A stretch of 64,000 nucleotides of DNA from Kribbella flavida DSM 17836 (GTDB taxonomy: Bacteria > Actinomycetota > Actinomycetes > Propionibacteriales > Kribbellaceae): the NCBI RefSeq assembly GCF_000024345.1, contig NC_013729.1, positions 4,402,001 to 4,466,000 of the forward strand, read 5' to 3'. The translations under genes and the position numbers were made by a program. Below, in pieces: positions 1 to 64,000 of this stretch. Every line of letters begins with the position of its first letter. Positions within the stretch are counted from its first letter, which is position 1. The notes beneath the pieces are model-generated. The model worked only from the letters and a program-made list of their open reading frames with translations. It was not told the DNA's origin and ran no database searches.

Positions 1-541
1 CCTCTACGACAAGGACGGGCGTCGACCGGAGCAGCCGTTCCAGCAAGCGGCGTCCGGCCTCGCGGTCACGGACCAGGTAGGTGTCCCGGCTGGATTCTCC
101 TCGGCTGGGCTTCAGCACGGCCGGCAGCCCGACCTCGTCGCAGGCGGGCGCCCAGTCCTCGATCCGGGTGAGCCGGCAGCATCGAGCCGAATCGACCCCT
201 GACTCCGCCAGCCGCTGCCGCTGCGCGTACTTGTCGGTGACGAGCTCGGCCACCTGAGGTGAGTGCCCGGGCAGCTGCCAGCGGTCAGCCAGCTGGGCCG
301 TGGCCCTGAGCATCCGTTCGCTGAAGGTCACCACGGCGTCCGGACGTGGGCTCTGTGCCGCGTCCTGGAGGGACCGCACTTCGCCCAGAGCGCGCAGTAC
401 CGGTAAGGCTTCCTGCACGTGGTCCGACGCCGGCACGACGAACACCAGCTCGGCGAAGGAGCGCAAACTGCGGGCGATGTCGAACGGCAGCACCGCCCCA
501 CTGTCGTAGACGACGGCCACTGTCTGCTTCGGGGCAGTCAT
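1..541 (-). CDS. ATP-grasp family ligase, C-terminal part outside the window
   Basis: I translated 180 codons from an ATG whose first three bases form an ATGA overlap with the stop of the MbtH gene; the frame stays open to the window edge. The N-terminal part has a pre-ATP-grasp character. It is followed by a segment with LVTDKYAQRQRLAESGV and then LPAVLKPSRGESS, which resembles the start of an ATP-grasp domain with its nucleotide-binding lysine. Enzymes of this fold join a carboxylate to an amine or thiol through an acyl-phosphate. Co-translation with MbtH in an NRPS cluster suggests it adds or tailors an amino-acid unit. The substrate cannot be told because the catalytic half is missing. 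The cluster therefore continues to the left of the window. Confidence 0.75.
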   Translation of the reverse strand, partial: MTAPKQTVAVVYDSGAVLPFDIARSLRSFAELVFVVPASDHVQEALPVLRALGEVRSLQDAAQSPRPDAVVTFSERMLRATAQLADRWQLPGHSPQVAELVTDKYAQRQRLAESGVDSARCCRLTRIEDWAPACDEVGLPAVLKPSRGESSRDTYLVRDREAGRRLLERLLRSTPVLVVE

Positions 542-744
542 TGCTCGTCGGCCGCCGTCAGTGTGCGCCGAAGACTCAACGGGCGCAGGTCCGTCCAGGT
601 CCGCTCGATGTACTCCAGGCAGTCCTCCTCCGACCCGCTGATCCCGACCTCGGCCCAGCCCGGCGGCAGGTCCCGGCCGAGCGGCCAGATCGAGTACTGC
701 TGCTCGTCGTTGCGAACGACGGTGCGCCGGCTGTTGCTGGTCAT
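538..744 (-). CDS. MbtH-like protein
   Basis: This 68-residue protein has the MbtH family pattern: NDEQQYSIWP near the N terminus, PPGW in the middle and the C-terminal ECLEYIERTWTDLRPLSLR-type stretch. MbtH proteins bind adenylation domains of NRPSs and are often needed for their folding or activity. The start is supported by an AGGAGG six bases upstream. Its stop overlaps the start of the ATP-grasp gene (ATGA), so the two are probably co-translated. It is separated from the upstream NRPS genes by the oppositely oriented GNAT gene, so it likely has its own promoter in the 35 bp between the two starts. It is the only MbtH gene seen and may serve all A domains of the cluster. Confidence 0.95.
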   Translation of the reverse strand: MTSNSRRTVVRNDEQQYSIWPLGRDLPPGWAEVGISGSEEDCLEYIERTWTDLRPLSLRRTLTAADEQ

Positions 745-779
745 CTCGCCTCCTGGCTGTCTCGTGAGAGCATGTCCGG

Positions 780-1349
780 GTGGATCTTGTGGTGGAGCCG
801 GTGAACGCGACCCGCTGGGAAGATTTGGCCGATCTCTTCGGCCCCAACGGCACCTACCGCGGGTGCTGGTGCCAGACCTGGCGCCTGACCAGCAAGGAGT
901 TCACCGCCAACGGGAACGCCGGCAACCGGGCCGCGCTCGAGTCGCTGGTGAAGTCCGGACAGCAGGTCGGCCTGATCGGGTACGCCGACGGCAAGCCGGC
1001 GACGTGGTGCTCGGTGGCTCCGCGCCCGACGTTCCCGAAGGTCATCCGGTCGACCACGATCGCCCCGCCCGACCCCGAGGACGACTCGGTCTGGTCGATC
1101 GTGTGCTTCTTCGTCCGCGCCGGCTTCCGCCGCAAGGGCCTGCTGGACCCGATGCTTGCGGCGGCCGTCGAGGCAGCCCGGAAAGGCGGCGCCCGCGCCA
1201 TCGAGGGCTACCCGGTGGACACCGAAGGCGGCAGCAAGCCGGGTGCGCTGTACACCGGCACCATCGAACTGTACGTGCGCAACGGTTTCACCGAAGTCGT
1301 CCGCCCCTCCTCCGGCCGTCGCGTCGTGATGCGACGAGAGCTCGACTGA
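780..1349 (+). CDS. GNAT family N-acetyltransferase (paralogue 1)
   Basis: This 189-residue protein has the GNAT core: a GCWCQTWR segment near residue 30, a central beta-strand WSIVCFFV and an acetyl-CoA loop region RAGFRRKGLLDPML. It is followed by EGYP and a C-terminal strand with RRVVMRREL. The predicted start is GTG. It is clearly related to the GNAT encoded at 15516-16082, sharing VDATRW-like N termini, the CWC motif, the EGYPV segment and the SGRRVV end. It lies on the opposite strand inside the leftward NRPS genes, divergent from MbtH and convergent with the A-domain gene, 14 bp apart. Its role could be acetylation of an intermediate or self-protection; the sequence does not decide. 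Confidence 0.85.
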   Translation: MDLVVEPVNATRWEDLADLFGPNGTYRGCWCQTWRLTSKEFTANGNAGNRAALESLVKSGQQVGLIGYADGKPATWCSVAPRPTFPKVIRSTTIAPPDPEDDSVWSIVCFFVRAGFRRKGLLDPMLAAAVEAARKGGARAIEGYPVDTEGGSKPGALYTGTIELYVRNGFTEVVRPSSGRRVVMRRELD

Positions 1350-1363
1350 CCCGCCCCGGCCTC

Positions 1364-2899
1364 TCATGCGTTCGCTCCGAACACCGGAGCGGGCAGGGCT
1401 CGATGATCGATCTTGCCGCTGCTCGTCAACGGAAGCGCGGGCAGCACTGTCGTCACCGCCGGGATCACCGAACTCACCAGCCGCTGGGTCAGCCGGGCCC
1501 GCAGCCGGCGCTGATCGATCGTCACCCCGTCGCGCGCCGCGACGTACGCCACCAGGCGCTTGCGACCGTCCGCGTCGACCCACACCGTGACGTACGCCTG
1601 CGCGACCTGGGGGTCACACATCAGCGCCGCCTCCACCTCGCCGGGCTCGATCCGGACACCGTGCAGCTTGACCTGACGATCGATGCGGTCGAGGAAGACG
1701 AGTCGCCCGTCCGGTAGTCGCCGGATCCGGTCGCCCGTGCGGTAGAGCCGAGCGCCCGGTTCGGTACCGAACGGGTCGGGGACAAAAGCCTTCGCCGTCT
1801 GCCCCGGACGGTTGAGATAGCCGTAGGCGAGCCCGGTCCCACCGATCACCAGCTCGCCGGGAACGCCGTCGGGCACCGGATCGAGGTGCTCGTCCACGAC
1901 GTACGCGACGTGGTTCGCGATCGGCAACCCGATCGGTGGAGACGTGTCCCACTCGCCGTCGCAGTCATGCGTGATCATCGTGACCGTGCACTCGGTCGGG
2001 CCGTAGCCGTTGACGAATCGGCGTCCCTGGTTCCACGCGTTGACGAGCGCGCCGGGGTACGCCTCTCCCCCGACGAACACCACCCGCAGGGCGGGTAGCC
2101 GGGCCGGATCGAGCATGCCGAGCACGGCCGGCGGCAGGTCGGCGACGGTGATCCGCTCGTCTTCGAGCAGCCGCTGCAGACGCCGCACGTTCAGCCGATC
2201 GGCATCTGTGGCGACCTGGATCCGGGCGCCCGTGAGCAGGGCACCGAAAACGTCGAAGATCGACACGTCGAACACCGAGGCGGCGAAGGCGACGATCCGG
2301 TCAGCGGGGGTCAGCTGGAACAGCTGCTCGACCGCGGCCACGAAGGCGACGACGGCCCGGTGCGAGACGACCACCCCCTTCGGAGTGCCCGTGCTGCCCG
2401 AGGTGTAGAGAACGTAGGCGACGTCGTCGCCGGACAGCTGCTCGACCGGGCGCCCGCCGGATCCGTCCGCCGATCGGGTCGCCACCCGAGCAATGCCGCC
2501 GTAGACCTCAGCCTCCAGATCGTCGGTGACGATCGCGCAGGGCGTCGCGTCACCGAGGATCGTACGGACCCGGTCGGCCGGCATGCTGCGCTCGAGCGGG
2601 ACGAACGCCGCACCGGCCCGGAGGATTCCGAGCATCGCCACCACCAGCCAGGGATCGCGCCGTACGGCGAACGCGACCCGCTCGCCGCGGCGTACGCCGA
2701 CCGACCGCAACCGGTCCGCCAGGTCGGCCGACGCGGCATCGAGTTCGGCGTAGGTCAACATTTCGGGGCCTGCAGCAACGGCGATGGCCAGGGGATCGCG
2801 GGCGACCTGTTCGGCGAACCGCTCCGGGATCGACCGGTCCGCGAACGGGAGCCGATGCCCCTGCCGGCGCCGCTCGTTGTCCAGCACCTCGGCCGTCAT
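1364..2899 (-). CDS. Stand-alone NRPS adenylation domain
   Basis: This 511-residue protein is a single A domain without a carrier domain. Visible core motifs are YVLYTSGSTGTPKG (A3), NGYGPTEC (A5), YRTGD (A7), KLHGVRIEPGE (A8) and the C-terminal SSGKIDHRALP with the catalytic lysine (A10). By aligning to GrsA by eye I read the specificity positions as D-V-F-D-F-G-G-V-T(-K). The same reading comes from the A domain in 24094-27291. Asp at the fourth position occurs in some signatures for basic amino acids, but I cannot name the substrate. The ATG overlaps the stop of the C-PCP gene (ATGA), so it is co-translated with that gene and presumably loads that PCP or the free PCP in trans. Confidence 0.93.
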   Translation of the reverse strand: MTAEVLDNERRRQGHRLPFADRSIPERFAEQVARDPLAIAVAAGPEMLTYAELDAASADLADRLRSVGVRRGERVAFAVRRDPWLVVAMLGILRAGAAFVPLERSMPADRVRTILGDATPCAIVTDDLEAEVYGGIARVATRSADGSGGRPVEQLSGDDVAYVLYTSGSTGTPKGVVVSHRAVVAFVAAVEQLFQLTPADRIVAFAASVFDVSIFDVFGALLTGARIQVATDADRLNVRRLQRLLEDERITVADLPPAVLGMLDPARLPALRVVFVGGEAYPGALVNAWNQGRRFVNGYGPTECTVTMITHDCDGEWDTSPPIGLPIANHVAYVVDEHLDPVPDGVPGELVIGGTGLAYGYLNRPGQTAKAFVPDPFGTEPGARLYRTGDRIRRLPDGRLVFLDRIDRQVKLHGVRIEPGEVEAALMCDPQVAQAYVTVWVDADGRKRLVAYVAARDGVTIDQRRLRARLTQRLVSSVIPAVTTVLPALPLTSSGKIDHRALPAPVFGANA

Positions 2900-4548
2900 C
2901 GGGTCTCCCGGGCTGCGAGCTCCTGCGCGAGCCGATCGACCTCGTCCACGTCGAGGCTCGCGACCTGCGCCTCGAGCAGTTCCTCCACCAGAACGGCTTG
3001 CGCCGCGATGGTCGGCCGCTCCATCAGGTCCGCGATCCGGACCGGCGCACCGAAGAGCTCGGACAGCCGCACGGCGAGCTTCGCCACCAGCAGCGAATGA
3101 CCGCCGAGGCCGAAGAAGGACATCTCCACTCCCTCGACCTCCAGCCCCAGCAGCCCCGACCACGCGGCCGCCAACTCCTTCTCCAGCATGGTGGTCGGCG
3201 GCGCTCCCGCATCCTGCTCGAGCCACGTCACCGTGGGCACGTCGCGGTCAGGTCGCAGGGCATCGGGAAGCTCCACCGGTGTCCACGGCAGCTCGTCCAC
3301 ACGGCGATCGAGATCGCTCAACGCCGGCCCGAGCCCCGCGGCGAACCCGGCGGCCAGCTGCTGGACGAGCTCGGCGTCGTCCGCCTCCCGGTGCGCCCAC
3401 TCCATCAGCATGCCCGTCTCGGTACGTCCGATCGCGACCATCAGCGGCAGCGTCGGCAGTCCAGGCGCCTCGAGATCGAACACACTTGTCTGCAGTCCAG
3501 GCAGGTCGAGGGCCGGCAGCTCGGCCTGCTGAAAAGTGAGCGAGACCTGGAGCAGCGGGTCGTCCGCGCTCCGCCCGTACGACCGTGCCAGCAGTTCGTA
3601 CGGGAGATCCCGAGTCGCCAACGTGCCGAGAACGGCGGCACGCTCCTGAGCGAGCAGCTCGCGCACGGTGACCGCGTCGCTGACGTCGACCCGGCTGACG
3701 ACGAGGTTGACGAAGTAGCCGATGAGATCCTGATACTCAGGTCGCGTGCGGGCCGAGACCGGCGTGCCGAGCAGCACCGCCGGTACCCCGACCGCCCCGG
3801 CCCACCAGCTGCGGAAGAGCGCCGCGAACACGATGTACGGCGTCAGCCGGCAGCTGCGCGCCACGTCGAGAACACGGTCCACGACCTCGTCCGGAAGCTG
3901 AAGGCGCTGAAGTCCGCCACCGGCGGACCCTGACCGGTTCGACAGCGGGACCGGCGGCGGTTCGCCGACGGCCTCCCGGGCCTTGGCGAGCAGGCTGTCC
4001 AAACGCTCTCCACTGAGCTCGTCCCGCAGACGTTGCGCGATCTCGCCGTACTGCAACGACAACGCCGGCAGCGTCGGCCCGTCGCCGGTGACAGCCTGCC
4101 GGTACAAGGCTTCGAGCTCGCGCGCGAAGACGGCACCGGATTCGGCGTCCCAGACGATGTGATGCCGAACGACCAGCAGGACGTGGTCGTGCTCGGACAG
4201 CCGGTACACCCTGACGCGCACCGGACGATCGCGCGTCAGGTCGAAGCCCCTCCGCACCTCGTCCACGCAGGTGCTGCGAACCTGCCCCGGATCACCGGCC
4301 AGGTCCACCAGGTCGAAGTCGGGCTCGGCGTCGTGGTCGACCTCTTGGACGCACGTCTCGCCGCCGAAGTGAAACGTGCTGCGCAGGACAGCGTGCCGGG
4401 CCGTCACCTCTGCGAACGACCGACGCAGCGCCGGAACGTCGAGTGGCCCGGTGACGCGCACACTCAACGCCGGCGCGGCCAACGCCGCAGGGCCCAGCAG
4501 CTGGTCGACGAGCCACAACTGCTCCTGTCCGAACGACAACGGGTACAT
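2896..4548 (-). CDS. NRPS condensation domain plus peptidyl carrier protein
   Basis: This 550-residue protein has a C domain (about residues 1-430) with the catalytic motif HHIVWDA at 129-135. The second histidine and the aspartate are intact, and the usual glycine is alanine. The PCP at about 455-530 contains FFGLGGHSLL with the phosphopantetheine serine. There is no A domain; the next gene, overlapping by four bases, supplies one. The start is supported by a GGAG upstream, and it sits 29 bp after the free PCP gene. With its neighbours it rebuilds a C-A-T module from separate polypeptides. The C-terminal tail after the PCP is acidic and may be a docking region. Confidence 0.93.
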   Translation of the reverse strand: MYPLSFGQEQLWLVDQLLGPAALAAPALSVRVTGPLDVPALRRSFAEVTARHAVLRSTFHFGGETCVQEVDHDAEPDFDLVDLAGDPGQVRSTCVDEVRRGFDLTRDRPVRVRVYRLSEHDHVLLVVRHHIVWDAESGAVFARELEALYRQAVTGDGPTLPALSLQYGEIAQRLRDELSGERLDSLLAKAREAVGEPPPVPLSNRSGSAGGGLQRLQLPDEVVDRVLDVARSCRLTPYIVFAALFRSWWAGAVGVPAVLLGTPVSARTRPEYQDLIGYFVNLVVSRVDVSDAVTVRELLAQERAAVLGTLATRDLPYELLARSYGRSADDPLLQVSLTFQQAELPALDLPGLQTSVFDLEAPGLPTLPLMVAIGRTETGMLMEWAHREADDAELVQQLAAGFAAGLGPALSDLDRRVDELPWTPVELPDALRPDRDVPTVTWLEQDAGAPPTTMLEKELAAAWSGLLGLEVEGVEMSFFGLGGHSLLVAKLAVRLSELFGAPVRIADLMERPTIAAQAVLVEELLEAQVASLDVDEVDRLAQELAARETR

Positions 4549-4577
4549 CGCGATCAGCTCCGGTCCACGGGTCGGAT

Positions 4578-4862
4578 TCAGGAGGCCGCTTGGACGCGAC
4601 CGGCGGCGAGCTCCCGCTCGACGATCTGCGCCAGCCGGCGCAGGGTGGGCGCTTCGAAGAACTCGGCCACGTCGATGTCGACCCGGCAGTGATCCTGCGC
4701 AGCTGTGACGACGCGCATCAGATCGATGCTGTCGGCACCCAGCGCGAAGAAGTCGTCATCGGCACCGACCTGGGCGTCGCCGAGCACCGGCCGGTAGCAG
4801 TGCCGGCGGAGGTCGTCGAGCAGTGCGTCGGCGCTGGTCGCTTCGGTGGAGAGATCTGTCAT
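4578..4862 (-). CDS. Free-standing peptidyl carrier protein
   Basis: This is a 94-residue carrier protein with DDFFALGADSIDLMR; Ser45 is the predicted phosphopantetheine site. The LGADS form of the motif differs from the LGGHS or LGGNS forms in the other PCPs of the cluster and is common in carrier proteins that work in trans. I chose the ATG that overlaps the upstream stop as ATGA rather than the longer open frame. It lies between a free C domain and a C-PCP protein, so it probably presents an aminoacyl or peptidyl group to one or both C domains. Its loading A domain could be the 1364-2899 protein or the A domain of the 6290-9805 protein, whose own carrier lacks the serine. Confidence 0.92.
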   Translation of the reverse strand: MTDLSTEATSADALLDDLRRHCYRPVLGDAQVGADDDFFALGADSIDLMRVVTAAQDHCRVDIDVAEFFEAPTLRRLAQIVERELAAGRVQAAS

Positions 4863-6280
4863 CGCGTTTCCGTCCGATCGGTTGGCGAGTGCTGGGGCTG
4901 GTGCTGCTCGCCGCACAACTCGGCGAGCAGCTCGGCGAACTCGACGGCGTAGCCGCGCATCGTGCTCTCCTCGTACTGGTCGACCGGGTACCGAACGGCG
5001 AGCTCCAGCTCGTCGTCCCGGTCGAGCACGGTGAACGACACGTACGGCACGCCGCCCGAGAGCGGCAGCACCGTCGACTCGATCACCAGGCTGCTGTTCA
5101 GAGACAGGGTTCGGCCGACGGACTCCACGGGCAGGAAGGTCAGCATCGTGTCGAACAACGGGTTGTCGAACGGGCCGCGAGCGCCGCCGACGGCCTCGAC
5201 CATGCGGGCGAACGGCACGTCACGACGACGCAGCCCGTGGTTGAGCGTGTGGTGGGCCGCAGTGACTGCGTCGCCGTAGGGAAGGTCTGGATCGGCCGGC
5301 AGACGGATCGGCAGCGTGTTCAGGAAGTAGCCGATCAGCCGGTCGGCGCCTTCCTGCTCGCGACAGGAGACCGGCGTGCCGAAGACAACGTCGGAAGCCT
5401 CGGTGTAGCGGCCGAGGAACCGGGCGAAGGCAGCCGCGACCGCGGCGAAGCGAGTGACGCCTCTGGCGGCCGCCAGCGACCGGAGCGCCTCGGACGCGCC
5501 GTACGGCAAGGACTGCCGTAAGACGGCACCCGGAAGCACCAGGCGCGCACCTGCTGGACGATCGGTCGGCAGCGCCACCGAAGCGCCCCCGGCAAGCGCG
5601 CCTGCCCAGTACCGGACCCCCTCGTCGAGGTCCTCGGCAGTGGCCCGCTCGGCCACATCGCCGCATTGGGCGGACAACAACGGCAGCACCGGGAGTTCTC
5701 CGGTAGCGGTGATCGCGGTGTAGGCCTGGCCGAGCTCGGACTCCAGGACCGCCGACCCGTGCTCGTCGATCGCAACGTGATGGAACACGATCAGGAGCAG
5801 GTACCGCTGCGGCGCGTACCGGCAGACGTGCACGCGGAACAGCGGTCCTGTCGACAGATCGAACGGCAGGTCGGCCTGCCGATTCAGCAGATCCAGCGCC
5901 TCCACGCGGTCCGCCGCGACGTCGTACCCGATCTCGACCGGCGCTGGGTCGCCGACCACCTGGAACAGGTCGGTGCCGTCGACCTCGAAGGTGGTCCGCA
6001 GCATCTCGTGCCGAGCCACGACGCACTCGAGGCTCCGGCGGAGGATCCGCAGGTCGAGAGGACCTCGCACGTCGTAACACATCGGTACGTGGTGCGCGGC
6101 GTTGGCCGGCGCCAGTCGCCACAGGAACCACTGGGCGTGCTGTGTCGGCAGCGCCCGGAAGCGGCGTGGCCGCTCGGCGGCGACGGCCGTCTCGGACCGC
6201 GGCTTGCGGCTGCGGTGCAGGATTTCACGACGCTCGTCGGCGGGCAGGGCCAGCAGACGTTCCATCAGATCGGCGGCCAT
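4859..6280 (-). CDS. Stand-alone NRPS condensation domain
   Basis: This 473-residue protein has the C-domain fold from end to end. It carries PMCYDVRGPLD, RHEMLRTTF, the active-site motif HHVAIDE at 167-173 (His-His and Asp present, Gly replaced by Glu), GTPVSCRE and the NPLFDTMLTF region. An arginine-rich segment of about 40 residues precedes the fold. It makes a peptide bond between two carrier-bound substrates, here probably using the PCP translated directly after it (ATGA overlap). It starts ten bases after the stop of the degenerate NRPS gene, with GAGGAAA as ribosome binding site. Confidence 0.92.
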   Translation of the reverse strand: MAADLMERLLALPADERREILHRSRKPRSETAVAAERPRRFRALPTQHAQWFLWRLAPANAAHHVPMCYDVRGPLDLRILRRSLECVVARHEMLRTTFEVDGTDLFQVVGDPAPVEIGYDVAADRVEALDLLNRQADLPFDLSTGPLFRVHVCRYAPQRYLLLIVFHHVAIDEHGSAVLESELGQAYTAITATGELPVLPLLSAQCGDVAERATAEDLDEGVRYWAGALAGGASVALPTDRPAGARLVLPGAVLRQSLPYGASEALRSLAAARGVTRFAAVAAAFARFLGRYTEASDVVFGTPVSCREQEGADRLIGYFLNTLPIRLPADPDLPYGDAVTAAHHTLNHGLRRRDVPFARMVEAVGGARGPFDNPLFDTMLTFLPVESVGRTLSLNSSLVIESTVLPLSGGVPYVSFTVLDRDDELELAVRYPVDQYEESTMRGYAVEFAELLAELCGEQHQPQHSPTDRTETR

Positions 6281-6289
6281 CGCTTTTCC

Positions 6290-9200
6290 TCACTCCACGG
6301 CTGCCGCGAGGGCAGCAAGTCGTCGGGGCACGTCGACGTGTGCGGGCAGGCGGGCAACCATGACCTGTCCGGCCGTACGCCATTGCTCCAGCCATTCCAC
6401 CGGTTCGTCGAGAGCTGCGTAGGCGATCGGTCCGGTCCGCGGAGGAATCGCCGGCGCCGGTCCGCCGACGACGAGGACCGGCAGGGTCAGTCCGGCTCGC
6501 TGCGCCAGCTCGTCGCGCAGGGCCAGCGCGGCCCCGGCACCGTCGCCCGTTGCGACGAGGACGTCCGCCGAACGCGACGCCAGGACGGCCACCGGGTCGT
6601 CGACGGCCGGATCGAGCATGCCGACAGGGCGCTGCGCGTCACCGGCGAGCCGTTCGGCCAGGTCCCGGCCCGGTTCATCGGAGGCGACAACCACCAGCGC
6701 GGATTCCGCTGATGCGTCGGTCAACCAGCGGATCGATCCGGTCGGCGCGGCAGGACCGGCCGCGCGCGCTTGGCGAAGCCGCTGTGCCAGGGCGGTGCTG
6801 GTCGAGGCGTCCAAGAAGGTGCGAAGCCGAAGATCGAGTCCGAGCTCGCAGCGAGCGAGGTGCCGCACCAGAGCTGCCCGGGCGAGATTGCCGCCGAGCG
6901 CGAAGAAGTCGCCGCCGCCGATCTGGTCGTTCTCGAGGACCCGTGCCCAGGCGCCGACCACCCAGGCCTCGTCCGGGTCGGTGAGATCGGACTCGGAGAT
7001 GTCCGGCTGGGGCGGCCGCAGCCGCGACAGCGCGGCCCGATCGATCTTGCCGTTCACCTGCACGGGCATCGGGTCCACGATGCCGAACGCCGAGGGGACC
7101 ATGACGGCGGGAAGCCGGTCGGCCGCCAGCGTCCGGATCTCCTGGCGCAGCCGGGCCGGCCGCGTGCCGTGCCGCAGCTGCAGGTAGGCGACGATGCGGC
7201 GGGCGTCGGCCTGGCCGGTGACGTCGACCGCAGCCAGCTCGACGTCGGCGTGCGAGGCCAGCACCGCCTCGATCTCCCCCGGCTCGATCCGGTGCCCGCG
7301 GATCTTGACCTGCCGGTCGTTCCGGCCGTGCAGCTCGAGCCGGCCGTCCGACCGCCATCGGGCCAGGTCCCCGGATCGGTAGATCCGGGTGCCGGGCACG
7401 TCGAGGTCGGGCACGAACTGACGCGCGGTCAGTGCCGGCCGGCCGACGTACCCGCGCGCCACGCCCGCGCCGCCGATGCAGAGCTCGCCGACGACGCCCG
7501 GCGGCACCGGCCGCAGGTCAGCGTCCAGGATCCGCAACCAGGTCCTCGGCAGCGGGCGTCCGAGTGGAAGGATTCCCGGCTGGTTGCCCGGCTGGATCGG
7601 CTGGCAGGCGGTGTACATCGTCGTCTCCGTCGGCCCGTAGGTGTGCCAGAACGACTTCGTGCAGGCCGTCAGTCGCGCCGCCAGCATCGGCGGCACGACA
7701 TCGCCGCCGCACGACACGGTCAGCTCGGGCGCCCCGGACCAGCCGCACAGGAACAACATCTGCCAGGTCAACGGCGTCGCCTGAACGATGTCCGGCTGCC
7801 ATCGGTCGAAGGCCGCGATCAACGCCTGACCGTCGCGCGCCTCGGCGCGGGACGCGATCACCGTTTCGCCGCCGGAGACCAGAGCGAGGAACAGCTCCAG
7901 CATGGCGATGTCGAACGAGATCGTCGTCACGGCCAGCAGCCGCTGACCGTGTCCGACCCGCATCAGCTCCCGGGTGGCCCACAGATTGTTCGCGAGACCG
8001 CCGTGCGTCACCCCGACGCCCTTGGGACGTCCGGTCGACCCGGAGGTGTACAGGAGGTAGGCGAGGGCGTCGGGGTGAACGGGCGGCCGCACCGCACGCT
8101 CAGCCGGCGGTACGACGAGCTCGGAGACGTCCAGGTGCTTGACCTCGGGCAAGTCGAGCCGGCCTTCGCCGGCGGTCACGACCAGCGCTACGCCGGCATC
8201 GCTGAGCACGTAACGGACACGATCGACCGGGTGCTCGGGGTCCAGCGGCACGCAGATGTGACCTGCCTTCAGCACGCCCCAGATCACCGCCGGCAGCTCC
8301 ACTGCCCGAGGCAGCAGCAGTCCTATCGGTGTCTCGGGCGGCAGCTGGAGACCTGCGAGGTTGCCGGCCACCGCGTCACTGACGGCGGCCAGCTCCGCAT
8401 ACGTCTGCTGCGAGTCGTCATGCCGGACGGCGACGGCGTCAGGCGTGGAGCCGACCCACACCCCGATCTGTTCGCCCAGCGACTTCGGGCGCCGCAGCGC
8501 GACGTTCCACCCTTCGACCTCGGCGAGGTGGCGGCGGTCCGCCGCAGTGAGCAGTTCGATGGTGGAGACAGGCTGGGTCGCGTCGCGGAGCGCATCGACC
8601 AGCAGCACGGTGAAGCGGGCCGCGAGTGCTTCAACCGTCGCGACGTCCAGAACGCTGTCCGAGAATCTCCAGCTGAGCTGCGCGATCCCGTCGACCACCG
8701 AAAGTTGGACGTCGAGCTCGAACTCGGAGCGCCGTACCGGGACCTCGACGGTCTCCGCGGCGAGGCCACCCCACGTTCCTTCGGGCGAGGATGCGGCGAC
8801 CGAGAACGTCACCTGCACGAGCGAGTTGGACAGCAGGTCCGACTCCGGCCGCAGTGCGCGGGACAGCAAGGACAACGACAGACCCGTTCGGGATCGGTCG
8901 GCCGAATGTCCCGTGGCCTCGGCCATGACGGCGTCACGGAAGGCCGGATCGCCGGCCAGGTCGAGCCTGGCCGGAAGCAGGGTGTCAGGTGAGCAGGCAG
9001 TCAGCTCCGCCCCGGGCGGGATGCCGATCAACAGGTCCGCCTGCCGCGTGTGCCGGTACAGCAGCACGCGCAAACCGGCCAGCAGGATCGTCGGCCACGG
9101 CACATCGAGTTCGTCGGCGAGCGACTCGGCCCCGCTGACCAGCTCTCGCGGCAGAGCGCTCCGCACCGCATCGCCTGTCCCGACCCGCCATCCCCCCGCC

Positions 9201-9805
9201 GGCTGGTCACAAGGCCAGGTCGCGACGGACGTTGCGCTCGAGAGCCGCTGGAGCCAGTACTGCAGGACGTCGGCTCCGTCCTTCGCCTCAGGCTCCGTAC
9301 CGCCCCGCCGCGGCAGGACGAGGCCCAGATCCCGGCCCTCGCTGAGGGCCTTGTAGGTGTGTCCGACGTCAGCGAGAACGGACTGCACGGCTGATGACTC
9401 GATGGCGACCGCGTGCACGGTCAGGACCAGCACATGGTCCTCCGGTCCCAACCGGTACGCCGTCAGCCGAGCCAGCGGACCGGAGTCGAGGTCGAAGGGT
9501 GCGCAGGCGTCGTACGCCGACTGCCCGGTCCAGTCGTCGTCCGCCTCGACCACCCGCACCGGGATCACGGGCCTGCGCTTCCGGCGGGCCGCCGGACGAC
9601 CGTCGGCGTCGTGGAACCCGAGCCCCAACTCCTCGTAACGGGCTGCCACGTGCTGGGCGGCCTCGTCCAGAAGCTCGGTGTCGAAGCGGCCGGTCACGCG
9701 CACTGATCGGCTGCTGTTCCAGACTCCGGTCACCTCGGCCAGCTGTTCGGCCAGCCAGACGGCGGACTGCCTGGGCCGGATCGGGTACGTCAAGGACTCG
9801 GCCAT
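6290..9805 (-). CDS. NRPS C-A-PCP-TE-like protein with degenerate C, PCP and TE active sites
   Basis: This is a 1171-residue protein. Residues 1-430 have the C-domain fold, but the HHxxxDG motif reads HAVAIES at 131-137, so the second histidine and the aspartate are lost. Residues about 440-930 form an A domain with intact YTSGSTGRPKG, YGPTETT, VKIRGHRIEPGE and VNGKIDRAAL motifs; I read its specificity positions as D-I-L-Q-S-G-T-M-Y. The carrier region at 945-1010 reads FFALGGNLARAAL, without the phosphopantetheine serine. The C-terminal 150 residues resemble a thioesterase, but GxSxG is GDGAG at 1087-1091. I chose the ATG with GGAGG five bases upstream over a start 51 codons earlier. Only adenylation looks possible; loading would then be in trans. 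It is the first gene of the leftward operon 9805-1364. Confidence 0.9.
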   Translation of the reverse strand: MAESLTYPIRPRQSAVWLAEQLAEVTGVWNSSRSVRVTGRFDTELLDEAAQHVAARYEELGLGFHDADGRPAARRKRRPVIPVRVVEADDDWTGQSAYDACAPFDLDSGPLARLTAYRLGPEDHVLVLTVHAVAIESSAVQSVLADVGHTYKALSEGRDLGLVLPRRGGTEPEAKDGADVLQYWLQRLSSATSVATWPCDQPAGGWRVGTGDAVRSALPRELVSGAESLADELDVPWPTILLAGLRVLLYRHTRQADLLIGIPPGAELTACSPDTLLPARLDLAGDPAFRDAVMAEATGHSADRSRTGLSLSLLSRALRPESDLLSNSLVQVTFSVAASSPEGTWGGLAAETVEVPVRRSEFELDVQLSVVDGIAQLSWRFSDSVLDVATVEALAARFTVLLVDALRDATQPVSTIELLTAADRRHLAEVEGWNVALRRPKSLGEQIGVWVGSTPDAVAVRHDDSQQTYAELAAVSDAVAGNLAGLQLPPETPIGLLLPRAVELPAVIWGVLKAGHICVPLDPEHPVDRVRYVLSDAGVALVVTAGEGRLDLPEVKHLDVSELVVPPAERAVRPPVHPDALAYLLYTSGSTGRPKGVGVTHGGLANNLWATRELMRVGHGQRLLAVTTISFDIAMLELFLALVSGGETVIASRAEARDGQALIAAFDRWQPDIVQATPLTWQMLFLCGWSGAPELTVSCGGDVVPPMLAARLTACTKSFWHTYGPTETTMYTACQPIQPGNQPGILPLGRPLPRTWLRILDADLRPVPPGVVGELCIGGAGVARGYVGRPALTARQFVPDLDVPGTRIYRSGDLARWRSDGRLELHGRNDRQVKIRGHRIEPGEIEAVLASHADVELAAVDVTGQADARRIVAYLQLRHGTRPARLRQEIRTLAADRLPAVMVPSAFGIVDPMPVQVNGKIDRAALSRLRPPQPDISESDLTDPDEAWVVGAWARVLENDQIGGGDFFALGGNLARAALVRHLARCELGLDLRLRTFLDASTSTALAQRLRQARAAGPAAPTGSIRWLTDASAESALVVVASDEPGRDLAERLAGDAQRPVGMLDPAVDDPVAVLASRSADVLVATGDGAGAALALRDELAQRAGLTLPVLVVGGPAPAIPPRTGPIAYAALDEPVEWLEQWRTAGQVMVARLPAHVDVPRRLAALAAAVE

Positions 9806-10062
9806 GGCCACCTCCGGGCGCCGCATCAGGACACAGACGTCGTACGGCCGGTGGCCGCGGGATTTGTCACCAGGGCCAGTCGATGTGCATCGGAAACATC
9901 GGGGCTGCCTTTCATCGAGGGTGAGCGGACAAACTCTGCAACTATCCGCTGCTGTCAAGAATTACTCTATGAAAGTGCCCGATAATCCGTCGTCAGCGCG
10001 GCGGCTGATCCCGGCGTAATCAATCTGCGCAGCCGGCGTCAACAGAATGCGTAGACGCCCGC
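9806..10062 (-). promoter_or_regulatory. Intergenic region upstream of the 9805-1364 NRPS operon
   Basis: These 257 bases lie between the LuxR-type regulator and the first NRPS gene, both leftward, and should hold the promoter of the large operon. On the minus strand there is a perfect TTGACA at 9958-9953, but no convincing -10 hexamer follows at the usual distance. A GGCGTC/GACGCC inverted repeat with a 13-base loop (10035-10059) is a weak candidate terminator for the regulator gene. No open reading frame here looks real. Confidence 0.35.
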
Positions 10063-10740
10063 TCAGGCTGCCGCGCCGAGCCGGAACTGGTAACCCAGAA
10101 TGACCGCCTCGGTCCGGCTCTGCAGGCCGAGCTTGGTCTGGATCCGGTAGACGTGGGTGCGGACCGTCGCCTCGGAGATCACCAGCACACCCGCGATGCC
10201 GGCATTGGTCCGCCCGGCCCCGAGCAGCTTCAGCACTTCCTGCTCCCGGCCGGTGAGCAGCAGCTTGGCGTCCAGCAACGGCGCCTGATCGATCGGCAGC
10301 TGGGCGGCCAGCCAGTCCAGCAGCGGTCCGGCCATCATCGGGGACAGGAAGACGCCACCTCCGGCCACGGCCCTGACCGCCTGCGCCAGTTCGATGTCCA
10401 CGGCGACGTCGCTGACGATCGCTCGGCATCCCTGCCGGATCGCGCCCAGTACGACGTGATGCGGCACCGCACCGGCGATCGCGACCACCGGGTGGGACAC
10501 GTCGGCGCCGGCCGAGTGGTGCAGCTTGCCGAGAACGGACGGATCCCCGGTGACGACAGTCATGTCGGCCGGGGAACGACCGGTCTCATCGCCGCACATC
10601 AAGTCGGCGACGACCTCGATCCCCTGCTCGGACCGCAGCAGCGTGGTGATCGCTCCGGCGATCAGCACCTGCTCGGCGGCGACCGCAACCTTGATGGGCC
10701 GGGGCGGGCTCGAATCATTGTGGCGTGGACTGCCGAACAT
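10063..10740 (-). CDS. LuxR/NarL-type transcriptional regulator with degenerate receiver domain
   Basis: This is a 225-residue protein. The C-terminal 65 residues are a LuxR-type DNA-binding domain: LLTGREQEVLKLLGAGRTNAGIA, then VISEATVRTHV and IQTKLGLQSRTEAV. The N-terminal part has the shape of a response-regulator receiver (IKVAVAAEQVLIAG and onward), but the acidic pair is replaced by A-A-E. No aspartate sits clearly at the phosphorylation strand. It is therefore probably not controlled by a normal histidine kinase. I chose the ATG preceded by GAGGGGG, which removes 57 codons of unlikely upstream extension. It sits just upstream of the 9805-1364 operon in the same direction and may control it. 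Confidence 0.88.
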   Translation of the reverse strand: MFGSPRHNDSSPPRPIKVAVAAEQVLIAGAITTLLRSEQGIEVVADLMCGDETGRSPADMTVVTGDPSVLGKLHHSAGADVSHPVVAIAGAVPHHVVLGAIRQGCRAIVSDVAVDIELAQAVRAVAGGGVFLSPMMAGPLLDWLAAQLPIDQAPLLDAKLLLTGREQEVLKLLGAGRTNAGIAGVLVISEATVRTHVYRIQTKLGLQSRTEAVILGYQFRLGAAA

Positions 10741-11043
10741 TATTCCCCCTCGTTCCTGAACGCATCGGAGAATGTCTAAGCCGCACAGAAGTACAGAGTC
10801 GCTTCGATTTCTCTCCCCAGCATTACTCAGGTCGAAACCCGGGTCGAACAACGCCGAGAAGGTTACGAGCCGTACGCATGTCAATACAAGAGGAAAGCGC
10901 TGATATCTCACGGTCCAAGCAGGGAAGTGCTCAGGGTGGCCGAACGGTTACCAACCGTGACACCTCGGAGCGGGCCTCGCTGTTACGAGAAATTCTCCGG
11001 CAGTTCTCCGAAAGCGCCGGCCGGCAACAGACCGTGACCGTGT
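10741..11043. promoter_or_regulatory. 303-base intergenic region with a short inverted repeat
   Basis: This region lies between the free C-domain gene (ending at 11044) and the LuxR-type regulator (starting at 10740) and is less GC-rich than its surroundings. It contains a perfect inverted repeat ACGGTT-ACC-AACCGT at 10944-10958, which could be an operator. No T-run follows it, so a classical terminator is unlikely. A promoter for the regulator is expected here, but I cannot place the hexamers. No gene is visible. Confidence 0.35.
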
Positions 11044-12462
11044 TCACGTGGCGTCATCCGACACCGGAGCCTGTGGCGATCCCGCCAGCTCAGCAAGAAT
11101 TTCGCCGTACTGCTCGATCAGGCCCTCGATGTGCTCCCGGTCGAAAAGTTCCGTACTGTACTCGACGCCCACGTCAGCATGCGCACCGAAGGTGAGTCCC
11201 CAGGCCATGTCGAAGCGCGCAGTGCCGTGGTGCATCATCAGCGGTTCCACTTCCAGCCCGGCCAGCGGCGGTCCGGCCTGCCCGCCGCCGACCGCGAAGG
11301 ACACCTGGAACAGCGGCGAGCGGCCACTGCCCCGCTCCGGCACGACCGCTCGCACGACCTCTTCGAACCCCAGGTCGCCGTGGGCCAGCGTGTCGGTGAT
11401 GCAGCGGGTGGCCCGGTCGACCAGTTCGGCGAAGGTCAGCCGGTCCGCGAACCTGCCGCGCAGCGCTACCACGTTCACGAAGTAGCCGATCGAGTTCGCC
11501 ACCGCCGCGTGGTTCCGGCCCGCCGTCGACGAACCGACGATGACGTCCCTCGCTCCGGTCCGCCGATGCAGCAGCACCCAGAACGCTGCCAGGCAGACCA
11601 CGAAGACCGTCGTTCGACGCTGCCTCGACAACTCCCGTACCGCAGCGCACACCTCGGCCGGGACGCGGCCGGCAGCCACCGCGCCGGCGCCCGTCGGCTT
11701 GGCCGGCCGCGGCCGGTCGGTCGGCAGGTCCGCAGTTTCGGCGTCCCCGAGCTCGTTGCGCCAGAAGTCCTTCAGGGCCCGCAGCCGCTCGTCGGAGAGC
11801 CGCCCGACCTGCCAGCGCGCATAGTCGGAGTACCGCGCGGGAAGGCTCGACAGCCTGGCCGGCGCCCCGCCGCGCTCTTCGGCGTAGAAGGCCGCGAGGT
11901 CACGGTCGAAGACGGCGAAGGACAGACCGTCGAAGATCGCGTGGTGGACCACGAAGACGAACACGTGCTCGTCCGGTGCGATCCGATAGAGACCCGCACG
12001 CCACAACGGCGGCCGATCCAGCGGCAACGGCGACCTGCCGTAGACCCGGTCGGCCTCGACCAGCACGTCGTCGACAGCCCGACCGGCAACATCGTGGACC
12101 ACGACGTCGACCAGCACCCGCGGAAGGATCAGCTGAATCGGTCCGCTGTCACGCTCGAGGAGCAGACTCCGTAGTGCCTCGTGCCGCTCGACCACCCGAC
12201 CCAACGCCCGACGGAGCGCCTCGACATCCAGCGGTCCCCGCAGCCGCAGGTACTGCGGCAGGTTGTACGTCGGCGTCCCGGGGTTGAGCTGCTCGACGAA
12301 CCACAGACTGCGCTGCGCCGCAGTCAGCGGCGCCTCGACCTGGGACGGGTCGGTCCGAGGAATGTCACTGTCGGGACCTGGCTCGCCGGCCCGCAACCGC
12401 GCCAGCAGCGCGGCGCGGCGACTCGGTGACAGGTCTGCCAACGGTCCGGTCAACTGCGTCAT
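11044..12462 (-). CDS. Stand-alone NRPS condensation domain
   Basis: This 472-residue C domain has the complete motif HHAIFDG at 173-179. Other C-domain landmarks are AQRSLWFVEQLNPGTPTYN near the start, RHEALRS and SIGYFVNVV. About 40 residues rich in Leu, Ala and Arg precede the fold and may be a docking helix. A GGAGG seven bases upstream supports the start. It is divergent from the TE-A-PCP gene and shares with it the 123 bp region carrying a paired palindromic element. It is probably a monocistronic gene and acts in trans. Confidence 0.93.
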   Translation of the reverse strand: MTQLTGPLADLSPSRRAALLARLRAGEPGPDSDIPRTDPSQVEAPLTAAQRSLWFVEQLNPGTPTYNLPQYLRLRGPLDVEALRRALGRVVERHEALRSLLLERDSGPIQLILPRVLVDVVVHDVAGRAVDDVLVEADRVYGRSPLPLDRPPLWRAGLYRIAPDEHVFVFVVHHAIFDGLSFAVFDRDLAAFYAEERGGAPARLSSLPARYSDYARWQVGRLSDERLRALKDFWRNELGDAETADLPTDRPRPAKPTGAGAVAAGRVPAEVCAAVRELSRQRRTTVFVVCLAAFWVLLHRRTGARDVIVGSSTAGRNHAAVANSIGYFVNVVALRGRFADRLTFAELVDRATRCITDTLAHGDLGFEEVVRAVVPERGSGRSPLFQVSFAVGGGQAGPPLAGLEVEPLMMHHGTARFDMAWGLTFGAHADVGVEYSTELFDREHIEGLIEQYGEILAELAGSPQAPVSDDAT

Positions 12463-12487
12463 CCGTCGACCTCCACACCAGGAGATA

Positions 12488-12520
12488 TGACTATAATCAA
12501 TACCGGACTTTACTATAGTC
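12488..12520. promoter_or_regulatory. Paired ACTATAGT-type palindromes in a divergent promoter
   Basis: Two related palindromes, GACTATAATC (12489-12498) and TACTATAGTC (12511-12520), have centres 22 bp apart, about two helical turns. They lie between the divergent starts of the C-domain gene (12462) and the TE-A-PCP gene (12586). Each contains a possible -10 hexamer (TATAGT) facing the gene on its side, at plausible distances from the starts. The same element recurs in five other intergenic regions of the cluster, so a shared operator or activator site is likely. Confidence 0.6.
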
Positions 12521-12585
12521 ATCACGTCAACCCCCGGTCGGTGGAGTGCCGAACGGGGCCGTCGAGCGGTCCTCGGGAGCCCACC

Positions 12586-15504
12586 ATGGAATCGAACGCG
12601 ACTGACAGCGCACCGCGCGCGACGACCCTGTCCGAACGCAAGCAGAAGCTGCTCGCCGAGCTCCGCCGCCGCCGGGAGCACCGGCCGGAGCGGCCCACCC
12701 GGTTGCACCGGCTCCGGTCCGGCGAGGGGGCGCCCGTGGTGCTCGTCCATCCGGTCGGTGGCCAGGTGTTCAGCTACATCGAACTGGTCGGCGACCTGCG
12801 GTCCGGTCGTCCTGCCTACGCCCTCGAGGCCGACGAGGGGCTGAGCAGCGAAGCCGGTACGCCGCTGGAAGAGCTGGCGGCGAACTACTGGCACCGGCTG
12901 GAGGCCGCCGGCATCCAGCCCGGTGTCCTGGCCGGCTGGTCCTTCGGCGGCGTCCTGGCCTACGAGATGGTACGGCAGGGACCGCGCGTACCCCTCGTTC
13001 TGATCGACTCGATGCCACGGCCGGCGATGTACGACGGGATGACGCGCACCGAGGCGCAGTACCTGGAGGGATTCTTCCACGACCTGTTGCGCTCGGCCGG
13101 TGATCCGGCCGATCTCGGAAGTCTGCCGCCGGAGACGTGGACCTACCCGGCTGACGTCGCGATCGCGATGGCGGAGGCCGCGTTGACAGCGGGTGGCAGT
13201 CGTCTTGATCAGTCGGCCACCGAGCTGCTCCAGCGCTACCGGGTGCACCGCAACGCGACCTGGGCACTCGACAGGTACACCCCGGAACCGGCAGACGTCC
13301 CGGTGCGCCTGATCCGGGCCGCGCGCTGGGACGGGCCGAACGCGACCGACGCGTGGCGAGCGCTGGTCGGCGACGAGAACCTGGTGTCGATCGATGTCGA
13401 CGCCGATCACTACGGCATCCTCCGCAGTCCGGCGGTCGAGGCGGTCCGGACCGTCGTCGACTGTGTCGCCCAGGACCGGCCTCTTCCCCCGCGGGTGCCC
13501 GGCGCTGTCGAACCGGTTGTCACCGCAGGCCCGGTCACGCCGACCGCCGAGCATCCCGAGATCACGCTGGTCGTGCGGCAGACGGCGGCCGGCGAGGTCG
13601 AGGGGCGCCTCGACTTCGACCAGGACCGGTGCGACGAGACGACGGCGCGGGCGCTGATCGAGAAGTACCTGGCGAGCACCCAGGACGCCGGCCCCGAGGC
13701 GCTCCCGCACACGCTGGTCGGCGAGATCGCAGTGGACCATCCTGACGCAGTCGCCCTGCGCTGGACCGACGGCGAGCTGACGTACCGCGAGTTGGTGACC
13801 GCCGCGGACACACTCGCGAGCCGGCTGGGCGGCGCGCAACGGGTCGCCGTGTGCCACCGCCGGACCAGCGATCTGTACATCGCCATCCTCGCAGTGCTTC
13901 GATCCGGCGCGGCGTACGTGCCGATCGATCCCGGGTCCTCGGAGGACCGCCGGAACTTCGTCCTCGCCGACAGCGGCGCGCAGGTACTGCTCTGCGACGT
14001 CGGTGCGGCGGAGCGCTGGACCCTGCCCGACGGCTGCCGCCTGGAATCCATCACCGTCGAGCCCGGACCGGACCCGGTGCAGAGTCGGCCGGTCGACGCC
14101 ACCGATCTGGCCTACGTGATGTACACGTCCGGCTCGACCGGCGTGCCGAAAGGCGTGGCGATGCCCCACGGTCCGCTCGTCAACCTTCTGCGCTGGCAGC
14201 GCGCCCGCTCGGGGTGTGGGCTCGGCGACCGCACCCTGCAGTTCTCCGCAGTCACGTTCGACGCTTCGTTCCAGGAGATCTTCGCGACCTGGACAACCGG
14301 CGGCACCTTGGTGCTGGCGTCCGACGAGGTGCGGCAGGATCCACGCCGGCTGCTGAGCCTTCTCGAGGAGCAGCGGATCAACCGGTTGTTCCTGCCGTTC
14401 GTCGGCCTGCGACTGATCGCGGACGCCGCGGAGCACACCGGCCGTACGCCGACGCACCTGCGTGAGGTCATCACCGCCGGCGAGCAGCTGCGCATCACGC
14501 CGACCGTGCGGGCGTTCTTCCGCACGACCGGCGCGACTCTCGACAACCAGTACGGTCCGACCGAGAGCCACGTGGTGACCGCCGAGCTGCTCGACGGCGA
14601 CCAGGACAGCTGGCCCGAACTGCCGCTCATCGGCGCCGCGATCGACCGTGCGGTCGTGGAGGTCTGCGACTCGTCGGGTGAGCCGGTCCGCACCGGCGAG
14701 ACCGGTGAGCTCCACCTGTCCGGACCGGTGCTGGCCGACGGCTACATCGGTCGCCCGGACCTCACGGACGAGGTGTTCGTACGCCGGCCCGGCGGGCGTC
14801 GGACGTACCGCACCGGCGACATCGGCCGGATGCACGAGGACCGCCGCATCGAGTACCTGGGCCGGGCCGACAACCAGGTGAAGATCAGCGGGTGCCGGGT
14901 CGAACCGGCAGAAGTCGAGTGCGCTCTGTGCGGCATCGACGCAGTCGCCGACGCGGTGGTGCTGCCTCGGCGTGACGACGGCGGTCACCAGACCGTCCTG
15001 GTGGGTTATCTGGTGGGCAAGCCCGGCCGCGAGCTCGATGCGCGGAACGTGCGCGAGCAGCTGGCGGCCGCCGTACCGGCGCACCTGGTGCCGCAGCAGC
15101 TGCTGGTCCTGCCGGCCTTTCCCCTCGGCAGCACCGGCAAGGTCGACCGGCTCGCGCTCGCCGCGATGCCGCTGACTTCTGCGGCGGCCGAGTCCCCGGC
15201 CTCGGCGGACGTCGACGAGGAGGACGCCGTGGTCGCGATCGGCAGGCTCTGGCAGGAACTCCTGGGCCGCTCCCCCGAACCGCAGGACAGCTTCTTCGAG
15301 CTGGGCGGCAACTCGCTGAGCCTCGCGCTGCTGGCGATGCGGCTGGAGCAGCGGTTCGGCGTGCCCGTCCAGCTACCGGACCTGTTTGCCCACAACACTC
15401 TCGAGGCACAGGTCGGCCTGATGGAGCGACTGTTCCTCGCCGAGCTGGCACGATTCTCCGAGGACGACACCAGCCGTACCCTGACCGAGATCCTCGAACC
15501 CTGA
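12586..15504 (+). CDS. NRPS with N-terminal thioesterase, adenylation domain and PCP (TE-A-T)
   Basis: This is a 972-residue protein with an unusual order. Residues 40-285 are a type I thioesterase with GWSFGG at 117-122 (Ser119 nucleophile) and a DADHYGI histidine near residue 270. An A domain follows at about 350-840, with MYTSGSTGVPKG, NQYGPTESH, YRTGD, VKISGCRVEPAE and the SLGSTGKVDR-like lysine motif. A PCP with FFELGGNSL lies near 900-910. My reading of the specificity positions is D-A-Q-F-I-A-Q-V-V(-K), which resembles proline or pipecolate signatures. It has no C domain; the divergent C-domain gene could supply one. The start is the ATG with GGGAG upstream. The GNAT gene follows after 11 bp and is probably in the same transcript. 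Confidence 0.93.
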   Translation: MESNATDSAPRATTLSERKQKLLAELRRRREHRPERPTRLHRLRSGEGAPVVLVHPVGGQVFSYIELVGDLRSGRPAYALEADEGLSSEAGTPLEELAANYWHRLEAAGIQPGVLAGWSFGGVLAYEMVRQGPRVPLVLIDSMPRPAMYDGMTRTEAQYLEGFFHDLLRSAGDPADLGSLPPETWTYPADVAIAMAEAALTAGGSRLDQSATELLQRYRVHRNATWALDRYTPEPADVPVRLIRAARWDGPNATDAWRALVGDENLVSIDVDADHYGILRSPAVEAVRTVVDCVAQDRPLPPRVPGAVEPVVTAGPVTPTAEHPEITLVVRQTAAGEVEGRLDFDQDRCDETTARALIEKYLASTQDAGPEALPHTLVGEIAVDHPDAVALRWTDGELTYRELVTAADTLASRLGGAQRVAVCHRRTSDLYIAILAVLRSGAAYVPIDPGSSEDRRNFVLADSGAQVLLCDVGAAERWTLPDGCRLESITVEPGPDPVQSRPVDATDLAYVMYTSGSTGVPKGVAMPHGPLVNLLRWQRARSGCGLGDRTLQFSAVTFDASFQEIFATWTTGGTLVLASDEVRQDPRRLLSLLEEQRINRLFLPFVGLRLIADAAEHTGRTPTHLREVITAGEQLRITPTVRAFFRTTGATLDNQYGPTESHVVTAELLDGDQDSWPELPLIGAAIDRAVVEVCDSSGEPVRTGETGELHLSGPVLADGYIGRPDLTDEVFVRRPGGRRTYRTGDIGRMHEDRRIEYLGRADNQVKISGCRVEPAEVECALCGIDAVADAVVLPRRDDGGHQTVLVGYLVGKPGRELDARNVREQLAAAVPAHLVPQQLLVLPAFPLGSTGKVDRLALAAMPLTSAAAESPASADVDEEDAVVAIGRLWQELLGRSPEPQDSFFELGGNSLSLALLAMRLEQRFGVPVQLPDLFAHNTLEAQVGLMERLFLAELARFSEDDTSRTLTEILEP

Positions 15505-15515
15505 AGCGGAGCCGC

Positions 15516-16082
15516 ATGACCATCGAAGTACACCCCGTCGACGCATCCCGGTGGGCCGATCTGGAGGAGCTGTTCGGCGGCTCGGGCGGCTACGACGGGT
15601 GCTGGTGCATGTTCTGGCGCCTGCCGAACAAGGAGCTCAACGCGAACGGGCCGGAGGCCAACCGGCAGGCCCTGCACGACCTCGTGCACACCGGCGCCCA
15701 GGTCGGGCTGGTCGCCTACGTCGGCGGCGCTCCGGCAGGCTGGTGCTCGACCGGTCCCCGGCCCGGATACGCACGGATCGAACGGACCAAGGCCCTGAAG
15801 CCGGACGACCCGACCGACCCGCGGATCTGGTCGATCCCCTGCTTCTACGTCGGCAAGGAGCACCGCGGCCGCGGGGTCGCCCGGGCTCTGCTCGACGCAG
15901 CCGTGGCACGCGCTGCCGAAGCCGGGGCGACCATGCTCGAGGGATATCCCGTCGCGAACCCGAAGGGTGCCGGTGCCGCACTGTCGACCGGCACGGTGGA
16001 CCTGTTCACCGCGGCCGGGTTCACGGTCGGCGGCGACCAGCCGGCGTCCGGCCGCAGAGTGGTGACCAGACGCGCGCTCTGA
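15516..16082 (+). CDS. GNAT family N-acetyltransferase (paralogue 2)
   Basis: This 188-residue GNAT protein contains GCWCMFWRLPNKELNANG, WSIPCFYV and the acetyl-CoA-binding loop KEHRGRGVARALLDAAV. It also has EGYPV and an SGRRVVTRR end. It is a paralogue of the protein at 780-1349, but its R-G-R-G-V loop is closer to the consensus than the RRKG loop of the other. It starts 11 bp after the TE-A-PCP gene with a GGAG ribosome site, so it is likely co-transcribed. Acetylation of the product, or resistance, are possible roles. No substrate can be read from the sequence. Confidence 0.88.
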   Translation: MTIEVHPVDASRWADLEELFGGSGGYDGCWCMFWRLPNKELNANGPEANRQALHDLVHTGAQVGLVAYVGGAPAGWCSTGPRPGYARIERTKALKPDDPTDPRIWSIPCFYVGKEHRGRGVARALLDAAVARAAEAGATMLEGYPVANPKGAGAALSTGTVDLFTAAGFTVGGDQPASGRRVVTRRAL

Positions 16083-16090
16083 CCGACGCG

Positions 16091-16121
16091 CCTCGCGGTC
16101 GTGCCGGGCACGACCGCGAGG
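16091..16121. terminator. Bidirectional hairpin terminator
   Basis: A perfect 14-bp inverted repeat, CCTCGCGGTCGTGC and its complement, is separated by a three-base loop. It sits in the 48 bp between the convergent ends of the GNAT gene and the XRE regulator. It lacks a clear T-run, as is common in high-GC actinomycetes, and would serve both strands. Confidence 0.8.
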
Positions 16122-16130
16122 GAGGGGCCG

Positions 16131-17390
16131 TCAGGCCCGCAGTTCGTCGATCTCCCGCCAAACGGCGGAGGCCTGCCGGTAGCTGTCGCTGTCCTCGTAC
16201 AGCCGGGCCGCACGGCGGAGCACCTCGATGGCCGCCGGGATGTCGCCGGACTGGCGGAGCGCTTCCGCCTGCCCACGCAGGGCAGTGATCAGTGGCAGTC
16301 CGGTGAGCGGCTCCGGTCCCTCGGTGACTTGCCCGTAGAGCGACGCGGCTTCGGACGGGTTGCCGGCGGCCAGCTCGTACTCTGCTCGCACCCGGACCAG
16401 GGCCATCCGCTCCGAGGTCAGGTCAGTCACTCCGGCTGCTGCCTCTGCGGTCGTCAACCACGCCAGCGCAGACTCCGGATCACCGGCCGACAGCAGGATC
16501 GAAGCCGTCGACCGGCAGAAGCGCAGCCAGTCCAGCATCGGCATCGATCCGAACTGCAGCAACGAGCCGGCGCGCTTGAGTTCTTCGACCGCCTCGTCCC
16601 GGCGATCGAGGCGGACCAGCGCCATCCCGGTGAGCCAGTGCGCTCGCCCGATGATCGCGTTCTGACCGGTCGCCGCAGCCTCGGTCCGCAGCTCCTCGGT
16701 CAGCCGCTCGACGTCCTCGAGCTCGCCGAGCTCGCACAGGACCGAGACCAGGACACCGAGCAGCCGCACCCGCTCGTGCCGCAGAGCGGCATCGCCGAGC
16801 ACATCATCGGACAACAGCTCCTCCGCGGCTTCGCGGGACTGGCCGAAGCGGCCGAGCTCCCGCAAGGTCGAGGCCCGGTCGATCGCCACCGGGATCCTGA
16901 TCGCGGGCACCGTTGTGCTGTCGGCGGCGAGCATCTCGTCGAGCAGCGCGAGCCGGGCAGAATGATCGCCCGCGGCGGCCAGAACGCGGCTGAGCTCCAG
17001 GCTGAGCTCGAGGATCTCGTCGCCGGTGTTCCGGCTCCTGGCCTGCGCCAGCTCCCGCTCGAGCACCTCGCGGGCGCCGGCGTAGTCGCCGAGATCCACC
17101 AGACTGCGGGCATACAGCTGCCCAGCCACCGCACTCGAACCGGAGGCCGTCGCCGTGGAATTGGGCGCGAACACGTCCCGGTAGTCGTCGCCGAGCAACT
17201 CGGCCGGAGTCGTCTCGAGGGCACGGGCCAGGTGCAGGATGACGTCGAGCGTGGGCATCCGCTCCCCCGCCTCGAGCAGCGAGATGTAGCTCGGGGTGAC
17301 GACGTCACCCGCCAGCGCCTTCTGTGAGAGCCCCTTCTGCATCCGCAGCGTGCGTAGCCGACTCCCGAGGTACGACTGTGTTGCTCTCAT
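16131..17390 (-). CDS. XRE family transcriptional regulator with TPR-like C-terminal region
   Basis: This is a 419-residue protein. The first 65 residues are a Cro/C1-type helix-turn-helix: LGSRLRTLRMQKGLSQKALA, PSYISLLEAGERMPTLDVILHLARAL. The remaining 350 residues are a run of alanine- and leucine-rich helical repeats (such as LYARSLVDLGDYAGAREVLERE) that look like tetratricopeptide repeats and could bind a peptide or partner. I chose the ATG 11 codons inside the longer open frame, which begins with TTG. It follows the P450 gene by 127 bp in the same direction. A single copy of the cluster-wide palindrome lies at 17465-17474 upstream. It is one of three regulators in the cluster and a candidate to bind that element. 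Confidence 0.88.
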   Translation of the reverse strand: MRATQSYLGSRLRTLRMQKGLSQKALAGDVVTPSYISLLEAGERMPTLDVILHLARALETTPAELLGDDYRDVFAPNSTATASGSSAVAGQLYARSLVDLGDYAGAREVLERELAQARSRNTGDEILELSLELSRVLAAAGDHSARLALLDEMLAADSTTVPAIRIPVAIDRASTLRELGRFGQSREAAEELLSDDVLGDAALRHERVRLLGVLVSVLCELGELEDVERLTEELRTEAAATGQNAIIGRAHWLTGMALVRLDRRDEAVEELKRAGSLLQFGSMPMLDWLRFCRSTASILLSAGDPESALAWLTTAEAAAGVTDLTSERMALVRVRAEYELAAGNPSEAASLYGQVTEGPEPLTGLPLITALRGQAEALRQSGDIPAAIEVLRRAARLYEDSDSYRQASAVWREIDELRA

Positions 17391-17464
17391 TTCCTGGCGC
17401 CTTTCGACGTTTGCAGGAGTCAAACCCGAACGACACCAGAATAACAGGAGAAATCTTCCATCTA

Positions 17465-17474
17465 GACAATAGTT
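17465..17474. promoter_or_regulatory. Single ACTATTGT-type palindrome upstream of the XRE regulator
   Basis: The sequence GACAATAGTT (AACTATTGTC on the minus strand) lies 75 bp upstream of the XRE start. It matches the element found in five other intergenic regions. No second copy at 21-23 bp is convincing here. Its position would allow control of the regulator gene. Confidence 0.45.
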
Positions 17475-17517
17475 AGCACTGCGTGACCAACCGCGACCAG
17501 CTCTCCCCGCTCAGGCG

Positions 17518-18741
17518 TCAGCGAGCGTGCAGGACGACCGGCAGGTGCACCACGCCGTTGACGAAGTTCGACGCCAGGTGCCGCGCCGGACCGGTGAGCT
17601 CGAACCGGACCACGCGTTTCATCAACTCCTCGACCAGCAACTTCAGACCGATCCGGGCAGCGTGCGCTCCGATGCAGAAATGCGGACCGAACCCGAAGGC
17701 GAGGTGCGGATTGTGCTCGCGCCACGGATCGAACCGGAACGGATCCTCGAACACCGATTCGTCCCGGTTGGCCGACCCCACCCACGCCGCGACCAGATCG
17801 CCTGCGCTGACCGGCTGACCGGCCAGCACGGTGTCCTGGGTGACGAGCCGGAGCAGGTGGTTGGTCGGCGTCGCCCACCGGAGTGCCTCGTCGAGCAACC
17901 GGTCGGCATCGCCCGAGGCTGTCACCCGCTTCCACAACGACGGCTGCGACGCCATCACCAACGCCAGGTGGTGGATCACCTGCGGAGTGGTGATCGCCGC
18001 GCCCATGGTGAAGGCGTAGACGTTGATCACCACCTCCTCGTCGGTGAGCGGGCGGCCATCGAGCTCGACGGCGCCCAGTGCGCTGACCAGATCGTCAGCG
18101 GGCTGGGCGCGCCGTTCGGCCAGCAGCTCCGAGAAGCAGGTCAGCAGCTCCAGATGAGCGAGCATCAGAGTCTGTGCCCCGCTGCCCTGCATCAGGGTCG
18201 GGTCGTCGGGCGCCACGCTCGCCATCGTCCATCGGGCGAGATCGCGCCAGTGCCTGGCCGGCAGCCCGATGATGTCGGCCGCCAACAGCATCGGCATCAC
18301 CGCCAGCTCCCGGACCAGGTCGACCTCGCCCTGACCGGCCATCGTGTCCACCAGTTCGGACATCAGTGGCCGGACGATCGGCTCCCGGTCGCGGACCCGG
18401 GACACGGACAGATGGCGCATCCCAGAGGTCCGCAGGCCCCGGTGACCGCGTCCGTCGATCAGGTTGATGGCTTTGCCGGCCTCCGGATCGCCGTGCAGTA
18501 CCGACAGCATCGTGCTGTGCTCGGAGGTGAAGTGCTCCACGTCCCGGAGCACTCCGAGGACGTCGTCGTACCGGGTGACCGACCAGAACGGCGTGCCGTC
18601 GGGTGCGACCTGACGCCACACCGGCGCCTCGGCGCGCAGCCGCCGCCAGGCGCTGTGCGGTGCGCCCGTGCTGTAGAAGTCGGCCGGGTACAGGTCGATC
18701 GCGGTGCCCGACGAGTCGTCGGCGTACGGCTCCATTCGCAT
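17518..18741 (-). CDS. Cytochrome P450
   Basis: This 407-residue P450 has the haem-binding motif FGFGPHFCIGAHAAR (Cys356 as axial ligand) and the K-helix ExxR in DEALRWATP. Its I-helix reads AFTMGAAITTP. The usual acidic residue before the conserved threonine is isoleucine, so the acid-alcohol proton relay is atypical. It is likely a hydroxylase or coupling enzyme acting on a building block or on the peptide. The true start is the ATG with GGAGG upstream, 13 bp after the thioester-reductase gene, giving tight coupling as the last gene of a seven-gene operon. Only one P450 is present, unlike glycopeptide clusters, which use several for cross-linking. Confidence 0.95.
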   Translation of the reverse strand: MRMEPYADDSSGTAIDLYPADFYSTGAPHSAWRRLRAEAPVWRQVAPDGTPFWSVTRYDDVLGVLRDVEHFTSEHSTMLSVLHGDPEAGKAINLIDGRGHRGLRTSGMRHLSVSRVRDREPIVRPLMSELVDTMAGQGEVDLVRELAVMPMLLAADIIGLPARHWRDLARWTMASVAPDDPTLMQGSGAQTLMLAHLELLTCFSELLAERRAQPADDLVSALGAVELDGRPLTDEEVVINVYAFTMGAAITTPQVIHHLALVMASQPSLWKRVTASGDADRLLDEALRWATPTNHLLRLVTQDTVLAGQPVSAGDLVAAWVGSANRDESVFEDPFRFDPWREHNPHLAFGFGPHFCIGAHAARIGLKLLVEELMKRVVRFELTGPARHLASNFVNGVVHLPVVLHAR

Positions 18742-18754
18742 GACCACACCTCCG

Positions 18755-21700
18755 TCAGCCGACGGCGTGCTCGGAACGAAGCGCCGCCCGACGTACCCGC
18801 CGATAGTGCGCGGTGTAGCGGCGCAGCACACCCGCGTCAGCAGCGGCCAGCCGGACGCCCGCCTCAGTCAGCAAGCTGAGACTGCGCGATCTCGAGCAAC
18901 CTGCGCCGGCCTCACCGAACAGGTCCTTCAGACTCTCGTCCAGCACCTGGTCCGGTACGTCGGGCCTGGCGGCCGGCAGCATCGCCAGCAAGGCCGCCAT
19001 GTCGTCGTCCAAGCCGTCCGACAGCGCCTGGTCCTGCAGACGGAGCCAGAAGTCGCGGTACGGCACCGACTCGAGACCGAACTCCACAGCGAACTCGGCC
19101 AGCAGGTCGTCGAGCCGAATGGGCTCGGCCTGTGCCAGGTGGAACCACCCGCGCGCACCGGTGCGGACCCCGGTCGTCACCAACGTGGTGACCTGGTCGA
19201 TCGGTGTGTAGTCGAGCACGATCGGACTGCGGAACGCCAGCCCCAGCCGGACGTTCCAGCGCACGATCAGGTCCGGCAGGCTCTTCGGGGACGGCACTCC
19301 GGTCACCGAGTGCGGCATCACTTCCCCGAGCCGGTAGGCCGCCACCGCGAGTCCCCGGTCGGCAGCCTGTTCGACCAGCCGTTCGGCGGCCCATTTCGAC
19401 AGGCTGTACCCATTCGTTGCGGGGGGCAATGGTGTCGGAGCCGACTCCGGCCGGCCCGGTGTTGCCTCGAGCATGCTCAGGCTGGAGATGTGGTGAAGCG
19501 CCTTGTGCCGTCCGGTCGTGGCCAGTCGGAGCACCTCGGCGGTCCCCAGTACGTTGGCCGCGCGATGCGACCGGTACCCGAGCACCAGGTTCACCATCGC
19601 ACCGTTGTGCACCACGACGTCGACGACCGAGGCGAGCCGGTCCCACTCCTCCTGTCCGAGACCGAACCGAGGCAGACTGAGATCACCGACAACGGGCACC
19701 ACGCGGTCGAGATCGGTGGCGTCGAGGTGGTAGAACAGCAGGCTGTCGTGGATCCGGTCGAGTGCGGTCGACGCGTCGTCGGCACGGACCAGACAGTGCA
19801 CGATCCCGTCGGTGTGGCGCAGCAACCCGTGCAGCAAGTGCGTGCCGATGAAGCCTGTCGCACCGGTCAGGAAGATCTGCTCACAGGTCGTCACCGGCTC
19901 GCCGGCCGGCCGTACGTCCCCGCTGAGTACGGCGTCCGCTACAGCGGTCAGCAGGTCCGCCTCAGGGTCCTCACCGGCAACCGGTCCCGAGCTGATCCGC
20001 TCGGTCAGGGCCGCGATCGTCGGCGCCGCCACCAGATCCTGGACGGTGAGCGAGGTTCCCAGCCTCTCGTTGATCTGCAGTGTCAGGCGTACGGCGGTCA
20101 GCGAGTCACCGCCGGCGGCGAAGAAGTCGCCGTCCGGCCCGCCCGGCACGAACCGGTTCCACGCCGTCTGCACCGCGATCGCGATCGGGTCACTGACGTC
20201 GGCCGTCGCGGTGTGGTGGTAGTCGGCAGCAAGGCCGGCCAACTGGTTGCGGTCGAGTTTGCCGTTCTGGTTCAGGGGCATCGCCTCGATCTGGATGATC
20301 CGCGACGGCACCAGACCGGCGGGCAGCGACCGGCGCGCGTGATCGAGGACCGTCGCCGCCTCGATCGGGTTCCGGCCGGTCACGAAGCCGGCCAGACAGT
20401 TCCGTCCCGCCGGATCGACGTACACCGCCGCCCTGGCGTCGGTCAGTCCGGGGCACCCGCGCAGCGCGGCCTCGATCTCGCCGATCTCGACCCGCATCCC
20501 GTTGACCTTGACCTGGTCGTCGGTGCGGCCGCGGAAGCCGACCAGACCGTCCGCGCCGACGACCGCACGATCGCCGGTGCGGTACAGCCGGCCGGTCGGC
20601 AGCCCGGGCAGGTGGTTGTCGGCGAACGCCAGGTTCGTCCGCTCCGGATCGTCGAGATATCCGGCCCCGATGCACTCCCCGCCGATCCACAGGTCACCGA
20701 CTTCACCACGCTCGACAGGTTGCAGGTCTGCTCCCAGGATCGCCAGGCAGGTGTTGGCGATCGGCAGACCGATCGGGATGCGCTCGACGTCGACGTCGCG
20801 GACCTCGTGGAAGACCATGCCGATGGATGCCTCGGTCGGCCCGTAGGTGTTGGTGATGCGAACGTGCGGCAGCAGCCGGCGGAACGTCTGCACCGGGTCG
20901 GCGAGCATCTCCTCCCCGCCGATCAGGAGGTGCCTCATCGAGCGCAGCTGCCGGACCATCGGCGGCTGAGCGACCAGCAGCTCCACCAGCACGTTGAAGA
21001 CCGACGGCACGAAGTCCGTCATGGTCACCCCGTGCCGCTCGATGGTCGACACGACGTCCTGCAGGTCGACGACCCCGGACCGGTCGGGGATGACGACCTG
21101 CGCGCCCTTCGTCAGCGGCCACAACATCTGCCAGACACTGGAGTCGAACACGTGCGGGCTGTTCTGCAGCACGACGTCGTCCGGTGTCGCCCCGAACCGG
21201 TGCGACATGTACGCGAAGCGGTTGCGCACACCACGATGGAGGTTCAGCGCGCACTTGGGCATGCCGGTCGAGCCCGAGGTGTAGAAGCCGTAGATCAGGT
21301 CGTCGAGACCTGGCAGCCGGTCCACCGCGGCCGGGCGGTCGGCTCCGGCCGGCGCCGTCAGGTCGATCTCCAGCACGGCGCCGGGCAGCGACTTCCCCGC
21401 GCCGGCTCGGACGAGCGCGACCTTCGGCGACATCGCCGTGAGGACCTGGTCGAGCCGGGCGGCGGGCCAGCAGGCGTCCATCGGCACGAACGCGGCACGA
21501 ACCCGCATCGTGGCCAGCATCGCGACCGGGATCTCCAGACCGGTGGAGAGCACGAACGGCGTCAGGTCGCCCGGCTCGACTCCCGCATCGAGCAGACGAG
21601 CGGCCAGTCCGGCGCTGAGTACGTCGAGCTCGTGATAGCTCAGCGTCCGGCCGAGATGACTGACGGCCGGTGCATCCGGCCGCTGGGCGACCTGCCGGAG

Positions 21701-21766
21701 AAAGAGGTCCACGACGGTGTGGGCGTCGTGGTGTTCGAGGGTCGGACCGACAATCATGGACGACAT
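18755..21766 (-). CDS. NRPS-like A-PCP-thioester reductase
   Basis: This is a 1003-residue protein without a C domain. The A domain (about 1-510) has FYTSGSTGMPKC, TYGPTEAS, YRTGD, VKVNGMRVEIGE and LNQNGKLDRNQL. I read its specificity positions as D-S-W-D-L-G-T-I-G. The PCP at about 535-600 has FFAAGGDSLTAV. The C-terminal reductase (about 635-1000) has the NADP loop GATGFIGTHLL and the catalytic YSLSK, as in carboxylic-acid-reductase-type and NRPS terminal R domains. It would activate an acid and release it as an aldehyde or alcohol, or reduce a peptide passed to its PCP. AGGAG precedes the ATG. It lies between the acyl-CoA dehydrogenases and the P450. Confidence 0.93.
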   Translation of the reverse strand: MSSMIVGPTLEHHDAHTVVDLFLRQVAQRPDAPAVSHLGRTLSYHELDVLSAGLAARLLDAGVEPGDLTPFVLSTGLEIPVAMLATMRVRAAFVPMDACWPAARLDQVLTAMSPKVALVRAGAGKSLPGAVLEIDLTAPAGADRPAAVDRLPGLDDLIYGFYTSGSTGMPKCALNLHRGVRNRFAYMSHRFGATPDDVVLQNSPHVFDSSVWQMLWPLTKGAQVVIPDRSGVVDLQDVVSTIERHGVTMTDFVPSVFNVLVELLVAQPPMVRQLRSMRHLLIGGEEMLADPVQTFRRLLPHVRITNTYGPTEASIGMVFHEVRDVDVERIPIGLPIANTCLAILGADLQPVERGEVGDLWIGGECIGAGYLDDPERTNLAFADNHLPGLPTGRLYRTGDRAVVGADGLVGFRGRTDDQVKVNGMRVEIGEIEAALRGCPGLTDARAAVYVDPAGRNCLAGFVTGRNPIEAATVLDHARRSLPAGLVPSRIIQIEAMPLNQNGKLDRNQLAGLAADYHHTATADVSDPIAIAVQTAWNRFVPGGPDGDFFAAGGDSLTAVRLTLQINERLGTSLTVQDLVAAPTIAALTERISSGPVAGEDPEADLLTAVADAVLSGDVRPAGEPVTTCEQIFLTGATGFIGTHLLHGLLRHTDGIVHCLVRADDASTALDRIHDSLLFYHLDATDLDRVVPVVGDLSLPRFGLGQEEWDRLASVVDVVVHNGAMVNLVLGYRSHRAANVLGTAEVLRLATTGRHKALHHISSLSMLEATPGRPESAPTPLPPATNGYSLSKWAAERLVEQAADRGLAVAAYRLGEVMPHSVTGVPSPKSLPDLIVRWNVRLGLAFRSPIVLDYTPIDQVTTLVTTGVRTGARGWFHLAQAEPIRLDDLLAEFAVEFGLESVPYRDFWLRLQDQALSDGLDDDMAALLAMLPAARPDVPDQVLDESLKDLFGEAGAGCSRSRSLSLLTEAGVRLAAADAGVLRRYTAHYRRVRRAALRSEHAVG

Positions 21767-21782
21767 CGGAACTCCTGGTGAC

Positions 21783-22919
21783 TCAGCTGATGGCGGAAGC
21801 GACGAGGTGGTCGTCGGCGGGGTGGTGTCGACGCGCAGCGGCGTCGTCGCGTTCGCGCTGCCCGAGCTCGGACCACAGGGTGGCGGGCGGGCCGGCCAGG
21901 GCCGCGCTGTCGCGGATCGCCAGGTAGTACCGGCCGAGATCGGCGCACGCCGTCAGCCCTCGGGCGCCGTGGGTCTGCAACGCCGTCCGAGTGGATGCTG
22001 TCGCGGCTTCGAGCGCGAGACCGAGCGCCTGCCCGGCGGCCAGCGGGTCCGGGAGGCCACCGTCGTCGACCAGTCGCGCGATCCGGCGTACAGCGAGCTC
22101 GGCGGCTCGCAATGCCACCCAAGCCCGGGCCAGTGGGAAGCTGACGCCCTGGTTGGCGAGTAGCGGCCGGTCGAACTGCCGGCGTTGCTGCGCGTACGTC
22201 GCCGCCCGCGCGTGCGCACCGTAGCCGATGCCCACCAGCCACGCCGCGTGCCGGACCCGGAGCCGAGCGAGCAGACCGTCCGGGTCGGACAGGGGCCAGC
22301 CCGTTCCGAGGCTTCCGACGACGTGCCGGTCGTCGACCTCGACGGACGCGAGCTCAATTGTCCGGACCCCACCGGCGGTCCGGCTGGTCAGCTGAGCGAC
22401 CGTTCGCTGGTCGAGCAGGACGAGCAAAACCTCATTGCCAGAAGCAACCGCCGTGCAGATCGCCGAGGCCGTGGACGACGTGGCGCAGACCCGGCCGTCG
22501 AGCCGCCAGCCGGCCGGTACGGCGGTGGCTGCGGCCGGACCGGTCAGTCCGCACACTTCCACCGGAGTCCCCTGGTTCATCAGCTCGCCCGGCAGCTCGC
22601 CCGGTCCACGCCGAACGGCCAGGAGATCTGCCAGCAATCCAGGTCCGTTGTAGCAGTCGGGCAGTCCGGCGCGGCCGAGCTCCTGGGCGACCACGGTGCC
22701 GGCTTCGAGGCCCAGGTCCAACCCGCCGACCTCGGCGGGCAGCTCGAGCTCGGTGGCCAGCACCGCTTTCAGCACTGTCGTGGCGTGCGCTTCCAGTTGT
22801 GACCGGACCTCTCGCAGATCGGAGGGTTCGTCCCGGACCGGGTCCGGCCCGGTCGACCGGATCGTCTCGCGGACACTCCGGCCGAGCTGGTCGATCAGTG
22901 GGTCCGACGGCAGGTTCAT
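21783..22919 (-). CDS. Acyl-CoA dehydrogenase-like protein, divergent subunit
   Basis: This 378-residue protein of the acyl-CoA dehydrogenase fold is recognised by its position, length and the C-terminal helical part (YGAHARAATYAQQRRQFDRP, a typical ACAD segment). I do not see a catalytic glutamate, either in the YEGT-type site near the C terminus or in the helix-G site used by isovaleryl-CoA dehydrogenase-like enzymes. Its start overlaps the stop of the first dehydrogenase (ATGA), so equal amounts are expected. Paired ACADs with one active subunit, such as the FadE28-FadE29 type, form heterotetramers; by analogy this may be the partner subunit. The substrate is unknown. Confidence 0.82.
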   Translation of the reverse strand: MNLPSDPLIDQLGRSVRETIRSTGPDPVRDEPSDLREVRSQLEAHATTVLKAVLATELELPAEVGGLDLGLEAGTVVAQELGRAGLPDCYNGPGLLADLLAVRRGPGELPGELMNQGTPVEVCGLTGPAAATAVPAGWRLDGRVCATSSTASAICTAVASGNEVLLVLLDQRTVAQLTSRTAGGVRTIELASVEVDDRHVVGSLGTGWPLSDPDGLLARLRVRHAAWLVGIGYGAHARAATYAQQRRQFDRPLLANQGVSFPLARAWVALRAAELAVRRIARLVDDGGLPDPLAAGQALGLALEAATASTRTALQTHGARGLTACADLGRYYLAIRDSAALAGPPATLWSELGQRERDDAAARRHHPADDHLVASAIS

Positions 22920-24097
22920 CGAAGATCTCCTGTCTCGAGCTCGAGGTCGGATGTCAGGCTCGAGACGATCTCGAGCATCACCTGGGAGGTACCGGCGGCC
23001 AAGGTCAGTCCGGGAGCTTCGCGGAAAGCCGACTCCAGGTCGCCGATCGCGTCCGGTGGCAGGTCCGCGTCCGCGCCCGGCGGGTACAGCTGCGCCGCCC
23101 AGGTGGCGATCTCCTGAGCCGCCTCACTCGTGTACAACTTCGCGGCGGCGGCGCCCGCGTCGTCGGTGACACCGCGGTCGAGTCCGCCGAGTACGTCGTA
23201 CGTCAGCAGCCGGCCTGCGGCCGCCATCGCTCCGAACCGTCCGGCCTCCGCCAGAAGGGCATCGGAAACCGAGGCGGACGCAGCGAGACCGCCGACCGCG
23301 ACCCGGTACCAGGCCCGCGCCTTGAGCGAGTAGTCGAGGCCGGTGCGTTCCAGCGGCAGGCAGCGGTTGAGCTGAGCCCAGCCGTCCCCCTCGCGCCCGA
23401 TCAGACTCTCGGCGCCGACCCGGACATCGACCAGCTCCACCCGATCGAACTGTTCGTCGCCCAGACTCGGCATCGTCGACCGGTGCACACCGGGCGCGTC
23501 GAGGTCGACGAGGAACAGGCTGATTCCGTCGTACTTCGAGACGCCGTCGGCGGTCCGCAGCGCGCACAGCGCCAGGTCACTCTGGCCGGACTTGAGCCCG
23601 AAGACCTTGACCGCGTCGAGACGCCAGCCTGTGCCGTCACGGCGCGCCGTTCCGGTCAGTGAGGCCAGGTCGGAGCCGGAGTCAGGCTCGGTGTAGAGCA
23701 CAGTCGCGAAGCGCTCACCGGAGGCGAGCGCCGGCAACACGCGGTGCTTCTGCTCCGGGCTGCCGACCTCCATCAGGAACGATCCGACGATCTGGATGCT
23801 CAACACGTGCAGGGTGTCCGGCATCCCGGCCAGGACGAGCTCCTCCAGAGCCGCGGCCGACGCGACGTGACCCGCTCCGCGTCCGCCGAACTCCTGCGGC
23901 CATCCCGGGGCGAGCAGCCGTCGGCGGCCCAGCTCACGGTAGAGGCCGCGGGCGTCGGGCTCGGAGGCCCCAGGCGCTCTGCCGGTCGCCAACCCGGCCG
24001 CGGCCGCGGCACGCAGGGCGGCGTACTCGGCCTGCACAACAGGATCCGTGAGCGCCGCACGGACCGCGGTGGCCAGATCGGCCGTCGACTCGATCAC
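22916..24097 (-). CDS. Acyl-CoA dehydrogenase
   Basis: This 393-residue acyl-CoA dehydrogenase has an FAD-binding segment ATVLYTEPDSGSDLASL, a C-terminal AAGTSQVMLEIV and a glutamate in LPLERTGLDYS. The canonical YEGT glutamate is replaced (AAGT). The glutamate in the LERT segment sits where isovaleryl-CoA dehydrogenases keep their base. It would introduce a double bond in an acyl-CoA or carrier-bound acyl chain. The start is GTG, overlapping the NRPS stop (GTGA). It is followed directly by the second, divergent dehydrogenase, and the two probably act as one enzyme on an NRPS-related intermediate. Confidence 0.88.
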   Translation of the reverse strand: MIESTADLATAVRAALTDPVVQAEYAALRAAAAAGLATGRAPGASEPDARGLYRELGRRRLLAPGWPQEFGGRGAGHVASAAALEELVLAGMPDTLHVLSIQIVGSFLMEVGSPEQKHRVLPALASGERFATVLYTEPDSGSDLASLTGTARRDGTGWRLDAVKVFGLKSGQSDLALCALRTADGVSKYDGISLFLVDLDAPGVHRSTMPSLGDEQFDRVELVDVRVGAESLIGREGDGWAQLNRCLPLERTGLDYSLKARAWYRVAVGGLAASASVSDALLAEAGRFGAMAAAGRLLTYDVLGGLDRGVTDDAGAAAAKLYTSEAAQEIATWAAQLYPPGADADLPPDAIGDLESAFREAPGLTLAAGTSQVMLEIVSSLTSDLELETGDLR

Positions 24098-27000
24098 TGG
24101 TCCACCTCCGCGTCGCCGAGACGCAGGATGCGCTCGGCCTGTTCCTCGGACATTTCCTCGACAAGCTCCAGCAACGCTTCGTCGTCGAGCTGCTCGGCCC
24201 GGGCGGCATCGACCACGGTCGACAGTCCGGAGACCGTGGCGTCACGGAAGAAGTCGGCCACGCCCGCCTCGACCCCGAACCGCCGCCGAATCGCGGAGAT
24301 CAGCTGGGCTGCTTGCAGACTGCTGCCACCGATCGCGAAGAAGTTCGCATCGACGGGGATCTGCTCGCGGCCGAGCATCGGACCGATCAGCTCCTCGGCC
24401 AGGATCCGCTCGGTCTCCGTCAGCGCTCGCTCCGGATCGGCGGCCGGGTCCGCCAGGGCGTCCACCAGCGGCGCCGGCAGCGCGGCCCGGTCCACCTTGC
24501 CCGAGACAGTCAGCGGAAGCCGGTCCAGGAGGACGACGAAGTCCGGTACCAGCGCGGCCGGTAGCCGCTGCCCGAGGAGCCGACGAAGCTCCTGCTCGTC
24601 CGCACCGGTGACCGGCCGGGCGACCCAGGCGACGAGGTGCCGCTGGCCGACCGGGTCGACCCAAACGTCGACGGCGGCCTGCGTGACGTCCGGCAGACCG
24701 GCGAGCGCCTCCTCGACCTCGGCCGGCTCGATCCGGACACCGCGGATCTTGAGCTGACGGTCGAGCCGTCCCAGGAAGACGATCTCGCCGTCCCGTCGAC
24801 GGCGGACCAGGTCGCCGGTCCGGTACAGCCGTCCACCGGCCGTGCCGAACGGATCTGCCACGAACTTCGCGGCGGTCAGCTCCGGCCGGCCGAGGTATCC
24901 CTGCGCCAGGCCTGCCCCACCGATCACCAGTTCGCCGGGTACGCCGTACGGCACCGGCCGCATGGCGTCGTCGAGCACGTGGGCGACATGGTTGTCGATC
25001 GGCAGACCGATCGGCGGAGAGCTGGTCGCCGGGGCGAAACACTCGTGCACGACCATCGTCACCGTGCACTCCGTCGGTCCGTAGCCGTTGAAGAACCGCC
25101 GACCGGGCGCCCAGCGATTGACCAGCTCGCCGGGGAACGCCTCACCGCCGACGAAGGTGACTCTGAGCTCCGGAAGTTCCGTCGGGTCGAGCAGCGCCAT
25201 CACCGAGGGCGGCAGGTCGGTCACCGTGACCCGGTGGTCCCGCAGCAGCCGGTGCAGGAGATCCAGGTCGAGACGCTCGTCCGGGGTGGCGACCACCAGC
25301 CGGGCACCGTTCAGCAGGGCGGCGAAGGTCTCGAACACCGACACGTCGAACGTCGGAGCGGCGTACCCGAGGACGCGGTCGGCCGGGGTGAGGCCGAACA
25401 GGTCCGATACCGCGGCAACGAAATGGACCACCGCGCGGTGGCTGATCTGCACGCCCTTCGGCGTTCCGGTGCTTCCCGAGGTGTACATGACGTAGGCGAG
25501 GTCGCCCGATGCACAGCCCGGGTCCTCCGCGGACACGGTGTCGAGCTCTACCTCGTCCACAGCAACGCTGAGGCGGCCGCCGACGGTGTCGAGCTCAGCG
25601 AGTCCGGCGGCGCTACCGATCACCGCGGCGGGTGCGGCGTCCTCCAGCAGTGCGGAACGCCGCTGCGCCGGATGGCTGGGATCGAGCGGCAGGAAGGCGG
25701 CTCCGGCCTTCAGTACCGCCAGCAGTGCGGTGACTTGCGCTATCCCCCGCGAGAGGTCGACGGCGACCAGGTCGCCCTCGGACACGCCACGATCGAGCAG
25801 CACCCTGGCGAGCCTGTTGGCTGCGGCGTCGAGGTCGCCGTACGTCGACTGCTCGCCGGCGACGGTCACCGCGATCGCCTCCGGTGTCCGGGCGGCACGA
25901 TCCGCGAACCACGCGTGCACCGTGGCCGGCGGCACCGACCTGATCCGTCCGCTGCCCCGACGGATCAGACTCGCTTCGTCGTCCGCGGTCATCGTCCGCA
26001 GTTCGCCGATGCTGCCGGCGTCGACGAACTGGGCGATCAGGTGCGACAGCCGCAGCAGCAGTTCGTCCGCGGTGTCCTGACCGATGACGTCGGTGCGGTG
26101 CTCGATCAGGAGGTGCCCGTCGCCGGGGAACAGCAGCCGCAGGTGGCCGGCCGCGCTCCGGTCCAGCGGCACCGGGAGGATCTCGGCGGCGATTCCGGGC
26201 AGCTGTGCCACGTGCAGCCCGGGCGTCGGGTCGAAGACGATCTGCATCGGCTCCGCGCCGACCGCATCGGCCGGTGCCGGCAGGGCGGCGGCTCCCTCGG
26301 CCGCGACGAGGTTCTCGGCGACGTGCCGGACCAGATCGGCCGGAGTCATGGCCGGCTCGAGATCCAGTGGGAGCGGCAGCGTGTCGGCGAGGCTGCCCAC
26401 CAGTCGCAGCTGCGCCTGCTCCCGGCCGTCGGAGACCACACCGATCAGGCCGTGGCGAGATCCGCCGTACCGGCGGAGCAGCTCCGCGAACGCGCCCAGC
26501 ACGATCGTGGCGGGCTGCACAGCCCACTTCGTCGCGAGCGTCTCCAGTGCCGTGGCAGCCGCCGGGGAGAGCGGCGCCGACGCACGTCGCCAGATCGGTT
26601 CCGAACCACCGCTCTCACCCAGGTCGAGCGCGAGCGCAGAGCGGTCGGCCAGTCGCGAGGCCCAGGTGGCCACCAGCTCCTCCCGTCGTCGCAACGTCAA
26701 CTGAGCGGCGGTCCGCCGTGCGTGCGCCACGGCGGAAAGACCGTCCGGAACGGCTTCTGCCGGTCCGAGCCGTCCGAGCAGGTCGTCCAGAACGACCTGC
26801 AGCGCCGGCCGATCGACCAGCACCTGGCTCGCGGAGAAGAGCAGTACCTGCTCCGTCGGGGACACCACCAGCAGCCGCGCTCGCGCACCTGGTCCCACTG
26901 ATTCCGAGAGGAAGTCGTCGATCGCCTCGGTCGCGTTGCTGCAGGCAACGAGTTCCAGCTGCGGCTCACTGTCCCCGGCAGCCTCCAGCATGAGTTCCGG

Positions 27001-27291
27001 AGTGATTTGCAGCCGCAGGGCATCGTGGTTCTGCACGACGGCCGACCAGGCTTGGCAGAGCGCGTCCTGATCGAGTTCGCCGCCGAGTCGCAGCGCGAAC
27101 GCGCTGACCGCGACGGGCCGGTCCGAGCCGAGCAGAGCAGCCTGCAACGGCGAAGGCGTGACCGAGCCGGCCGGGACCAGTCCGGGGCGTCCACCCCGGA
27201 GCACCTCCAGGAACCGTTCGCGGCGATCGGCCGGAAGCCGGTCGATCCGCACCCGGAGCCGGCTTTCCGGGGCTTCTACCGAGATGGTCAC
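24094..27291 (-). CDS. NRPS C*-A-PCP with degenerate condensation domain
   Basis: This is a 1065-residue protein. The first 440 residues align with a C domain, but the HHxxxDG motif reads SQVLVDR at 155-161. Both histidines are gone and only the aspartate is kept. The A domain (about 470-965) is intact, with MYTSGSTGTPKG, NGYGPTEC, YRTGD, LKIRGVRIEPAE and TVSGKVDRAALP. Its specificity positions read D-V-F-D-F-G-G-V-T, the same as the stand-alone A domain at 1364-2899. The PCP has NFFAIGGSSLQAAQL. The start is GTG overlapping the BtrH-like gene's stop (GTGA). Since it likely cannot form the peptide bond itself, the BtrH-like protein or a free C domain may do so. Confidence 0.92.
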   Translation of the reverse strand: MTISVEAPESRLRVRIDRLPADRRERFLEVLRGGRPGLVPAGSVTPSPLQAALLGSDRPVAVSAFALRLGGELDQDALCQAWSAVVQNHDALRLQITPELMLEAAGDSEPQLELVACSNATEAIDDFLSESVGPGARARLLVVSPTEQVLLFSASQVLVDRPALQVVLDDLLGRLGPAEAVPDGLSAVAHARRTAAQLTLRRREELVATWASRLADRSALALDLGESGGSEPIWRRASAPLSPAAATALETLATKWAVQPATIVLGAFAELLRRYGGSRHGLIGVVSDGREQAQLRLVGSLADTLPLPLDLEPAMTPADLVRHVAENLVAAEGAAALPAPADAVGAEPMQIVFDPTPGLHVAQLPGIAAEILPVPLDRSAAGHLRLLFPGDGHLLIEHRTDVIGQDTADELLLRLSHLIAQFVDAGSIGELRTMTADDEASLIRRGSGRIRSVPPATVHAWFADRAARTPEAIAVTVAGEQSTYGDLDAAANRLARVLLDRGVSEGDLVAVDLSRGIAQVTALLAVLKAGAAFLPLDPSHPAQRRSALLEDAAPAAVIGSAAGLAELDTVGGRLSVAVDEVELDTVSAEDPGCASGDLAYVMYTSGSTGTPKGVQISHRAVVHFVAAVSDLFGLTPADRVLGYAAPTFDVSVFETFAALLNGARLVVATPDERLDLDLLHRLLRDHRVTVTDLPPSVMALLDPTELPELRVTFVGGEAFPGELVNRWAPGRRFFNGYGPTECTVTMVVHECFAPATSSPPIGLPIDNHVAHVLDDAMRPVPYGVPGELVIGGAGLAQGYLGRPELTAAKFVADPFGTAGGRLYRTGDLVRRRRDGEIVFLGRLDRQLKIRGVRIEPAEVEEALAGLPDVTQAAVDVWVDPVGQRHLVAWVARPVTGADEQELRRLLGQRLPAALVPDFVVLLDRLPLTVSGKVDRAALPAPLVDALADPAADPERALTETERILAEELIGPMLGREQIPVDANFFAIGGSSLQAAQLISAIRRRFGVEAGVADFFRDATVSGLSTVVDAARAEQLDDEALLELVEEMSEEQAERILRLGDAEVDQ

Positions 27292-28292
27292 AGCTCCTCC
27301 AGTGCCTCGTCGATGGTGGCCAGGGCGTCGCGGTAGGCGGTCTGCAACCGCCGGGTGTGGCGTTCGAGCTCGACGATCCAGTCCTGCGGCGAGACGCGCC
27401 CGTACGCCGAGGCCACCCGCACAGGTGTCCACGCATGCGCGACCTGCTCGACCTTCCGACCCGCCTCAGCCAGTCCGGGCGACTTCCAGGACACCGCACA
27501 GTCACGCAGCAGCTCGCCGTGGACCGCACTCTGCGCCTGCATGCCCCACCCGAACGTGTAGGCCTCCTCGAGGACAGCGCCGTTGCCTGCGTCGGCCGCG
27601 GCGACCAGTTCCTCGCTGAACGCCGCCAGGCCGGCCAGGCCCGCCCGTGGATCTGCGGTCGCGGCGAAGGTGTCCGCGTTGGTCCTCAGCGCGATCCGCA
27701 GCCGGCCATGGTCCAGTGGCGGGTACGGGCCACCCAGGTCGATGTCGAGCCAGCGACCACGAATCTGCGCACCGGAGAAGAACGCCTCCTGCTCCCGCGG
27801 ATTCGGCGACGTCCAGGCCGTCAGCAGGTCCGGAATGGCCAGCGCACCCTGGTACGCCGGCGGCATCGCATCGCTGACCCGGACCAGGTCGCGCTGCTCG
27901 TCGATCGCGGAGATGACCAGCAGGTGCGCCGAGTGCACATCGTGGTAGGCCGGCCGGAACGGCAGATGGAAGTTGTCTACAGCAACGACCGGGAGCCTGC
28001 CCGCGGCCAGCACCGCCCGCAGGTCGTCCAGTGGCCGGTCCGTCTCCGCCGCGCGCCAGCGCGACGTCACCGGATGGTGGGTGAGGATTCCGGCGATCGG
28101 GTCCTGCGGTGTGCGGGTCGGCCAGTAGAACTCCTCCGCACGGACGTCGCCCGGCAGGTGCAGGAATCCCCACCCCAGCCCGAGAACCTCCAGCGGTTCC
28201 TGTCCCTGGGCGAGCAGTAGCGTCGCCACCGTGGACTGCAGGCAGCTGACCGGATCGCGGTACCACTGCTCGAGAGCGGGTCGCGAGGTCAT
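27288..28292 (-). CDS. BtrH-like acyltransferase (butirosin H N-terminal family)
   Basis: This 334-residue protein resembles the BtrH N-terminal family, which has a papain/C39-like fold. Cys17 lies in DPVSCLQSTVATLL. An NFHLPFRPAYHDVHSAHLL segment gives His123, and Asp141 is in VRVSDAMPP. BtrH in butirosin biosynthesis moves an acyl group from a carrier protein to an amine of an aminoglycoside. By analogy this enzyme would transfer an aminoacyl or peptidyl group from a PCP to an amine acceptor. Its start overlaps the upstream stop (ATGA), and its stop overlaps the start of an NRPS whose C domain is degenerate, which suggests a replacement for condensation. The C-terminal half is helical. Family assignment is by motif memory only. 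Confidence 0.75.
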   Translation of the reverse strand: MTSRPALEQWYRDPVSCLQSTVATLLLAQGQEPLEVLGLGWGFLHLPGDVRAEEFYWPTRTPQDPIAGILTHHPVTSRWRAAETDRPLDDLRAVLAAGRLPVVAVDNFHLPFRPAYHDVHSAHLLVISAIDEQRDLVRVSDAMPPAYQGALAIPDLLTAWTSPNPREQEAFFSGAQIRGRWLDIDLGGPYPPLDHGRLRIALRTNADTFAATADPRAGLAGLAAFSEELVAAADAGNGAVLEEAYTFGWGMQAQSAVHGELLRDCAVSWKSPGLAEAGRKVEQVAHAWTPVRVASAYGRVSPQDWIVELERHTRRLQTAYRDALATIDEALEEL

Positions 28293-28966
28293 CGTTGCTC
28301 ACCACCGGACAGCACCAGCGTCGCAGCGAACAGGTGTACGGCGGGATTGCGTGGCAACCGCACCGCGGACAGGACGGATCGGCGGGTCACCGGGACCCGC
28401 TGGCTCCACAGCATCGCCGGGACCCCGGCCTGGACGTGGAACGGGTAGTGCATGCTGCGGGTCGCCCGGACCTGGGTCTCGCCGAACCAGGCCGGCGCCG
28501 CCCAGAAGTCCGAGAGCCGCAGCTGTTCGAAGTCGACGGCTCCGTCGGCGAAGTGGAACGCCAGTTCGTCCTCGACCCGGCGCTCGGCCGCTCCCAGCAC
28601 GTACAGCCAGTCGTAGCGGCCGGCGGGGACCTCGACGAACTGACCCGCGGCTCGTACGTTGTCGGCGGTCCCGGGCTCCGTCGGCGGAAAGTCGTAGACC
28701 ACCTGGTCGACGGCGCACAGCCCAGGTGGCGGCAGCTCCTCGGCCGGGAACGAGTTTCCCCAGATGTTGAAGGCACCGTTCCTGGTGCCGGACGCCGGCG
28801 TCGAGCCGACGTTGTTGCGGTGCGGCGCCAGGTCGACCGGGCGGCAGCCGACGTGCGGCGACTCCGGCGGTGGCTCCGTCACGGAGTCCGGGCCGACCGT
28901 GACCGGTCCGGAGTAAGGTCGCACCGCGACCATCGACAGCGGCGCCTCGTTCGAGTGTTGGAGCAC
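28289..28966 (-). CDS. Protein of unknown function, predicted beta-sandwich
   Basis: This is a 225-residue protein I cannot assign. It is rich in aromatic residues and short strands: FNIWGNSFPAEELPPPG, VDQVVYDFPP, AGQFVEVPAGRYDWLYVLGAAERR and a C-terminal LPRNPAVHLFAATL. The pattern suggests a beta-sandwich such as a carbohydrate-binding or accessory module. There is no signal peptide. The start is GTG with GGAGGGG seven to eight bases upstream. It is the first gene of the seven-gene operon and overlaps the BtrH-like gene by four bases, so it probably works with it. Upstream lies a paired palindrome shared with the divergent BAAT-like gene. Confidence 0.7.
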   Translation of the reverse strand: MLQHSNEAPLSMVAVRPYSGPVTVGPDSVTEPPPESPHVGCRPVDLAPHRNNVGSTPASGTRNGAFNIWGNSFPAEELPPPGLCAVDQVVYDFPPTEPGTADNVRAAGQFVEVPAGRYDWLYVLGAAERRVEDELAFHFADGAVDFEQLRLSDFWAAPAWFGETQVRATRSMHYPFHVQAGVPAMLWSQRVPVTRRSVLSAVRLPRNPAVHLFAATLVLSGGEQR

Positions 28967-28983
28967 AACAACCCCTCCGCATC

Positions 28984-29014
28984 AACTGTAGTCACCAAGG
29001 ACATTACTATAGTT
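28984..29014. promoter_or_regulatory. Paired ACTATAGT-type palindromes in a divergent promoter
   Basis: AACTGTAGTC (28984-28993) and TACTATAGTT (29005-29014) have centres 21 bp apart between the starts of the unknown protein (28966, minus) and the BAAT-like hydrolase (29041, plus). On the plus strand TATAGT at 29008-29013 is a good -10 hexamer for the hydrolase gene. Confidence 0.6.
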
Positions 29015-29040
29015 GTCGTGTTGTGCACGAGAGGAATCCG

Positions 29041-30342
29041 ATGACAAAACCCGAAATCGTCCTGACACCGGCCGCCCCGAGCCTGGACACGCCGTTGCAG
29101 ATCCGGGTCAACGGCCTGCCGCCCGGCGCCGAGACGGTGCTGACCGCGACCCAGCCCGACCAGACGGCGCGGCCGTGGACGAGCAGCGCCACCTTCGTGG
29201 CGGGCCCGTCCGGCGAGCTCGACCTGTCGACGGACGCTCCGATCGCCGGGTACGCCGGCGCGGACCCGATGGGGCTCGTGTGGTCGATGACCCGTGGACG
29301 CAAGCCGCGCGGTGCGGAGCGCGATCGACGGCTGCTCCCACCCGCCGAACTGACCCTCTCTGTCGAGGCGACCGTCCCAGCAGCTGGCGGCCGGTTCAGC
29401 GCGAGCGCCGTGGTCCAGCGCCATCGATGGCCCGACGGCGTCCGGCGAGCGACTGTTTCCGGCCGAGGACTGGTCGGCACCCTGTTCTGGCGCGGCGACG
29501 ACGGTCCGCGGCCCGGCATTCTCGTGCTGGGCGGCTCCGAGGGAGGTCTGCACGAGCTCGACGCCGCCCTGCTCGCTGCCCGGGGGTTCACCGTTCTGGC
29601 CCTCGCCTACTTCGGTCGGCGCGGCCTCCCCCGTGGCCTGGTGTCGATCCCACTCGAGTACTTCCGGGACGCGATCACGTTCCTGACGGCCTGCCGCAGT
29701 GTGCTGCCGGGCGGTGTCGGCGTGCTCGGCGCCTCACGTGGCGGTGAAGCGGCCCTGCTGACGGCGTGCGCCGACGAACGGGTGCGAGCGGTTGTCAGCG
29801 TGGTGGGGTCAGCCGTCATGACGCAGGGAATTCCGGCGTTCGACCAGCTGGACACGATTCTGGCCGCCGGCGAGCCGTCCTGGACGCTCGGCGGCCAGAC
29901 GCTCCCGTTCGTCCCGCAACAGGTCACGCCCCGGATGCGCGAGCAGATCGAGGCCCGGGAGCCCGTCGACCTCGCACTGGCGTACGACGACGGCCTCGCC
30001 GACGCCGATCAAGTGGCCGCTGCTGCGATCCCGTTGCAGCGCACGAGGGCCGCTGTCCTGGTCGCGACAGCGGGCGACGATCGAATGTGGCCGTGCGGCC
30101 GGCTCAGCACAGTACCGTCCATCGCACGGCACGTCGGCAGCTGGCAGCAGCTGGACTATCCCGAGGCCGGTCATCTCGTGGCGGCCCCGCCGTACGGACC
30201 GAGCACTGACCTGGTGACCGGTGGGCCCGGAGTCCGCTTCGCCACCGGTGGCAGCGCGGCAGCCAATGCGGCGGCCCGGGCCGACCTGTGGCCACGCATC
30301 ATCGACTTCTTCGCCGAGCAGCTCCCGCATCGGCCGGACTGA
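29041..30342 (+). CDS. BAAT-like acyl-CoA thioesterase / acyltransferase
   Basis: This 433-residue protein has the two-domain layout of the bile acid-CoA:amino acid N-acyltransferase / acyl-CoA thioesterase family. An N-terminal beta-sandwich (about 1-135) contains QIRVNGLPPGAETVLTA. A C-terminal alpha/beta hydrolase has VLGASRGGEAALL (Ser232 nucleophile; the mammalian N-acyltransferases use Cys here) and YPEAGHLV as the histidine site. It may release an acyl group from CoA or pass it to an amino acid. I chose the ATG with AGAGG upstream over a GTG six codons earlier. It converges with the HpgT gene, with 5 bp between the stops, and lies next to the Dpg genes. DpgA-type synthases make a CoA thioester, so an editing role is possible. 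Confidence 0.85.
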   Translation: MTKPEIVLTPAAPSLDTPLQIRVNGLPPGAETVLTATQPDQTARPWTSSATFVAGPSGELDLSTDAPIAGYAGADPMGLVWSMTRGRKPRGAERDRRLLPPAELTLSVEATVPAAGGRFSASAVVQRHRWPDGVRRATVSGRGLVGTLFWRGDDGPRPGILVLGGSEGGLHELDAALLAARGFTVLALAYFGRRGLPRGLVSIPLEYFRDAITFLTACRSVLPGGVGVLGASRGGEAALLTACADERVRAVVSVVGSAVMTQGIPAFDQLDTILAAGEPSWTLGGQTLPFVPQQVTPRMREQIEAREPVDLALAYDDGLADADQVAAAAIPLQRTRAAVLVATAGDDRMWPCGRLSTVPSIARHVGSWQQLDYPEAGHLVAAPPYGPSTDLVTGGPGVRFATGGSAAANAAARADLWPRIIDFFAEQLPHRPD

Positions 30343-30347
30343 CCTGG

Positions 30348-31619
30348 TCAGTCGCGGACCACTTTGGCCAGCCGTGACACACCTTCGTCGATCTGCTCCG
30401 GATCGAGGGAGCTGCAGGCAAGCCGGAGCTGCCGGTTTCCGCCGTCGCCGAGGCTGAAGTACCGCATCGGCGTCCAGAGCACGCCGAAGTCCTCGGCCGA
30501 TCGGCGGAGCAGCTTTTCGTCGGCCGGCTTGTTCACCGACATGCGGACGAAGAACCCCCCGGCCGGCTCGTTCCAGCTCACGTCCTCGCCGTGCGGATCG
30601 CCGAGGTGCCGGCGCAGCGCTTCCAGCAGCACCCGCAGGTTGCGACGGTACAGCCCGGCCCTCCTGTCCCCGAGACGACGCATCGAACCACCGTGCTCCA
30701 GCAACAAGCCACCGATGACCGCCTGCGCGATCGGTGAGGTGTTGACGGTCAGCACGCCTTTCACCGTCGTGACGTGGTCGGCGAGCGCCGTGCCGGCGTC
30801 GGTGCTCTGGTCAGCCACCACGTAACCGAGTCGCGCACCGGGGACGCCGATCTTCGCGAAGGTTCCGATCTGGACGACCTGTTGGGTCCGGTCGAGAGCC
30901 TTCAGCGACGCGATCTCGGCGCCGGGCGGCGCGGTGAAGCGGTACGTCGTGTCCTCGAGCAACAGCACGCCCAGCCGTTCCGCCTCGGCCAGCAACTCCA
31001 GCCGGGCCGCCAGCGACATCTCCGCGCCGGTGGGATTGGCGAAGTCCGGCGCCACGACCAAGCTGCGCACGCGTCGCCCGATCCGCTCCGCCGCGGTGAC
31101 CACCGTGCGCAAGGCAGCTGCGTGCGGCCCCCGTCCGTCGTCGGGTACGCCGACCATCTCCAGACCGAGGATCCTCGCGGCTCCGTGAGCACCGGCGTAC
31201 CCGGGATCGGTCACTGCGACGACGTCGCCGCGCGCCGGATCGTGCAGCACCCGGAGCACTGCGACCAGTGCCTCCTGCGCCCCGACCGTCACCACCACCT
31301 GGTCCGGATCGACGGTGATTGCCTCGTCCGTCCGCAGCGAGGCCGCGATCATCTCGCCCAGCAGTCCACGCGTCGGTCCGTACTGGAGCAACCGGCGGCG
31401 AATCTGCCCCGGCTCCAGCCCCCGGCCCGCGAGATGCCGCTCGAAGACCGCCATGAGGCGGGCCGGGTCGACCGCCTCGAACGCCTCGTCGTGCGGCGCA
31501 CCAGGACCGAACGAGATCGCCCCGGGATAGCGGGCGGTGATCTCGTTCAGGAAGGTCATCGAGCCCAGGCGTGGATCGAGCACCGCCGCCGACAGGTCGG
31601 CGAGCGCCAGGCGACTCAT
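30348..31619 (-). CDS. hpgT: HpgT-type PLP aminotransferase (phenylglycine-forming)
   Basis: This 423-residue fold-type I aminotransferase has the PLP-lysine segment IGTFAKIGVPGARLGY. It also has a FANPTGAEMS phosphate/cofactor region, YGPTRGLLGEMIA and an AGGFFVRMSV C-terminal strand. In glycopeptide pathways HpgT converts 4-hydroxy- and 3,5-dihydroxyphenylglyoxylate to the phenylglycines, using tyrosine as amino donor. Its ATG overlaps the dpgC stop (ATGA), so it is the last gene of dpgA-dpgB-dpgC-hpgT, and this location fixes its likely substrate as 3,5-dihydroxyphenylglyoxylate. No hydroxymandelate synthase (HmaS) is present, so only Dpg, not Hpg, is expected to be made here. Confidence 0.9.
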   Translation of the reverse strand: MSRLALADLSAAVLDPRLGSMTFLNEITARYPGAISFGPGAPHDEAFEAVDPARLMAVFERHLAGRGLEPGQIRRRLLQYGPTRGLLGEMIAASLRTDEAITVDPDQVVVTVGAQEALVAVLRVLHDPARGDVVAVTDPGYAGAHGAARILGLEMVGVPDDGRGPHAAALRTVVTAAERIGRRVRSLVVAPDFANPTGAEMSLAARLELLAEAERLGVLLLEDTTYRFTAPPGAEIASLKALDRTQQVVQIGTFAKIGVPGARLGYVVADQSTDAGTALADHVTTVKGVLTVNTSPIAQAVIGGLLLEHGGSMRRLGDRRAGLYRRNLRVLLEALRRHLGDPHGEDVSWNEPAGGFFVRMSVNKPADEKLLRRSAEDFGVLWTPMRYFSLGDGGNRQLRLACSSLDPEQIDEGVSRLAKVVRD

Positions 31620-32803
31620 CGGCGCGCTGCCCGGCGGCGCATCCACGCGCGTTCGAGCGACTGGAGCACGTCCGCGCTGTACATCCGCTGGACCTGCTCG
31701 AGCGCGAACGGCGCGGCGTACCGGCGGAACGTCTCCAGTGGCTCTTCGGCCAGCCGGACCATCCGTCGGTTGGCGGTGACCGCGGACATCCGCAGCAGCT
31801 TCGCCGCCGCCGCGATCGACTCCTCGATCTGAGCCGCCGGCACCACCTCGTCGCACCAGGTCAAAGCATCGGGCCCGTTGGCCGGAAGGCGGGCACCGCC
31901 CAGCAGCAGCCGGCGGGCCTGCCTGGCCCCGACGGTCCGGGTCAGCCGCAGATTGGCCATCCCGGGAATGATGCCCTCCCGGAGCGCCGGCAGGCTGACG
32001 TAGCTGTCGTCGCAGGCGATGACGTGGTCGAACACGAGCAGCAGCTGGAACCCGCCGCCGATCGCGAAGCTGTCCACCGCCGCGATCCAGGGCTTCTCCA
32101 CCGGTTCGCCGCCGACCAGGAGGCCCCGGAAGATCTTGTTCAGGTAACCGACCTCGCGGCCGAGTACGAAGTTCACGAACGAGATCTGGCCGTGGTAGAG
32201 GTGGGTGAGGTTGATGCCGGCGCTGAAGACCCGCCGGCCGGCGTACCGCTCGTGCAGCATCACCCCGCCCCGGACGACGCCGACCTCGACCTCCTCGTCG
32301 AGCAGCACCAGATCGATCGCCGTCTCCATGTCCCGGCCGAGCCGGTCGTCCTCGGCGTTCAGGAACTCATGGTTGCCGATCGTCAGGTACGCGACCCCGT
32401 CCCACCGCTCGAGGTGCACGGTCTCCAGTTGCACCTCGCCCCGGGTCCTGAACTCCGGCAACAACCGGCGGGCCGGTTCGCTCGGCTGCAACTGGGACTC
32501 CAGCAGGTGGGTCCCGGCACGCCTGTCGGCCAGCAGGTGACTCAGCAGGATGCCCTGGTCGACCTCGTGGCCCTCCTTGTCGCCTTGCCGCCGGGTTCGC
32601 TCGGCTGCGATCTCCTCGCGGGTCGGGGCCAGGCCCGGCCACAGCTCGGCGACCGTGTAGACGATCTCGTCCAGGAACATCCGTCGGCGGTACCCGTCGG
32701 TGACCTCGTCGTAGATCCGCTCGGCCCGGTCGGCCAGAAATGCGTGGCGGGCCGCTCGGCTGCCGATCCGTCGCGGCAGGACGGACGACTCCGAGCTGGT
32801 CAC
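31616..32803 (-). CDS. dpgC: DpgC, 3,5-dihydroxyphenylacetyl-CoA dioxygenase
   Basis: This enoyl-CoA hydratase superfamily member is the cofactor-free dioxygenase that turns 3,5-dihydroxyphenylacetyl-CoA into 3,5-dihydroxyphenylglyoxylate and CoA. Typical DpgC segments are visible: VFSAGINLTHLYHGQISF, GREVGYLNKIFRGL, DSFAIGGGFQLLLVFDHVIA and PGMANLRLTRTVG. I place the start at the GTG that overlaps the dpgB stop (GTGA). This gives 395 residues, somewhat shorter than the 420-440 I remember for the family, so the start is the least certain part. An N-terminal helical region of about 100 residues precedes the hydratase-like core, as in the family. Confidence 0.93.
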   Translation of the reverse strand: MTSSESSVLPRRIGSRAARHAFLADRAERIYDEVTDGYRRRMFLDEIVYTVAELWPGLAPTREEIAAERTRRQGDKEGHEVDQGILLSHLLADRRAGTHLLESQLQPSEPARRLLPEFRTRGEVQLETVHLERWDGVAYLTIGNHEFLNAEDDRLGRDMETAIDLVLLDEEVEVGVVRGGVMLHERYAGRRVFSAGINLTHLYHGQISFVNFVLGREVGYLNKIFRGLLVGGEPVEKPWIAAVDSFAIGGGFQLLLVFDHVIACDDSYVSLPALREGIIPGMANLRLTRTVGARQARRLLLGGARLPANGPDALTWCDEVVPAAQIEESIAAAAKLLRMSAVTANRRMVRLAEEPLETFRRYAAPFALEQVQRMYSADVLQSLERAWMRRRAARR

Positions 32804-33489
32804 AGCGCGGCTCCCGACGTGCTCACGACGGGCTCCGCCTTCGGGCGGCGCAGCAGGCGGTCCGCGGCGGCGAGATGCGATCCGAGCGCCTCGTCGACAC
32901 TTGTCGCCGGAGCATCGAGCAGCAGCCGGCGCACGACCGCGAAGTCCTCGCCGCCCCCGGGTTCGATCCCGTCGAGCAGCTGCTCGGCGCGGCGCAGTGC
33001 CAGCCGGAGATCGTCCGCCAGTTCGTCGACGAGGCCCAGCGCCATGGCCTTGCTCGCGGTCAGCGGCTGCCGCCACAAAGCGAGCTGCCTCGCTCTCGCC
33101 ACGCCCAACTGACAGGCAACGCGATGCAGTACGGCGCCCGGCCAGGCCCCGCCGTTCGCGCCGAGAGCGAAGACGAAGTCCCGGGTGACGATGCGGAAGT
33201 CCGCGATGAGCAGCACCTCGGCCGCAGGCCCCGTGCATCTTCCGGATGCCACTGCGACCACCGGCGCCGGCACTCGCTCCAGGCGCCGCAGCGCGCGCTC
33301 CCACCGGTTGACCGCGGTGATCGCGACATCGCCCGGCCACGTCTGGTGGCCACCGCCAGGGTGGAGCTCGAGCACCACACCGTCGCCGCTCTCGGCGGTG
33401 GCGGTGGCTTGCTCGACGGCGGCCAGCAGATCGTCGTCGAGGGCGCTTGCACTGCCGATACTGATCAGGCCCGTACCGTGTCCTGCCAT
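32800..33489 (-). CDS. dpgB: DpgB, accessory enoyl-CoA hydratase-like protein
   Basis: This 229-residue crotonase-fold protein, with a short and diverged oxyanion-hole region (SGRCTGPAAEVLLIADFRIV), matches DpgB. In the Dpg pathway DpgB, with DpgD, helps dehydrate and aromatise the tetraketide made by DpgA and speeds DpgA turnover. GAGGTAAC precedes the ATG. It follows dpgA by 24 bp and overlaps dpgC by four bases. Without the context this weakly conserved protein would be hard to name; with dpgA and dpgC on both sides the call is firm. Confidence 0.9.
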   Translation of the reverse strand: MAGHGTGLISIGSASALDDDLLAAVEQATATAESGDGVVLELHPGGGHQTWPGDVAITAVNRWERALRRLERVPAPVVAVASGRCTGPAAEVLLIADFRIVTRDFVFALGANGGAWPGAVLHRVACQLGVARARQLALWRQPLTASKAMALGLVDELADDLRLALRRAEQLLDGIEPGGGEDFAVVRRLLLDAPATSVDEALGSHLAAADRLLRRPKAEPVVSTSGAAL

Positions 33490-33513
33490 CGTTGTTACCT
33501 CACAATCGTCGCG

Positions 33514-34575
33514 TCACCAGCGGATGAGGGCGCTCTCGATGGTGGAGCCGGGCCCCATCGTCATCAGAACGCCGTGATCGCCCGGTCGGGCGACGGCTTC
33601 GTCGAGAAGCCGCTCGAAGGAGAACAGGAACGAACCACTCGACAGGTTGCCGTGGTCGCGCAGTACGCCGCTCGTGTGCCGGAGGTCGTGCGTGGTCAGG
33701 CCCAGGTTGATCTTGACCGAGTCGATCACCTTCTTGCCGCCCGAGTGCACCACCCAGTGGTCGATGTCGCGACGGTCCAGGCCGGTGTCCGCGAGCAGCC
33801 GGTCGACCACCTGGCCGGCGTGCGCGCCGACGACGTACGGCACCTGCGGGTCCAGGAAGAAGCTGAACTTGCCATGGTCGCTGTCCCAGTCGTAACGCAT
33901 CGCCGCGAGCGAGTCCGGGATCAGGCAACTGCTGTACTTCAGCACCCGGGGGCCGGCCTGCGGCCCGGGCTCCGCGTCGGCGACCACGGCCAGCGCCGCC
34001 GCGCCGTCGCCGAACAGGCTGTTGACCACCGCCGAGCGGATCGTCGAGTCGAAGACGTACGCGGCCGAGCAGACCTCGACGCACAGCAGGATCGCGATCT
34101 CACCCGGGCGCTGCACCGCACGGCCGGTCACCGCGGACAGCGCGTTCAGCCCGGCGTTGCATCCCATCCCGACGACGTCGAGACGGCCGACGTCCCAGGC
34201 GAGATCCAGCTCACGGCAGATCAGCGCGCTCAGGCCGGGGGTCAGCCAGCCCGACGACGAGACGCAACACAGGTAGCGGACGTCGTCGAGCCCGGCACCG
34301 GCCCGTTCCAGCGCCCGTCCCAGCGCCTCGACGCCCATCGCGACCCCGTCGGACCGGTGCTTGGCCAGCAGTTCGGCCTGGGTCTCGGTCTGTGGCCTGC
34401 CGTCCACGCCGTCGGCGGGCAGGTGCAGCGAGCGGCGCTCGATACCGCCGTTCAGGAAGACACCGCGGATCCTGCCGTCGGTGATGCCGTACCGGTCCAG
34501 GACGTCGGTCTGCGAGTAGGACGTCGGCTGGTTCGCGGTGCCCACTCCGACCACCTGCACCGTGTTCGTGACCAT
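33514..34575 (-). CDS. dpgA: DpgA, type III polyketide synthase
   Basis: This 353-residue chalcone-synthase-like enzyme has the catalytic Cys139 in VVGMGCNAGLN. The histidine lies in WVVHSGGKKVID and the asparagine in RDHGNLSSGSFLFS. DpgA joins four malonyl-CoA units to 3,5-dihydroxyphenylacetyl-CoA. I chose the ATG with AAAGGGG upstream; the open frame extends further but crosses the divergent promoter. It is the first gene of dpgA-dpgB-dpgC-hpgT. The 46 bp between its start and the divergent dpgD start contain a single copy of the cluster-wide palindrome, so both arms are probably controlled together. Confidence 0.95.
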   Translation of the reverse strand: MVTNTVQVVGVGTANQPTSYSQTDVLDRYGITDGRIRGVFLNGGIERRSLHLPADGVDGRPQTETQAELLAKHRSDGVAMGVEALGRALERAGAGLDDVRYLCCVSSSGWLTPGLSALICRELDLAWDVGRLDVVGMGCNAGLNALSAVTGRAVQRPGEIAILLCVEVCSAAYVFDSTIRSAVVNSLFGDGAAALAVVADAEPGPQAGPRVLKYSSCLIPDSLAAMRYDWDSDHGKFSFFLDPQVPYVVGAHAGQVVDRLLADTGLDRRDIDHWVVHSGGKKVIDSVKINLGLTTHDLRHTSGVLRDHGNLSSGSFLFSFERLLDEAVARPGDHGVLMTMGPGSTIESALIRW

Positions 34576-34604
34576 GTCACCCCTTTGCACAGCTCGGATG
34601 TCAC

Positions 34605-34614
34605 AACTATTGTT
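34605..34614. promoter_or_regulatory. ACTATTGT-type element in the dpgA-dpgD divergent promoter
   Basis: AACTATTGTT lies 30 bp from the dpgA start and 8 bp before the dpgD ATG. TATTGT (34608-34613) on the plus strand would put the transcription start at or next to the dpgD ATG. AATAGT on the minus strand would give a leader of about 23 bases for dpgA. The element belongs to the family found in five other intergenic regions. Confidence 0.55.
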
Positions 34615-34621
34615 ACTGTAT

Positions 34622-35434
34622 ATGACAACAAAAGTCACGGATCCTAAGGTCACACTTGACCGGCAAGGCCACGTTTCGTACCTGACGATCGATCGGCCCG
34701 CGGTGAGCAACGCGCTGGACCTCGACGCACACCGGCAACTGTGCCGGCTGCTCGACGAGTTCGAGGCGGACGACGAGCAGTGGGTGGCCGTCCTGACCGG
34801 GGCGGGAGATCGGTGCTTCTGTGCGGGCCAGGACCTGAAGGAACTGGCGGCCCGCAACCGCTCCGGAATCCAGCCGACGAGCCTGGGCAGCGGCGGCGTC
34901 TCCGGGTCGCCCCGGCTGACCGAGCGGTTCGGCCTGACCAAACCGATCGTTGCCCGCGTCAACGGTCATGCGATCGGCGGCGGACTCGAGCTGGTGCTGG
35001 CCTGCGACATCGCCGTCGCCGTCGATCACGCCACCTTCGCTCTGCCCGAGGTGAAGCTCGGACTCGTGGCCGGCGCCGGCGGGGCGATCAGGCTCCCCCG
35101 TCAGCTGCCGCCGAAGGTCGCCCTCGGCCACCTGCTCACCGGCCGGCCGATGACGGCGACCGAGGCACACCGCCACGGCCTGGTGAACGACGTCGTGGCG
35201 GCCACCGATCTCGATGCCTGCGTCGAGGCCTGGGTCACCGACCTGGTCGCCTGCTCACCGGTCGCCGTCCGGGCAGCCAAGGAGATCGCCACCAGGTCCC
35301 GTGAACTGTCCCTCGAAGAGGCGTTCGCCGCCCGGTACCCGTGGGAGGAGAAGCGGCGGACCAGCCCCGACGCCCTCGAGGGACCCGCTGCGTTCGTCGA
35401 GCGGCGAGCCCCCCGGTGGCAGAATCCTTCCTAA
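34622..35434 (+). CDS. dpgD: DpgD, enoyl-CoA hydratase-like protein of Dpg biosynthesis
   Basis: This 270-residue crotonase has the standard features: FCAGQDLKELAAR, NGHAIGGGLELVLACDIAVA and LPEVKLGLVAGAGGAIRLPR, whose glutamate is the usual base. DpgD cooperates with DpgB in dehydrating and aromatising the DpgA product. It is read away from the other Dpg genes, whereas in the glycopeptide clusters I recall the four genes run together. No Shine-Dalgarno is visible before the ATG, and a -10-like TATTGT ends eight bases upstream, which suggests a leaderless mRNA. Its TAA overlaps the stop of the convergent pabAB gene. Confidence 0.9.
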   Translation: MTTKVTDPKVTLDRQGHVSYLTIDRPAVSNALDLDAHRQLCRLLDEFEADDEQWVAVLTGAGDRCFCAGQDLKELAARNRSGIQPTSLGSGGVSGSPRLTERFGLTKPIVARVNGHAIGGGLELVLACDIAVAVDHATFALPEVKLGLVAGAGGAIRLPRQLPPKVALGHLLTGRPMTATEAHRHGLVNDVVAATDLDACVEAWVTDLVACSPVAVRAAKEIATRSRELSLEEAFAARYPWEEKRRTSPDALEGPAAFVERRAPRWQNPS

Positions 35435-37470
35435 GAGGTGGTCGTGCTGGTCAGGTCACCGGCTCCCACCTGCGCGACCCGGGTCGCGAGCAGCGCCCGG
35501 GCCTTGAGCATCATCTCGTCGTACTCGTCCTCGGGGTCCGAGCCGAGCACGATCGCGCCGCCGGCACCGATCCGCAGTTCCTGCCCGTCGTTCACGGCGG
35601 TGCGGATCACGATGCTCAGGTCGGCTCCCCCGCCGAGCCCGAGGTAACCGAGCGCGCCCGAGTAGACCCCGCGCGGTGCCTCCTCCAGCCGGTCGATGAT
35701 CTCCATCGTCCGGACCTTCGGTGCTCCGGTCATCGAACCGCCGGGGAAGCAGGCCCGCACGCACGTCACCGGGCCCACCTCCGGCCGGAGCTGCCCGCGG
35801 ATCGTGGACACCAACTGGTGAACGGTGGCGTAGCTCTCGGTCACCAGGTACTGCGGTACCTCGACCGAACCGATCTCGCAGACCCGGCCCAGGTCGTTGC
35901 GCACCAGGTCGACGATCATCAGGTTCTCGGCCCGGGTCTTGGCGGACCTGGTGAGTCCGTTGCGCAGTTCCTCGTCCTCGCCGGGATCCGACGACCTGGG
36001 CGCGGTGCCCTTGATCGGCTTGCTCTCGACCAGACCGTCCGCGGTGATCTTCAGGAACCGCTCGGGCGACGAGCTCATCACGGTCAGGTCACCGAACCGC
36101 AGGTACGCCGCGTACGGCGCAGGGTTGACGTGGCGCAGGTCCAGGTAGAAACCGAGCGGATCGGTCAACGGCGGGAAGCTGAAGTGGTTGGTCAAACAGA
36201 TCTCGTAGCTCTCCCCGCGACGGAGCTCGTCCTGACAGGCCGCGATGTCCGCGAGATAGCGCTCCCGTGTTCGATCCAGCCCTTCGCCGGACGGCTCGTT
36301 CGCTCTCACCGAGGCCGGCAACCTTCCGGCCGCGGGCAGGTGGCCCAAAGCCCGGGCGGTGGCGGTCAGCCAGTCCCGCCCCGCGCGGGCGGCGGAGTCC
36401 TCGTCCTCGGTGATCGCGACGAGGTAGGTCATCGACTCCTGGTGGTCGACGACCACCAGCCGGTCGGCGAACATCCAGGCCGCGTCCGGCGTCCGACTCC
36501 GGTGCGCGTTGGTGCCACCGGTCTCGGCCTTGAGCTCGTACCCGAAGTATCCGACGTAGCCGCCGTTCAGCTGGAAGGGCAACTCGGCCGCCGGCAGCGC
36601 GCGCTGGGCCAGCCGGCGTTCCAGCACGTCGAAGATGGTGCCCGGTTCCGACCGGACACCGGCCGCTGCGCGCACCTCGACCTCACCGTCGCCGGTGCGA
36701 TACGTCAGCACTTCGCTCAGCGGGCCGGAGCAGTCGCCGAGAAAGGAGAACCTCGCGCGCCCCGCTTCGGCCAGGCTGCTGTCCAGCCAGAAGGCGTTCG
36801 TGCTGTCGGCGTACAGAGCGCGGAAGACCTGCTCGGTGTCGGCGGTGTGCCCGAGCCGGGCCGTCTCCAGGCGCAGCGCCCGGCGGCCGTTCGCCGCGAC
36901 CAGGTCCAGGAAGTTCTGCACCAGTTGCAATCCGAGCTCGGTCGCCACCGACTCGGGATGGAACTGCACACCCCAGCGTGGCAACGTCCGGTGTCGCAGG
37001 GCCATGATGACGCCGTCTTCCGACCATGCGGTGGCCTCGACCTCGTCGGGTAGCCCGGTCACGTGCAGTGAGTGGTAGCGAACGGCGTCGAAGACCTCGG
37101 GGAACCCCGCGAACAATCCCGTACCGTCGTGGGTGATCTGGGTGATGTGCCCGTGCCGTGGATCTCCCTCCCGAACCTCGGCCCCGGCCTGGTAGGCAAT
37201 CGTCTGATGCCCGAGGCAAACACCCAGGATCGGCAGCTGCGGGAACCGCTGGAGCACCTCCCACGACCAGCCCAGGTCGGTGGCGTGCTGAGGGCGACCC
37301 GGGCCCGGTGAGATCACCACCGCGTCGTACGCGGCCGGATCGAGCCGGCTCAGGCGGGGATCGTCGTTCACCAGCACGGTCGGTTCCTGGCCGGTGGCGG
37401 CGGCGAGCAACTGGAACAGGTTGTAGGTGTAGGAGTCGTAGTTGTCGATCAGCAGCAGACGCATGCCCAT
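35431..37470 (-). CDS. pabAB: 4-amino-4-deoxychorismate synthase, fused PabA-PabB
   Basis: This is a 679-residue fusion. The glutamine amidotransferase comes first: LLIDNYDSYTYNLFQLLAA, the nucleophile in LGVCLGHQTIAYQ and HPESVATELG. The chorismate-binding domain follows, with PIKGTAPRSS, VRNDLGRVCEIGSV and PGGSMTGAPKVRTMEIID. Amidotransferase-first order and the lysine in PIKGT identify ADC synthase rather than anthranilate synthase, which has PIAGT and usually the reverse order. It makes the precursor of p-aminobenzoate or p-aminophenylalanine. No ADC lyase or CmlC/CmlD-type gene lies in the window, so the next step is external or elsewhere in the cluster. It follows the N-oxygenase with a TGATG junction. 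Confidence 0.93.
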   Translation of the reverse strand: MGMRLLLIDNYDSYTYNLFQLLAAATGQEPTVLVNDDPRLSRLDPAAYDAVVISPGPGRPQHATDLGWSWEVLQRFPQLPILGVCLGHQTIAYQAGAEVREGDPRHGHITQITHDGTGLFAGFPEVFDAVRYHSLHVTGLPDEVEATAWSEDGVIMALRHRTLPRWGVQFHPESVATELGLQLVQNFLDLVAANGRRALRLETARLGHTADTEQVFRALYADSTNAFWLDSSLAEAGRARFSFLGDCSGPLSEVLTYRTGDGEVEVRAAAGVRSEPGTIFDVLERRLAQRALPAAELPFQLNGGYVGYFGYELKAETGGTNAHRSRTPDAAWMFADRLVVVDHQESMTYLVAITEDEDSAARAGRDWLTATARALGHLPAAGRLPASVRANEPSGEGLDRTRERYLADIAACQDELRRGESYEICLTNHFSFPPLTDPLGFYLDLRHVNPAPYAAYLRFGDLTVMSSSPERFLKITADGLVESKPIKGTAPRSSDPGEDEELRNGLTRSAKTRAENLMIVDLVRNDLGRVCEIGSVEVPQYLVTESYATVHQLVSTIRGQLRPEVGPVTCVRACFPGGSMTGAPKVRTMEIIDRLEEAPRGVYSGALGYLGLGGGADLSIVIRTAVNDGQELRIGAGGAIVLGSDPEDEYDEMMLKARALLATRVAQVGAGDLTSTTTS

Positions 37471-38456
37471 CAGCCCTCCCGGCCGTCCAGTGGTGGAGTG
37501 AGCGCCCAGTCGGGCCGGTCGGGAAAGTCGAAGTCGACCTGCCCGCTCAGCCCGAGCTCGGAGACCAGTCGCTGGGTGCCGGAGTAGTCACGGACCAGCT
37601 TCGTGCCCGATCCCCCGCGCCCGACGTCGGCGACGATGTCGTCGGCCTTCGCGATGCCGGCGGTGCGCAGCTCGATCCGCAACGCCATCGGGTCCTGGAC
37701 ACCGAACGACTCCAGCGCCGGCGGCAGGCACCGGACCAGCACGTCGCGTTGTGACTGGTTCATCCGCGCGTACAGGATCTTGACCACCTCGACGATCACG
37801 GATCCGTGCGCCGACTCGTCGCGCAGATGCAGCTTGGTGATGAGCGAGTGCATCGGCTGCACCCCGGGATCGCGAGCGATCAGCCCGAGCAGTGCGTTGA
37901 TGCAGGTTTCGGCCACCGCTCCCCAGACGAGCACGGCCACGTCGCGCTGCCACTGCTCGGTCATCTCCGCGAGCACCGCTTGCAGACGACGGTAGGTGAT
38001 CAAGGTCGGCTGCTTCGGCCGCTCACCGATGCCCCGCAGGTCGCAGGTGCGGTTGACCGCCATCATGTGCATGTAGGTGTGAAAGCTCTCGTCCACGAGC
38101 GACTGCTGGACGGTCTGCTGGATGACTCGGTCGTCGCTGCCCGGAAACACCCGTTGCATCACCAGCTCGAACGCAGGGTTCGCGATCAGCGACTCGGTGG
38201 CGATCACTCGCTGGTTGTAGCCCAGCCACATGCCGGACATCACCCGGTCACGCTGCTCCGGCGTCGCGGCGAGGAAGTCCGGGTGCTCGGCGAACGGCAT
38301 GAGGTGGGCGGGGTAGTCCGGCAGCGTCGCGTCGTACTCGCCGGCCTGACCCTCGATCGCCAGGTCACGGCGGACCGCGGCACGTCGCGGCCAGGTGTCC
38401 GCCAGGCGCTTGAGGGTGGCCAGGCCGATCGTGTCCTCCCCGGCGAAGGTCGTCAT
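37470..38456 (-). CDS. AurF-like di-iron arylamine N-oxygenase
   Basis: This 328-residue protein is related to AurF and CmlI, which oxidise an aromatic amine to the hydroxylamine, nitroso or nitro group. All seven di-iron ligands can be placed: Glu88, Glu123, His126, Glu183, His210, Glu214 and His217 (segments ATESLIANP, VDESFHTYMH, AETCINALL, KLHLRDESAHGS). Their spacings equal those of the AurF ligands as I remember them (E101, E136, H139, E196, H223, E227, H230). It starts in ATGA overlap with a C-domain gene and is followed by ADC synthase, so its substrate is probably p-aminobenzoate or a related arylamine. Confidence 0.9.
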   Translation of the reverse strand: MTTFAGEDTIGLATLKRLADTWPRRAAVRRDLAIEGQAGEYDATLPDYPAHLMPFAEHPDFLAATPEQRDRVMSGMWLGYNQRVIATESLIANPAFELVMQRVFPGSDDRVIQQTVQQSLVDESFHTYMHMMAVNRTCDLRGIGERPKQPTLITYRRLQAVLAEMTEQWQRDVAVLVWGAVAETCINALLGLIARDPGVQPMHSLITKLHLRDESAHGSVIVEVVKILYARMNQSQRDVLVRCLPPALESFGVQDPMALRIELRTAGIAKADDIVADVGRGGSGTKLVRDYSGTQRLVSELGLSGQVDFDFPDRPDWALTPPLDGREG

Positions 38457-39943
38457 CGCGGCACTCCAGCCGGCGTCGGAACGTCGCGCACGAGGTCGTC
38501 CAGGCGAGCGTCGGGATCCTCGCCCACCGCCGCCAGGATCCGGACGAAGGCCTCGCTCAGCGAGCTGATCGTCTCTTCGCGGAACAGCGCCGTCCGGTAC
38601 TCGAAGCGGCCGGTCAGGGTGTCCAGCTCGTTGGCCATCACGACGGCGACGTCCATCTGCGAGACCTCCAAGGCGATCGGAACCTGGGTCAGTGCGAGGT
38701 CGTCGGCCAGCGCCTGCGGTCCAGGACCGCACTCGTTGACGTCGAACATCGTCTGGTACAGCGGATTGCGCCCGGGGTCACGGGGCGGTGCCAGGCCGCG
38801 GACCAGCTGCCCCAGCGGCAGTTCCTGGTAGTCGAGAGCGTCGCTGACGCTGTCCCGGACCTGCTCGACGAGAGCGCGGAACGTTGCCCCCGGACCGACC
38901 GCGACCCGCGTCGGTACGACGTTCAGCAATGGTCCGATCAGTTGGTCCGTGTCGGTCGATCCACGTCCTGCCACCGAGGTGCCGACCGTCAGGTCGTGCT
39001 GCCCCGTCCAGCCCGCGAGCAGTACCCGGTAGGCGGCGAACAGGACCATGAACAGCGTGGCCCCGAGCTCCCGTCCGGCGTTGTGCAGCCGGTCCGCCAC
39101 CGGGTCCGGCACCTCGAAGGCAAGCATCGCGCCGGCGAAGTCCTGTACCGCCGGCCGCGGCAGATCCGTCGGCGGATCGAAGTCGGGCGCACCGGCCAGG
39201 AGCGGCCGCCAGTGCTCGATCATCGCCTGCATCCGGTCGTCGGTGAGCTGTTCTCGCTGGTGCACGGCCAGGTCGGCGTACTGCACCGGCAGCGGCGGAA
39301 TCGGACCCGACCCGGTGGACACAGCGCGGTACGTCGCGGCGATCTCCCGGACCAGTGCGTGCAACGACTGCCCGTCGGCCACCGCGTGGTGGGCGACCCA
39401 GATCAGCTCGTGCTCCGCCTCGCTGAGCCGCACCAGGTGGACCCGGACGAGCGGTCCGCGGCGCACCGCGAACGGTTCGTGGACCGCCGCCGCCACCGCC
39501 TGCTCGAGTGCTTCGGCACGCTCCGGCTCGGGCAGGGAACTAAGGTCCGTCACCGCAACCTCAGTACCGCCCGCCGGCGTGATGCTCTGCACGGTCCGGC
39601 CGTCGACGAGCTCGAGGTGCGTCCGGAGAGCCTCGTGCCGGGTGGTGACGCGATCGATCGTCGCGCCGAACTTCCCGACGTCGAGGGGACCACTGATCCT
39701 CGCCCGCAGCGGGATGTTGTACGCCGCACTTTCCGGGTGCAGCAGATGCAGGAACAGCAGCTGCTCCTGGAAGTACGACGCCGACGGCGGCTCGCGATCT
39801 CGGACTGCCCGCCGGATGAGCGGCGCAGCCGAGCCCGGCGCCGACGGTGCCGGCCCGACCCCGGCCTGGCACCGTAACCGCCCCACCGCTTCCCGCCGCA
39901 GCTCCGGCGACAGCTTCACCAGCTGCGACAACTGACTCGTCAT
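38453..39943 (-). CDS. Stand-alone NRPS condensation domain
   Basis: This 496-residue C domain has an intact HHAVADG at 185-191, plus SYFQEQLLFLHLLHPESAAYN, RHEALRTHL, GTSVAGR and NPLYQTMFDV. The preceding 50 residues (MTSQLSQLVKLSPELRREAV and onward) look like a docking or linker helix. It overlaps the exporter gene upstream and the N-oxygenase gene downstream by four bases each. The NRPS in the same operon has a Cy domain but no normal C domain, so this protein may pass its product to the next PCP of the assembly line. Confidence 0.93.
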   Translation of the reverse strand: MTSQLSQLVKLSPELRREAVGRLRCQAGVGPAPSAPGSAAPLIRRAVRDREPPSASYFQEQLLFLHLLHPESAAYNIPLRARISGPLDVGKFGATIDRVTTRHEALRTHLELVDGRTVQSITPAGGTEVAVTDLSSLPEPERAEALEQAVAAAVHEPFAVRRGPLVRVHLVRLSEAEHELIWVAHHAVADGQSLHALVREIAATYRAVSTGSGPIPPLPVQYADLAVHQREQLTDDRMQAMIEHWRPLLAGAPDFDPPTDLPRPAVQDFAGAMLAFEVPDPVADRLHNAGRELGATLFMVLFAAYRVLLAGWTGQHDLTVGTSVAGRGSTDTDQLIGPLLNVVPTRVAVGPGATFRALVEQVRDSVSDALDYQELPLGQLVRGLAPPRDPGRNPLYQTMFDVNECGPGPQALADDLALTQVPIALEVSQMDVAVVMANELDTLTGRFEYRTALFREETISSLSEAFVRILAAVGEDPDARLDDLVRDVPTPAGVPR

Positions 39944-41277
39944 CGCGCCGGCTGCTTCTCGGTCTCGCCCGCACTCTCGGCCGGGTCAACCGTTTCTCCG
40001 GCGGCCGGTTCAGCCGCTTCCTCCGCGGCCGGTGCGGCCGGCTCGTTGCCGGGGTGCTGACGGATCGAGCGGACGGGGCTCAACGCGACGAGGATCGCCA
40101 CGACGATGATCAGGCCACCCGCCGCGCCGATGGTCGCGCGCACGCCGAGTGCCGCACCGATCGTGCCGCCGAGCGCCGCACCCAGCGCGCCGCTGCCGTG
40201 CACCACTGACATCGCCGTACCGCCGACCCTGCCGAGCAGCTCGAACGGTGTGATGCCGGCGACCAGGCTGAGCACGTGGATGTTGTACGTCGAGTTCGCC
40301 AGGCCGGCCACGAACTGGCTGAACATCAGCACCACGAACGCGGCGGACACCGGACTGGTCGCGAGCACGATGCTGGACGCACCGGATGCGGCGATGGTCA
40401 CGACCAGGGCAGTGCTGAGCGACAGCTTCTCCGCGAGCTTGGCCGCAGTGCTCGCCCCGACCAGCAGGCCGACGCCTCCACACCCGAACGCGATACCGAC
40501 CTGCAGCGGGCTCAGCCCGGCGATCTGGTAGGCGTAGACCAGGACGAGCGCGCTGGCCGCGGCACCACCGAGGTTGAGCACACCGGTCGCCGTCATCAGT
40601 GTCCGCAGCCGGCCGTCGCCGCCGATGGTGGTGAAGCCGATCTTCAGGTCGGCCAGCACAGCGCCCGGCTTCTGGCCCGACGCCGTCCGGACCTCTTCAC
40701 GATCCCGGACCAGCAGGACCGAGACGGCCGACACCAAGAAGGTGACGGCGTCGACGACAACGGCCACGACCGCACCGAGCAGCTGCAGGAGGCCACCACC
40801 CAGAGCCGCGCCGCCGACGTCCGCGGCGGACCTGGTGAAGGACATCTTGCTGTTCGCCTCGACGATGTGCTCGCGCCCGACCAGGTGTGGGATGTACGAC
40901 TGGTACGCGACGTCGAAGAAGACCGTGAGCACACCGTTGACGGCAGCAACGATCATCAAGTGGGTCAGGGTCAGCTGGCCGGCGAGGTGGGCCAGCGGAA
41001 GGCTCAGCAGCGAGAGCAGCCGGCCGACGTCGGCGACGACCAGCAGCGGACGGCGCGCGACCCGGTCCGCGAGCAGGCCCGCGAACGGCCCGAGCAGCAG
41101 GTACGGCAGGACGCCGAAGGCGGCCAGCAGACCGACCTGGAAGGTGGTCGCGTCGAGGGTGAGCAGCGCCAGGGTCGGCAGCGCGATCCGCGAGATGCGG
41201 TCCCCGAAACTGCTCAGGCTCTGCCCGAACCACAACCGCTTGAAGTCGGAGTGACTCCACAACTGTCCTGTCAGCAT
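39940..41277 (-). CDS. Major facilitator superfamily exporter
   Basis: This 445-residue membrane protein has about twelve hydrophobic segments and the MFS loop motif GPFAGLLADRVARRPLLVVAD. It is of the EntS-like type that often exports siderophores and nonribosomal peptides. The C-terminal 45 residues are a soluble tail very rich in Glu, Ala and Pro. I chose the ATG preceded by AAAGGA; it overlaps the end of the NRPS gene by 7 bp. Position in an NRPS operon makes export of the product, and self-resistance, the likely role. Confidence 0.9.
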   Translation of the reverse strand: MLTGQLWSHSDFKRLWFGQSLSSFGDRISRIALPTLALLTLDATTFQVGLLAAFGVLPYLLLGPFAGLLADRVARRPLLVVADVGRLLSLLSLPLAHLAGQLTLTHLMIVAAVNGVLTVFFDVAYQSYIPHLVGREHIVEANSKMSFTRSAADVGGAALGGGLLQLLGAVVAVVVDAVTFLVSAVSVLLVRDREEVRTASGQKPGAVLADLKIGFTTIGGDGRLRTLMTATGVLNLGGAAASALVLVYAYQIAGLSPLQVGIAFGCGGVGLLVGASTAAKLAEKLSLSTALVVTIAASGASSIVLATSPVSAAFVVLMFSQFVAGLANSTYNIHVLSLVAGITPFELLGRVGGTAMSVVHGSGALGAALGGTIGAALGVRATIGAAGGLIIVVAILVALSPVRSIRQHPGNEPAAPAAEEAAEPAAGETVDPAESAGETEKQPAR

Positions 41278-44200
41278 GTCGATGTGTCCTTTTCTGTGGT
41301 GGGGACGGTCTCGTTCCATCCGTCCGTGCCGGGTTCCAGCAGGGCCGTCGCCAGGGCTTCCACCTCGGGGCGGCAGATCGGGTCGGCGAGCACCGCGCTC
41401 ACCACGGCCTCGACGGTGCGGGCGGTGAACAGCTGCTGGATCGAGAGCTGCGGCCCGAGAATCTCCGCCAGGAGCGTGACCAGCCGGACGGCGGTGAGCG
41501 AGTTCCCGCCCAGCACGAAGAAGTCGTCGCTCAGTCCGGCCTGCTCGCGCCCGAGTACCTCCGCGAACAGCGCGCAGATCACCTGCTCGACGGGGGTGAC
41601 CGCGGGAACGAACTCCGGTACCGGCGCGACCGTCTCCCCCGCGGCGCCCTTGATCAGTGCCAGCCGGTCGACCTTCGCGTTCCGGGTCAGCGGCAGCTCG
41701 TCGAGGACCGTGATCCGGTGCGGCAGCATGTACCCCGGAAGGATCCCTGTCAGGTGCTCCCGCAACCGGTCCAGATCACCGGTCTGCCCCGTGGCCCAGA
41801 CGACGTACGCGTGCAGGAACGACTCGCCCGGTGTGCCCCCGGCGACGACGACCGCGGTGTCGACCCCGGGGCACGAGCGGACCGCGGCCTCGACCTCGCC
41901 CAGCTCGATCCGCACGCCACGGATCTTCACCTGGAAGTCCTCACGACCGAGGATCTCGATGTTTCCGTCCGGCAGGTACCGGCCGAGATCGCCGGAGGCG
42001 TACGCGCGGCCGCCGCTCGGCAACTCGACGAACTTGCGTGCGGTGAGCTCCGGGTCACCCCAGTAGCCCTGCGCGAGGCCGACCTCGCTCGCGGTGTAGA
42101 TCTCGCCGGGCACCCAGGTCGGCCGGTGCGACAGGTCCGCAGCGAGCACGTGATAGCGCTGGTTGGCCATCGGCTTGCCGTACGGGATGCTCGTCCACTC
42201 CGGGTCGACCTCGTCGATCGGGTAGATGACCGACCAGATGCAGGTCTCGGCCGGGCCGCCGGACGAGATCACCGACGTCCGCGGGTTCAGCGCCCGGATC
42301 CGGTCGGGCAGCGGCAGCGGGATCCAGTCACCGGCCAGGACCACGGTGCGCAGCGGTGCGAACGCCTCGGGCGTGCCGGCGGCCTCCGCCTCGGACACTG
42401 CCATCTCCATCAGCGTCGGGACCGAGTTCCAGAACGTGACACCGGCCTTCTTCATCAGTTCCAGCCAGTGCGGCGGAAACGGCATCGGGCCCGGTACGGC
42501 GACCGCGCCGCCGACCTGAGTCATCCCGAACACGTCGTACACCGAGAGGTCGAAGTGCAAGGGCGACACCGCGAAGCAGCGATCGTCCGGCCCGACGCGG
42601 AAACGGAGATTCGCCTCCACGATCGTGTTGAGTGCTCCCCGGTGGTCGACCATGACGCCCTTCGGCGTACCGGTCGAGCCGGAGGTGAAGATCACGTACG
42701 CGAGATCGGCCGGCTGCTGCACAGGCTCGAGCGGCTGCGCGTCACCGTCCTCGAGATCGCGGTCGACGCAGACGACCCGCACGTGCGCCGGCCACTGCGC
42801 CCCGTCGACCAGCGCGGAATGCGTCACCACGAGCTCGATCTCTGCCTGGTCGACCAGCCGGTGCAGCCGCTCGACCGGCCAGGCGGCGTCCATCGGCAGG
42901 TACGCCGCTCCGGAGGCGAGAATGCCGTGCGCCGCCGCGATCTGCTGCCAGCCCTTGTCGAGATGGATCGCGACCAACCGGTTCGGTACGGCGCCCGCGG
43001 CCCTCAGCAGCCGCCCGAGGCGGTTGACGGTGACGTCGAGCTCGGCGTAGCTGATCGTGCGTTCGAGCGTGATGACCGCCGGCGCATCCGGCGTACGTCG
43101 TGCATGCTCGGCCAGCGGAGTGTGCAGGTACGACGGACCGGACAACGTCTTCCGGGCGGCGTTGTTGATCTCGTCGCGCTGGGTCCGTTGCCACTGCGGC
43201 AGCAGAGCGGGTGGTTCGTCCTCCCAGTGACGCTCGTCGGACAACAGCCAGCGGACCAGGCCCCGATGGGCCTCGAACATGTCGTCCAGCATCCCGTCCG
43301 GGTACAGCGCGTCGAGGCTGTCCCAGTTGTAGGTCAGCGCGCCGTTGTCCTCCCAGATCTGGAAGTCGATCGACACCTGCGGGGTCTGGGAGATCGAGTA
43401 CACCGACTCGCCGATCGCGGTCGCCGTACGCCGGGGCGGCTGGCCGAGCAGGCTGGTGACGACGACCGGGAAGGACGCCCGGACCCGGTCGCGCTCGCGG
43501 GCCGCCAGTTCGCGCATCACCTGGATGCCGCCGAAGTGCCGGTGCTCCAGGTCCTCCCACATCCGTTGCTGCACGGCCCGCGCTCGCCCGGCGAACGAGC
43601 CACCGGTGGGCTCGACCGCGAGCAGCGACGTGGTGGTGAAGTCCCCGACGATGTCGTGCACCTGGGGGTGCACGGGCAGCCGGTTGAACAACGGGCAGTT
43701 GATCGTGAAGCGGTCGCTCTTGCTCCAGGTCCGCAGCACTTCGGCGAACGTGGTGATCAGCAGACAGGTCGGCGTCACACCGCGGCGGTTCGCCTGCTGC
43801 TGCAGCAGGGTCCACTCGTCCGGCTCGAGGCGGTCGGCGCGACGGCTGAACGTGGGCGCGGCCTCCGCCCGCGACGCGGTCAGGGGCAGGTCAGGTGCCG
43901 GGGGCAACGCGTCGATCCGGTCCAGCCAATAGGTTCGCGAGGCCTCGTAGGCCGGCGAGTCCGTGAGCGCGCCGTCGGTCCCGAGCACGTAGTCACGAAA
44001 GGTCAGCTCCAACGGTTCCAGCTCGAGTCCCGGGTCCTCGTAGAAGAGCACGAGTTCCGGGATCAGCAGCTGGACGTAGCTCCAGGCGTCGCAGATCAGC
44101 AGGTCGAAGCTGAGATGCAGCCGGACCTGTCCCTCGGGCAGGTGTGTCACCCGTACGTCGAAGAACGGCCACTCGTCGACGCTGAACACGTGATGGGCCA

Positions 44201-46973
44201 GCCGTTCGCGCAGCTCACCGGCGATGCGCTCGGCGTCCTCGGGTGCGTGCTCGCTGAGGTCGAGCACCTCGACCTCGTACGGCGGCGGATCGGCGAGCAC
44301 CTGTTGAGTGCCGTCCGGCAGCATCACCAGCCGCAACGCCTCGTGCCGCTGGACGAGCCGGTCCCAGGCCAGCTTGAGGCGGTTGCTGTCGAGGTCGTCG
44401 CTCTGCCACTCGAAGTAGCCATGGCATCCGACGTTGCCCAGCTCGACCGCGTCACCACGCCCGATCCAGTAGGCGTACTGCGTATCGGTCAGCGGGAACG
44501 GGCTGTGCCGGGCGGCGGGGTCGGAAACGACCACCGGAAGGTCGCCACGGCCTTCGCCGTCCGATCGGCCACCCGCCGCGAGGATCTCCGCAACGCCGGC
44601 GACGGTACCTGCGGAGTACAGCTCGTGCAGACCGACCGTCGTACCGAATGCGTCACGCAGCCGCGACGTGACGTCGATGGCCGCCAGCGAGTGACCGCCG
44701 AGCTCGAGGAAGAGGTCGTCGACTCCGACCTTGTCCACCCCGAGGACGTCCGCCCAGATGCCGGCCACCGTCCGCTCGGTCTCGGTGCGGGGAGCCACGT
44801 ACGGGCGTTCGACGGTCGTCGGTGCGACCGGCAGCGATTTCCGGTCGAGCTTGCCGTTGGTGAGCCGCGGGAGCGCCTCCAGCAGCACCAGCGACGTGGG
44901 AACCATGTACGCCGGCAGCAGCCGGCCGAGTTCCTCCTTGATCCGGGCTGCGATGCCCGGACCGGTGCCCGGTTCCGCCACGACGTACCCGATCAGGGTG
45001 ACCTCACCGGTCGCGTCGGGCCGCGCCGCGACGGCGGCTTCGCGAACCTCCGTCAGCGACTCCAGAGCACTCTCGACCGCTTCCGGTTCGACCCGGAAAC
45101 CACGGACCTTCGTCTGCAGATCGGCGCGACCGACCATCTCGACGAGTCCGTCGGCCCGGAAGCGGGCCAGGTCGCCGGTGCGATACAACAGCTCGTCGGC
45201 CTCCTCGGCGACGGAGTGCCGGACGAAACGCTCGCTGGTGAGCTCGGGCTTGCCGAGGTAGCCGAGCGCGAGACCGGCGCCGGCGATGTGGAGCTCACCG
45301 ATGACTCCGGTCGGGACCGGGTGTCCGGCCTCGTCGAGCAGGTACGCGCGGGTGTTCGCGATCGGTTTGCCGACCGGGAGCGGCGTGCGCCGGCGCGCGT
45401 GCGCCGGCAGTCCCTTGGACGTCGCACGCAGGCCCGTGGCGACGTTCAGGCAGGACGTGGTCACCAAGGTCTCGGTGGTGGCATGGAACACGACGGGCTC
45501 GAACGGCACGTCGGCTGGTGCCCACCGGCGGACCGGTGCACCGGTCGCGAACAGGTACCTCAGCGGGACGTCCTCGGACGGCCAGGTCAACCACCACAGG
45601 CGCTCGGCCATCGGGGCCACCAGCACTGCGACGGTGATCCGTTCGGCCAGGATCCAGTCTCGCAGGGCCTGCGGCGATCCGGCCGTGTCGGGAGCCGCGA
45701 CGCACACCGTCACTCCGAGGCCGAGCAGCGTGATCCATTCCTGGGCCGCGATGGCGAAGCCGGGCGACGAGGCCCAGGCGGCTCGATCGCCGGTGGAGAT
45801 TCCGTACGCGGTTCGGCTCCATTCGACCATGTTGGCGAAGGCGCGGTGCCGGATCAGCACACCTTTCGGTTCGCCGGTCGAGCCCGACGTGTAGAACACC
45901 ACGCCCGCCTCGTCCGAGACGGCACCGCCGTCGAGACGCGGCGAGGTGTCGGGGTCGTCCACACACAGCGCGACCACCGCGTGGTGCGCGGCCAGACGGT
46001 GCCACAAGGACCTCCGGGTGATGACTCCGGCGACCGCCGCGTCGTCCAGCACGGCGGTCAACCTGGCATCAGGGTTCTCCGGATCGAGCAGCACGGCAGT
46101 GGCCCCGGCGCGGACGACCGCGAGGAACCCGATGATGCACTCGGCGGACCGCTCGATCAGTACCGCGACGCGGGCACCGCGGCGCAGACCTGCCTGCTGC
46201 AGCATGGCGGCCAGCGCGGTCGCGTCCCGGTCGAGCTCGCCGTAGGTCCAGCGGCGCGGACCGGCCTCGATCGCCACGATGTCCGGATCCTGCTGCGCCT
46301 GCTCGTGCACGAGGTCGGCGATGGTGACGTCGTCCCGATAGGCGGCCGACGTGTCGTTCCAGTCCACCAGGAGCCGGCTGCGCTCATCGGCGGGCAGCAG
46401 CTGCAGTCGCCGTACCGACTCGTAGGGGTCGTGCAACGCCGAGATGAGCAAGGCGACGAACTGGGCGGCGATCCGGGACGCTGCCTCGGCGGAGAAGCCG
46501 GCCGTCCGGTAGTTCACGGCCGCTCCTTCGGAGGTGACGCTGAGCACCAGCTCCGCCGGAACCGCGCCGGCGGTGACTCCGTCCTCGCAGACACCGGCGG
46601 AGAACAGCGCGATGTCACCGGGAATCAGTAGCGGTTCGGGCGGTCCTGCCGCCGCATCCACGACCTGCCGGAAGCTGACGCCGTCGACGAAATCGAACGA
46701 CAGGCAGCCGGTAGCTTCCCCCGAACCGGTGACGAGGGCGAGGGCCGGAGCTCCGCTGTACCGATGCATCAGGGCCGCCCAGGCCGCCCTGAGCGTCGGC
46801 TGCGGCCCAGCCGGACCGCCGGTGATCGAGGCGGTCAGCTCAGCCGCTTGCTCGAGCAACCCGCCGGGCAGCGGTACCTCGACGGCGGCCACCGCGGTGG
46901 CCGCCCCGGCGTCCCCACCGTCGGCGGGAAGCTCGATGCGCAGGGCTTCCTGCCCGGTCTGCGTTGTGTCCAT
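41271..46973 (-). CDS. NRPS with partial C, atypical A, PCP, heterocyclization (Cy), A and PCP domains
   Basis: This is a 1900-residue protein. Residues 1-205 resemble only the C-terminal half of a C domain, with no HHxxxDG. A1 (about 210-720) keeps YTSGSTGEPKG, YRTG and NGKLDRKSL, but the residue aligned with Asp235 of GrsA is Ala407 and the A5 motif reads HATTETL instead of YGPTE. That suggests a substrate without an alpha-amino group. PCP1 has LGGHS (Ser762). A Cy domain (about 825-1260) carries DLLICDAWS at 957-965, matching DxxxxDxxS. A2 reads D-L-Y-N-V-A-S-I-W, close to the cysteine signature D-L-Y-N-L-S-L-I-W. PCP2 has LGGNS. No oxidase is inserted, so a thiazoline is expected. AGGAG precedes the ATG; it is first in an operon with exporter, C domain, N-oxygenase and ADC synthase. 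Confidence 0.93.
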   Translation of the reverse strand: MDTTQTGQEALRIELPADGGDAGAATAVAAVEVPLPGGLLEQAAELTASITGGPAGPQPTLRAAWAALMHRYSGAPALALVTGSGEATGCLSFDFVDGVSFRQVVDAAAGPPEPLLIPGDIALFSAGVCEDGVTAGAVPAELVLSVTSEGAAVNYRTAGFSAEAASRIAAQFVALLISALHDPYESVRRLQLLPADERSRLLVDWNDTSAAYRDDVTIADLVHEQAQQDPDIVAIEAGPRRWTYGELDRDATALAAMLQQAGLRRGARVAVLIERSAECIIGFLAVVRAGATAVLLDPENPDARLTAVLDDAAVAGVITRRSLWHRLAAHHAVVALCVDDPDTSPRLDGGAVSDEAGVVFYTSGSTGEPKGVLIRHRAFANMVEWSRTAYGISTGDRAAWASSPGFAIAAQEWITLLGLGVTVCVAAPDTAGSPQALRDWILAERITVAVLVAPMAERLWWLTWPSEDVPLRYLFATGAPVRRWAPADVPFEPVVFHATTETLVTTSCLNVATGLRATSKGLPAHARRRTPLPVGKPIANTRAYLLDEAGHPVPTGVIGELHIAGAGLALGYLGKPELTSERFVRHSVAEEADELLYRTGDLARFRADGLVEMVGRADLQTKVRGFRVEPEAVESALESLTEVREAAVAARPDATGEVTLIGYVVAEPGTGPGIAARIKEELGRLLPAYMVPTSLVLLEALPRLTNGKLDRKSLPVAPTTVERPYVAPRTETERTVAGIWADVLGVDKVGVDDLFLELGGHSLAAIDVTSRLRDAFGTTVGLHELYSAGTVAGVAEILAAGGRSDGEGRGDLPVVVSDPAARHSPFPLTDTQYAYWIGRGDAVELGNVGCHGYFEWQSDDLDSNRLKLAWDRLVQRHEALRLVMLPDGTQQVLADPPPYEVEVLDLSEHAPEDAERIAGELRERLAHHVFSVDEWPFFDVRVTHLPEGQVRLHLSFDLLICDAWSYVQLLIPELVLFYEDPGLELEPLELTFRDYVLGTDGALTDSPAYEASRTYWLDRIDALPPAPDLPLTASRAEAAPTFSRRADRLEPDEWTLLQQQANRRGVTPTCLLITTFAEVLRTWSKSDRFTINCPLFNRLPVHPQVHDIVGDFTTTSLLAVEPTGGSFAGRARAVQQRMWEDLEHRHFGGIQVMRELAARERDRVRASFPVVVTSLLGQPPRRTATAIGESVYSISQTPQVSIDFQIWEDNGALTYNWDSLDALYPDGMLDDMFEAHRGLVRWLLSDERHWEDEPPALLPQWQRTQRDEINNAARKTLSGPSYLHTPLAEHARRTPDAPAVITLERTISYAELDVTVNRLGRLLRAAGAVPNRLVAIHLDKGWQQIAAAHGILASGAAYLPMDAAWPVERLHRLVDQAEIELVVTHSALVDGAQWPAHVRVVCVDRDLEDGDAQPLEPVQQPADLAYVIFTSGSTGTPKGVMVDHRGALNTIVEANLRFRVGPDDRCFAVSPLHFDLSVYDVFGMTQVGGAVAVPGPMPFPPHWLELMKKAGVTFWNSVPTLMEMAVSEAEAAGTPEAFAPLRTVVLAGDWIPLPLPDRIRALNPRTSVISSGGPAETCIWSVIYPIDEVDPEWTSIPYGKPMANQRYHVLAADLSHRPTWVPGEIYTASEVGLAQGYWGDPELTARKFVELPSGGRAYASGDLGRYLPDGNIEILGREDFQVKIRGVRIELGEVEAAVRSCPGVDTAVVVAGGTPGESFLHAYVVWATGQTGDLDRLREHLTGILPGYMLPHRITVLDELPLTRNAKVDRLALIKGAAGETVAPVPEFVPAVTPVEQVICALFAEVLGREQAGLSDDFFVLGGNSLTAVRLVTLLAEILGPQLSIQQLFTARTVEAVVSAVLADPICRPEVEALATALLEPGTDGWNETVPTTEKDTSTC

Positions 46974-47031
46974 GATCTGCGCTCCTGCGTCGGCCGGATC
47001 CGTGCACTGACGCCGAGCCTAACCAAATCAT

Positions 47032-47064
47032 GACTGAAGTAACAGAGGTGATTCAACTATTGTC
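47032..47064. promoter_or_regulatory. Paired palindromic element upstream of the Cy-containing NRPS
   Basis: AACTATTGTC (47055-47064) is a good copy of the cluster-wide element. GACTGAAGTA (47032-47041) is a weaker copy with its centre 23 bp away. They lie 59-91 bases upstream of the NRPS start at 46973 and reach into the last codons of the carrier-protein gene. They probably control the operon 46973-35431. Confidence 0.5.
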
Positions 47065-47319
47065 ATCAAGCGCTGCGCTGACCGTTCGCCACGCGGCGGC
47101 CGGCGTCTCGAAGTTGGCGATCGCGACGACGGCCGGTGGAAACCTCACTGCGAACCGCTGTTGCAGCCGCATGACCAAAGTCATGATGCCGAGCGAGTCG
47201 AGCCCCACCGACCGGAACGACGCGTCGGGTGGCAGCGGTTGCTGGGCCGGGTAGGCCGGCAGCAGTGAGCGAACCGTTTCCTCGAAAGCGTCCGGCCAGG
47301 TCTGCTGAAGGTGTTCCAT
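47053..47319 (-). CDS. Free-standing acyl/peptidyl carrier protein
   Basis: This is an 88-residue carrier protein. PPDASFRSVGLDSLGIMTLVMRLQ contains the phosphopantetheine Ser42, with the DSL form typical of acyl carrier proteins in trans. I chose the ATG with GGAGG eight bases upstream rather than a GTG five codons earlier. It precedes the Cy-containing NRPS by 79 bp in the same direction, and a promoter-like element lies between. It is divergent from the cysteine hydrolase gene, so the two may share a promoter and cooperate, with the hydrolase acting on the acyl group held here. Confidence 0.88.
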   Translation of the reverse strand: MEHLQQTWPDAFEETVRSLLPAYPAQQPLPPDASFRSVGLDSLGIMTLVMRLQQRFAVRFPPAVVAIANFETPAAAWRTVSAALDDNS

Positions 47320-47436
47320 TCCGATGTCCTCCACGGGTGGGCGAGCAGAGTCGTTGCGACCGTACGGCGGACACCGGGTGCGGCGCTGTGCACTAGTGAG
47401 CAGACAGCGGCGGTGCCGTCAGCCAGGCTTTCGGAC

Positions 47437-48684
47437 ATGACCGACAGCGTGCTGACCACTCTCGAACAGGCCGTGGCCTCGCTCGTGCACGAGCTGCGGC
47501 CCCGCTGCCCCGACTATCTCCAGGACCAGCAGCTCCGCATCCTGGTTCCCGCCGGCCTCGACCTCGACCGAGGATCCGCGACGATCGCCGAGGTCGGTAC
47601 GGCCTTCGGGATCAATCTCGTGACGGCCCGGGACGACGACGACGCCAACGCGGTCGACCGGCTACTGACAGCTCGACTGGACGACGCCGTTCTACGGTTG
47701 GCCGACCTCGACACCACCTCGGCCGAGGAACTGGCCGCGGCGGGTGCCCGCAGCGCGATTTCTCGCCCGCGGGCCGCGCCGGATCTGCAGTGGCGAACGC
47801 TTGCTGTGGGCGGCGAGCAGATGCGGTTCGCGACCGGCGGCAGTCGCGGTACACCGCTCGTGCTGGTCAACGCTCTCGCCCAGGCACCGGACTTCTGGTT
47901 CGAGCTGATCGACCGGATGCTGCCGCGCCGGGTCGTGCTCTTCCAGTGTGGCGGGGTGCTGGAGGACGACACCCCGGACGGCGTCCTGTCGATCGATCAG
48001 TTGCGTACCGGACTCGAGGCAGTACTCGACCACCTGGGTAATGGGACGTACCACCTCGTCGGCTGGTGCACGGGAGCCCGGTTCTCGGCGCACCTCGCCC
48101 GCCGCCGGCCGGATCTCGTCGCCTCGCTGACGATGCTGAACGGTGCCTTCAAACAGCTCGGCGTCGACAGTGCCGACGACTCGGGGTACGAGCGTGTCAT
48201 CGAGACGATGTGTCAGACCGTGGAGAACCAGCCGCAGCTCGCCGACCAGCTCGCCGTGATGGTGGCCGGATCGGTCGGCCGACCACCCGCCGGTCACGCC
48301 GGCGACCGGCAGGCGGCGGGGCAAGCGGCCCTGTCCGGGGTCGACCCGGCCTTCACCGAAGTACTGCGGGCGCCGGTCCGCGACGGGGACAGCCTGCGCC
48401 GCTACGCCCACCAGCTTTTCCAGCTCTTCTCGGAGGACCCCTTCGCGATGCTTCCGCCGGCCGGTCCGCCGGTCCTGTGCATCGCGGGCGAGTACGACGA
48501 GCAGGTGTCGCTGCCACGGTTCGCCCGGGTAGCCGCGGCGATCCCGGGCAGCAGGTTCGCCACTGTTGCCGGAGGCACCCATTTCTTCCTGCACGACCGC
48601 TCCGACCTGGTCGCCGAACTTCTGAACGACCTGCTCGCCGGCACCGCCCCCCGGCCGTCCACCCGGGAGATCAGCTGGCGATGA
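47437..48684 (+). CDS. Alpha/beta hydrolase with cysteine nucleophile (thioesterase-like)
   Basis: This is a 415-residue protein. Residues about 115-410 form an alpha/beta hydrolase whose nucleophile elbow reads GWCTG (Cys211 in place of Ser). The acid lies in AGEYDEQVS and the histidine in GGTHFFLHD. The first 110 residues are an acidic region of unknown fold. Thioesterases with a cysteine nucleophile are known for strained-ring closures such as the beta-lactone of obafluorin; whether that applies here is inference. Ribosome binding before this ATG is weak. Its end overlaps the convergent Crp/Fnr gene by 14 bp. It could release or edit acyl groups on the divergent carrier protein. Confidence 0.82.
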   Translation: MTDSVLTTLEQAVASLVHELRPRCPDYLQDQQLRILVPAGLDLDRGSATIAEVGTAFGINLVTARDDDDANAVDRLLTARLDDAVLRLADLDTTSAEELAAAGARSAISRPRAAPDLQWRTLAVGGEQMRFATGGSRGTPLVLVNALAQAPDFWFELIDRMLPRRVVLFQCGGVLEDDTPDGVLSIDQLRTGLEAVLDHLGNGTYHLVGWCTGARFSAHLARRRPDLVASLTMLNGAFKQLGVDSADDSGYERVIETMCQTVENQPQLADQLAVMVAGSVGRPPAGHAGDRQAAGQAALSGVDPAFTEVLRAPVRDGDSLRRYAHQLFQLFSEDPFAMLPPAGPPVLCIAGEYDEQVSLPRFARVAAAIPGSRFATVAGGTHFFLHDRSDLVAELLNDLLAGTAPRPSTREISWR

Positions 48685-49393
48685 GCCTGCGGGCCTCCAG
48701 GGCCGGATCCGTGGTGGCGAACTCGGTCAGCCGGCCGAGGTCGGGAAAGACGAGTGCGCCGTCACGGCGGTGCACGAGTCCGCACTCGCGGAACTCCCGC
48801 AGGAACCGGCTGATCCGCGACCGGGTCGTGCCGACGATCGCGCCGAGCTCCTCGTGCGTGAGACGGACATCCAGGCAGACGCCGCCCGGACCGGCGGCTC
48901 CCAGCCGAGCGGCGGTCCGGGCCAGCGTGGCCGCCAGCCGGTGCCTGCTGTCGAGCGTGACCAGGTCCGAGATGACCTGCTGCTGCTCGACCAGCCGGCC
49001 GGCGAGCGTGTCGAAGTACGCCGCCTGAAGGGCGCCGTCGCGCAGCGCGGCCTGGAAGTCCCCGGCCCGGATCCGCCACAGCTGTACTGGCTGGACCGCC
49101 ACCAAGGCGTCCTGCCACAGGCCCGGTTCCAGCCGCACGTCGCCGTACACGTCGCCGGGACCGTGCAGCGCGATGACGCAGTGACGTCCCCCCGCCGCCG
49201 CGCGGCTCTGCTTCACCACCCCGCGGCGGATGAGACAGACCGTTTCCTCGATGCTGCCGGGCGACCGCACCATGGCACGTGCCGGCAGCCGGTCGAGCAC
49301 GGCTGCCAGCTCTCCGGTCTCGATCAGCTCGCGCAGTTCTCGTCCCAGCTCCAGCTGTCCCGGCTGCGCCGGTACGCCTGCCCGACCAGTCAT
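48671..49393 (-). CDS. Crp/Fnr family transcriptional regulator
   Basis: This is a 240-residue protein with an N-terminal cyclic-nucleotide-binding-like barrel (VCLIRRGVVKQSRAAAGGRHCVIALHGPGDVYGD). A long dimer helix and a C-terminal winged helix follow, with RLTHEELGAIVGTTRSRISRFLREFRECGLV. No cysteines for an iron-sulfur cluster are visible at the N terminus. The recognition helix (TTRSRISR) lacks the Arg-Glu pair of E. coli Crp, so a different half-site is expected. GGAGG precedes the ATG. The divergent region with the aldo-keto reductase holds two of the clearest copies of the palindromic element, so this protein may control itself and the cluster. Confidence 0.9.
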   Translation of the reverse strand: MTGRAGVPAQPGQLELGRELRELIETGELAAVLDRLPARAMVRSPGSIEETVCLIRRGVVKQSRAAAGGRHCVIALHGPGDVYGDVRLEPGLWQDALVAVQPVQLWRIRAGDFQAALRDGALQAAYFDTLAGRLVEQQQVISDLVTLDSRHRLAATLARTAARLGAAGPGGVCLDVRLTHEELGAIVGTTRSRISRFLREFRECGLVHRRDGALVFPDLGRLTEFATTDPALEARRLIAS

Positions 49394-49418
49394 CGCTCTC
49401 GCCTCCGACCCGATTGAC

Positions 49419-49451
49419 GACTATAGTCATCACTGCAGACTGACAATAGTC
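49419..49451. promoter_or_regulatory. Paired GACTATAGTC palindromes between crp-like and reductase genes
   Basis: GACTATAGTC (49419-49428) is a perfect 10-bp palindrome. GACAATAGTC (49442-49451) has its centre 23 bp away. On the minus strand TATAGT at 49425-49420 is a -10 candidate giving a leader of about 20 bases for the Crp/Fnr gene. On the plus strand AATAGT faces the reductase gene. These are the best copies of the cluster-wide element. Confidence 0.65.
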
Positions 49452-49485
49452 GATGACCGGCGTCGCGGTCGATCAGGAGGCAGGG

Positions 49486-50469
49486 ATGCGGGAACGTCGC
49501 TTCGGCCGGTTGGGATGGCCGGTCAGTGAGGTCGGGTACGGCATGTGGGGCATCGCCGGCGGCGAAGGTGGCTGGACCGGCGCCGACGACGCGTCGGGGG
49601 CGGCCGCGCTGGACGCGGCCGTCGACCTCGGCTGCACGTTCTTCGACACCGCGTGGATCTACGGCCGGGGGCGCAGCGAGCAACTGCTCGGCGAGCTGCT
49701 GCGCCGGCATCCCGGCCGCGATCTCACGGTGGCCACCAAGGTTCCGCCCAAGAACCGGGTCTGGCCGTCGACCAGGGGGGCACGGATCAGCGACCTCTTC
49801 CCGGACGACCATCTGTGGTCCTACCTGCGCAGGAGCCTGGACAATCTCGGCGTCGACGCGATCGATCTTCTGCAGTTCCACGTCTGGGAGGACAGCTGGG
49901 CCACCGATCCGGCCTGGCAGCGAGCAGTCACCGAGATGCGCGAGCGGGGTCTGATCCGCGGTGTCGGCATCAGCGTGAACCGCTGGGAGCCGTGGAACGT
50001 GCTGAAGACCTTGGAGACCGGGCTGGTCGACGCGGTCCAGGTGATCTACAACATCTTCGATCAGGCCCCGGAGGACGAGCTCTTCCCGGCCTGCCGTGAG
50101 CTCGACATCGCCGTCGTCGCCCGGGTGCCGTTCGACGAGGGCACGCTGACGGGCACGCTGACCCGGGACACCACCTGGCCGGAGGGCGACTGGCGGGCCA
50201 GCTACTTCGTCCCCGAGAACCTCGAGGCCAGCGTGACCCGGGCCGAACGGCTGGCGGAGGTGGTGCCCGCAGGGATGACGATGCCAGAGCTGGCACTCCG
50301 GTTCATTCTCCAGGAGCCGACCGTCAGCACCGTCATCCCGGGGATGCGGTCGGTCCGGCACGTGCAGGCGAACCTCGCGACCGGGACGGCCGAGCCACTG
50401 CCGGCCGAGCTGATGTCCGAGCTGCGCCGGCACCGGTGGGACCGAGTGCCGACGGAGTGGTCGCAGTGA
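49486..50469 (+). CDS. Aldo/keto reductase
   Basis: This is a 327-residue NADPH-dependent aldo/keto reductase. Asp and Tyr of the catalytic tetrad lie in FFDTAWIYGRG, Lys in VATKVPPK and His in LLQFHVWE. The C-terminal cofactor region is STVIPGMRSVRHVQAN. It could reduce an aldehyde or ketone, for example the aldehyde released by the thioester reductase at 18755-21766. AGGAGG supports the ATG chosen here, 11 codons inside the open frame. The sulfotransferase gene starts within its last codons (GTGA), so the two are translationally coupled and may act in sequence: reduce to an alcohol, then sulfate it. Confidence 0.9.
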   Translation: MRERRFGRLGWPVSEVGYGMWGIAGGEGGWTGADDASGAAALDAAVDLGCTFFDTAWIYGRGRSEQLLGELLRRHPGRDLTVATKVPPKNRVWPSTRGARISDLFPDDHLWSYLRRSLDNLGVDAIDLLQFHVWEDSWATDPAWQRAVTEMRERGLIRGVGISVNRWEPWNVLKTLETGLVDAVQVIYNIFDQAPEDELFPACRELDIAVVARVPFDEGTLTGTLTRDTTWPEGDWRASYFVPENLEASVTRAERLAEVVPAGMTMPELALRFILQEPTVSTVIPGMRSVRHVQANLATGTAEPLPAELMSELRRHRWDRVPTEWSQ

Positions 50470-51215
50470 GCGGCGCGGCGGTCAAGCCGCTGGTCGTCTG
50501 GGCGGTGCCACGCTCGCGGTCGACGGCGCTGGCGCGGGTGATGATCGAGCGCGGGGATCTCGAGGTCGTTCACGAGCCGTTCTCGTATCTGGCGGCACAG
50601 GGTACGTACCACCTGGCTGGTCGCGAGCTGCGGTCCGCGGGTGAGATTCTCGACGTACTGCTGGAGCAGGCGGCCACGGGACGGCGCTTCTTCGTCAAGG
50701 AGACGACGGACTACCGCTACGACGATCTCCTCGCCGATGAGCGGTTCGTTCCCGCTCTGACCCATGCGTTCATGATCCGGCAACCTGCCGACGCGGTTGC
50801 CTCCCACCACGCGATGAACCCACGGTTGACCAGCAGCGAGGCAGGATACGGGTACCTCGCCGAGATCCTCGACCACGTCCGGGCCAGTACCGGCGTGACG
50901 CCGGTCGTCATCGACGGCGACGACCTGGTCGCGGAGCCCGAAGCCATGGTCGAGGCCTTCTGCCGGGCCGTCGGACTCCCCCACATCCCGGAGGCGCTGA
51001 GCTGGCAACCAGGCGAGCAACCGCTCTGGCGGCAGACAGCAGCCTGGCACCGCGACGTCGAACAGAGCACCGGTCTGTCAGCGCACCGGCGGCAGTACGC
51101 CGTGGACCCGGCCGCCGCGCCACGCCTTCGCCAGTTGATCGAAGAGCAGTTACCGCACTACGACCGCCTTGCGGGCTACCGGCTCCGGGCGCTGAGCGGT
51201 GAGGTTCAGCGGTGA
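50466..51215 (+). CDS. PAPS-dependent sulfotransferase
   Basis: This is a 249-residue sulfotransferase-fold protein. The 5'-phosphosulfate loop is PRSRSTALARVM near the N terminus, followed by VVHEPFSYL and a 3'-phosphate region around FMIRQPADAVASHHAM. It would move a sulfo group from PAPS to a hydroxyl or phenol. The GTG start overlaps the reductase stop. PAPS-forming genes cysC-cysD-cysN lie 0.8 kb downstream in the same direction, which supports a sulfated product. Dpg phenols or an alcohol from the reductase are possible acceptors. Its end overlaps the convergent PPTase gene by 10 bp. Confidence 0.88.
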   Translation: MSGAAVKPLVVWAVPRSRSTALARVMIERGDLEVVHEPFSYLAAQGTYHLAGRELRSAGEILDVLLEQAATGRRFFVKETTDYRYDDLLADERFVPALTHAFMIRQPADAVASHHAMNPRLTSSEAGYGYLAEILDHVRASTGVTPVVIDGDDLVAEPEAMVEAFCRAVGLPHIPEALSWQPGEQPLWRQTAAWHRDVEQSTGLSAHRRQYAVDPAAAPRLRQLIEEQLPHYDRLAGYRLRALSGEVQR

Positions 51216-51925
51216 ACCCAGCTGTCCAGCAAGGGGCCCGCGTCGCGCTCCGCGATCGTGATCTCCGCCCGGCTGAGCACCGCCAGCGCCGCAAGGTGGT
51301 GTGGCCGGTCGGCCAGGTCGTACAACCGGATCCCGGCCGCCACCTGATCGCGGCCGGTCCAGCCGAGCACGGAGGCCGGCTCGCTCGGTGCCGTGACAGT
51401 GACCAGGTCCAGGGATTGCCGCAACCCGTCCCCCGTCGACTTCACCACAGCCTCCTTTCGGGTCCAGTACCGGAAGAAGTCTGTTGGCGACGTCAGCCGG
51501 CGACGCTCGGTCGGCGTGAGCACCAACGAGGCCATGCCGTCCAGCTCGACGGCACGGATCTGCTCGACATCGAGTCCGAGCGGCGCTACGGTCCCCACCG
51601 CTACGCCGACGAACTCACCCGAGTGGGAGACCGACACCTCCCAGCCGGTCCGAGGACCTGTCACCCGGACCTTGCCGTGCGGCTGATCGCAGTCGGGACA
51701 GGTCCGATCGAGGTCGACGTCGATCGGAGCGCAGTCCAGCTGTGCGGCCAGCGCCAACCGGGTGACGGCCACGCCCAGCTGGAACCGAAGGCGGTCGTCC
51801 TGGGTCCGATAGCCGGCTGCCCGGGTCTGCTCCCGAGGCGTCAGCAGCCGAGCCGTGGCGGAGTCGAGCGATGACTCGACCTCCGAAAGTCGCGCCCACC
51901 ACACGTCGACCGAAGGCGCACTCAT
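51206..51925 (-). CDS. Sfp-type 4'-phosphopantetheinyl transferase
   Basis: This is a 239-residue protein with the Sfp-family motifs: WEVSVSHSGEFVGVAVG, LGLDVEQIR with the magnesium-binding acidic residues, and FFRYWTRKEAVVKSTGDGL. It converts apo-PCP and apo-ACP to the holo forms by transferring phosphopantetheine from CoA to the carrier serine. It is expected to serve the seven functional-looking carrier domains of this cluster. I start at the ATG with GAGG upstream. It is a single gene on the minus strand, between the sulfotransferase and the sulfate-activation genes. Confidence 0.95.
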   Translation of the reverse strand: MSAPSVDVWWARLSEVESSLDSATARLLTPREQTRAAGYRTQDDRLRFQLGVAVTRLALAAQLDCAPIDVDLDRTCPDCDQPHGKVRVTGPRTGWEVSVSHSGEFVGVAVGTVAPLGLDVEQIRAVELDGMASLVLTPTERRRLTSPTDFFRYWTRKEAVVKSTGDGLRQSLDLVTVTAPSEPASVLGWTGRDQVAAGIRLYDLADRPHHLAALAVLSRAEITIAERDAGPLLDSWVHR

Positions 51926-52001
51926 GCGCCTCACTGTATCCGCGCTCCGCTGCCCGCCGCTCAGTCATCGGTCCAGAGCCAGATCTCAACCAGGAGGACG
52001 C

Positions 52002-52580
52002 ATGCTGACGAAGCCCCAGACCACAGCGCCCGGCACGCAACGCGCCGGCACCGGTGGCGTCACGCTGTGGCTGACCGGGCTGCCGAGCGCCGGCAAGTCC
52101 ACCGTCGCGCGAGCCGCCGCGAAGGTCCTGGCGGAGCGTGGGCACCGGGTCGAGGTCCTCGACGGTGACGAGATCCGCGCGGTGCTCGGTACCTCCGGCT
52201 TCGATCGGGCCGCCCGCGACGCGAACGTGCGCCGCATCGGCTGGCTCGCCGAACTGCTGGCCAGGAACGGGGTGACGGTTCTCGTCGCGTCCATCGCGCC
52301 GTACCGGGAGACCCGCGAGCAGGTGCGTGGCAGCCACGAACACGCCGGGATCCCGTTCGTCGAGGTGCACGTGGCGGCATCGGTCGAGTGCTGCGTCGCC
52401 CGCGACGTCAAGGGACTGTACGCACGACAGGCCCGCGGCGAGATCAGCGGGGTGACCGGGATCGACGACCCGTACGAGCCACCGCTCGCTCCGGAGCTGC
52501 GGCTCCTGACCGATCGCGAGCACGTGTCGCGCTCGGTCGAGACCGTGATCCGGTACCTGACCGCGCGCGAGTTGGTCTGA
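52002..52580 (+). CDS. cysC: Adenylylsulfate (APS) kinase
   Basis: This is a 192-residue APS kinase: P-loop GLPSAGKSTVA, DGDEIRAVLG, RIGWLAELLARNGVTVLVA, APYRETREQVR and a KGLYARQARGEISGVTGIDDPYE lid region. It phosphorylates APS to PAPS, the sulfo donor for sulfotransferases. AGGAGG lies before the ATG. It is first in cysC-cysD-cysN, with only two bases before cysD. The presence of a kinase, without reductases such as CysH in view, suggests an operon dedicated to sulfation rather than assimilation. Confidence 0.95.
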   Translation: MLTKPQTTAPGTQRAGTGGVTLWLTGLPSAGKSTVARAAAKVLAERGHRVEVLDGDEIRAVLGTSGFDRAARDANVRRIGWLAELLARNGVTVLVASIAPYRETREQVRGSHEHAGIPFVEVHVAASVECCVARDVKGLYARQARGEISGVTGIDDPYEPPLAPELRLLTDREHVSRSVETVIRYLTARELV

Positions 52581-52582
52581 TC

Positions 52583-53479
52583 ATGACCGACGTCCTGGCT
52601 CCGGACTCCTTGGAGAGCGAGTCGATGTTCGTGTTTCGTGAGGTGGCGGCGGAGTTCGAGCGGCCGGTGATCTTGTTCTCCGGTGGCAAGGACTCGATCG
52701 TGATGCTGCACCTGGCGCGGAAGGCGTTCGCGCCCGGGGCGGTCCCGTTCAGCTTGCTGCACGTGGACACCGGGCACAACTTCCCCGAGGTGCTGGCCTA
52801 CCGCGACGCGACCGTCGAGGCGCTCGGGCTGCGGCTGGAGGTCGCCAGCGTGGAGGACTACCTGGCCGACGGCCGGCTGCGCGAGCGCTCCGACGGCACC
52901 CGCAACCCGCTGCAGACCGTTCCGTTGCTGGACGCCATCAACACCCACCGGTTCGACGCCGTGTTCGGCGGCGGCCGACGCGACGAAGAGCGCGCCCGGG
53001 CCAAGGAACGGATCTTCAGCCTGCGCGACGAGTTCGGCCAGTGGGACCCCCGCAACCAACGCCCCGAGCTCTGGTCGCTCTACAACGGCAAACACAAACC
53101 CGGCGAACACGTCCGGGTGTTCCCACTGTCCAACTGGACCGAGCTCGACGTCTGGAACTACATCGCCCGCGAGAGCATCGAACTCCCGAGCATCTACTAC
53201 GCCCACCAGCGCGACGTGTTCGAGCGCGACGGCATGCTGCTGGCCGTCGGCCCCTACTCCCAACCACGAGACGGCGAGACCGTCGAGCGCCGCGTGGTCC
53301 GGTACCGCACGGTCGGCGACATGTCCTGCACCGGCGCCGTCGCCAGTACGGCGGCCTCGCCGGCCGAGGTGGTCGTCGAGGTCGCCGCCAGCGAGCTGAC
53401 CGAGCGTGGCGCCACGCGCGCCGACGACCGGGTCAGCGAAGCCGCGATGGAAGACCGTAAGCGAGAGGGGTACTTCTGA
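52583..53479 (+). CDS. cysD: Sulfate adenylyltransferase subunit 2
   Basis: This 298-residue ATP-pyrophosphatase-type subunit has the PP-loop SGGKDSIVMLHLARKAF, HVDTGHNFPEV, FGGGRRDEERARAKERIFS and the GRYRTVGD-like RYRTVGDMSCTGAV region. With CysN it makes APS from sulfate and ATP, driven by GTP hydrolysis. Its stop overlaps the cysN start (TGATG). From about position 53040 onward, codons shift toward C-ending forms with many AAA, CAA and GAA, unlike the first half of the gene. This suggests that part of the gene has a different origin. Confidence 0.95.
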   Translation: MTDVLAPDSLESESMFVFREVAAEFERPVILFSGGKDSIVMLHLARKAFAPGAVPFSLLHVDTGHNFPEVLAYRDATVEALGLRLEVASVEDYLADGRLRERSDGTRNPLQTVPLLDAINTHRFDAVFGGGRRDEERARAKERIFSLRDEFGQWDPRNQRPELWSLYNGKHKPGEHVRVFPLSNWTELDVWNYIARESIELPSIYYAHQRDVFERDGMLLAVGPYSQPRDGETVERRVVRYRTVGDMSCTGAVASTAASPAEVVVEVAASELTERGATRADDRVSEAAMEDRKREGYF

Positions 53480-54903
53480 TGAGCACCGCCGAGAACACTC
53501 TCGCCCAGCACGCCGACGCTGCCGAGACCGGTCACGCCAAGGCTGATCTGGAGCAGCTGGCGCAGCGCCAGCTGCTGCGGCTGGCCACCGCGGGCTCCGT
53601 CGACGACGGCAAGTCCACCCTGGTCGGCCGGCTGCTGCACGACTGCAAAGCGATCCTGGCCGACCAGATCGCCCACGTGCAGACCGTCACAGCATCACGA
53701 GGGGGAGCCCGCGGCACTGGGGGCGACTTCGACTTCGCCCTGCTCACCGACGGCCTACGCGCCGAACGCGAACAAGGCATCACCATCGACGTCGCCTACC
53801 GCTACTTCGCCACCGACAAACGCTCCTTCATCCTCGCCGACTGCCCCGGCCACGTGCAATACACCCGCAACACCGTCACCGGCGCCTCCACCGCCGACGT
53901 CGTCATCATCCTCGTCGACGCCCGCCACGGAGTCCTCGAACAAACCCGCCGCCACCTCGCCGTCGCCGGCCTCCTGCGCGTGCCCCACGTCGTCCTCGCA
54001 GTCAACAAGATCGACCTCGTCGGCTACGACCAGGCCGTCTTCAAAGGCATCACCAAAGACGTCACCCAACTGGCCGACCAGCTCGGCATCACCGACATCC
54101 AAGCCATCCCGGTCTCGGCCCTGATCGGCGACAACGTAGTGGACCGCTCCCCCGCCACCTCCTGGTACACCGGCCCCACACTGCTGGAATTCCTGGAGAA
54201 CGCTTCCGGGCGATCCGACCTGTCCGCGCAGCCGCTGCGATTCCCCGTCCAATACGTCATCCGGCCACAGACCAACGACCAGTACCGCGACTACCGCGGC
54301 TACACCGGCACCGTCGCCTCCGGCACCATCACCGTCGGCGACCCGGTGATCGTGCTCCCCGCCGGCCGGCGCACGACTGTCGCCGGCATCGACCGAGCGA
54401 TCGTCACCCCGACCAGCACGGCCGTCGCCGAACGACCCTCCGCAGTCGCCGGCGAAGCCATCACCGTCCGGCTGACCGACGACCTCGACGTCGCCCGCGG
54501 CTCCATGATCGTCGCCACCCAGGGCTCACCCCGGATTCGCCGCGAGCTGTCGGCCACCGTGTGCTGGCTGTCCGACCGCCCACTCACCGTCGGCGCCCGC
54601 GTGCTGATCAAGCACACCACAAACTCCGCGCAAGCGGTCGTCACCGAGATCGTCGGCGCGCTCGACCTCGACACGCTCGGAGTCATCGACACCACCCAGC
54701 TCGCACTCAACGACATCGGCAAGGTGCAGCTCAAGATCGCCGCCCCGCTGGCCGCCGACCCGTACTCCAGCAACACCGTCACCGGATCGTTCCTGCTCAT
54801 CGACCCCCACGACGGATCGACGCTGTCAGCCGGCATGATCACCGATCACCAGCCCGCCTCCCTCGACGAGCACCTGGAAGTCCCGGTACCGATCGGCAGC
54901 TGA
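53479..54903 (+). CDS. cysN: Sulfate adenylyltransferase subunit 1 (GTPase)
   Basis: This is a 474-residue GTPase of the EF-Tu type: AGSVDDGKSTLVGRLLHD (G1), DCPGHVQYTRN (G3) and NKIDLVG (G4), then two beta-barrel domains. It drives APS formation by CysD. It ends without a fused kinase domain; APS kinase is the separate cysC gene. The central part (about 53700-54180) has strongly C-ending codons, continuing the shift seen in the second half of cysD. It is the last gene that belongs to the biosynthetic cluster with confidence. Confidence 0.95.
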   Translation: MSTAENTLAQHADAAETGHAKADLEQLAQRQLLRLATAGSVDDGKSTLVGRLLHDCKAILADQIAHVQTVTASRGGARGTGGDFDFALLTDGLRAEREQGITIDVAYRYFATDKRSFILADCPGHVQYTRNTVTGASTADVVIILVDARHGVLEQTRRHLAVAGLLRVPHVVLAVNKIDLVGYDQAVFKGITKDVTQLADQLGITDIQAIPVSALIGDNVVDRSPATSWYTGPTLLEFLENASGRSDLSAQPLRFPVQYVIRPQTNDQYRDYRGYTGTVASGTITVGDPVIVLPAGRRTTVAGIDRAIVTPTSTAVAERPSAVAGEAITVRLTDDLDVARGSMIVATQGSPRIRRELSATVCWLSDRPLTVGARVLIKHTTNSAQAVVTEIVGALDLDTLGVIDTTQLALNDIGKVQLKIAAPLAADPYSSNTVTGSFLLIDPHDGSTLSAGMITDHQPASLDEHLEVPVPIGS

Positions 54904-54941
54904 GTCCACGTGGACTGCTGGGCATGCGGTGGACAACCGCA
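54904..54941. terminator. Palindrome and small hairpin after cysN
   Basis: Immediately after the cysN stop there is a perfect 12-bp palindrome GTCCACGTGGAC (54904-54915). A six-pair hairpin, TGCGGT-GGACA-ACCGCA (54925-54941), follows. There is no T-run. These could terminate the cysCDN transcript, but the stems are short. Confidence 0.35.
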
Positions 54942-54992
54942 CCCGCGCCGGGTTTCGCCAGTCCACCTGCCCCCACCGCTGTACGCCTGGGG

Positions 54993-55055
54993 ATGGATCT
55001 TGTCCGGGACCAAATCTCCCTCAACGCCATCGCTCGGCGCTTGGGGCTGGCCCGC
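54993..55055 (+). pseudogene. Possible transposase helix-turn-helix remnant
   Basis: A short frame reading MDLVRDQISLNAIARRLGLAR resembles the helix-turn-helix of ISL3/IS21-type transposases (pattern: S-L-x-x-I-A-R-x-L-G-L). The frame is not part of a full gene; nothing recognisable flanks it and no inverted repeats are seen. It lies in the 224 bp between cysN and the kinase-fold gene, where the cluster ends, so it may be a scar of an old mobile element. Confidence 0.25.
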
Positions 55056-55127
55056 CAGGGGAACGGATGGTCGGACCAGGCGTCGAGGCCACGGCAGACG
55101 ACCGGGCTCAGGGATGTCGGGCCGGGC

Positions 55128-56264
55128 TCACCGGCTCAGTGCTGTGATAGCGCGCGCCGCTAGTCGTTCGGCGTACTCGGTGCTTCCTGGGTGTATCCAC
55201 CCCTCGTTCATGGTCGGCGTGTCGCCGTTGTTCACCGCCATCTGACACTCGAGGCAGGCCAACCAGAGTGCTCGCATGTTCAGGATTGCGGGGAGTCGTT
55301 GGAGCTCGTCGTCGGTGAGCTGGACATGCTGACGGTAGCCGCGCAGGACGGCGTCGATGTTGTCCGGGTGACCTTCGGCTGTGGTTCTCAGGAGCCAGGC
55401 GAGTGCGGGTAGGCGCGGACCGCGCCCGGAGCCGGCCCAGCCTACGATCGTGAGCGCGCCAGGCATGCCGACGGCGGCCCAGAGGTGGTAGTTGCTGTGG
55501 GTGAGTGCTTCGGGTAGCCCTTCGGCGTCGTCGGCGTTCTCGACCTGATCTCGCAGCCATGCGAACTTCTCCTGGCCGTCGAGCGGCACTTTGTCCTCGA
55601 CGCCGGCCAGAAAGCTCATTGCCGCGGCCAGATCCTGTCTGGGCCGGCCCACGTAGAAGCCGCCGTCGGCTTCCTCCGCACCACCGTCTCTGGCGACTGC
55701 GCCAGCTGCTGGGGGAAGCGCGTGCAATCGTCCCAGCAGGCTGCCCAGTTCCTGCGCGATCTCGGCGGATTCGCTGCGCCCGTGCTCGTCGGCCGGGCGT
55801 CCGCCGTCGACGAACTGGGTCACGATCACGCCGCTGTCGTCGTCAACCATCGACACCGGGTCATCGTGTGCGATCCGTTCAGCGGGAAAGTCGTTCGCGG
55901 CCAGGAAGCGCAAGATCTCTGCGTCACCCTCCACGCGCGCGACCCGGTCCGCAGGCGACGAGAACACCCGGGCGATCCATGGGGGGCCGTCACCCCGCCG
56001 GACGAACAACGTCGATGGGTAGTGGCCCGGCCACGAGCCACGAGGCCGGGTGGCCGGGTCGTCGTCGATCGGCGCCAACGAGGTGATCCGAATCCCGTAC
56101 CGCGTCTCGAGGTGGGCCTTGAGGTCGGAGTGCTCGAACGGCCGGGTGCGCGCGAACGGTGATCTGTTGATCTGTTCCAGATCGGCGAGTGCTTGGGTGT
56201 ACCGCTGCCCGGTCTCGCGCGCCCGTTGGCGGACGGCGCGTTTGAAACTGCCCTGCTTGGTCAT
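55128..56264 (-). CDS. Aminoglycoside-phosphotransferase-fold protein without kinase catalytic residues
   Basis: This is a 378-residue protein whose C-terminal two thirds follow the APH/choline kinase fold. The catalytic loop, normally HGDLHxxN, reads THSNYHLW, so Asp is Asn and the metal-binding Asn is lost. The metal-binding strand, normally VIDW, reads IVGW. It is therefore probably not an active kinase and may bind a ligand or partner. The N-terminal 60 residues are basic and helical (KRAVRQRARETGQRYTQAL). AGGAGG seven bases before the chosen ATG favours it over upstream starts. It converges with cysN and diverges from narK across 284 bp; I see no link to either. Confidence 0.75.
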   Translation of the reverse strand: MTKQGSFKRAVRQRARETGQRYTQALADLEQINRSPFARTRPFEHSDLKAHLETRYGIRITSLAPIDDDPATRPRGSWPGHYPSTLFVRRGDGPPWIARVFSSPADRVARVEGDAEILRFLAANDFPAERIAHDDPVSMVDDDSGVIVTQFVDGGRPADEHGRSESAEIAQELGSLLGRLHALPPAAGAVARDGGAEEADGGFYVGRPRQDLAAAMSFLAGVEDKVPLDGQEKFAWLRDQVENADDAEGLPEALTHSNYHLWAAVGMPGALTIVGWAGSGRGPRLPALAWLLRTTAEGHPDNIDAVLRGYRQHVQLTDDELQRLPAILNMRALWLACLECQMAVNNGDTPTMNEGWIHPGSTEYAERLAARAITALSR

Positions 56265-56548
56265 CACAAGCCTCCTCGACATGTCCTCGCCCCCCAGCGA
56301 CGCGACACTCGATCCAGGCCTGGACACCAACAGCTGGCCTTGAGGGTGGATTCCCCTTCGCCATCCCGAGAACCTCGCTGGGGCAGGTCCTCACAGGCTG
56401 GGCGGCGGCCGACGCCAGACCCCATCCTGCTGACGACCGTGGACCGATGTCAACGCCAGGACGGCACCGGGGCGGGGCACCGGCCGCTGTCCGGCGTTTG
56501 CCGAATCGAAAAATGGGCAACCACACACAAAGTCACGGGAGGACAGGG

Positions 56549-57796
56549 ATGAGTCACAGTCGGGCAGACGTCACCGGGACAGGCCGTGCCTCGCCGACCG
56601 GGACCAGATCGCCCGGCTTGATGCTGGCGCTGGCCACCGTCGGCTTCGCGGTGAACTTCTGGGCCTGGGCCTTGCTGAGCCCACTCGGTCCGTTGTTCCG
56701 CACCGAGGGCACGCTCGGCACCCTGTCCGAGTCCGACGTGGCCTTGCTGGTCGCGGTGCCGGTCATTGTCGGTTCGCTCGGCCGGATCCCGGTCGGAGCG
56801 CTCACCGACCGCTTCGGCGGCCGGGTGATGTTTCCGCTGGTCTCCGCCGCCACGATCGTCCCGATCCTGTTCATCGGCTTCTTCGGCCTGGGGTCATTCC
56901 CGGCCCTGTTGATCGGTGGCTTCTTCCTCGGCATCGGTGGTACCGCGTTCGCCGTCGGCGTGCCGTTCGTCAACGCCTGGTTCCCGCCCGCCCGGCGCGG
57001 GCTGGCCATCGGAGTCTTCGGCGCCGGAATGGGCGGGACGGCGATCAGCGCCCTGACCACCGTCAAGCTCTACACCGACGCCGGCCAACGCGTCCCCTTC
57101 CTGATCACGGCGCTCGCCCTGGCGATCTACGCGGCGGCTGCTTGGCTGTTGCTCCGGGACGCTCCCGGCCGCACCGCGCCGTCCGGATCGCTGGCCACCC
57201 GCCTGGTCGCGAACGCGAGGCTGCCGATCAGCTGGCAGGCTTGCATCCTGTACGCCGTCGCCTTCGGCGGCTACGTCGCCTTCTCCGTCTACCTCCCGTC
57301 CTACCTCAAGACGGCCTACGACCTCGAGGCAGCCGACGCGGCCAACCGGATGGCGGGGTTCGTGGTGATCGCGGTGATCGCGCGCCCCGTCGGTGGCTGG
57401 CTGTCCGACAGGTTCGGTCCTGTTCCCGTCCTGGCGGCGGCGTACACGATCGTCGTCGCCGGCGCCGCCGTCGCGGCCACCACTCCGCTGCTCGAGTACG
57501 TCGGCACCGCCGCGTTCCTGGCGATGGCCGCCGCCCTCGGAGCCGGCAGCGGGGCGACCTTCGCGCTGGTCGCCGAAGTCACCGATCCGTCCCGCGTCGG
57601 CGGTGTCACCGGCCTGGTCGGAGCCGCCGGCGGTCTGGGCGGCTTCGTGCCGCCGCTGATCATGGGCTACGTCTACGGCCACACGGACTCCTACGGACTC
57701 GGCCTGCTGCTGCTGTCGATCACGGCAGCCTTGACCCTCTTGCTGACGTTGACCATCGTGAGAAAGACCGCAAACCAAGCAACCCACCAGGCCTAG
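56549..57796 (+). CDS. narK: Nitrate/nitrite transporter, NarK family
   Basis: This is a 415-residue MFS transporter with twelve likely membrane helices. The glycine-rich nitrate signatures of the family are visible in GGFFLGIGGTAFAVGVPFVN with AWFPPARRG, and in the second half in AAALGAGSGATFALVAEV. It imports nitrate and/or exports nitrite. GGGAGGACAGGG precedes the ATG. narG follows after 27 bp, so it heads the narKGHJ(I) operon. The 284 bp upstream, shared with the divergent kinase-fold gene, must hold the promoter; I found no clear Fnr box there. Confidence 0.92.
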   Translation: MSHSRADVTGTGRASPTGTRSPGLMLALATVGFAVNFWAWALLSPLGPLFRTEGTLGTLSESDVALLVAVPVIVGSLGRIPVGALTDRFGGRVMFPLVSAATIVPILFIGFFGLGSFPALLIGGFFLGIGGTAFAVGVPFVNAWFPPARRGLAIGVFGAGMGGTAISALTTVKLYTDAGQRVPFLITALALAIYAAAAWLLLRDAPGRTAPSGSLATRLVANARLPISWQACILYAVAFGGYVAFSVYLPSYLKTAYDLEAADAANRMAGFVVIAVIARPVGGWLSDRFGPVPVLAAAYTIVVAGAAVAATTPLLEYVGTAAFLAMAAALGAGSGATFALVAEVTDPSRVGGVTGLVGAAGGLGGFVPPLIMGYVYGHTDSYGLGLLLLSITAALTLLLTLTIVRKTANQATHQA

Positions 57797-57823
57797 CTCG
57801 ACCGACCACCGGGGGCAGACTGC

Positions 57824-60800
57824 ATGAGTACTGGGGCTCGTCCGGAATCGAACCAGCACGACCGGGAACTCGGCTTGGACGGAGGGTTGAGCGAAGCGCT
57901 CGTGCGCACCCGGCGGTACTTCACCAAGGGCGTGGTGTCCGACGACCTGCGCACCCTGCACAAGACCGGCGGCCGCGGCGCCGACGACTTCTACCGGGAC
58001 CGCTGGAGCCACGACAAGGTGGTGCGCTCGACCCATGGGGTCAACTGCACCGGTTCGTGCTCGTGGAAGGTCTACGTCAAGGACGGCATCATCACCTGGG
58101 AGACCCAGCAGACCGACTATCCGTCGGTCGGCCCGGACAAACCCGAGTACGAGCCACGCGGTTGTCCCCGGGGCGCCGCCTTCTCCTGGTACACCTACTC
58201 CCCCACCCGGATCCGCTACCCCTACATCCGCGGCGTCCTGCTCCAGATGTACCGCGAAGCCAAGGCCCAGTACGGCGATCCGGTGGCCGCCTGGGCCCAC
58301 ATCGTCGACCATCCTGCCCGCGCGGCGCACTACAAGTCGGCGCGCGGCAAGGGCGGCCTGGTCCGAGCCAGCTGGGACGAGGCGACCGAGATGGTCGCGG
58401 CGGCGTACGTGCACACGCTGAAGAAGTGGGGCCCGGACCGGATCGCCGGTTTCTCCCCCATCCCCGCGATGTCGATGGTGTCGCACGCCTCCGGCGGCCG
58501 GTTCACCTCGCTGATCGGCGGCACCATGCTGTCGTTCTACGACTGGTACGCCGACCTGCCGGTCGCCTCACCGCAGGTCTTCGGCGACCAGACCGACGTC
58601 CCGGAGTCGGGCGACTGGTGGGATGCCGGCTACCTGATCATGTGGGGCTCGAACCTGCCGGTCACCAGGACACCGGACGCGCACTGGATGGCCGAGGCGC
58701 GCTACCGCGGCCAGAAGGTCGTCGCGGTGTCGCCCGACTACGCCGACAACGTCAAGTTCGCCGACGAATGGTTGCCGGCCGCACCTGGTACCGACGGTGC
58801 GCTGGCGATGGCGATGGGACACGTGATCCTGAAGGAGTTCTTCGTCGACCGGCAGACGCCGTACTTCACGGCGTACGCCAAGGCCTACACCGACCTGCCG
58901 TACCTGATCCGGCTCGAGGACAGCGGCGACGGAGTCCACCGGCCCGGTAAGTTCCTCACCGCCGCCGATCTGGATGCTTTCAGCAACGAGCAGAACGCCG
59001 AGTTCAAACCGGTCGTGCTCGACGCCGGGACGGACCGGCCGGTGGTGCCGAACGGTTCGCTCGGCCATCGCTTCGGCGCGGACGGCGAAGGCAAGTGGAA
59101 TCTCGACCAGCAAGGCGCCGATCCCGCCTTGACGCTGCTGAGCACGACGAACGAGTCCGTCCTCGTCCGTTTACCGAGGTTCGACGGGGCCGGCGGGGCT
59201 GCGGCCGACCAGGTGCGCGGAGTTCCGGTCCGGCGCATCGCCGGCCGGCTGGTGACCACCGTGTACGACCTGATGCTGGCCCAGTACGGCGTCGGCCGGG
59301 ACGGGCTGCCCGGCGAGTGGCCGTCGTCGTACCAGGACGCCGGCGCGCCGTACACCCCAGCCTGGCAGGAAGGCATCACCGGCGTACCGGCATCGGCGGC
59401 GGCGAGGATCGCCCGCGAGTTCGCGCAGAACGCCGAGGACACCAACGGTCGTTCGATGATCATCATGGGCGCCGGCACCAACCACTGGTTCCACTCCGAC
59501 ACGATCTACCGCGCGTTCCTGGCGCTCACCACGCTGACCGGCTGCCAAGGGGTGAACGGCGGCGGCTGGGCGCACTACGTCGGCCAGGAGAAGTGCCGCC
59601 CGATCACCGGTTGGGCCCAGCTCGCCTTCGGGCTCGACTGGACGCGACCTCCGCGGCAGATGATCCAGACCGCGTACTGGTACCTGCACACCGACCAGTT
59701 CCGCTACGACCCCTTCGGCGCCGACACCCCGTCCGCCACGACCGGACAGGGCCAGCTCGCCGGCAAGACAACCGCCGACCTGATCGCGCTCAGCGCGCGC
59801 CTCGGCTGGATGCCGTCGTACCCGACCTTCAACCGCAATCCCCACGACCTGGCCGACGAAGCCCGTACGGCCGGGCGGCCAGTGGCCGATCACGTTGTGA
59901 ACGAGCTCACGTCCGGCCGGCTCCGGTTCGCCTGCGAGGACCCCGACTCTCCCGAGAACTTCCCGCGGATCCTGTCGATCTGGCGGGCGAACCTGCTCGG
60001 CTCGTCGGCCAAGGGCAACGAGTACTTCCTCGAGCACCTGCTCGGCGCCGGCTCGTCGCTGCGGGCGAGTGAAGCGCCGTTGGGAAGCCGGCCGCAGGAA
60101 GTGGACTGGCACGAGGAAGCGCCGCGCGGAAAGCTCGATCTGCTGCTGACGCTGGACTTCCGGCAGACCAGCACCACGCTGTTCTCGGACGTCGTCCTGC
60201 CGGCGGCGACCTGGTACGAGAAGCACGACCTCAACACGACCGACATGCACCCGTTCATCCACTCGTTCAACCCGGCGATCGCGCCGCCGTGGCAGACCCG
60301 GACCGACTGGGACGCCTGGCAGACCATCGCGGAGAAGTTCAGCGAACTGGCCGCGGAGCACCTCGGCACCCGGCACGACGTCGTCGCCGTACCCCTGCTG
60401 CACGACACTCCGGACGAGCTGGCCACCCCGCACGGGGTCGTCCGGGACTGGAAGGCCGGCGAGTGCGCCCCGATTCCGGGGGTGACCATGCCCAAACTCG
60501 TCGAGGTCGAACGCGACTACAGCGCGGTCGCGGCCAAGATGTCGGCCCTGGGCCCTTTGATGGACTCCCTCGGCGCGACGACCAAGGGCGTCACGTTCGA
60601 CGTACAGGACTCCGTCGACTACCTCCGGGCGAAGAACGGCGCGGTCCGGGGCGGCCCAGCTGACGGACGTCCCTCGCTCAAGCGCGACGTACACGCCTGC
60701 GAGGCGATCCTCGCCCTGTCCGGTACGACGAACGGCCGGCTCGCCACCGAGGGCTTCAAGACGCTGGAGAAGCGCGTCGGCAAACCGCTGCACGACCTGG

Positions 60801-61546
60801 CAGCCGAGCACGAGGGCAAGCAGATCACCTTCGCCGACACCCAGGCGGCGCCGACGCCGGTCATCACTTCTCCTGAGTGGTCGGGCTCGGAGACCGGCGG
60901 CCGGCGCTACTCGCCGTTCACGATCAACGTCGAGCGGCTCAAACCCTGGCACACCTTGACCGGCAGGCAGCACTTCTTCCTCGACCACGACTGGATGGCC
61001 GAGCTGGGCGAGAACCTTCCGGTCTACCGCCCACCGCTCGACATGGGTGCGTTGTTCGCCGAGCCGGAGCTCGGCTCGGTCACCGAGCACGGAGTCACCG
61101 TTCGCTATCTGACCCCGCACAGCAAGTGGTCGATCCACTCGGAGTACCAGGACAACCTGTTCATGCTCTCGCTGTCCCGCGGCGGGCAGACGATCTGGAT
61201 GAGCGACCAGGACGCCGCCAAGGTCGGTGTCGTCGACAACGACTGGATCGAGGCGGTCAACCGCAACGGCGTCGTGGTCGCCCGGGCGATCGTGTCGCAC
61301 CGGATGCCGGAAGGCACCGTCTACATGCACCACGCGCAGGACCGGCTGATCGACGTACCGATCGCCGAGGCCTCGCAGAAGCGAGGCGGCATCCACAACT
61401 CGCTGACCCGGCTGCTGATCAAACCGAGCCACCTGATCGGTGGCTACGCGCAACTGTCCTTCGCGTTCAACTACCTCGGACCGACCGGCAACCAGCGCGA
61501 CGAGATCACTGTCATCCGCAAGCGGTCGCAGGAGGTGCGGTACTGA
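57824..61546 (+). CDS. narG: Respiratory nitrate reductase alpha subunit
   Basis: This 1240-residue molybdopterin enzyme is of normal NarG length. The N-terminal iron-sulfur ligands lie in HGVNCTGSCSWKVYVKDG and in a later GCPRGAAF. DYPSVGPD and GGRFTSLIGG precede the bis-MGD-binding region, and MGAGTNHWFHSD and TGCQGVNGGGWAHYVGQEKCRP follow. It reduces nitrate to nitrite on the cytoplasmic side of the membrane, receiving electrons from NarH and NarI. The narH start overlaps its stop by one base. It shows no relation to the biosynthetic cluster. Confidence 0.97.
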   Translation: MSTGARPESNQHDRELGLDGGLSEALVRTRRYFTKGVVSDDLRTLHKTGGRGADDFYRDRWSHDKVVRSTHGVNCTGSCSWKVYVKDGIITWETQQTDYPSVGPDKPEYEPRGCPRGAAFSWYTYSPTRIRYPYIRGVLLQMYREAKAQYGDPVAAWAHIVDHPARAAHYKSARGKGGLVRASWDEATEMVAAAYVHTLKKWGPDRIAGFSPIPAMSMVSHASGGRFTSLIGGTMLSFYDWYADLPVASPQVFGDQTDVPESGDWWDAGYLIMWGSNLPVTRTPDAHWMAEARYRGQKVVAVSPDYADNVKFADEWLPAAPGTDGALAMAMGHVILKEFFVDRQTPYFTAYAKAYTDLPYLIRLEDSGDGVHRPGKFLTAADLDAFSNEQNAEFKPVVLDAGTDRPVVPNGSLGHRFGADGEGKWNLDQQGADPALTLLSTTNESVLVRLPRFDGAGGAAADQVRGVPVRRIAGRLVTTVYDLMLAQYGVGRDGLPGEWPSSYQDAGAPYTPAWQEGITGVPASAAARIAREFAQNAEDTNGRSMIIMGAGTNHWFHSDTIYRAFLALTTLTGCQGVNGGGWAHYVGQEKCRPITGWAQLAFGLDWTRPPRQMIQTAYWYLHTDQFRYDPFGADTPSATTGQGQLAGKTTADLIALSARLGWMPSYPTFNRNPHDLADEARTAGRPVADHVVNELTSGRLRFACEDPDSPENFPRILSIWRANLLGSSAKGNEYFLEHLLGAGSSLRASEAPLGSRPQEVDWHEEAPRGKLDLLLTLDFRQTSTTLFSDVVLPAATWYEKHDLNTTDMHPFIHSFNPAIAPPWQTRTDWDAWQTIAEKFSELAAEHLGTRHDVVAVPLLHDTPDELATPHGVVRDWKAGECAPIPGVTMPKLVEVERDYSAVAAKMSALGPLMDSLGATTKGVTFDVQDSVDYLRAKNGAVRGGPADGRPSLKRDVHACEAILALSGTTNGRLATEGFKTLEKRVGKPLHDLAAEHEGKQITFADTQAAPTPVITSPEWSGSETGGRRYSPFTINVERLKPWHTLTGRQHFFLDHDWMAELGENLPVYRPPLDMGALFAEPELGSVTEHGVTVRYLTPHSKWSIHSEYQDNLFMLSLSRGGQTIWMSDQDAAKVGVVDNDWIEAVNRNGVVVARAIVSHRMPEGTVYMHHAQDRLIDVPIAEASQKRGGIHNSLTRLLIKPSHLIGGYAQLSFAFNYLGPTGNQRDEITVIRKRSQEVRY

Positions 61547-63300
61547 TGCGCGTGATGGCCCAGATGGCGATGGTGATGAACCTCGACAAGTGCATCGGGT
61601 GTCACACCTGCTCGGTCACCTGCAAGCAGGCGTGGACCAATCGCACCGGCACCGAGTACGTGTGGTTCAACAACGTCGAGACCCGGCCCGGGCAGGGCTA
61701 TCCACGGACCTACGAGGACCAGGACACCTGGAAGGGCGGCTGGCAGCTGAACCGGCGCGGCCGGCTGACGCTGAAGGGCGGCGGGCGGCTGAAGAAGCTG
61801 CTGACGATCTTCTCCAACCCCAAGATGCCGTCGATCCAGGACTACTACGAACCCTGGACCTACGACTACGCCACGTTGACCGACGCGCCCGCCCAGGAGC
61901 ACACCCCGGTCGCCCGGCCGAAGTCGCTGATCTCGGGCCAGGACCTGAAGGTGTCCTGGTCGGCCAACTGGGACGACGACCTCGGCGGCTCCGCCGTGAC
62001 GGCCGACCGCGATCCGGTGCTGCAGAAGGTCGGCGACAAGGTCCGGTTCGAGTTCGAGCAGACGTTCATGTTCTACCTGCCGCGGATCTGCGAGCACTGC
62101 CTCAATCCCAGTTGCGCCGCATCCTGTCCCAGCGGCGCGATCTACAAACGCTCCGAGGACGGCATCGTGCTGGTGGACCAGGACCGGTGCCGGGGCTGGC
62201 GGATGTGCGTGTCCGGTTGCCCGTACAAGAAGGTCTACTTCAACCACCGCACCGGCAAGGCCGAGAAGTGCACGTTCTGCTTCCCCCGCGTCGAGGTCGG
62301 CCTGCCGACGGTGTGCTCGGAGACCTGCGTCGGCCGGCTGCGCTACATCGGGCTGATGCTGTACGACGCCGACCGGGTCCTGGAGGCGGCGTCGACCACG
62401 GACGAGCACGGCCTGTACGAAGCACAGCGCGACGTCTTTCTCGACCCGTCCGATCCCGCCGTGCAACGAGAGGCCGAGCGGGCCGGGATTCCGCGCGACT
62501 GGGTGGAAGCAGCCCAACGCTCGCCGGTCTACGCGCTGATCAACCGCTTCAAGGTCGCCCTGCCGCTGCATCCGGAGTACCGGACGCTGCCGATGGTGTG
62601 GTACATCCCGCCGCTGTCGCCGGTCGTCGACGTGATCAAGGAGACCGGCGAGGACCCCGAGGACCGCGGCAACCTGTTCGCCGCGATCGACGCGCTGCGC
62701 ATCCCGATCGAGTACCTCGCCGAACTGTTCACCGCCGGCGACACCGCACCGGTCGATCTCGTCCTGCGCAAGCTCGCGGCCATGCGGTCGTACCTGCGCG
62801 ACATCAATCTGGGGCGCGATCCCGACAGCTCGATTCCGGCGACGGTCGGTATGACCGAGGAAGAGCTGTACGACATGTTCCGCCTGCTGGCCCTGGCGAA
62901 GTACGACGAGCGCTACGTGATCCCACCGGCGCACGCCGAGCAGGCCCACTCGCTCGAGGAGCTGGCCACCGAGTGCTCGCTGGACTACGACGGCGGCCCG
63001 GGAATGGGCGGCTCGGGACCGTTCGGCGAAGGGTCGGGGGCACCCACACCGATCGCGGTCGAGAACTTCCAGATGCTGCAGGACCGGCAGACGGCCGACA
63101 CGCTCGCGGCGCCGGCCGGCAAGACAGGGCGGGTCAACCTGCTGAACTGGGACGGAAAGGGCGCGCCGAGCGGACTCTTCCCACCTCGCCCGGACGGTCC
63201 GGAGCCCGCGGCAGGTGACATGCCGGCCGATCCCGACGAGCACGGATCGACGGGTCAAGGCGGCACCGGCGGACTGACCGGCGGAGCTGATCTGCGATGA
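61546..63300 (+). CDS. narH: Respiratory nitrate reductase beta subunit
   Basis: This 584-residue electron-transfer subunit has four cysteine clusters: DKCIGCHTCSVTCKQ near the N terminus, then CEHCLNPSCAASCPSG, DRCRGWRMCVSGCPYKK and CTFCFPRVEVGLPTVCSETC. The tryptophan in CRGW is the family's sign of the 3Fe-4S site. It passes electrons from NarI to NarG. The C-terminal 60 residues are rich in Gly, Pro and Ala and extend beyond the conserved part. GGAGG precedes the ATG inside the end of narG. Confidence 0.97.
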   Translation: MRVMAQMAMVMNLDKCIGCHTCSVTCKQAWTNRTGTEYVWFNNVETRPGQGYPRTYEDQDTWKGGWQLNRRGRLTLKGGGRLKKLLTIFSNPKMPSIQDYYEPWTYDYATLTDAPAQEHTPVARPKSLISGQDLKVSWSANWDDDLGGSAVTADRDPVLQKVGDKVRFEFEQTFMFYLPRICEHCLNPSCAASCPSGAIYKRSEDGIVLVDQDRCRGWRMCVSGCPYKKVYFNHRTGKAEKCTFCFPRVEVGLPTVCSETCVGRLRYIGLMLYDADRVLEAASTTDEHGLYEAQRDVFLDPSDPAVQREAERAGIPRDWVEAAQRSPVYALINRFKVALPLHPEYRTLPMVWYIPPLSPVVDVIKETGEDPEDRGNLFAAIDALRIPIEYLAELFTAGDTAPVDLVLRKLAAMRSYLRDINLGRDPDSSIPATVGMTEEELYDMFRLLALAKYDERYVIPPAHAEQAHSLEELATECSLDYDGGPGMGGSGPFGEGSGAPTPIAVENFQMLQDRQTADTLAAPAGKTGRVNLLNWDGKGAPSGLFPPRPDGPEPAAGDMPADPDEHGSTGQGGTGGLTGGADLR

Positions 63301-64000
63301 GCGCCAGGCATCCCGCGCCGAAGCTGCCCGCCGAGCAGCTCACCATCGCTTGGCAGTCCGCCTCGCTCCTGCTCGACTACCCCGACGAGGAGCTGCCGTC
63401 CCGGCTGGAGCTGATCGAAGGTCTGTGCCACCGGTTGCCGGCGGCTGTCGGCGAGTCGCTCCGATCGACCGTGCGCGACCTCCGCTCCGCGGACCTGGCC
63501 ACGATCCAGCAGGAGTACGTCGAAACCTTCGACACCCGGCGCCGTCACAACCTGTTCCTCACGTATTTCGCGCACGGCGACACCCGCCGCCGTGGAGTCG
63601 CGTTGCTGCGCTTCAAGCAGACCTATCTCCGCTCGGGTTTCGTGCTCGACGACACCGAACTGCCCGACCACCTCTGCGTGGTCCTCGAGTACGCCGCCAC
63701 CGTCGACCAGCGGCTCGGCTGGGGCCTGCTGCTCGACCACCGCCCCGGGCTCGAGCTGCTGCGGCTCGCCCTGGCCGAAGCCGGTTCGAGGTGGCACGGC
63801 GCCGTCGAGGCCGTGACGTCGACCCTGCCGCGGCTGGCCGGCGACGAGCTGGTTGCCATCCAGCGGCTCGCGGCCGAAGGTCCACCGCAGGAAGAGGTCG
63901 GCCTCACGCCGTACGCGACGCCCGCGTTCGACCCCTCCACCCAGCCTCCGGCCGCGGCTCAGGAGCTGCCGATGCCGACGTTCCCAGGAGCGCACCGATG
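63297..64000 (+). CDS. narJ: Nitrate reductase molybdenum cofactor assembly chaperone
   Basis: 234 codons are visible, starting at an ATG that overlaps the narH stop (ATGA). The protein has the NarJ pattern: WQSASLLLDYPDEEL, QQEYVETFDTRRRHNLFLTYFAHGDTRRRG and LPDHLCVVLEYAA. It is a cytoplasmic chaperone that helps insert the molybdenum cofactor into NarG before membrane attachment by NarI. The last two bases of the window are TG after a complete CGA codon. With the preceding A they read ATG, so the stop is probably TGA overlapping the start of narI, just outside the window. The gene is thus complete except for the end of its stop codon. Confidence 0.95.
   Translation, partial: MSARHPAPKLPAEQLTIAWQSASLLLDYPDEELPSRLELIEGLCHRLPAAVGESLRSTVRDLRSADLATIQQEYVETFDTRRRHNLFLTYFAHGDTRRRGVALLRFKQTYLRSGFVLDDTELPDHLCVVLEYAATVDQRLGWGLLLDHRPGLELLRLALAEAGSRWHGAVEAVTSTLPRLAGDELVAIQRLAAEGPPQEEVGLTPYATPAFDPSTQPPAAAQELPMPTFPGAHR

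Follow-up and report, generated by a model that had tools for sequence, protein, structure and literature searches.

The pyochelin and yersiniabactin synthetases use a heterocyclisation (Cy) domain to join a loaded aryl acid to cysteine in a 2-aryl-thiazoline ring; the aryl acid is salicylate, and a DhbE-type adenylation (A) domain loads it. In aureothin-type pathways the acid is used by a polyketide synthase and a separate ligase, unlike the nonribosomal peptide synthetase (NRPS) considered here, whereas the supply of the starter is alike: an AurF-type N-oxygenase and a fused 4-amino-4-deoxychorismate (ADC) synthase, a pair that we also see in Embleya. The albicidin, cystobactamid and lapcin clusters carry a dedicated aminobenzoate synthesis gene. 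Cystobactamid biosynthesis combines a p-aminobenzoate-type NRPS starter with a dedicated N-oxygenase, CysR, to give a p-nitrobenzoyl end, and differs from the present locus in being myxobacterial and in having another p-aminobenzoate (pABA), not cysteine, as the unit after the starter (PMC7966384). Module 1 of its synthetase CysK takes pABA and refuses p-nitrobenzoate (pNBA) (PMC7966384). In lapcin, a pABA A domain (AD4) is followed by two Cy-cysteine modules (AD5 and AD6) that bring the aryl carboxyl into a thiazole, as might happen here, but its aminobenzoate follows three amino acids and so has an internal position (PMC8837603). The lapcin product was predicted and synthesised, not isolated, and the term AurF is absent from that account (PMC8837603).

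In this study, we analyse a window of 64,000 nucleotides, positions 4,402,001-4,466,000 of contig NC_013729.1 of Kribbella flavida DSM 17836. A sequence-only reading of this stretch of DNA from a soil bacterium had proposed that an operon makes an N-oxidised aminobenzoyl-thiazoline starter unit, with pyochelin and yersiniabactin as precedents. The Cy domains of PchE, Irp2 and HMWP2 do match that of K. flavida, but the first A domain (A1) resembles amino-acid A domains, and cystobactamid and lapcin are the closer precedents. Each part of the proposed pathway is known; the combination of an N-oxygenase, an aryl-acid start and then a Cy-cysteine module in an actinomycete was not found among the papers listed in searches of open-access literature, nor was the cluster itself, and to judge from the genes the combination looks new. 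Kribbellichelin was considered as the product and rejected, since its building blocks, as given in the accessible part of its description, differ (PMC9962454).

Organisation and conservation of the operon

Five genes on the minus strand form a run joined by stop/start overlaps:

41271..46973, minus strand: NRPS of 1900 residues, C remnant-A1-PCP-Cy-A2-PCP (single open frame; Pfam; K. soli orthologue)
39940..41277, minus strand: predicted MFS exporter (Pfam; start taken as the ATG overlapping the NRPS stop, ATGCTGA)
38453..39943, minus strand: free-standing condensation (C) domain with HHAVADG (Pfam; motif)
37470..38456, minus strand: AurF-type p-aminobenzoate N-oxygenase (Pfam, NCBIfam, PDB match, iron ligands)
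35431..37470, minus strand: fused ADC synthase (PabA-PabB) with a PIKGT motif (Pfam, NCBIfam, PDB match)

The four overlapping junctions read ATGCTGA, ATGA, ATGA and TGATG and the gene order is the same in Kribbella soli, both of which support the earlier view that these genes are co-transcribed. A scan of 35300-47400 for sigma-70 promoters and terminators returned none where chance alone predicts 0.5 and 2.5, respectively, and is uninformative. Of 33 window proteins compared by tblastn, 31 are present in K. soli, in order and at 76-93% identity; one of these matches is cut by a contig end, beyond which the two missing genes would fall. Because the genes overlap, pABA synthesis and N-oxidation appear tied to the NRPS and the free-standing C domain.

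The cluster is rare within the genomes searched, as few matches were found in the genus, the order or the species scan: a full-length copy of the NRPS occurs in 2 of 38 genomes of the genus and the AurF protein (E ≤1e-40) in 2 of 391 sampled genomes of the order. A pattern scan of a collection of 84,980 species, made with AurF only, returned besides K. flavida itself only K. soli (92%) and Actinocatenispora rupis (61%), and the phylum sample of 396 gave the own genome and one 32% match. Rhodococcus and Burkholderia plasmid matches to AurF lie at 32-33% identity. In A. rupis the homologue is matched in two reading frames (locus 10001-10934) beside a RimK-type ATP-grasp gene, and none of the other 32 window proteins is found nearby. 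A locus of Embleya sp. NBC_00888 (20001-31635) carries an AurF homologue (62.5%) and an ADC synthase (60%) that flank an ORF of 2050 residues; the ADC synthase scores over the pabB cut-off, in a profile check that covered this one protein of the locus. The same Embleya stretch, which has no annotated feature in its record, includes a P450-like part in an aureothin-like arrangement.

Supply of the aryl acid

The AurF-like identity of the N-oxygenase is borne out by 64% identity to AurF over 314 aligned residues and by conservation of all seven iron ligands, together with Tyr93 and Arg302, at what we take to be the AurF positions. In AurF, Arg302 binds the free carboxylate. The protein scores 132 bits against PF11583 (cut-off 30) and 515 bits against NF045603, "4-aminobenzoate N-oxygenase", an NCBI model of the type "exception" whose cut-off of 620 it does not reach. 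Its best PDB match is AurF itself, at 457 bits, as against 159 bits for 5hyg, presumably CmlI, and on these scores a CmlI-like action on a bound amine was dropped as the first choice.

The ADC synthase assignment likewise holds: the protein is a PabA-PabB fusion that scores 359 bits against TIGR00553 (pabB, cut-off 328), its best PDB match is an ADC synthase (8hx6), and it keeps the Lys of the PIKGT motif that marks this role. The operon thereby includes a dedicated aminobenzoate synthesis gene, a trait of p-aminobenzoate NRPS systems. No ADC lyase lies in the window, in agreement with the earlier reading: none of the five Aminotran_4 genes of the genome falls inside. The search for pabC elsewhere in the genome that this reading had called for gave one candidate by position, at 6,304,586-6,305,257, which starts 23 bases behind a second pabB (452 residues as read; 351 bits, cut-off 328) on the same strand; its match to the ADC-lyase models is weak (53 bits, cut-off 273), a "hypothetical protein" subfamily scoring slightly better (55 bits). 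The NCBIfam comparison covered two of the five Aminotran_4 proteins, and the lyase could be another of the five.

ADC may also have other fates, as in the chloramphenicol pathway, where it leads to p-aminophenylalanine. This fate was dropped on the weak evidence that CM_2 has no match in the genome (the control was found in 13 of 14). The search may have missed a chorismate mutase: a Phe/Tyr prototroph should need one, which weakens the negative result, and a diverged enzyme or one of another family is possible.

Architecture of the NRPS

Pfam recognises two AMP-binding, two PP-binding and one Condensation domain in the NRPS, whose K. soli orthologue is 85% identical across residues 1-1900. 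Its parts are as follows:

46359..46973, minus strand: C-domain remnant, residues 1-205, without HHxxxD (weak profile match; dN/dS 0.47)
44829..46349, minus strand: A1, residues 209-715, code AIQVFT(F/P)VTK, Asp235 replaced by Ala (motifs, alignment to GrsA)
44574..44786, minus strand: PCP1, residues 730-800, LGGHSL (motif; Pfam)
43164..44471, minus strand: Cy heterocyclisation domain, residues 835-1270, DLLICDAWS (motif; PDB matches)
41649..43127, minus strand: A2, residues 1283-1775, code DLYNVASIWK, cysteine-like (code from alignment)
41379..41606, minus strand: PCP2, residues 1790-1865, LGGNSL (motif; Pfam)

The half C domain seen earlier at the start of the NRPS is real but weak. Pfam marks no Condensation stretch at this N-terminal remnant, while a profile made from the six C domains of the window matched second-half blocks (195-268 and 383-433 of 436) within residues 1-212, at 25.9 bits and an E-value, from a three-sequence set, of 7e-10. 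Measured against K. soli, dN/dS is 0.47 in the remnant and 0.13-0.19 in the other five domains (0.17 each for A1 and A2).

The Cy assignment is supported by its motif, DLLICDAWS, which begins at residue 957, and by its PDB matches, the eight best of 15 being Cy-containing proteins throughout: 6lta (FmoA3), EpoB, Irp2, bacillamide synthetase (three), HMWP2 and PchE. This DxxxxDxxS motif and the cysteine-like A domain adjoin an acyl-loading module, an arrangement that fits an aryl-thiazoline assembly line. The description of A2 as cysteine-like survives with a reservation, as its code, DLYNVASIWK, departs at positions 299, 301 and 322 from the cysteine code, DLYN-L/M-S-L/M-IWK. Its closest PDB match, like that of Cy, is 6lta. 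This is FmoA3, an enzyme that uses alpha-methyl-L-serine and in which a small Ala at position 236 makes room for the methyl group (PMC11253843).

The first adenylation domain

In both alignments to GrsA, A1 has Ala in place of Asp235, as first read from the sequence. The resulting code is AIQVFTPVTK or AIQVFTFVTK, position 322 depending on the alignment, and its ten residues are identical in K. soli. The A5 motif HATTETL is also present, although its His is not conserved, the K. soli orthologue reading YATTETL. The ATP-binding and A10 motifs are kept (YTSGSTGEPKG, YRTGD, NGKLDRK). Six of the seven A domains detected in the window have Asp235, A1 being the exception; across 39 A-type domain matches from the window and the searched loci, which include overlapping loci and orthologues and are not independent, position 235 holds Asp in 34, Ala in two (A1 and its orthologue) and Val, Glu and His in one each, the His belonging to an AMP-ligase-like ORF in Embleya. 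Within the window, A1 would thus be the one detected A domain that fits an acid without an alpha-amine. The earlier reading had taken the loss of Asp235 as the sign of an aryl-acid domain; the residue does set A1 apart from its neighbours, but its loss alone is no proof, since McyG has Val at this position and yet is not an aryl-acid A domain (PMC11253843).

DhbE-type domains have the A5 motif QQVxFMAEGL (PMC11253843), from which the VVFHATTETL of A1 differs, so that by this motif A1 falls outside the DhbE type. Among the best 60 of 235 and the best 60 of 239 PDB matches of A1, none is a chain under the name DhbE, EntE or BasE; those listed are mainly amino-acid A domains, with NpsA, an A domain for 3-hydroxyanthranilate (PMC11253843), at rank 36 among the best 60. 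For p-nitrobenzoate or p-aminobenzoate, the aryl-acid section of a review of A domains names no structure (PMC11253843). The code positions of A1 hold no acidic residue. A1 shares Ala235 and Lys517 with AVKYVANDAK, the code of p-aminobenzoate A domains, whose position 330 is Asp; the open-access literature searched did not yield this code in print.

Outside K. soli, A1 reaches at most about 40% identity to anything among the matches listed, so that no characterised close relative backs a substrate for it. None of the 395 other sampled genomes of the phylum gave a relative at E ≤1e-110 (best three candidates per genome scored), and all matches in 260 plasmid records fall below 60% identity, the best of 30 listed being 39.5%. 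In the genomes and plasmids searched, close relatives of A1 are confined to the two species of Kribbella. An AlphaFold model shows the A-domain fold, nearest to modules of LgrA, EntF and PvdL, but near the A5 portion of the pocket (residues 271-288 and 292-328) pLDDT is below 50, and the model therefore says nothing about the pocket.

The surrounding cluster

A set of genes for 3,5-dihydroxyphenylglycine, missing from the earlier reading, adjoins the operon at 30348-35434:

34622..35434, plus strand: DpgD-type enoyl-CoA hydratase (NF042430 414 bits, cut-off 400; start chosen within ORF 34538-35434)
33514..34575, minus strand: DpgA, 3,5-dihydroxyphenylacetyl-CoA synthase (NF042429 588 bits, cut-off 425)
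32800..33489, minus strand: DpgB-like member of the enoyl-CoA hydratase family (PF00378 36 bits, cut-off 27; named DpgB by position)
31616..32803, minus strand: DpgC-like dioxygenase, start approximate (NF042432 491 bits, below the cut-off of 530; score taken with an ORF longer than the gene)
30348..31631, minus strand: class I/II aminotransferase, start approximate (Pfam, NCBIfam)

The position of the aminotransferase suggests that it probably converts the glyoxylate to 3,5-dihydroxyphenylglycine. We estimate the whole cluster at about 54 kb, comprising the Dpg genes, seven A domains and a fragmented NRPS. A TE-A-T protein and an A-T-reductase also belong to it, as does a short MbtH-like ORF recognised by its motif. 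Within 2896-6280, 6290-9958, 11044-12462 and 24094-27432 there are two C-A-T proteins without HHxxxD in the C domain, as well as free-standing C domains with HHAIFDG and HHVAIDE and a C-T protein with HHIVWDA. Because the motif is lost from the two C-A-T proteins while the free-standing C domains and the C-T protein keep it, condensation in the cluster may take place in trans. The code DVFDFGGVTK is common to an A domain that stands alone and to the one in a C-A-T protein (1364-2900 and 24094-27432), which may mean that a single unusual monomer is loaded at two points.

Two adjacent acyl-CoA dehydrogenase-like genes lie at 21783-24097, between an NRPS module and the A-T-reductase, and one of them weakly resembles RedW, an L-prolyl-PCP dehydrogenase (100 bits, cut-off 650). 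At 27288-28966, a BtrH_N protein stands beside an ORF of 225 residues without a Pfam or NCBIfam match, both kept in K. soli. The right edge (50436-54903) holds a sulfotransferase, a PPTase, an APS kinase, a member of the PAPS reductase family and CysN-like genes, perhaps a supply of PAPS for a sulfated product.

Proposed pathway and alternatives

From the enzyme families and the gene order established above we propose a route; which acid is loaded, whether it is oxidised before or after loading, what ring forms and all that follows downstream are inferred. The ADC synthase would convert chorismate to 4-amino-4-deoxychorismate, from which pABA would be released by an ADC lyase whose gene lies in another part of the genome. 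The AurF-type diiron enzyme would oxidise the amine of pABA, most likely to pNBA, and A1 would activate the aryl acid and load it onto PCP1, with pNBA slightly favoured over pABA. Cy would then condense the aryl acid with cysteine held on A2/PCP2 and close the ring to a 2-aryl-thiazoline-4-carbonyl thioester, which the free-standing C domain of the operon would hand on to a subsequent module, perhaps one that loads dihydroxyphenylglycine; the MFS protein would export the product.

The loading of pNBA or pABA by A1, followed by heterocyclisation with a cysteine-like residue, is the simplest account, because the genes overlap and A1 is the only fit detected, and we consider it probable. The components on which the earlier pABA-derived aryl-thiazoline proposal was built, namely the enzyme identities, the operon, the unusual A1 and the pairing of Cy with a cysteine-like A2, are all found in the sequence. 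The profile caught an AMP-ligase-like ORF elsewhere, so it would probably have picked up any separate aryl ligase in the window. As to which acid A1 takes, the sequence is ambiguous between pNBA and pABA. The nitro acid is favoured by the close AurF relative, in which the carboxylate-binding Arg302 is kept, and by the lack of an acidic residue in the A1 code where the p-aminobenzoate code has Asp330. The full version of this reading, in which A1 activates pNBA directly, the product carries a 2-(4-nitrophenyl)thiazoline and the free-standing C domain hands it over to dihydroxyphenylglycine, is put forward tentatively, at somewhat less than an even chance. The same observations weigh against a second version, counted within the probability of the simplest account, in which A1 loads unoxidised pABA and N-oxidation by the AurF-type enzyme comes afterwards, on the product while carrier-bound or once released, in the manner proposed for CysR. 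This version draws on cystobactamid, where CysK module 1 accepts pABA derivatives and not pNBA and where deletion of cysR gives an N-terminal amine (PMC7966384). We think it rather unlikely, though a serious contender.

One point against loading of either benzoate by A1 is that the neighbouring dihydroxyphenylglycine genes would supply another acid without an alpha-amine. A1 might load 3,5-dihydroxyphenylglyoxylate or 3,5-dihydroxyphenylacetate from the Dpg enzymes, with pABA entering elsewhere; keto-acid A domains lack Asp235, and the DpgA, DpgD and DpgC-like genes directly adjoin the operon. That A domains for keto acids exist is documented (PMC11253843). An aminotransferase follows dpgC, however, so that the keto acid probably becomes an amino acid for a domain with Asp235; the Dpg genes also stand outside the overlapping five-gene run, and no other aryl-acid loader was detected in the window, which together make this alternative distinctly improbable. 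Still less credit goes to an inactive A1, with PCP1 loaded in trans or skipped: the A5 motif has diverged, the C remnant ahead of A1 evolves faster than the rest and the motif is gone from two further C domains of the cluster, but the ATP-binding and A10 motifs of A1 are intact, its dN/dS is low and its code is the same in both species. Whatever A1 takes, A2 might load serine, alpha-methylserine or another non-cysteine residue and so give an oxazoline. FmoA3, which heads the PDB matches of A2 and of Cy alike, has Val299 and Ser322 in common with A2 in the alignment, while A2 has Leu236 where FmoA3 has its small Ala, keeps DLYN..IWK, and is accompanied by no hydroxymethyltransferase among the annotated window genes. 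We regard the oxazoline as improbable and, because A2 is without the small Ala that FmoA3 needs for alpha-methylserine, retain cysteine as the most likely substrate.

Implications

If the assembly line is indeed primed with p-nitrobenzoate, A1 would represent a new type of aryl-acid A domain, one derived from amino-acid A domains and separate from the DhbE type.
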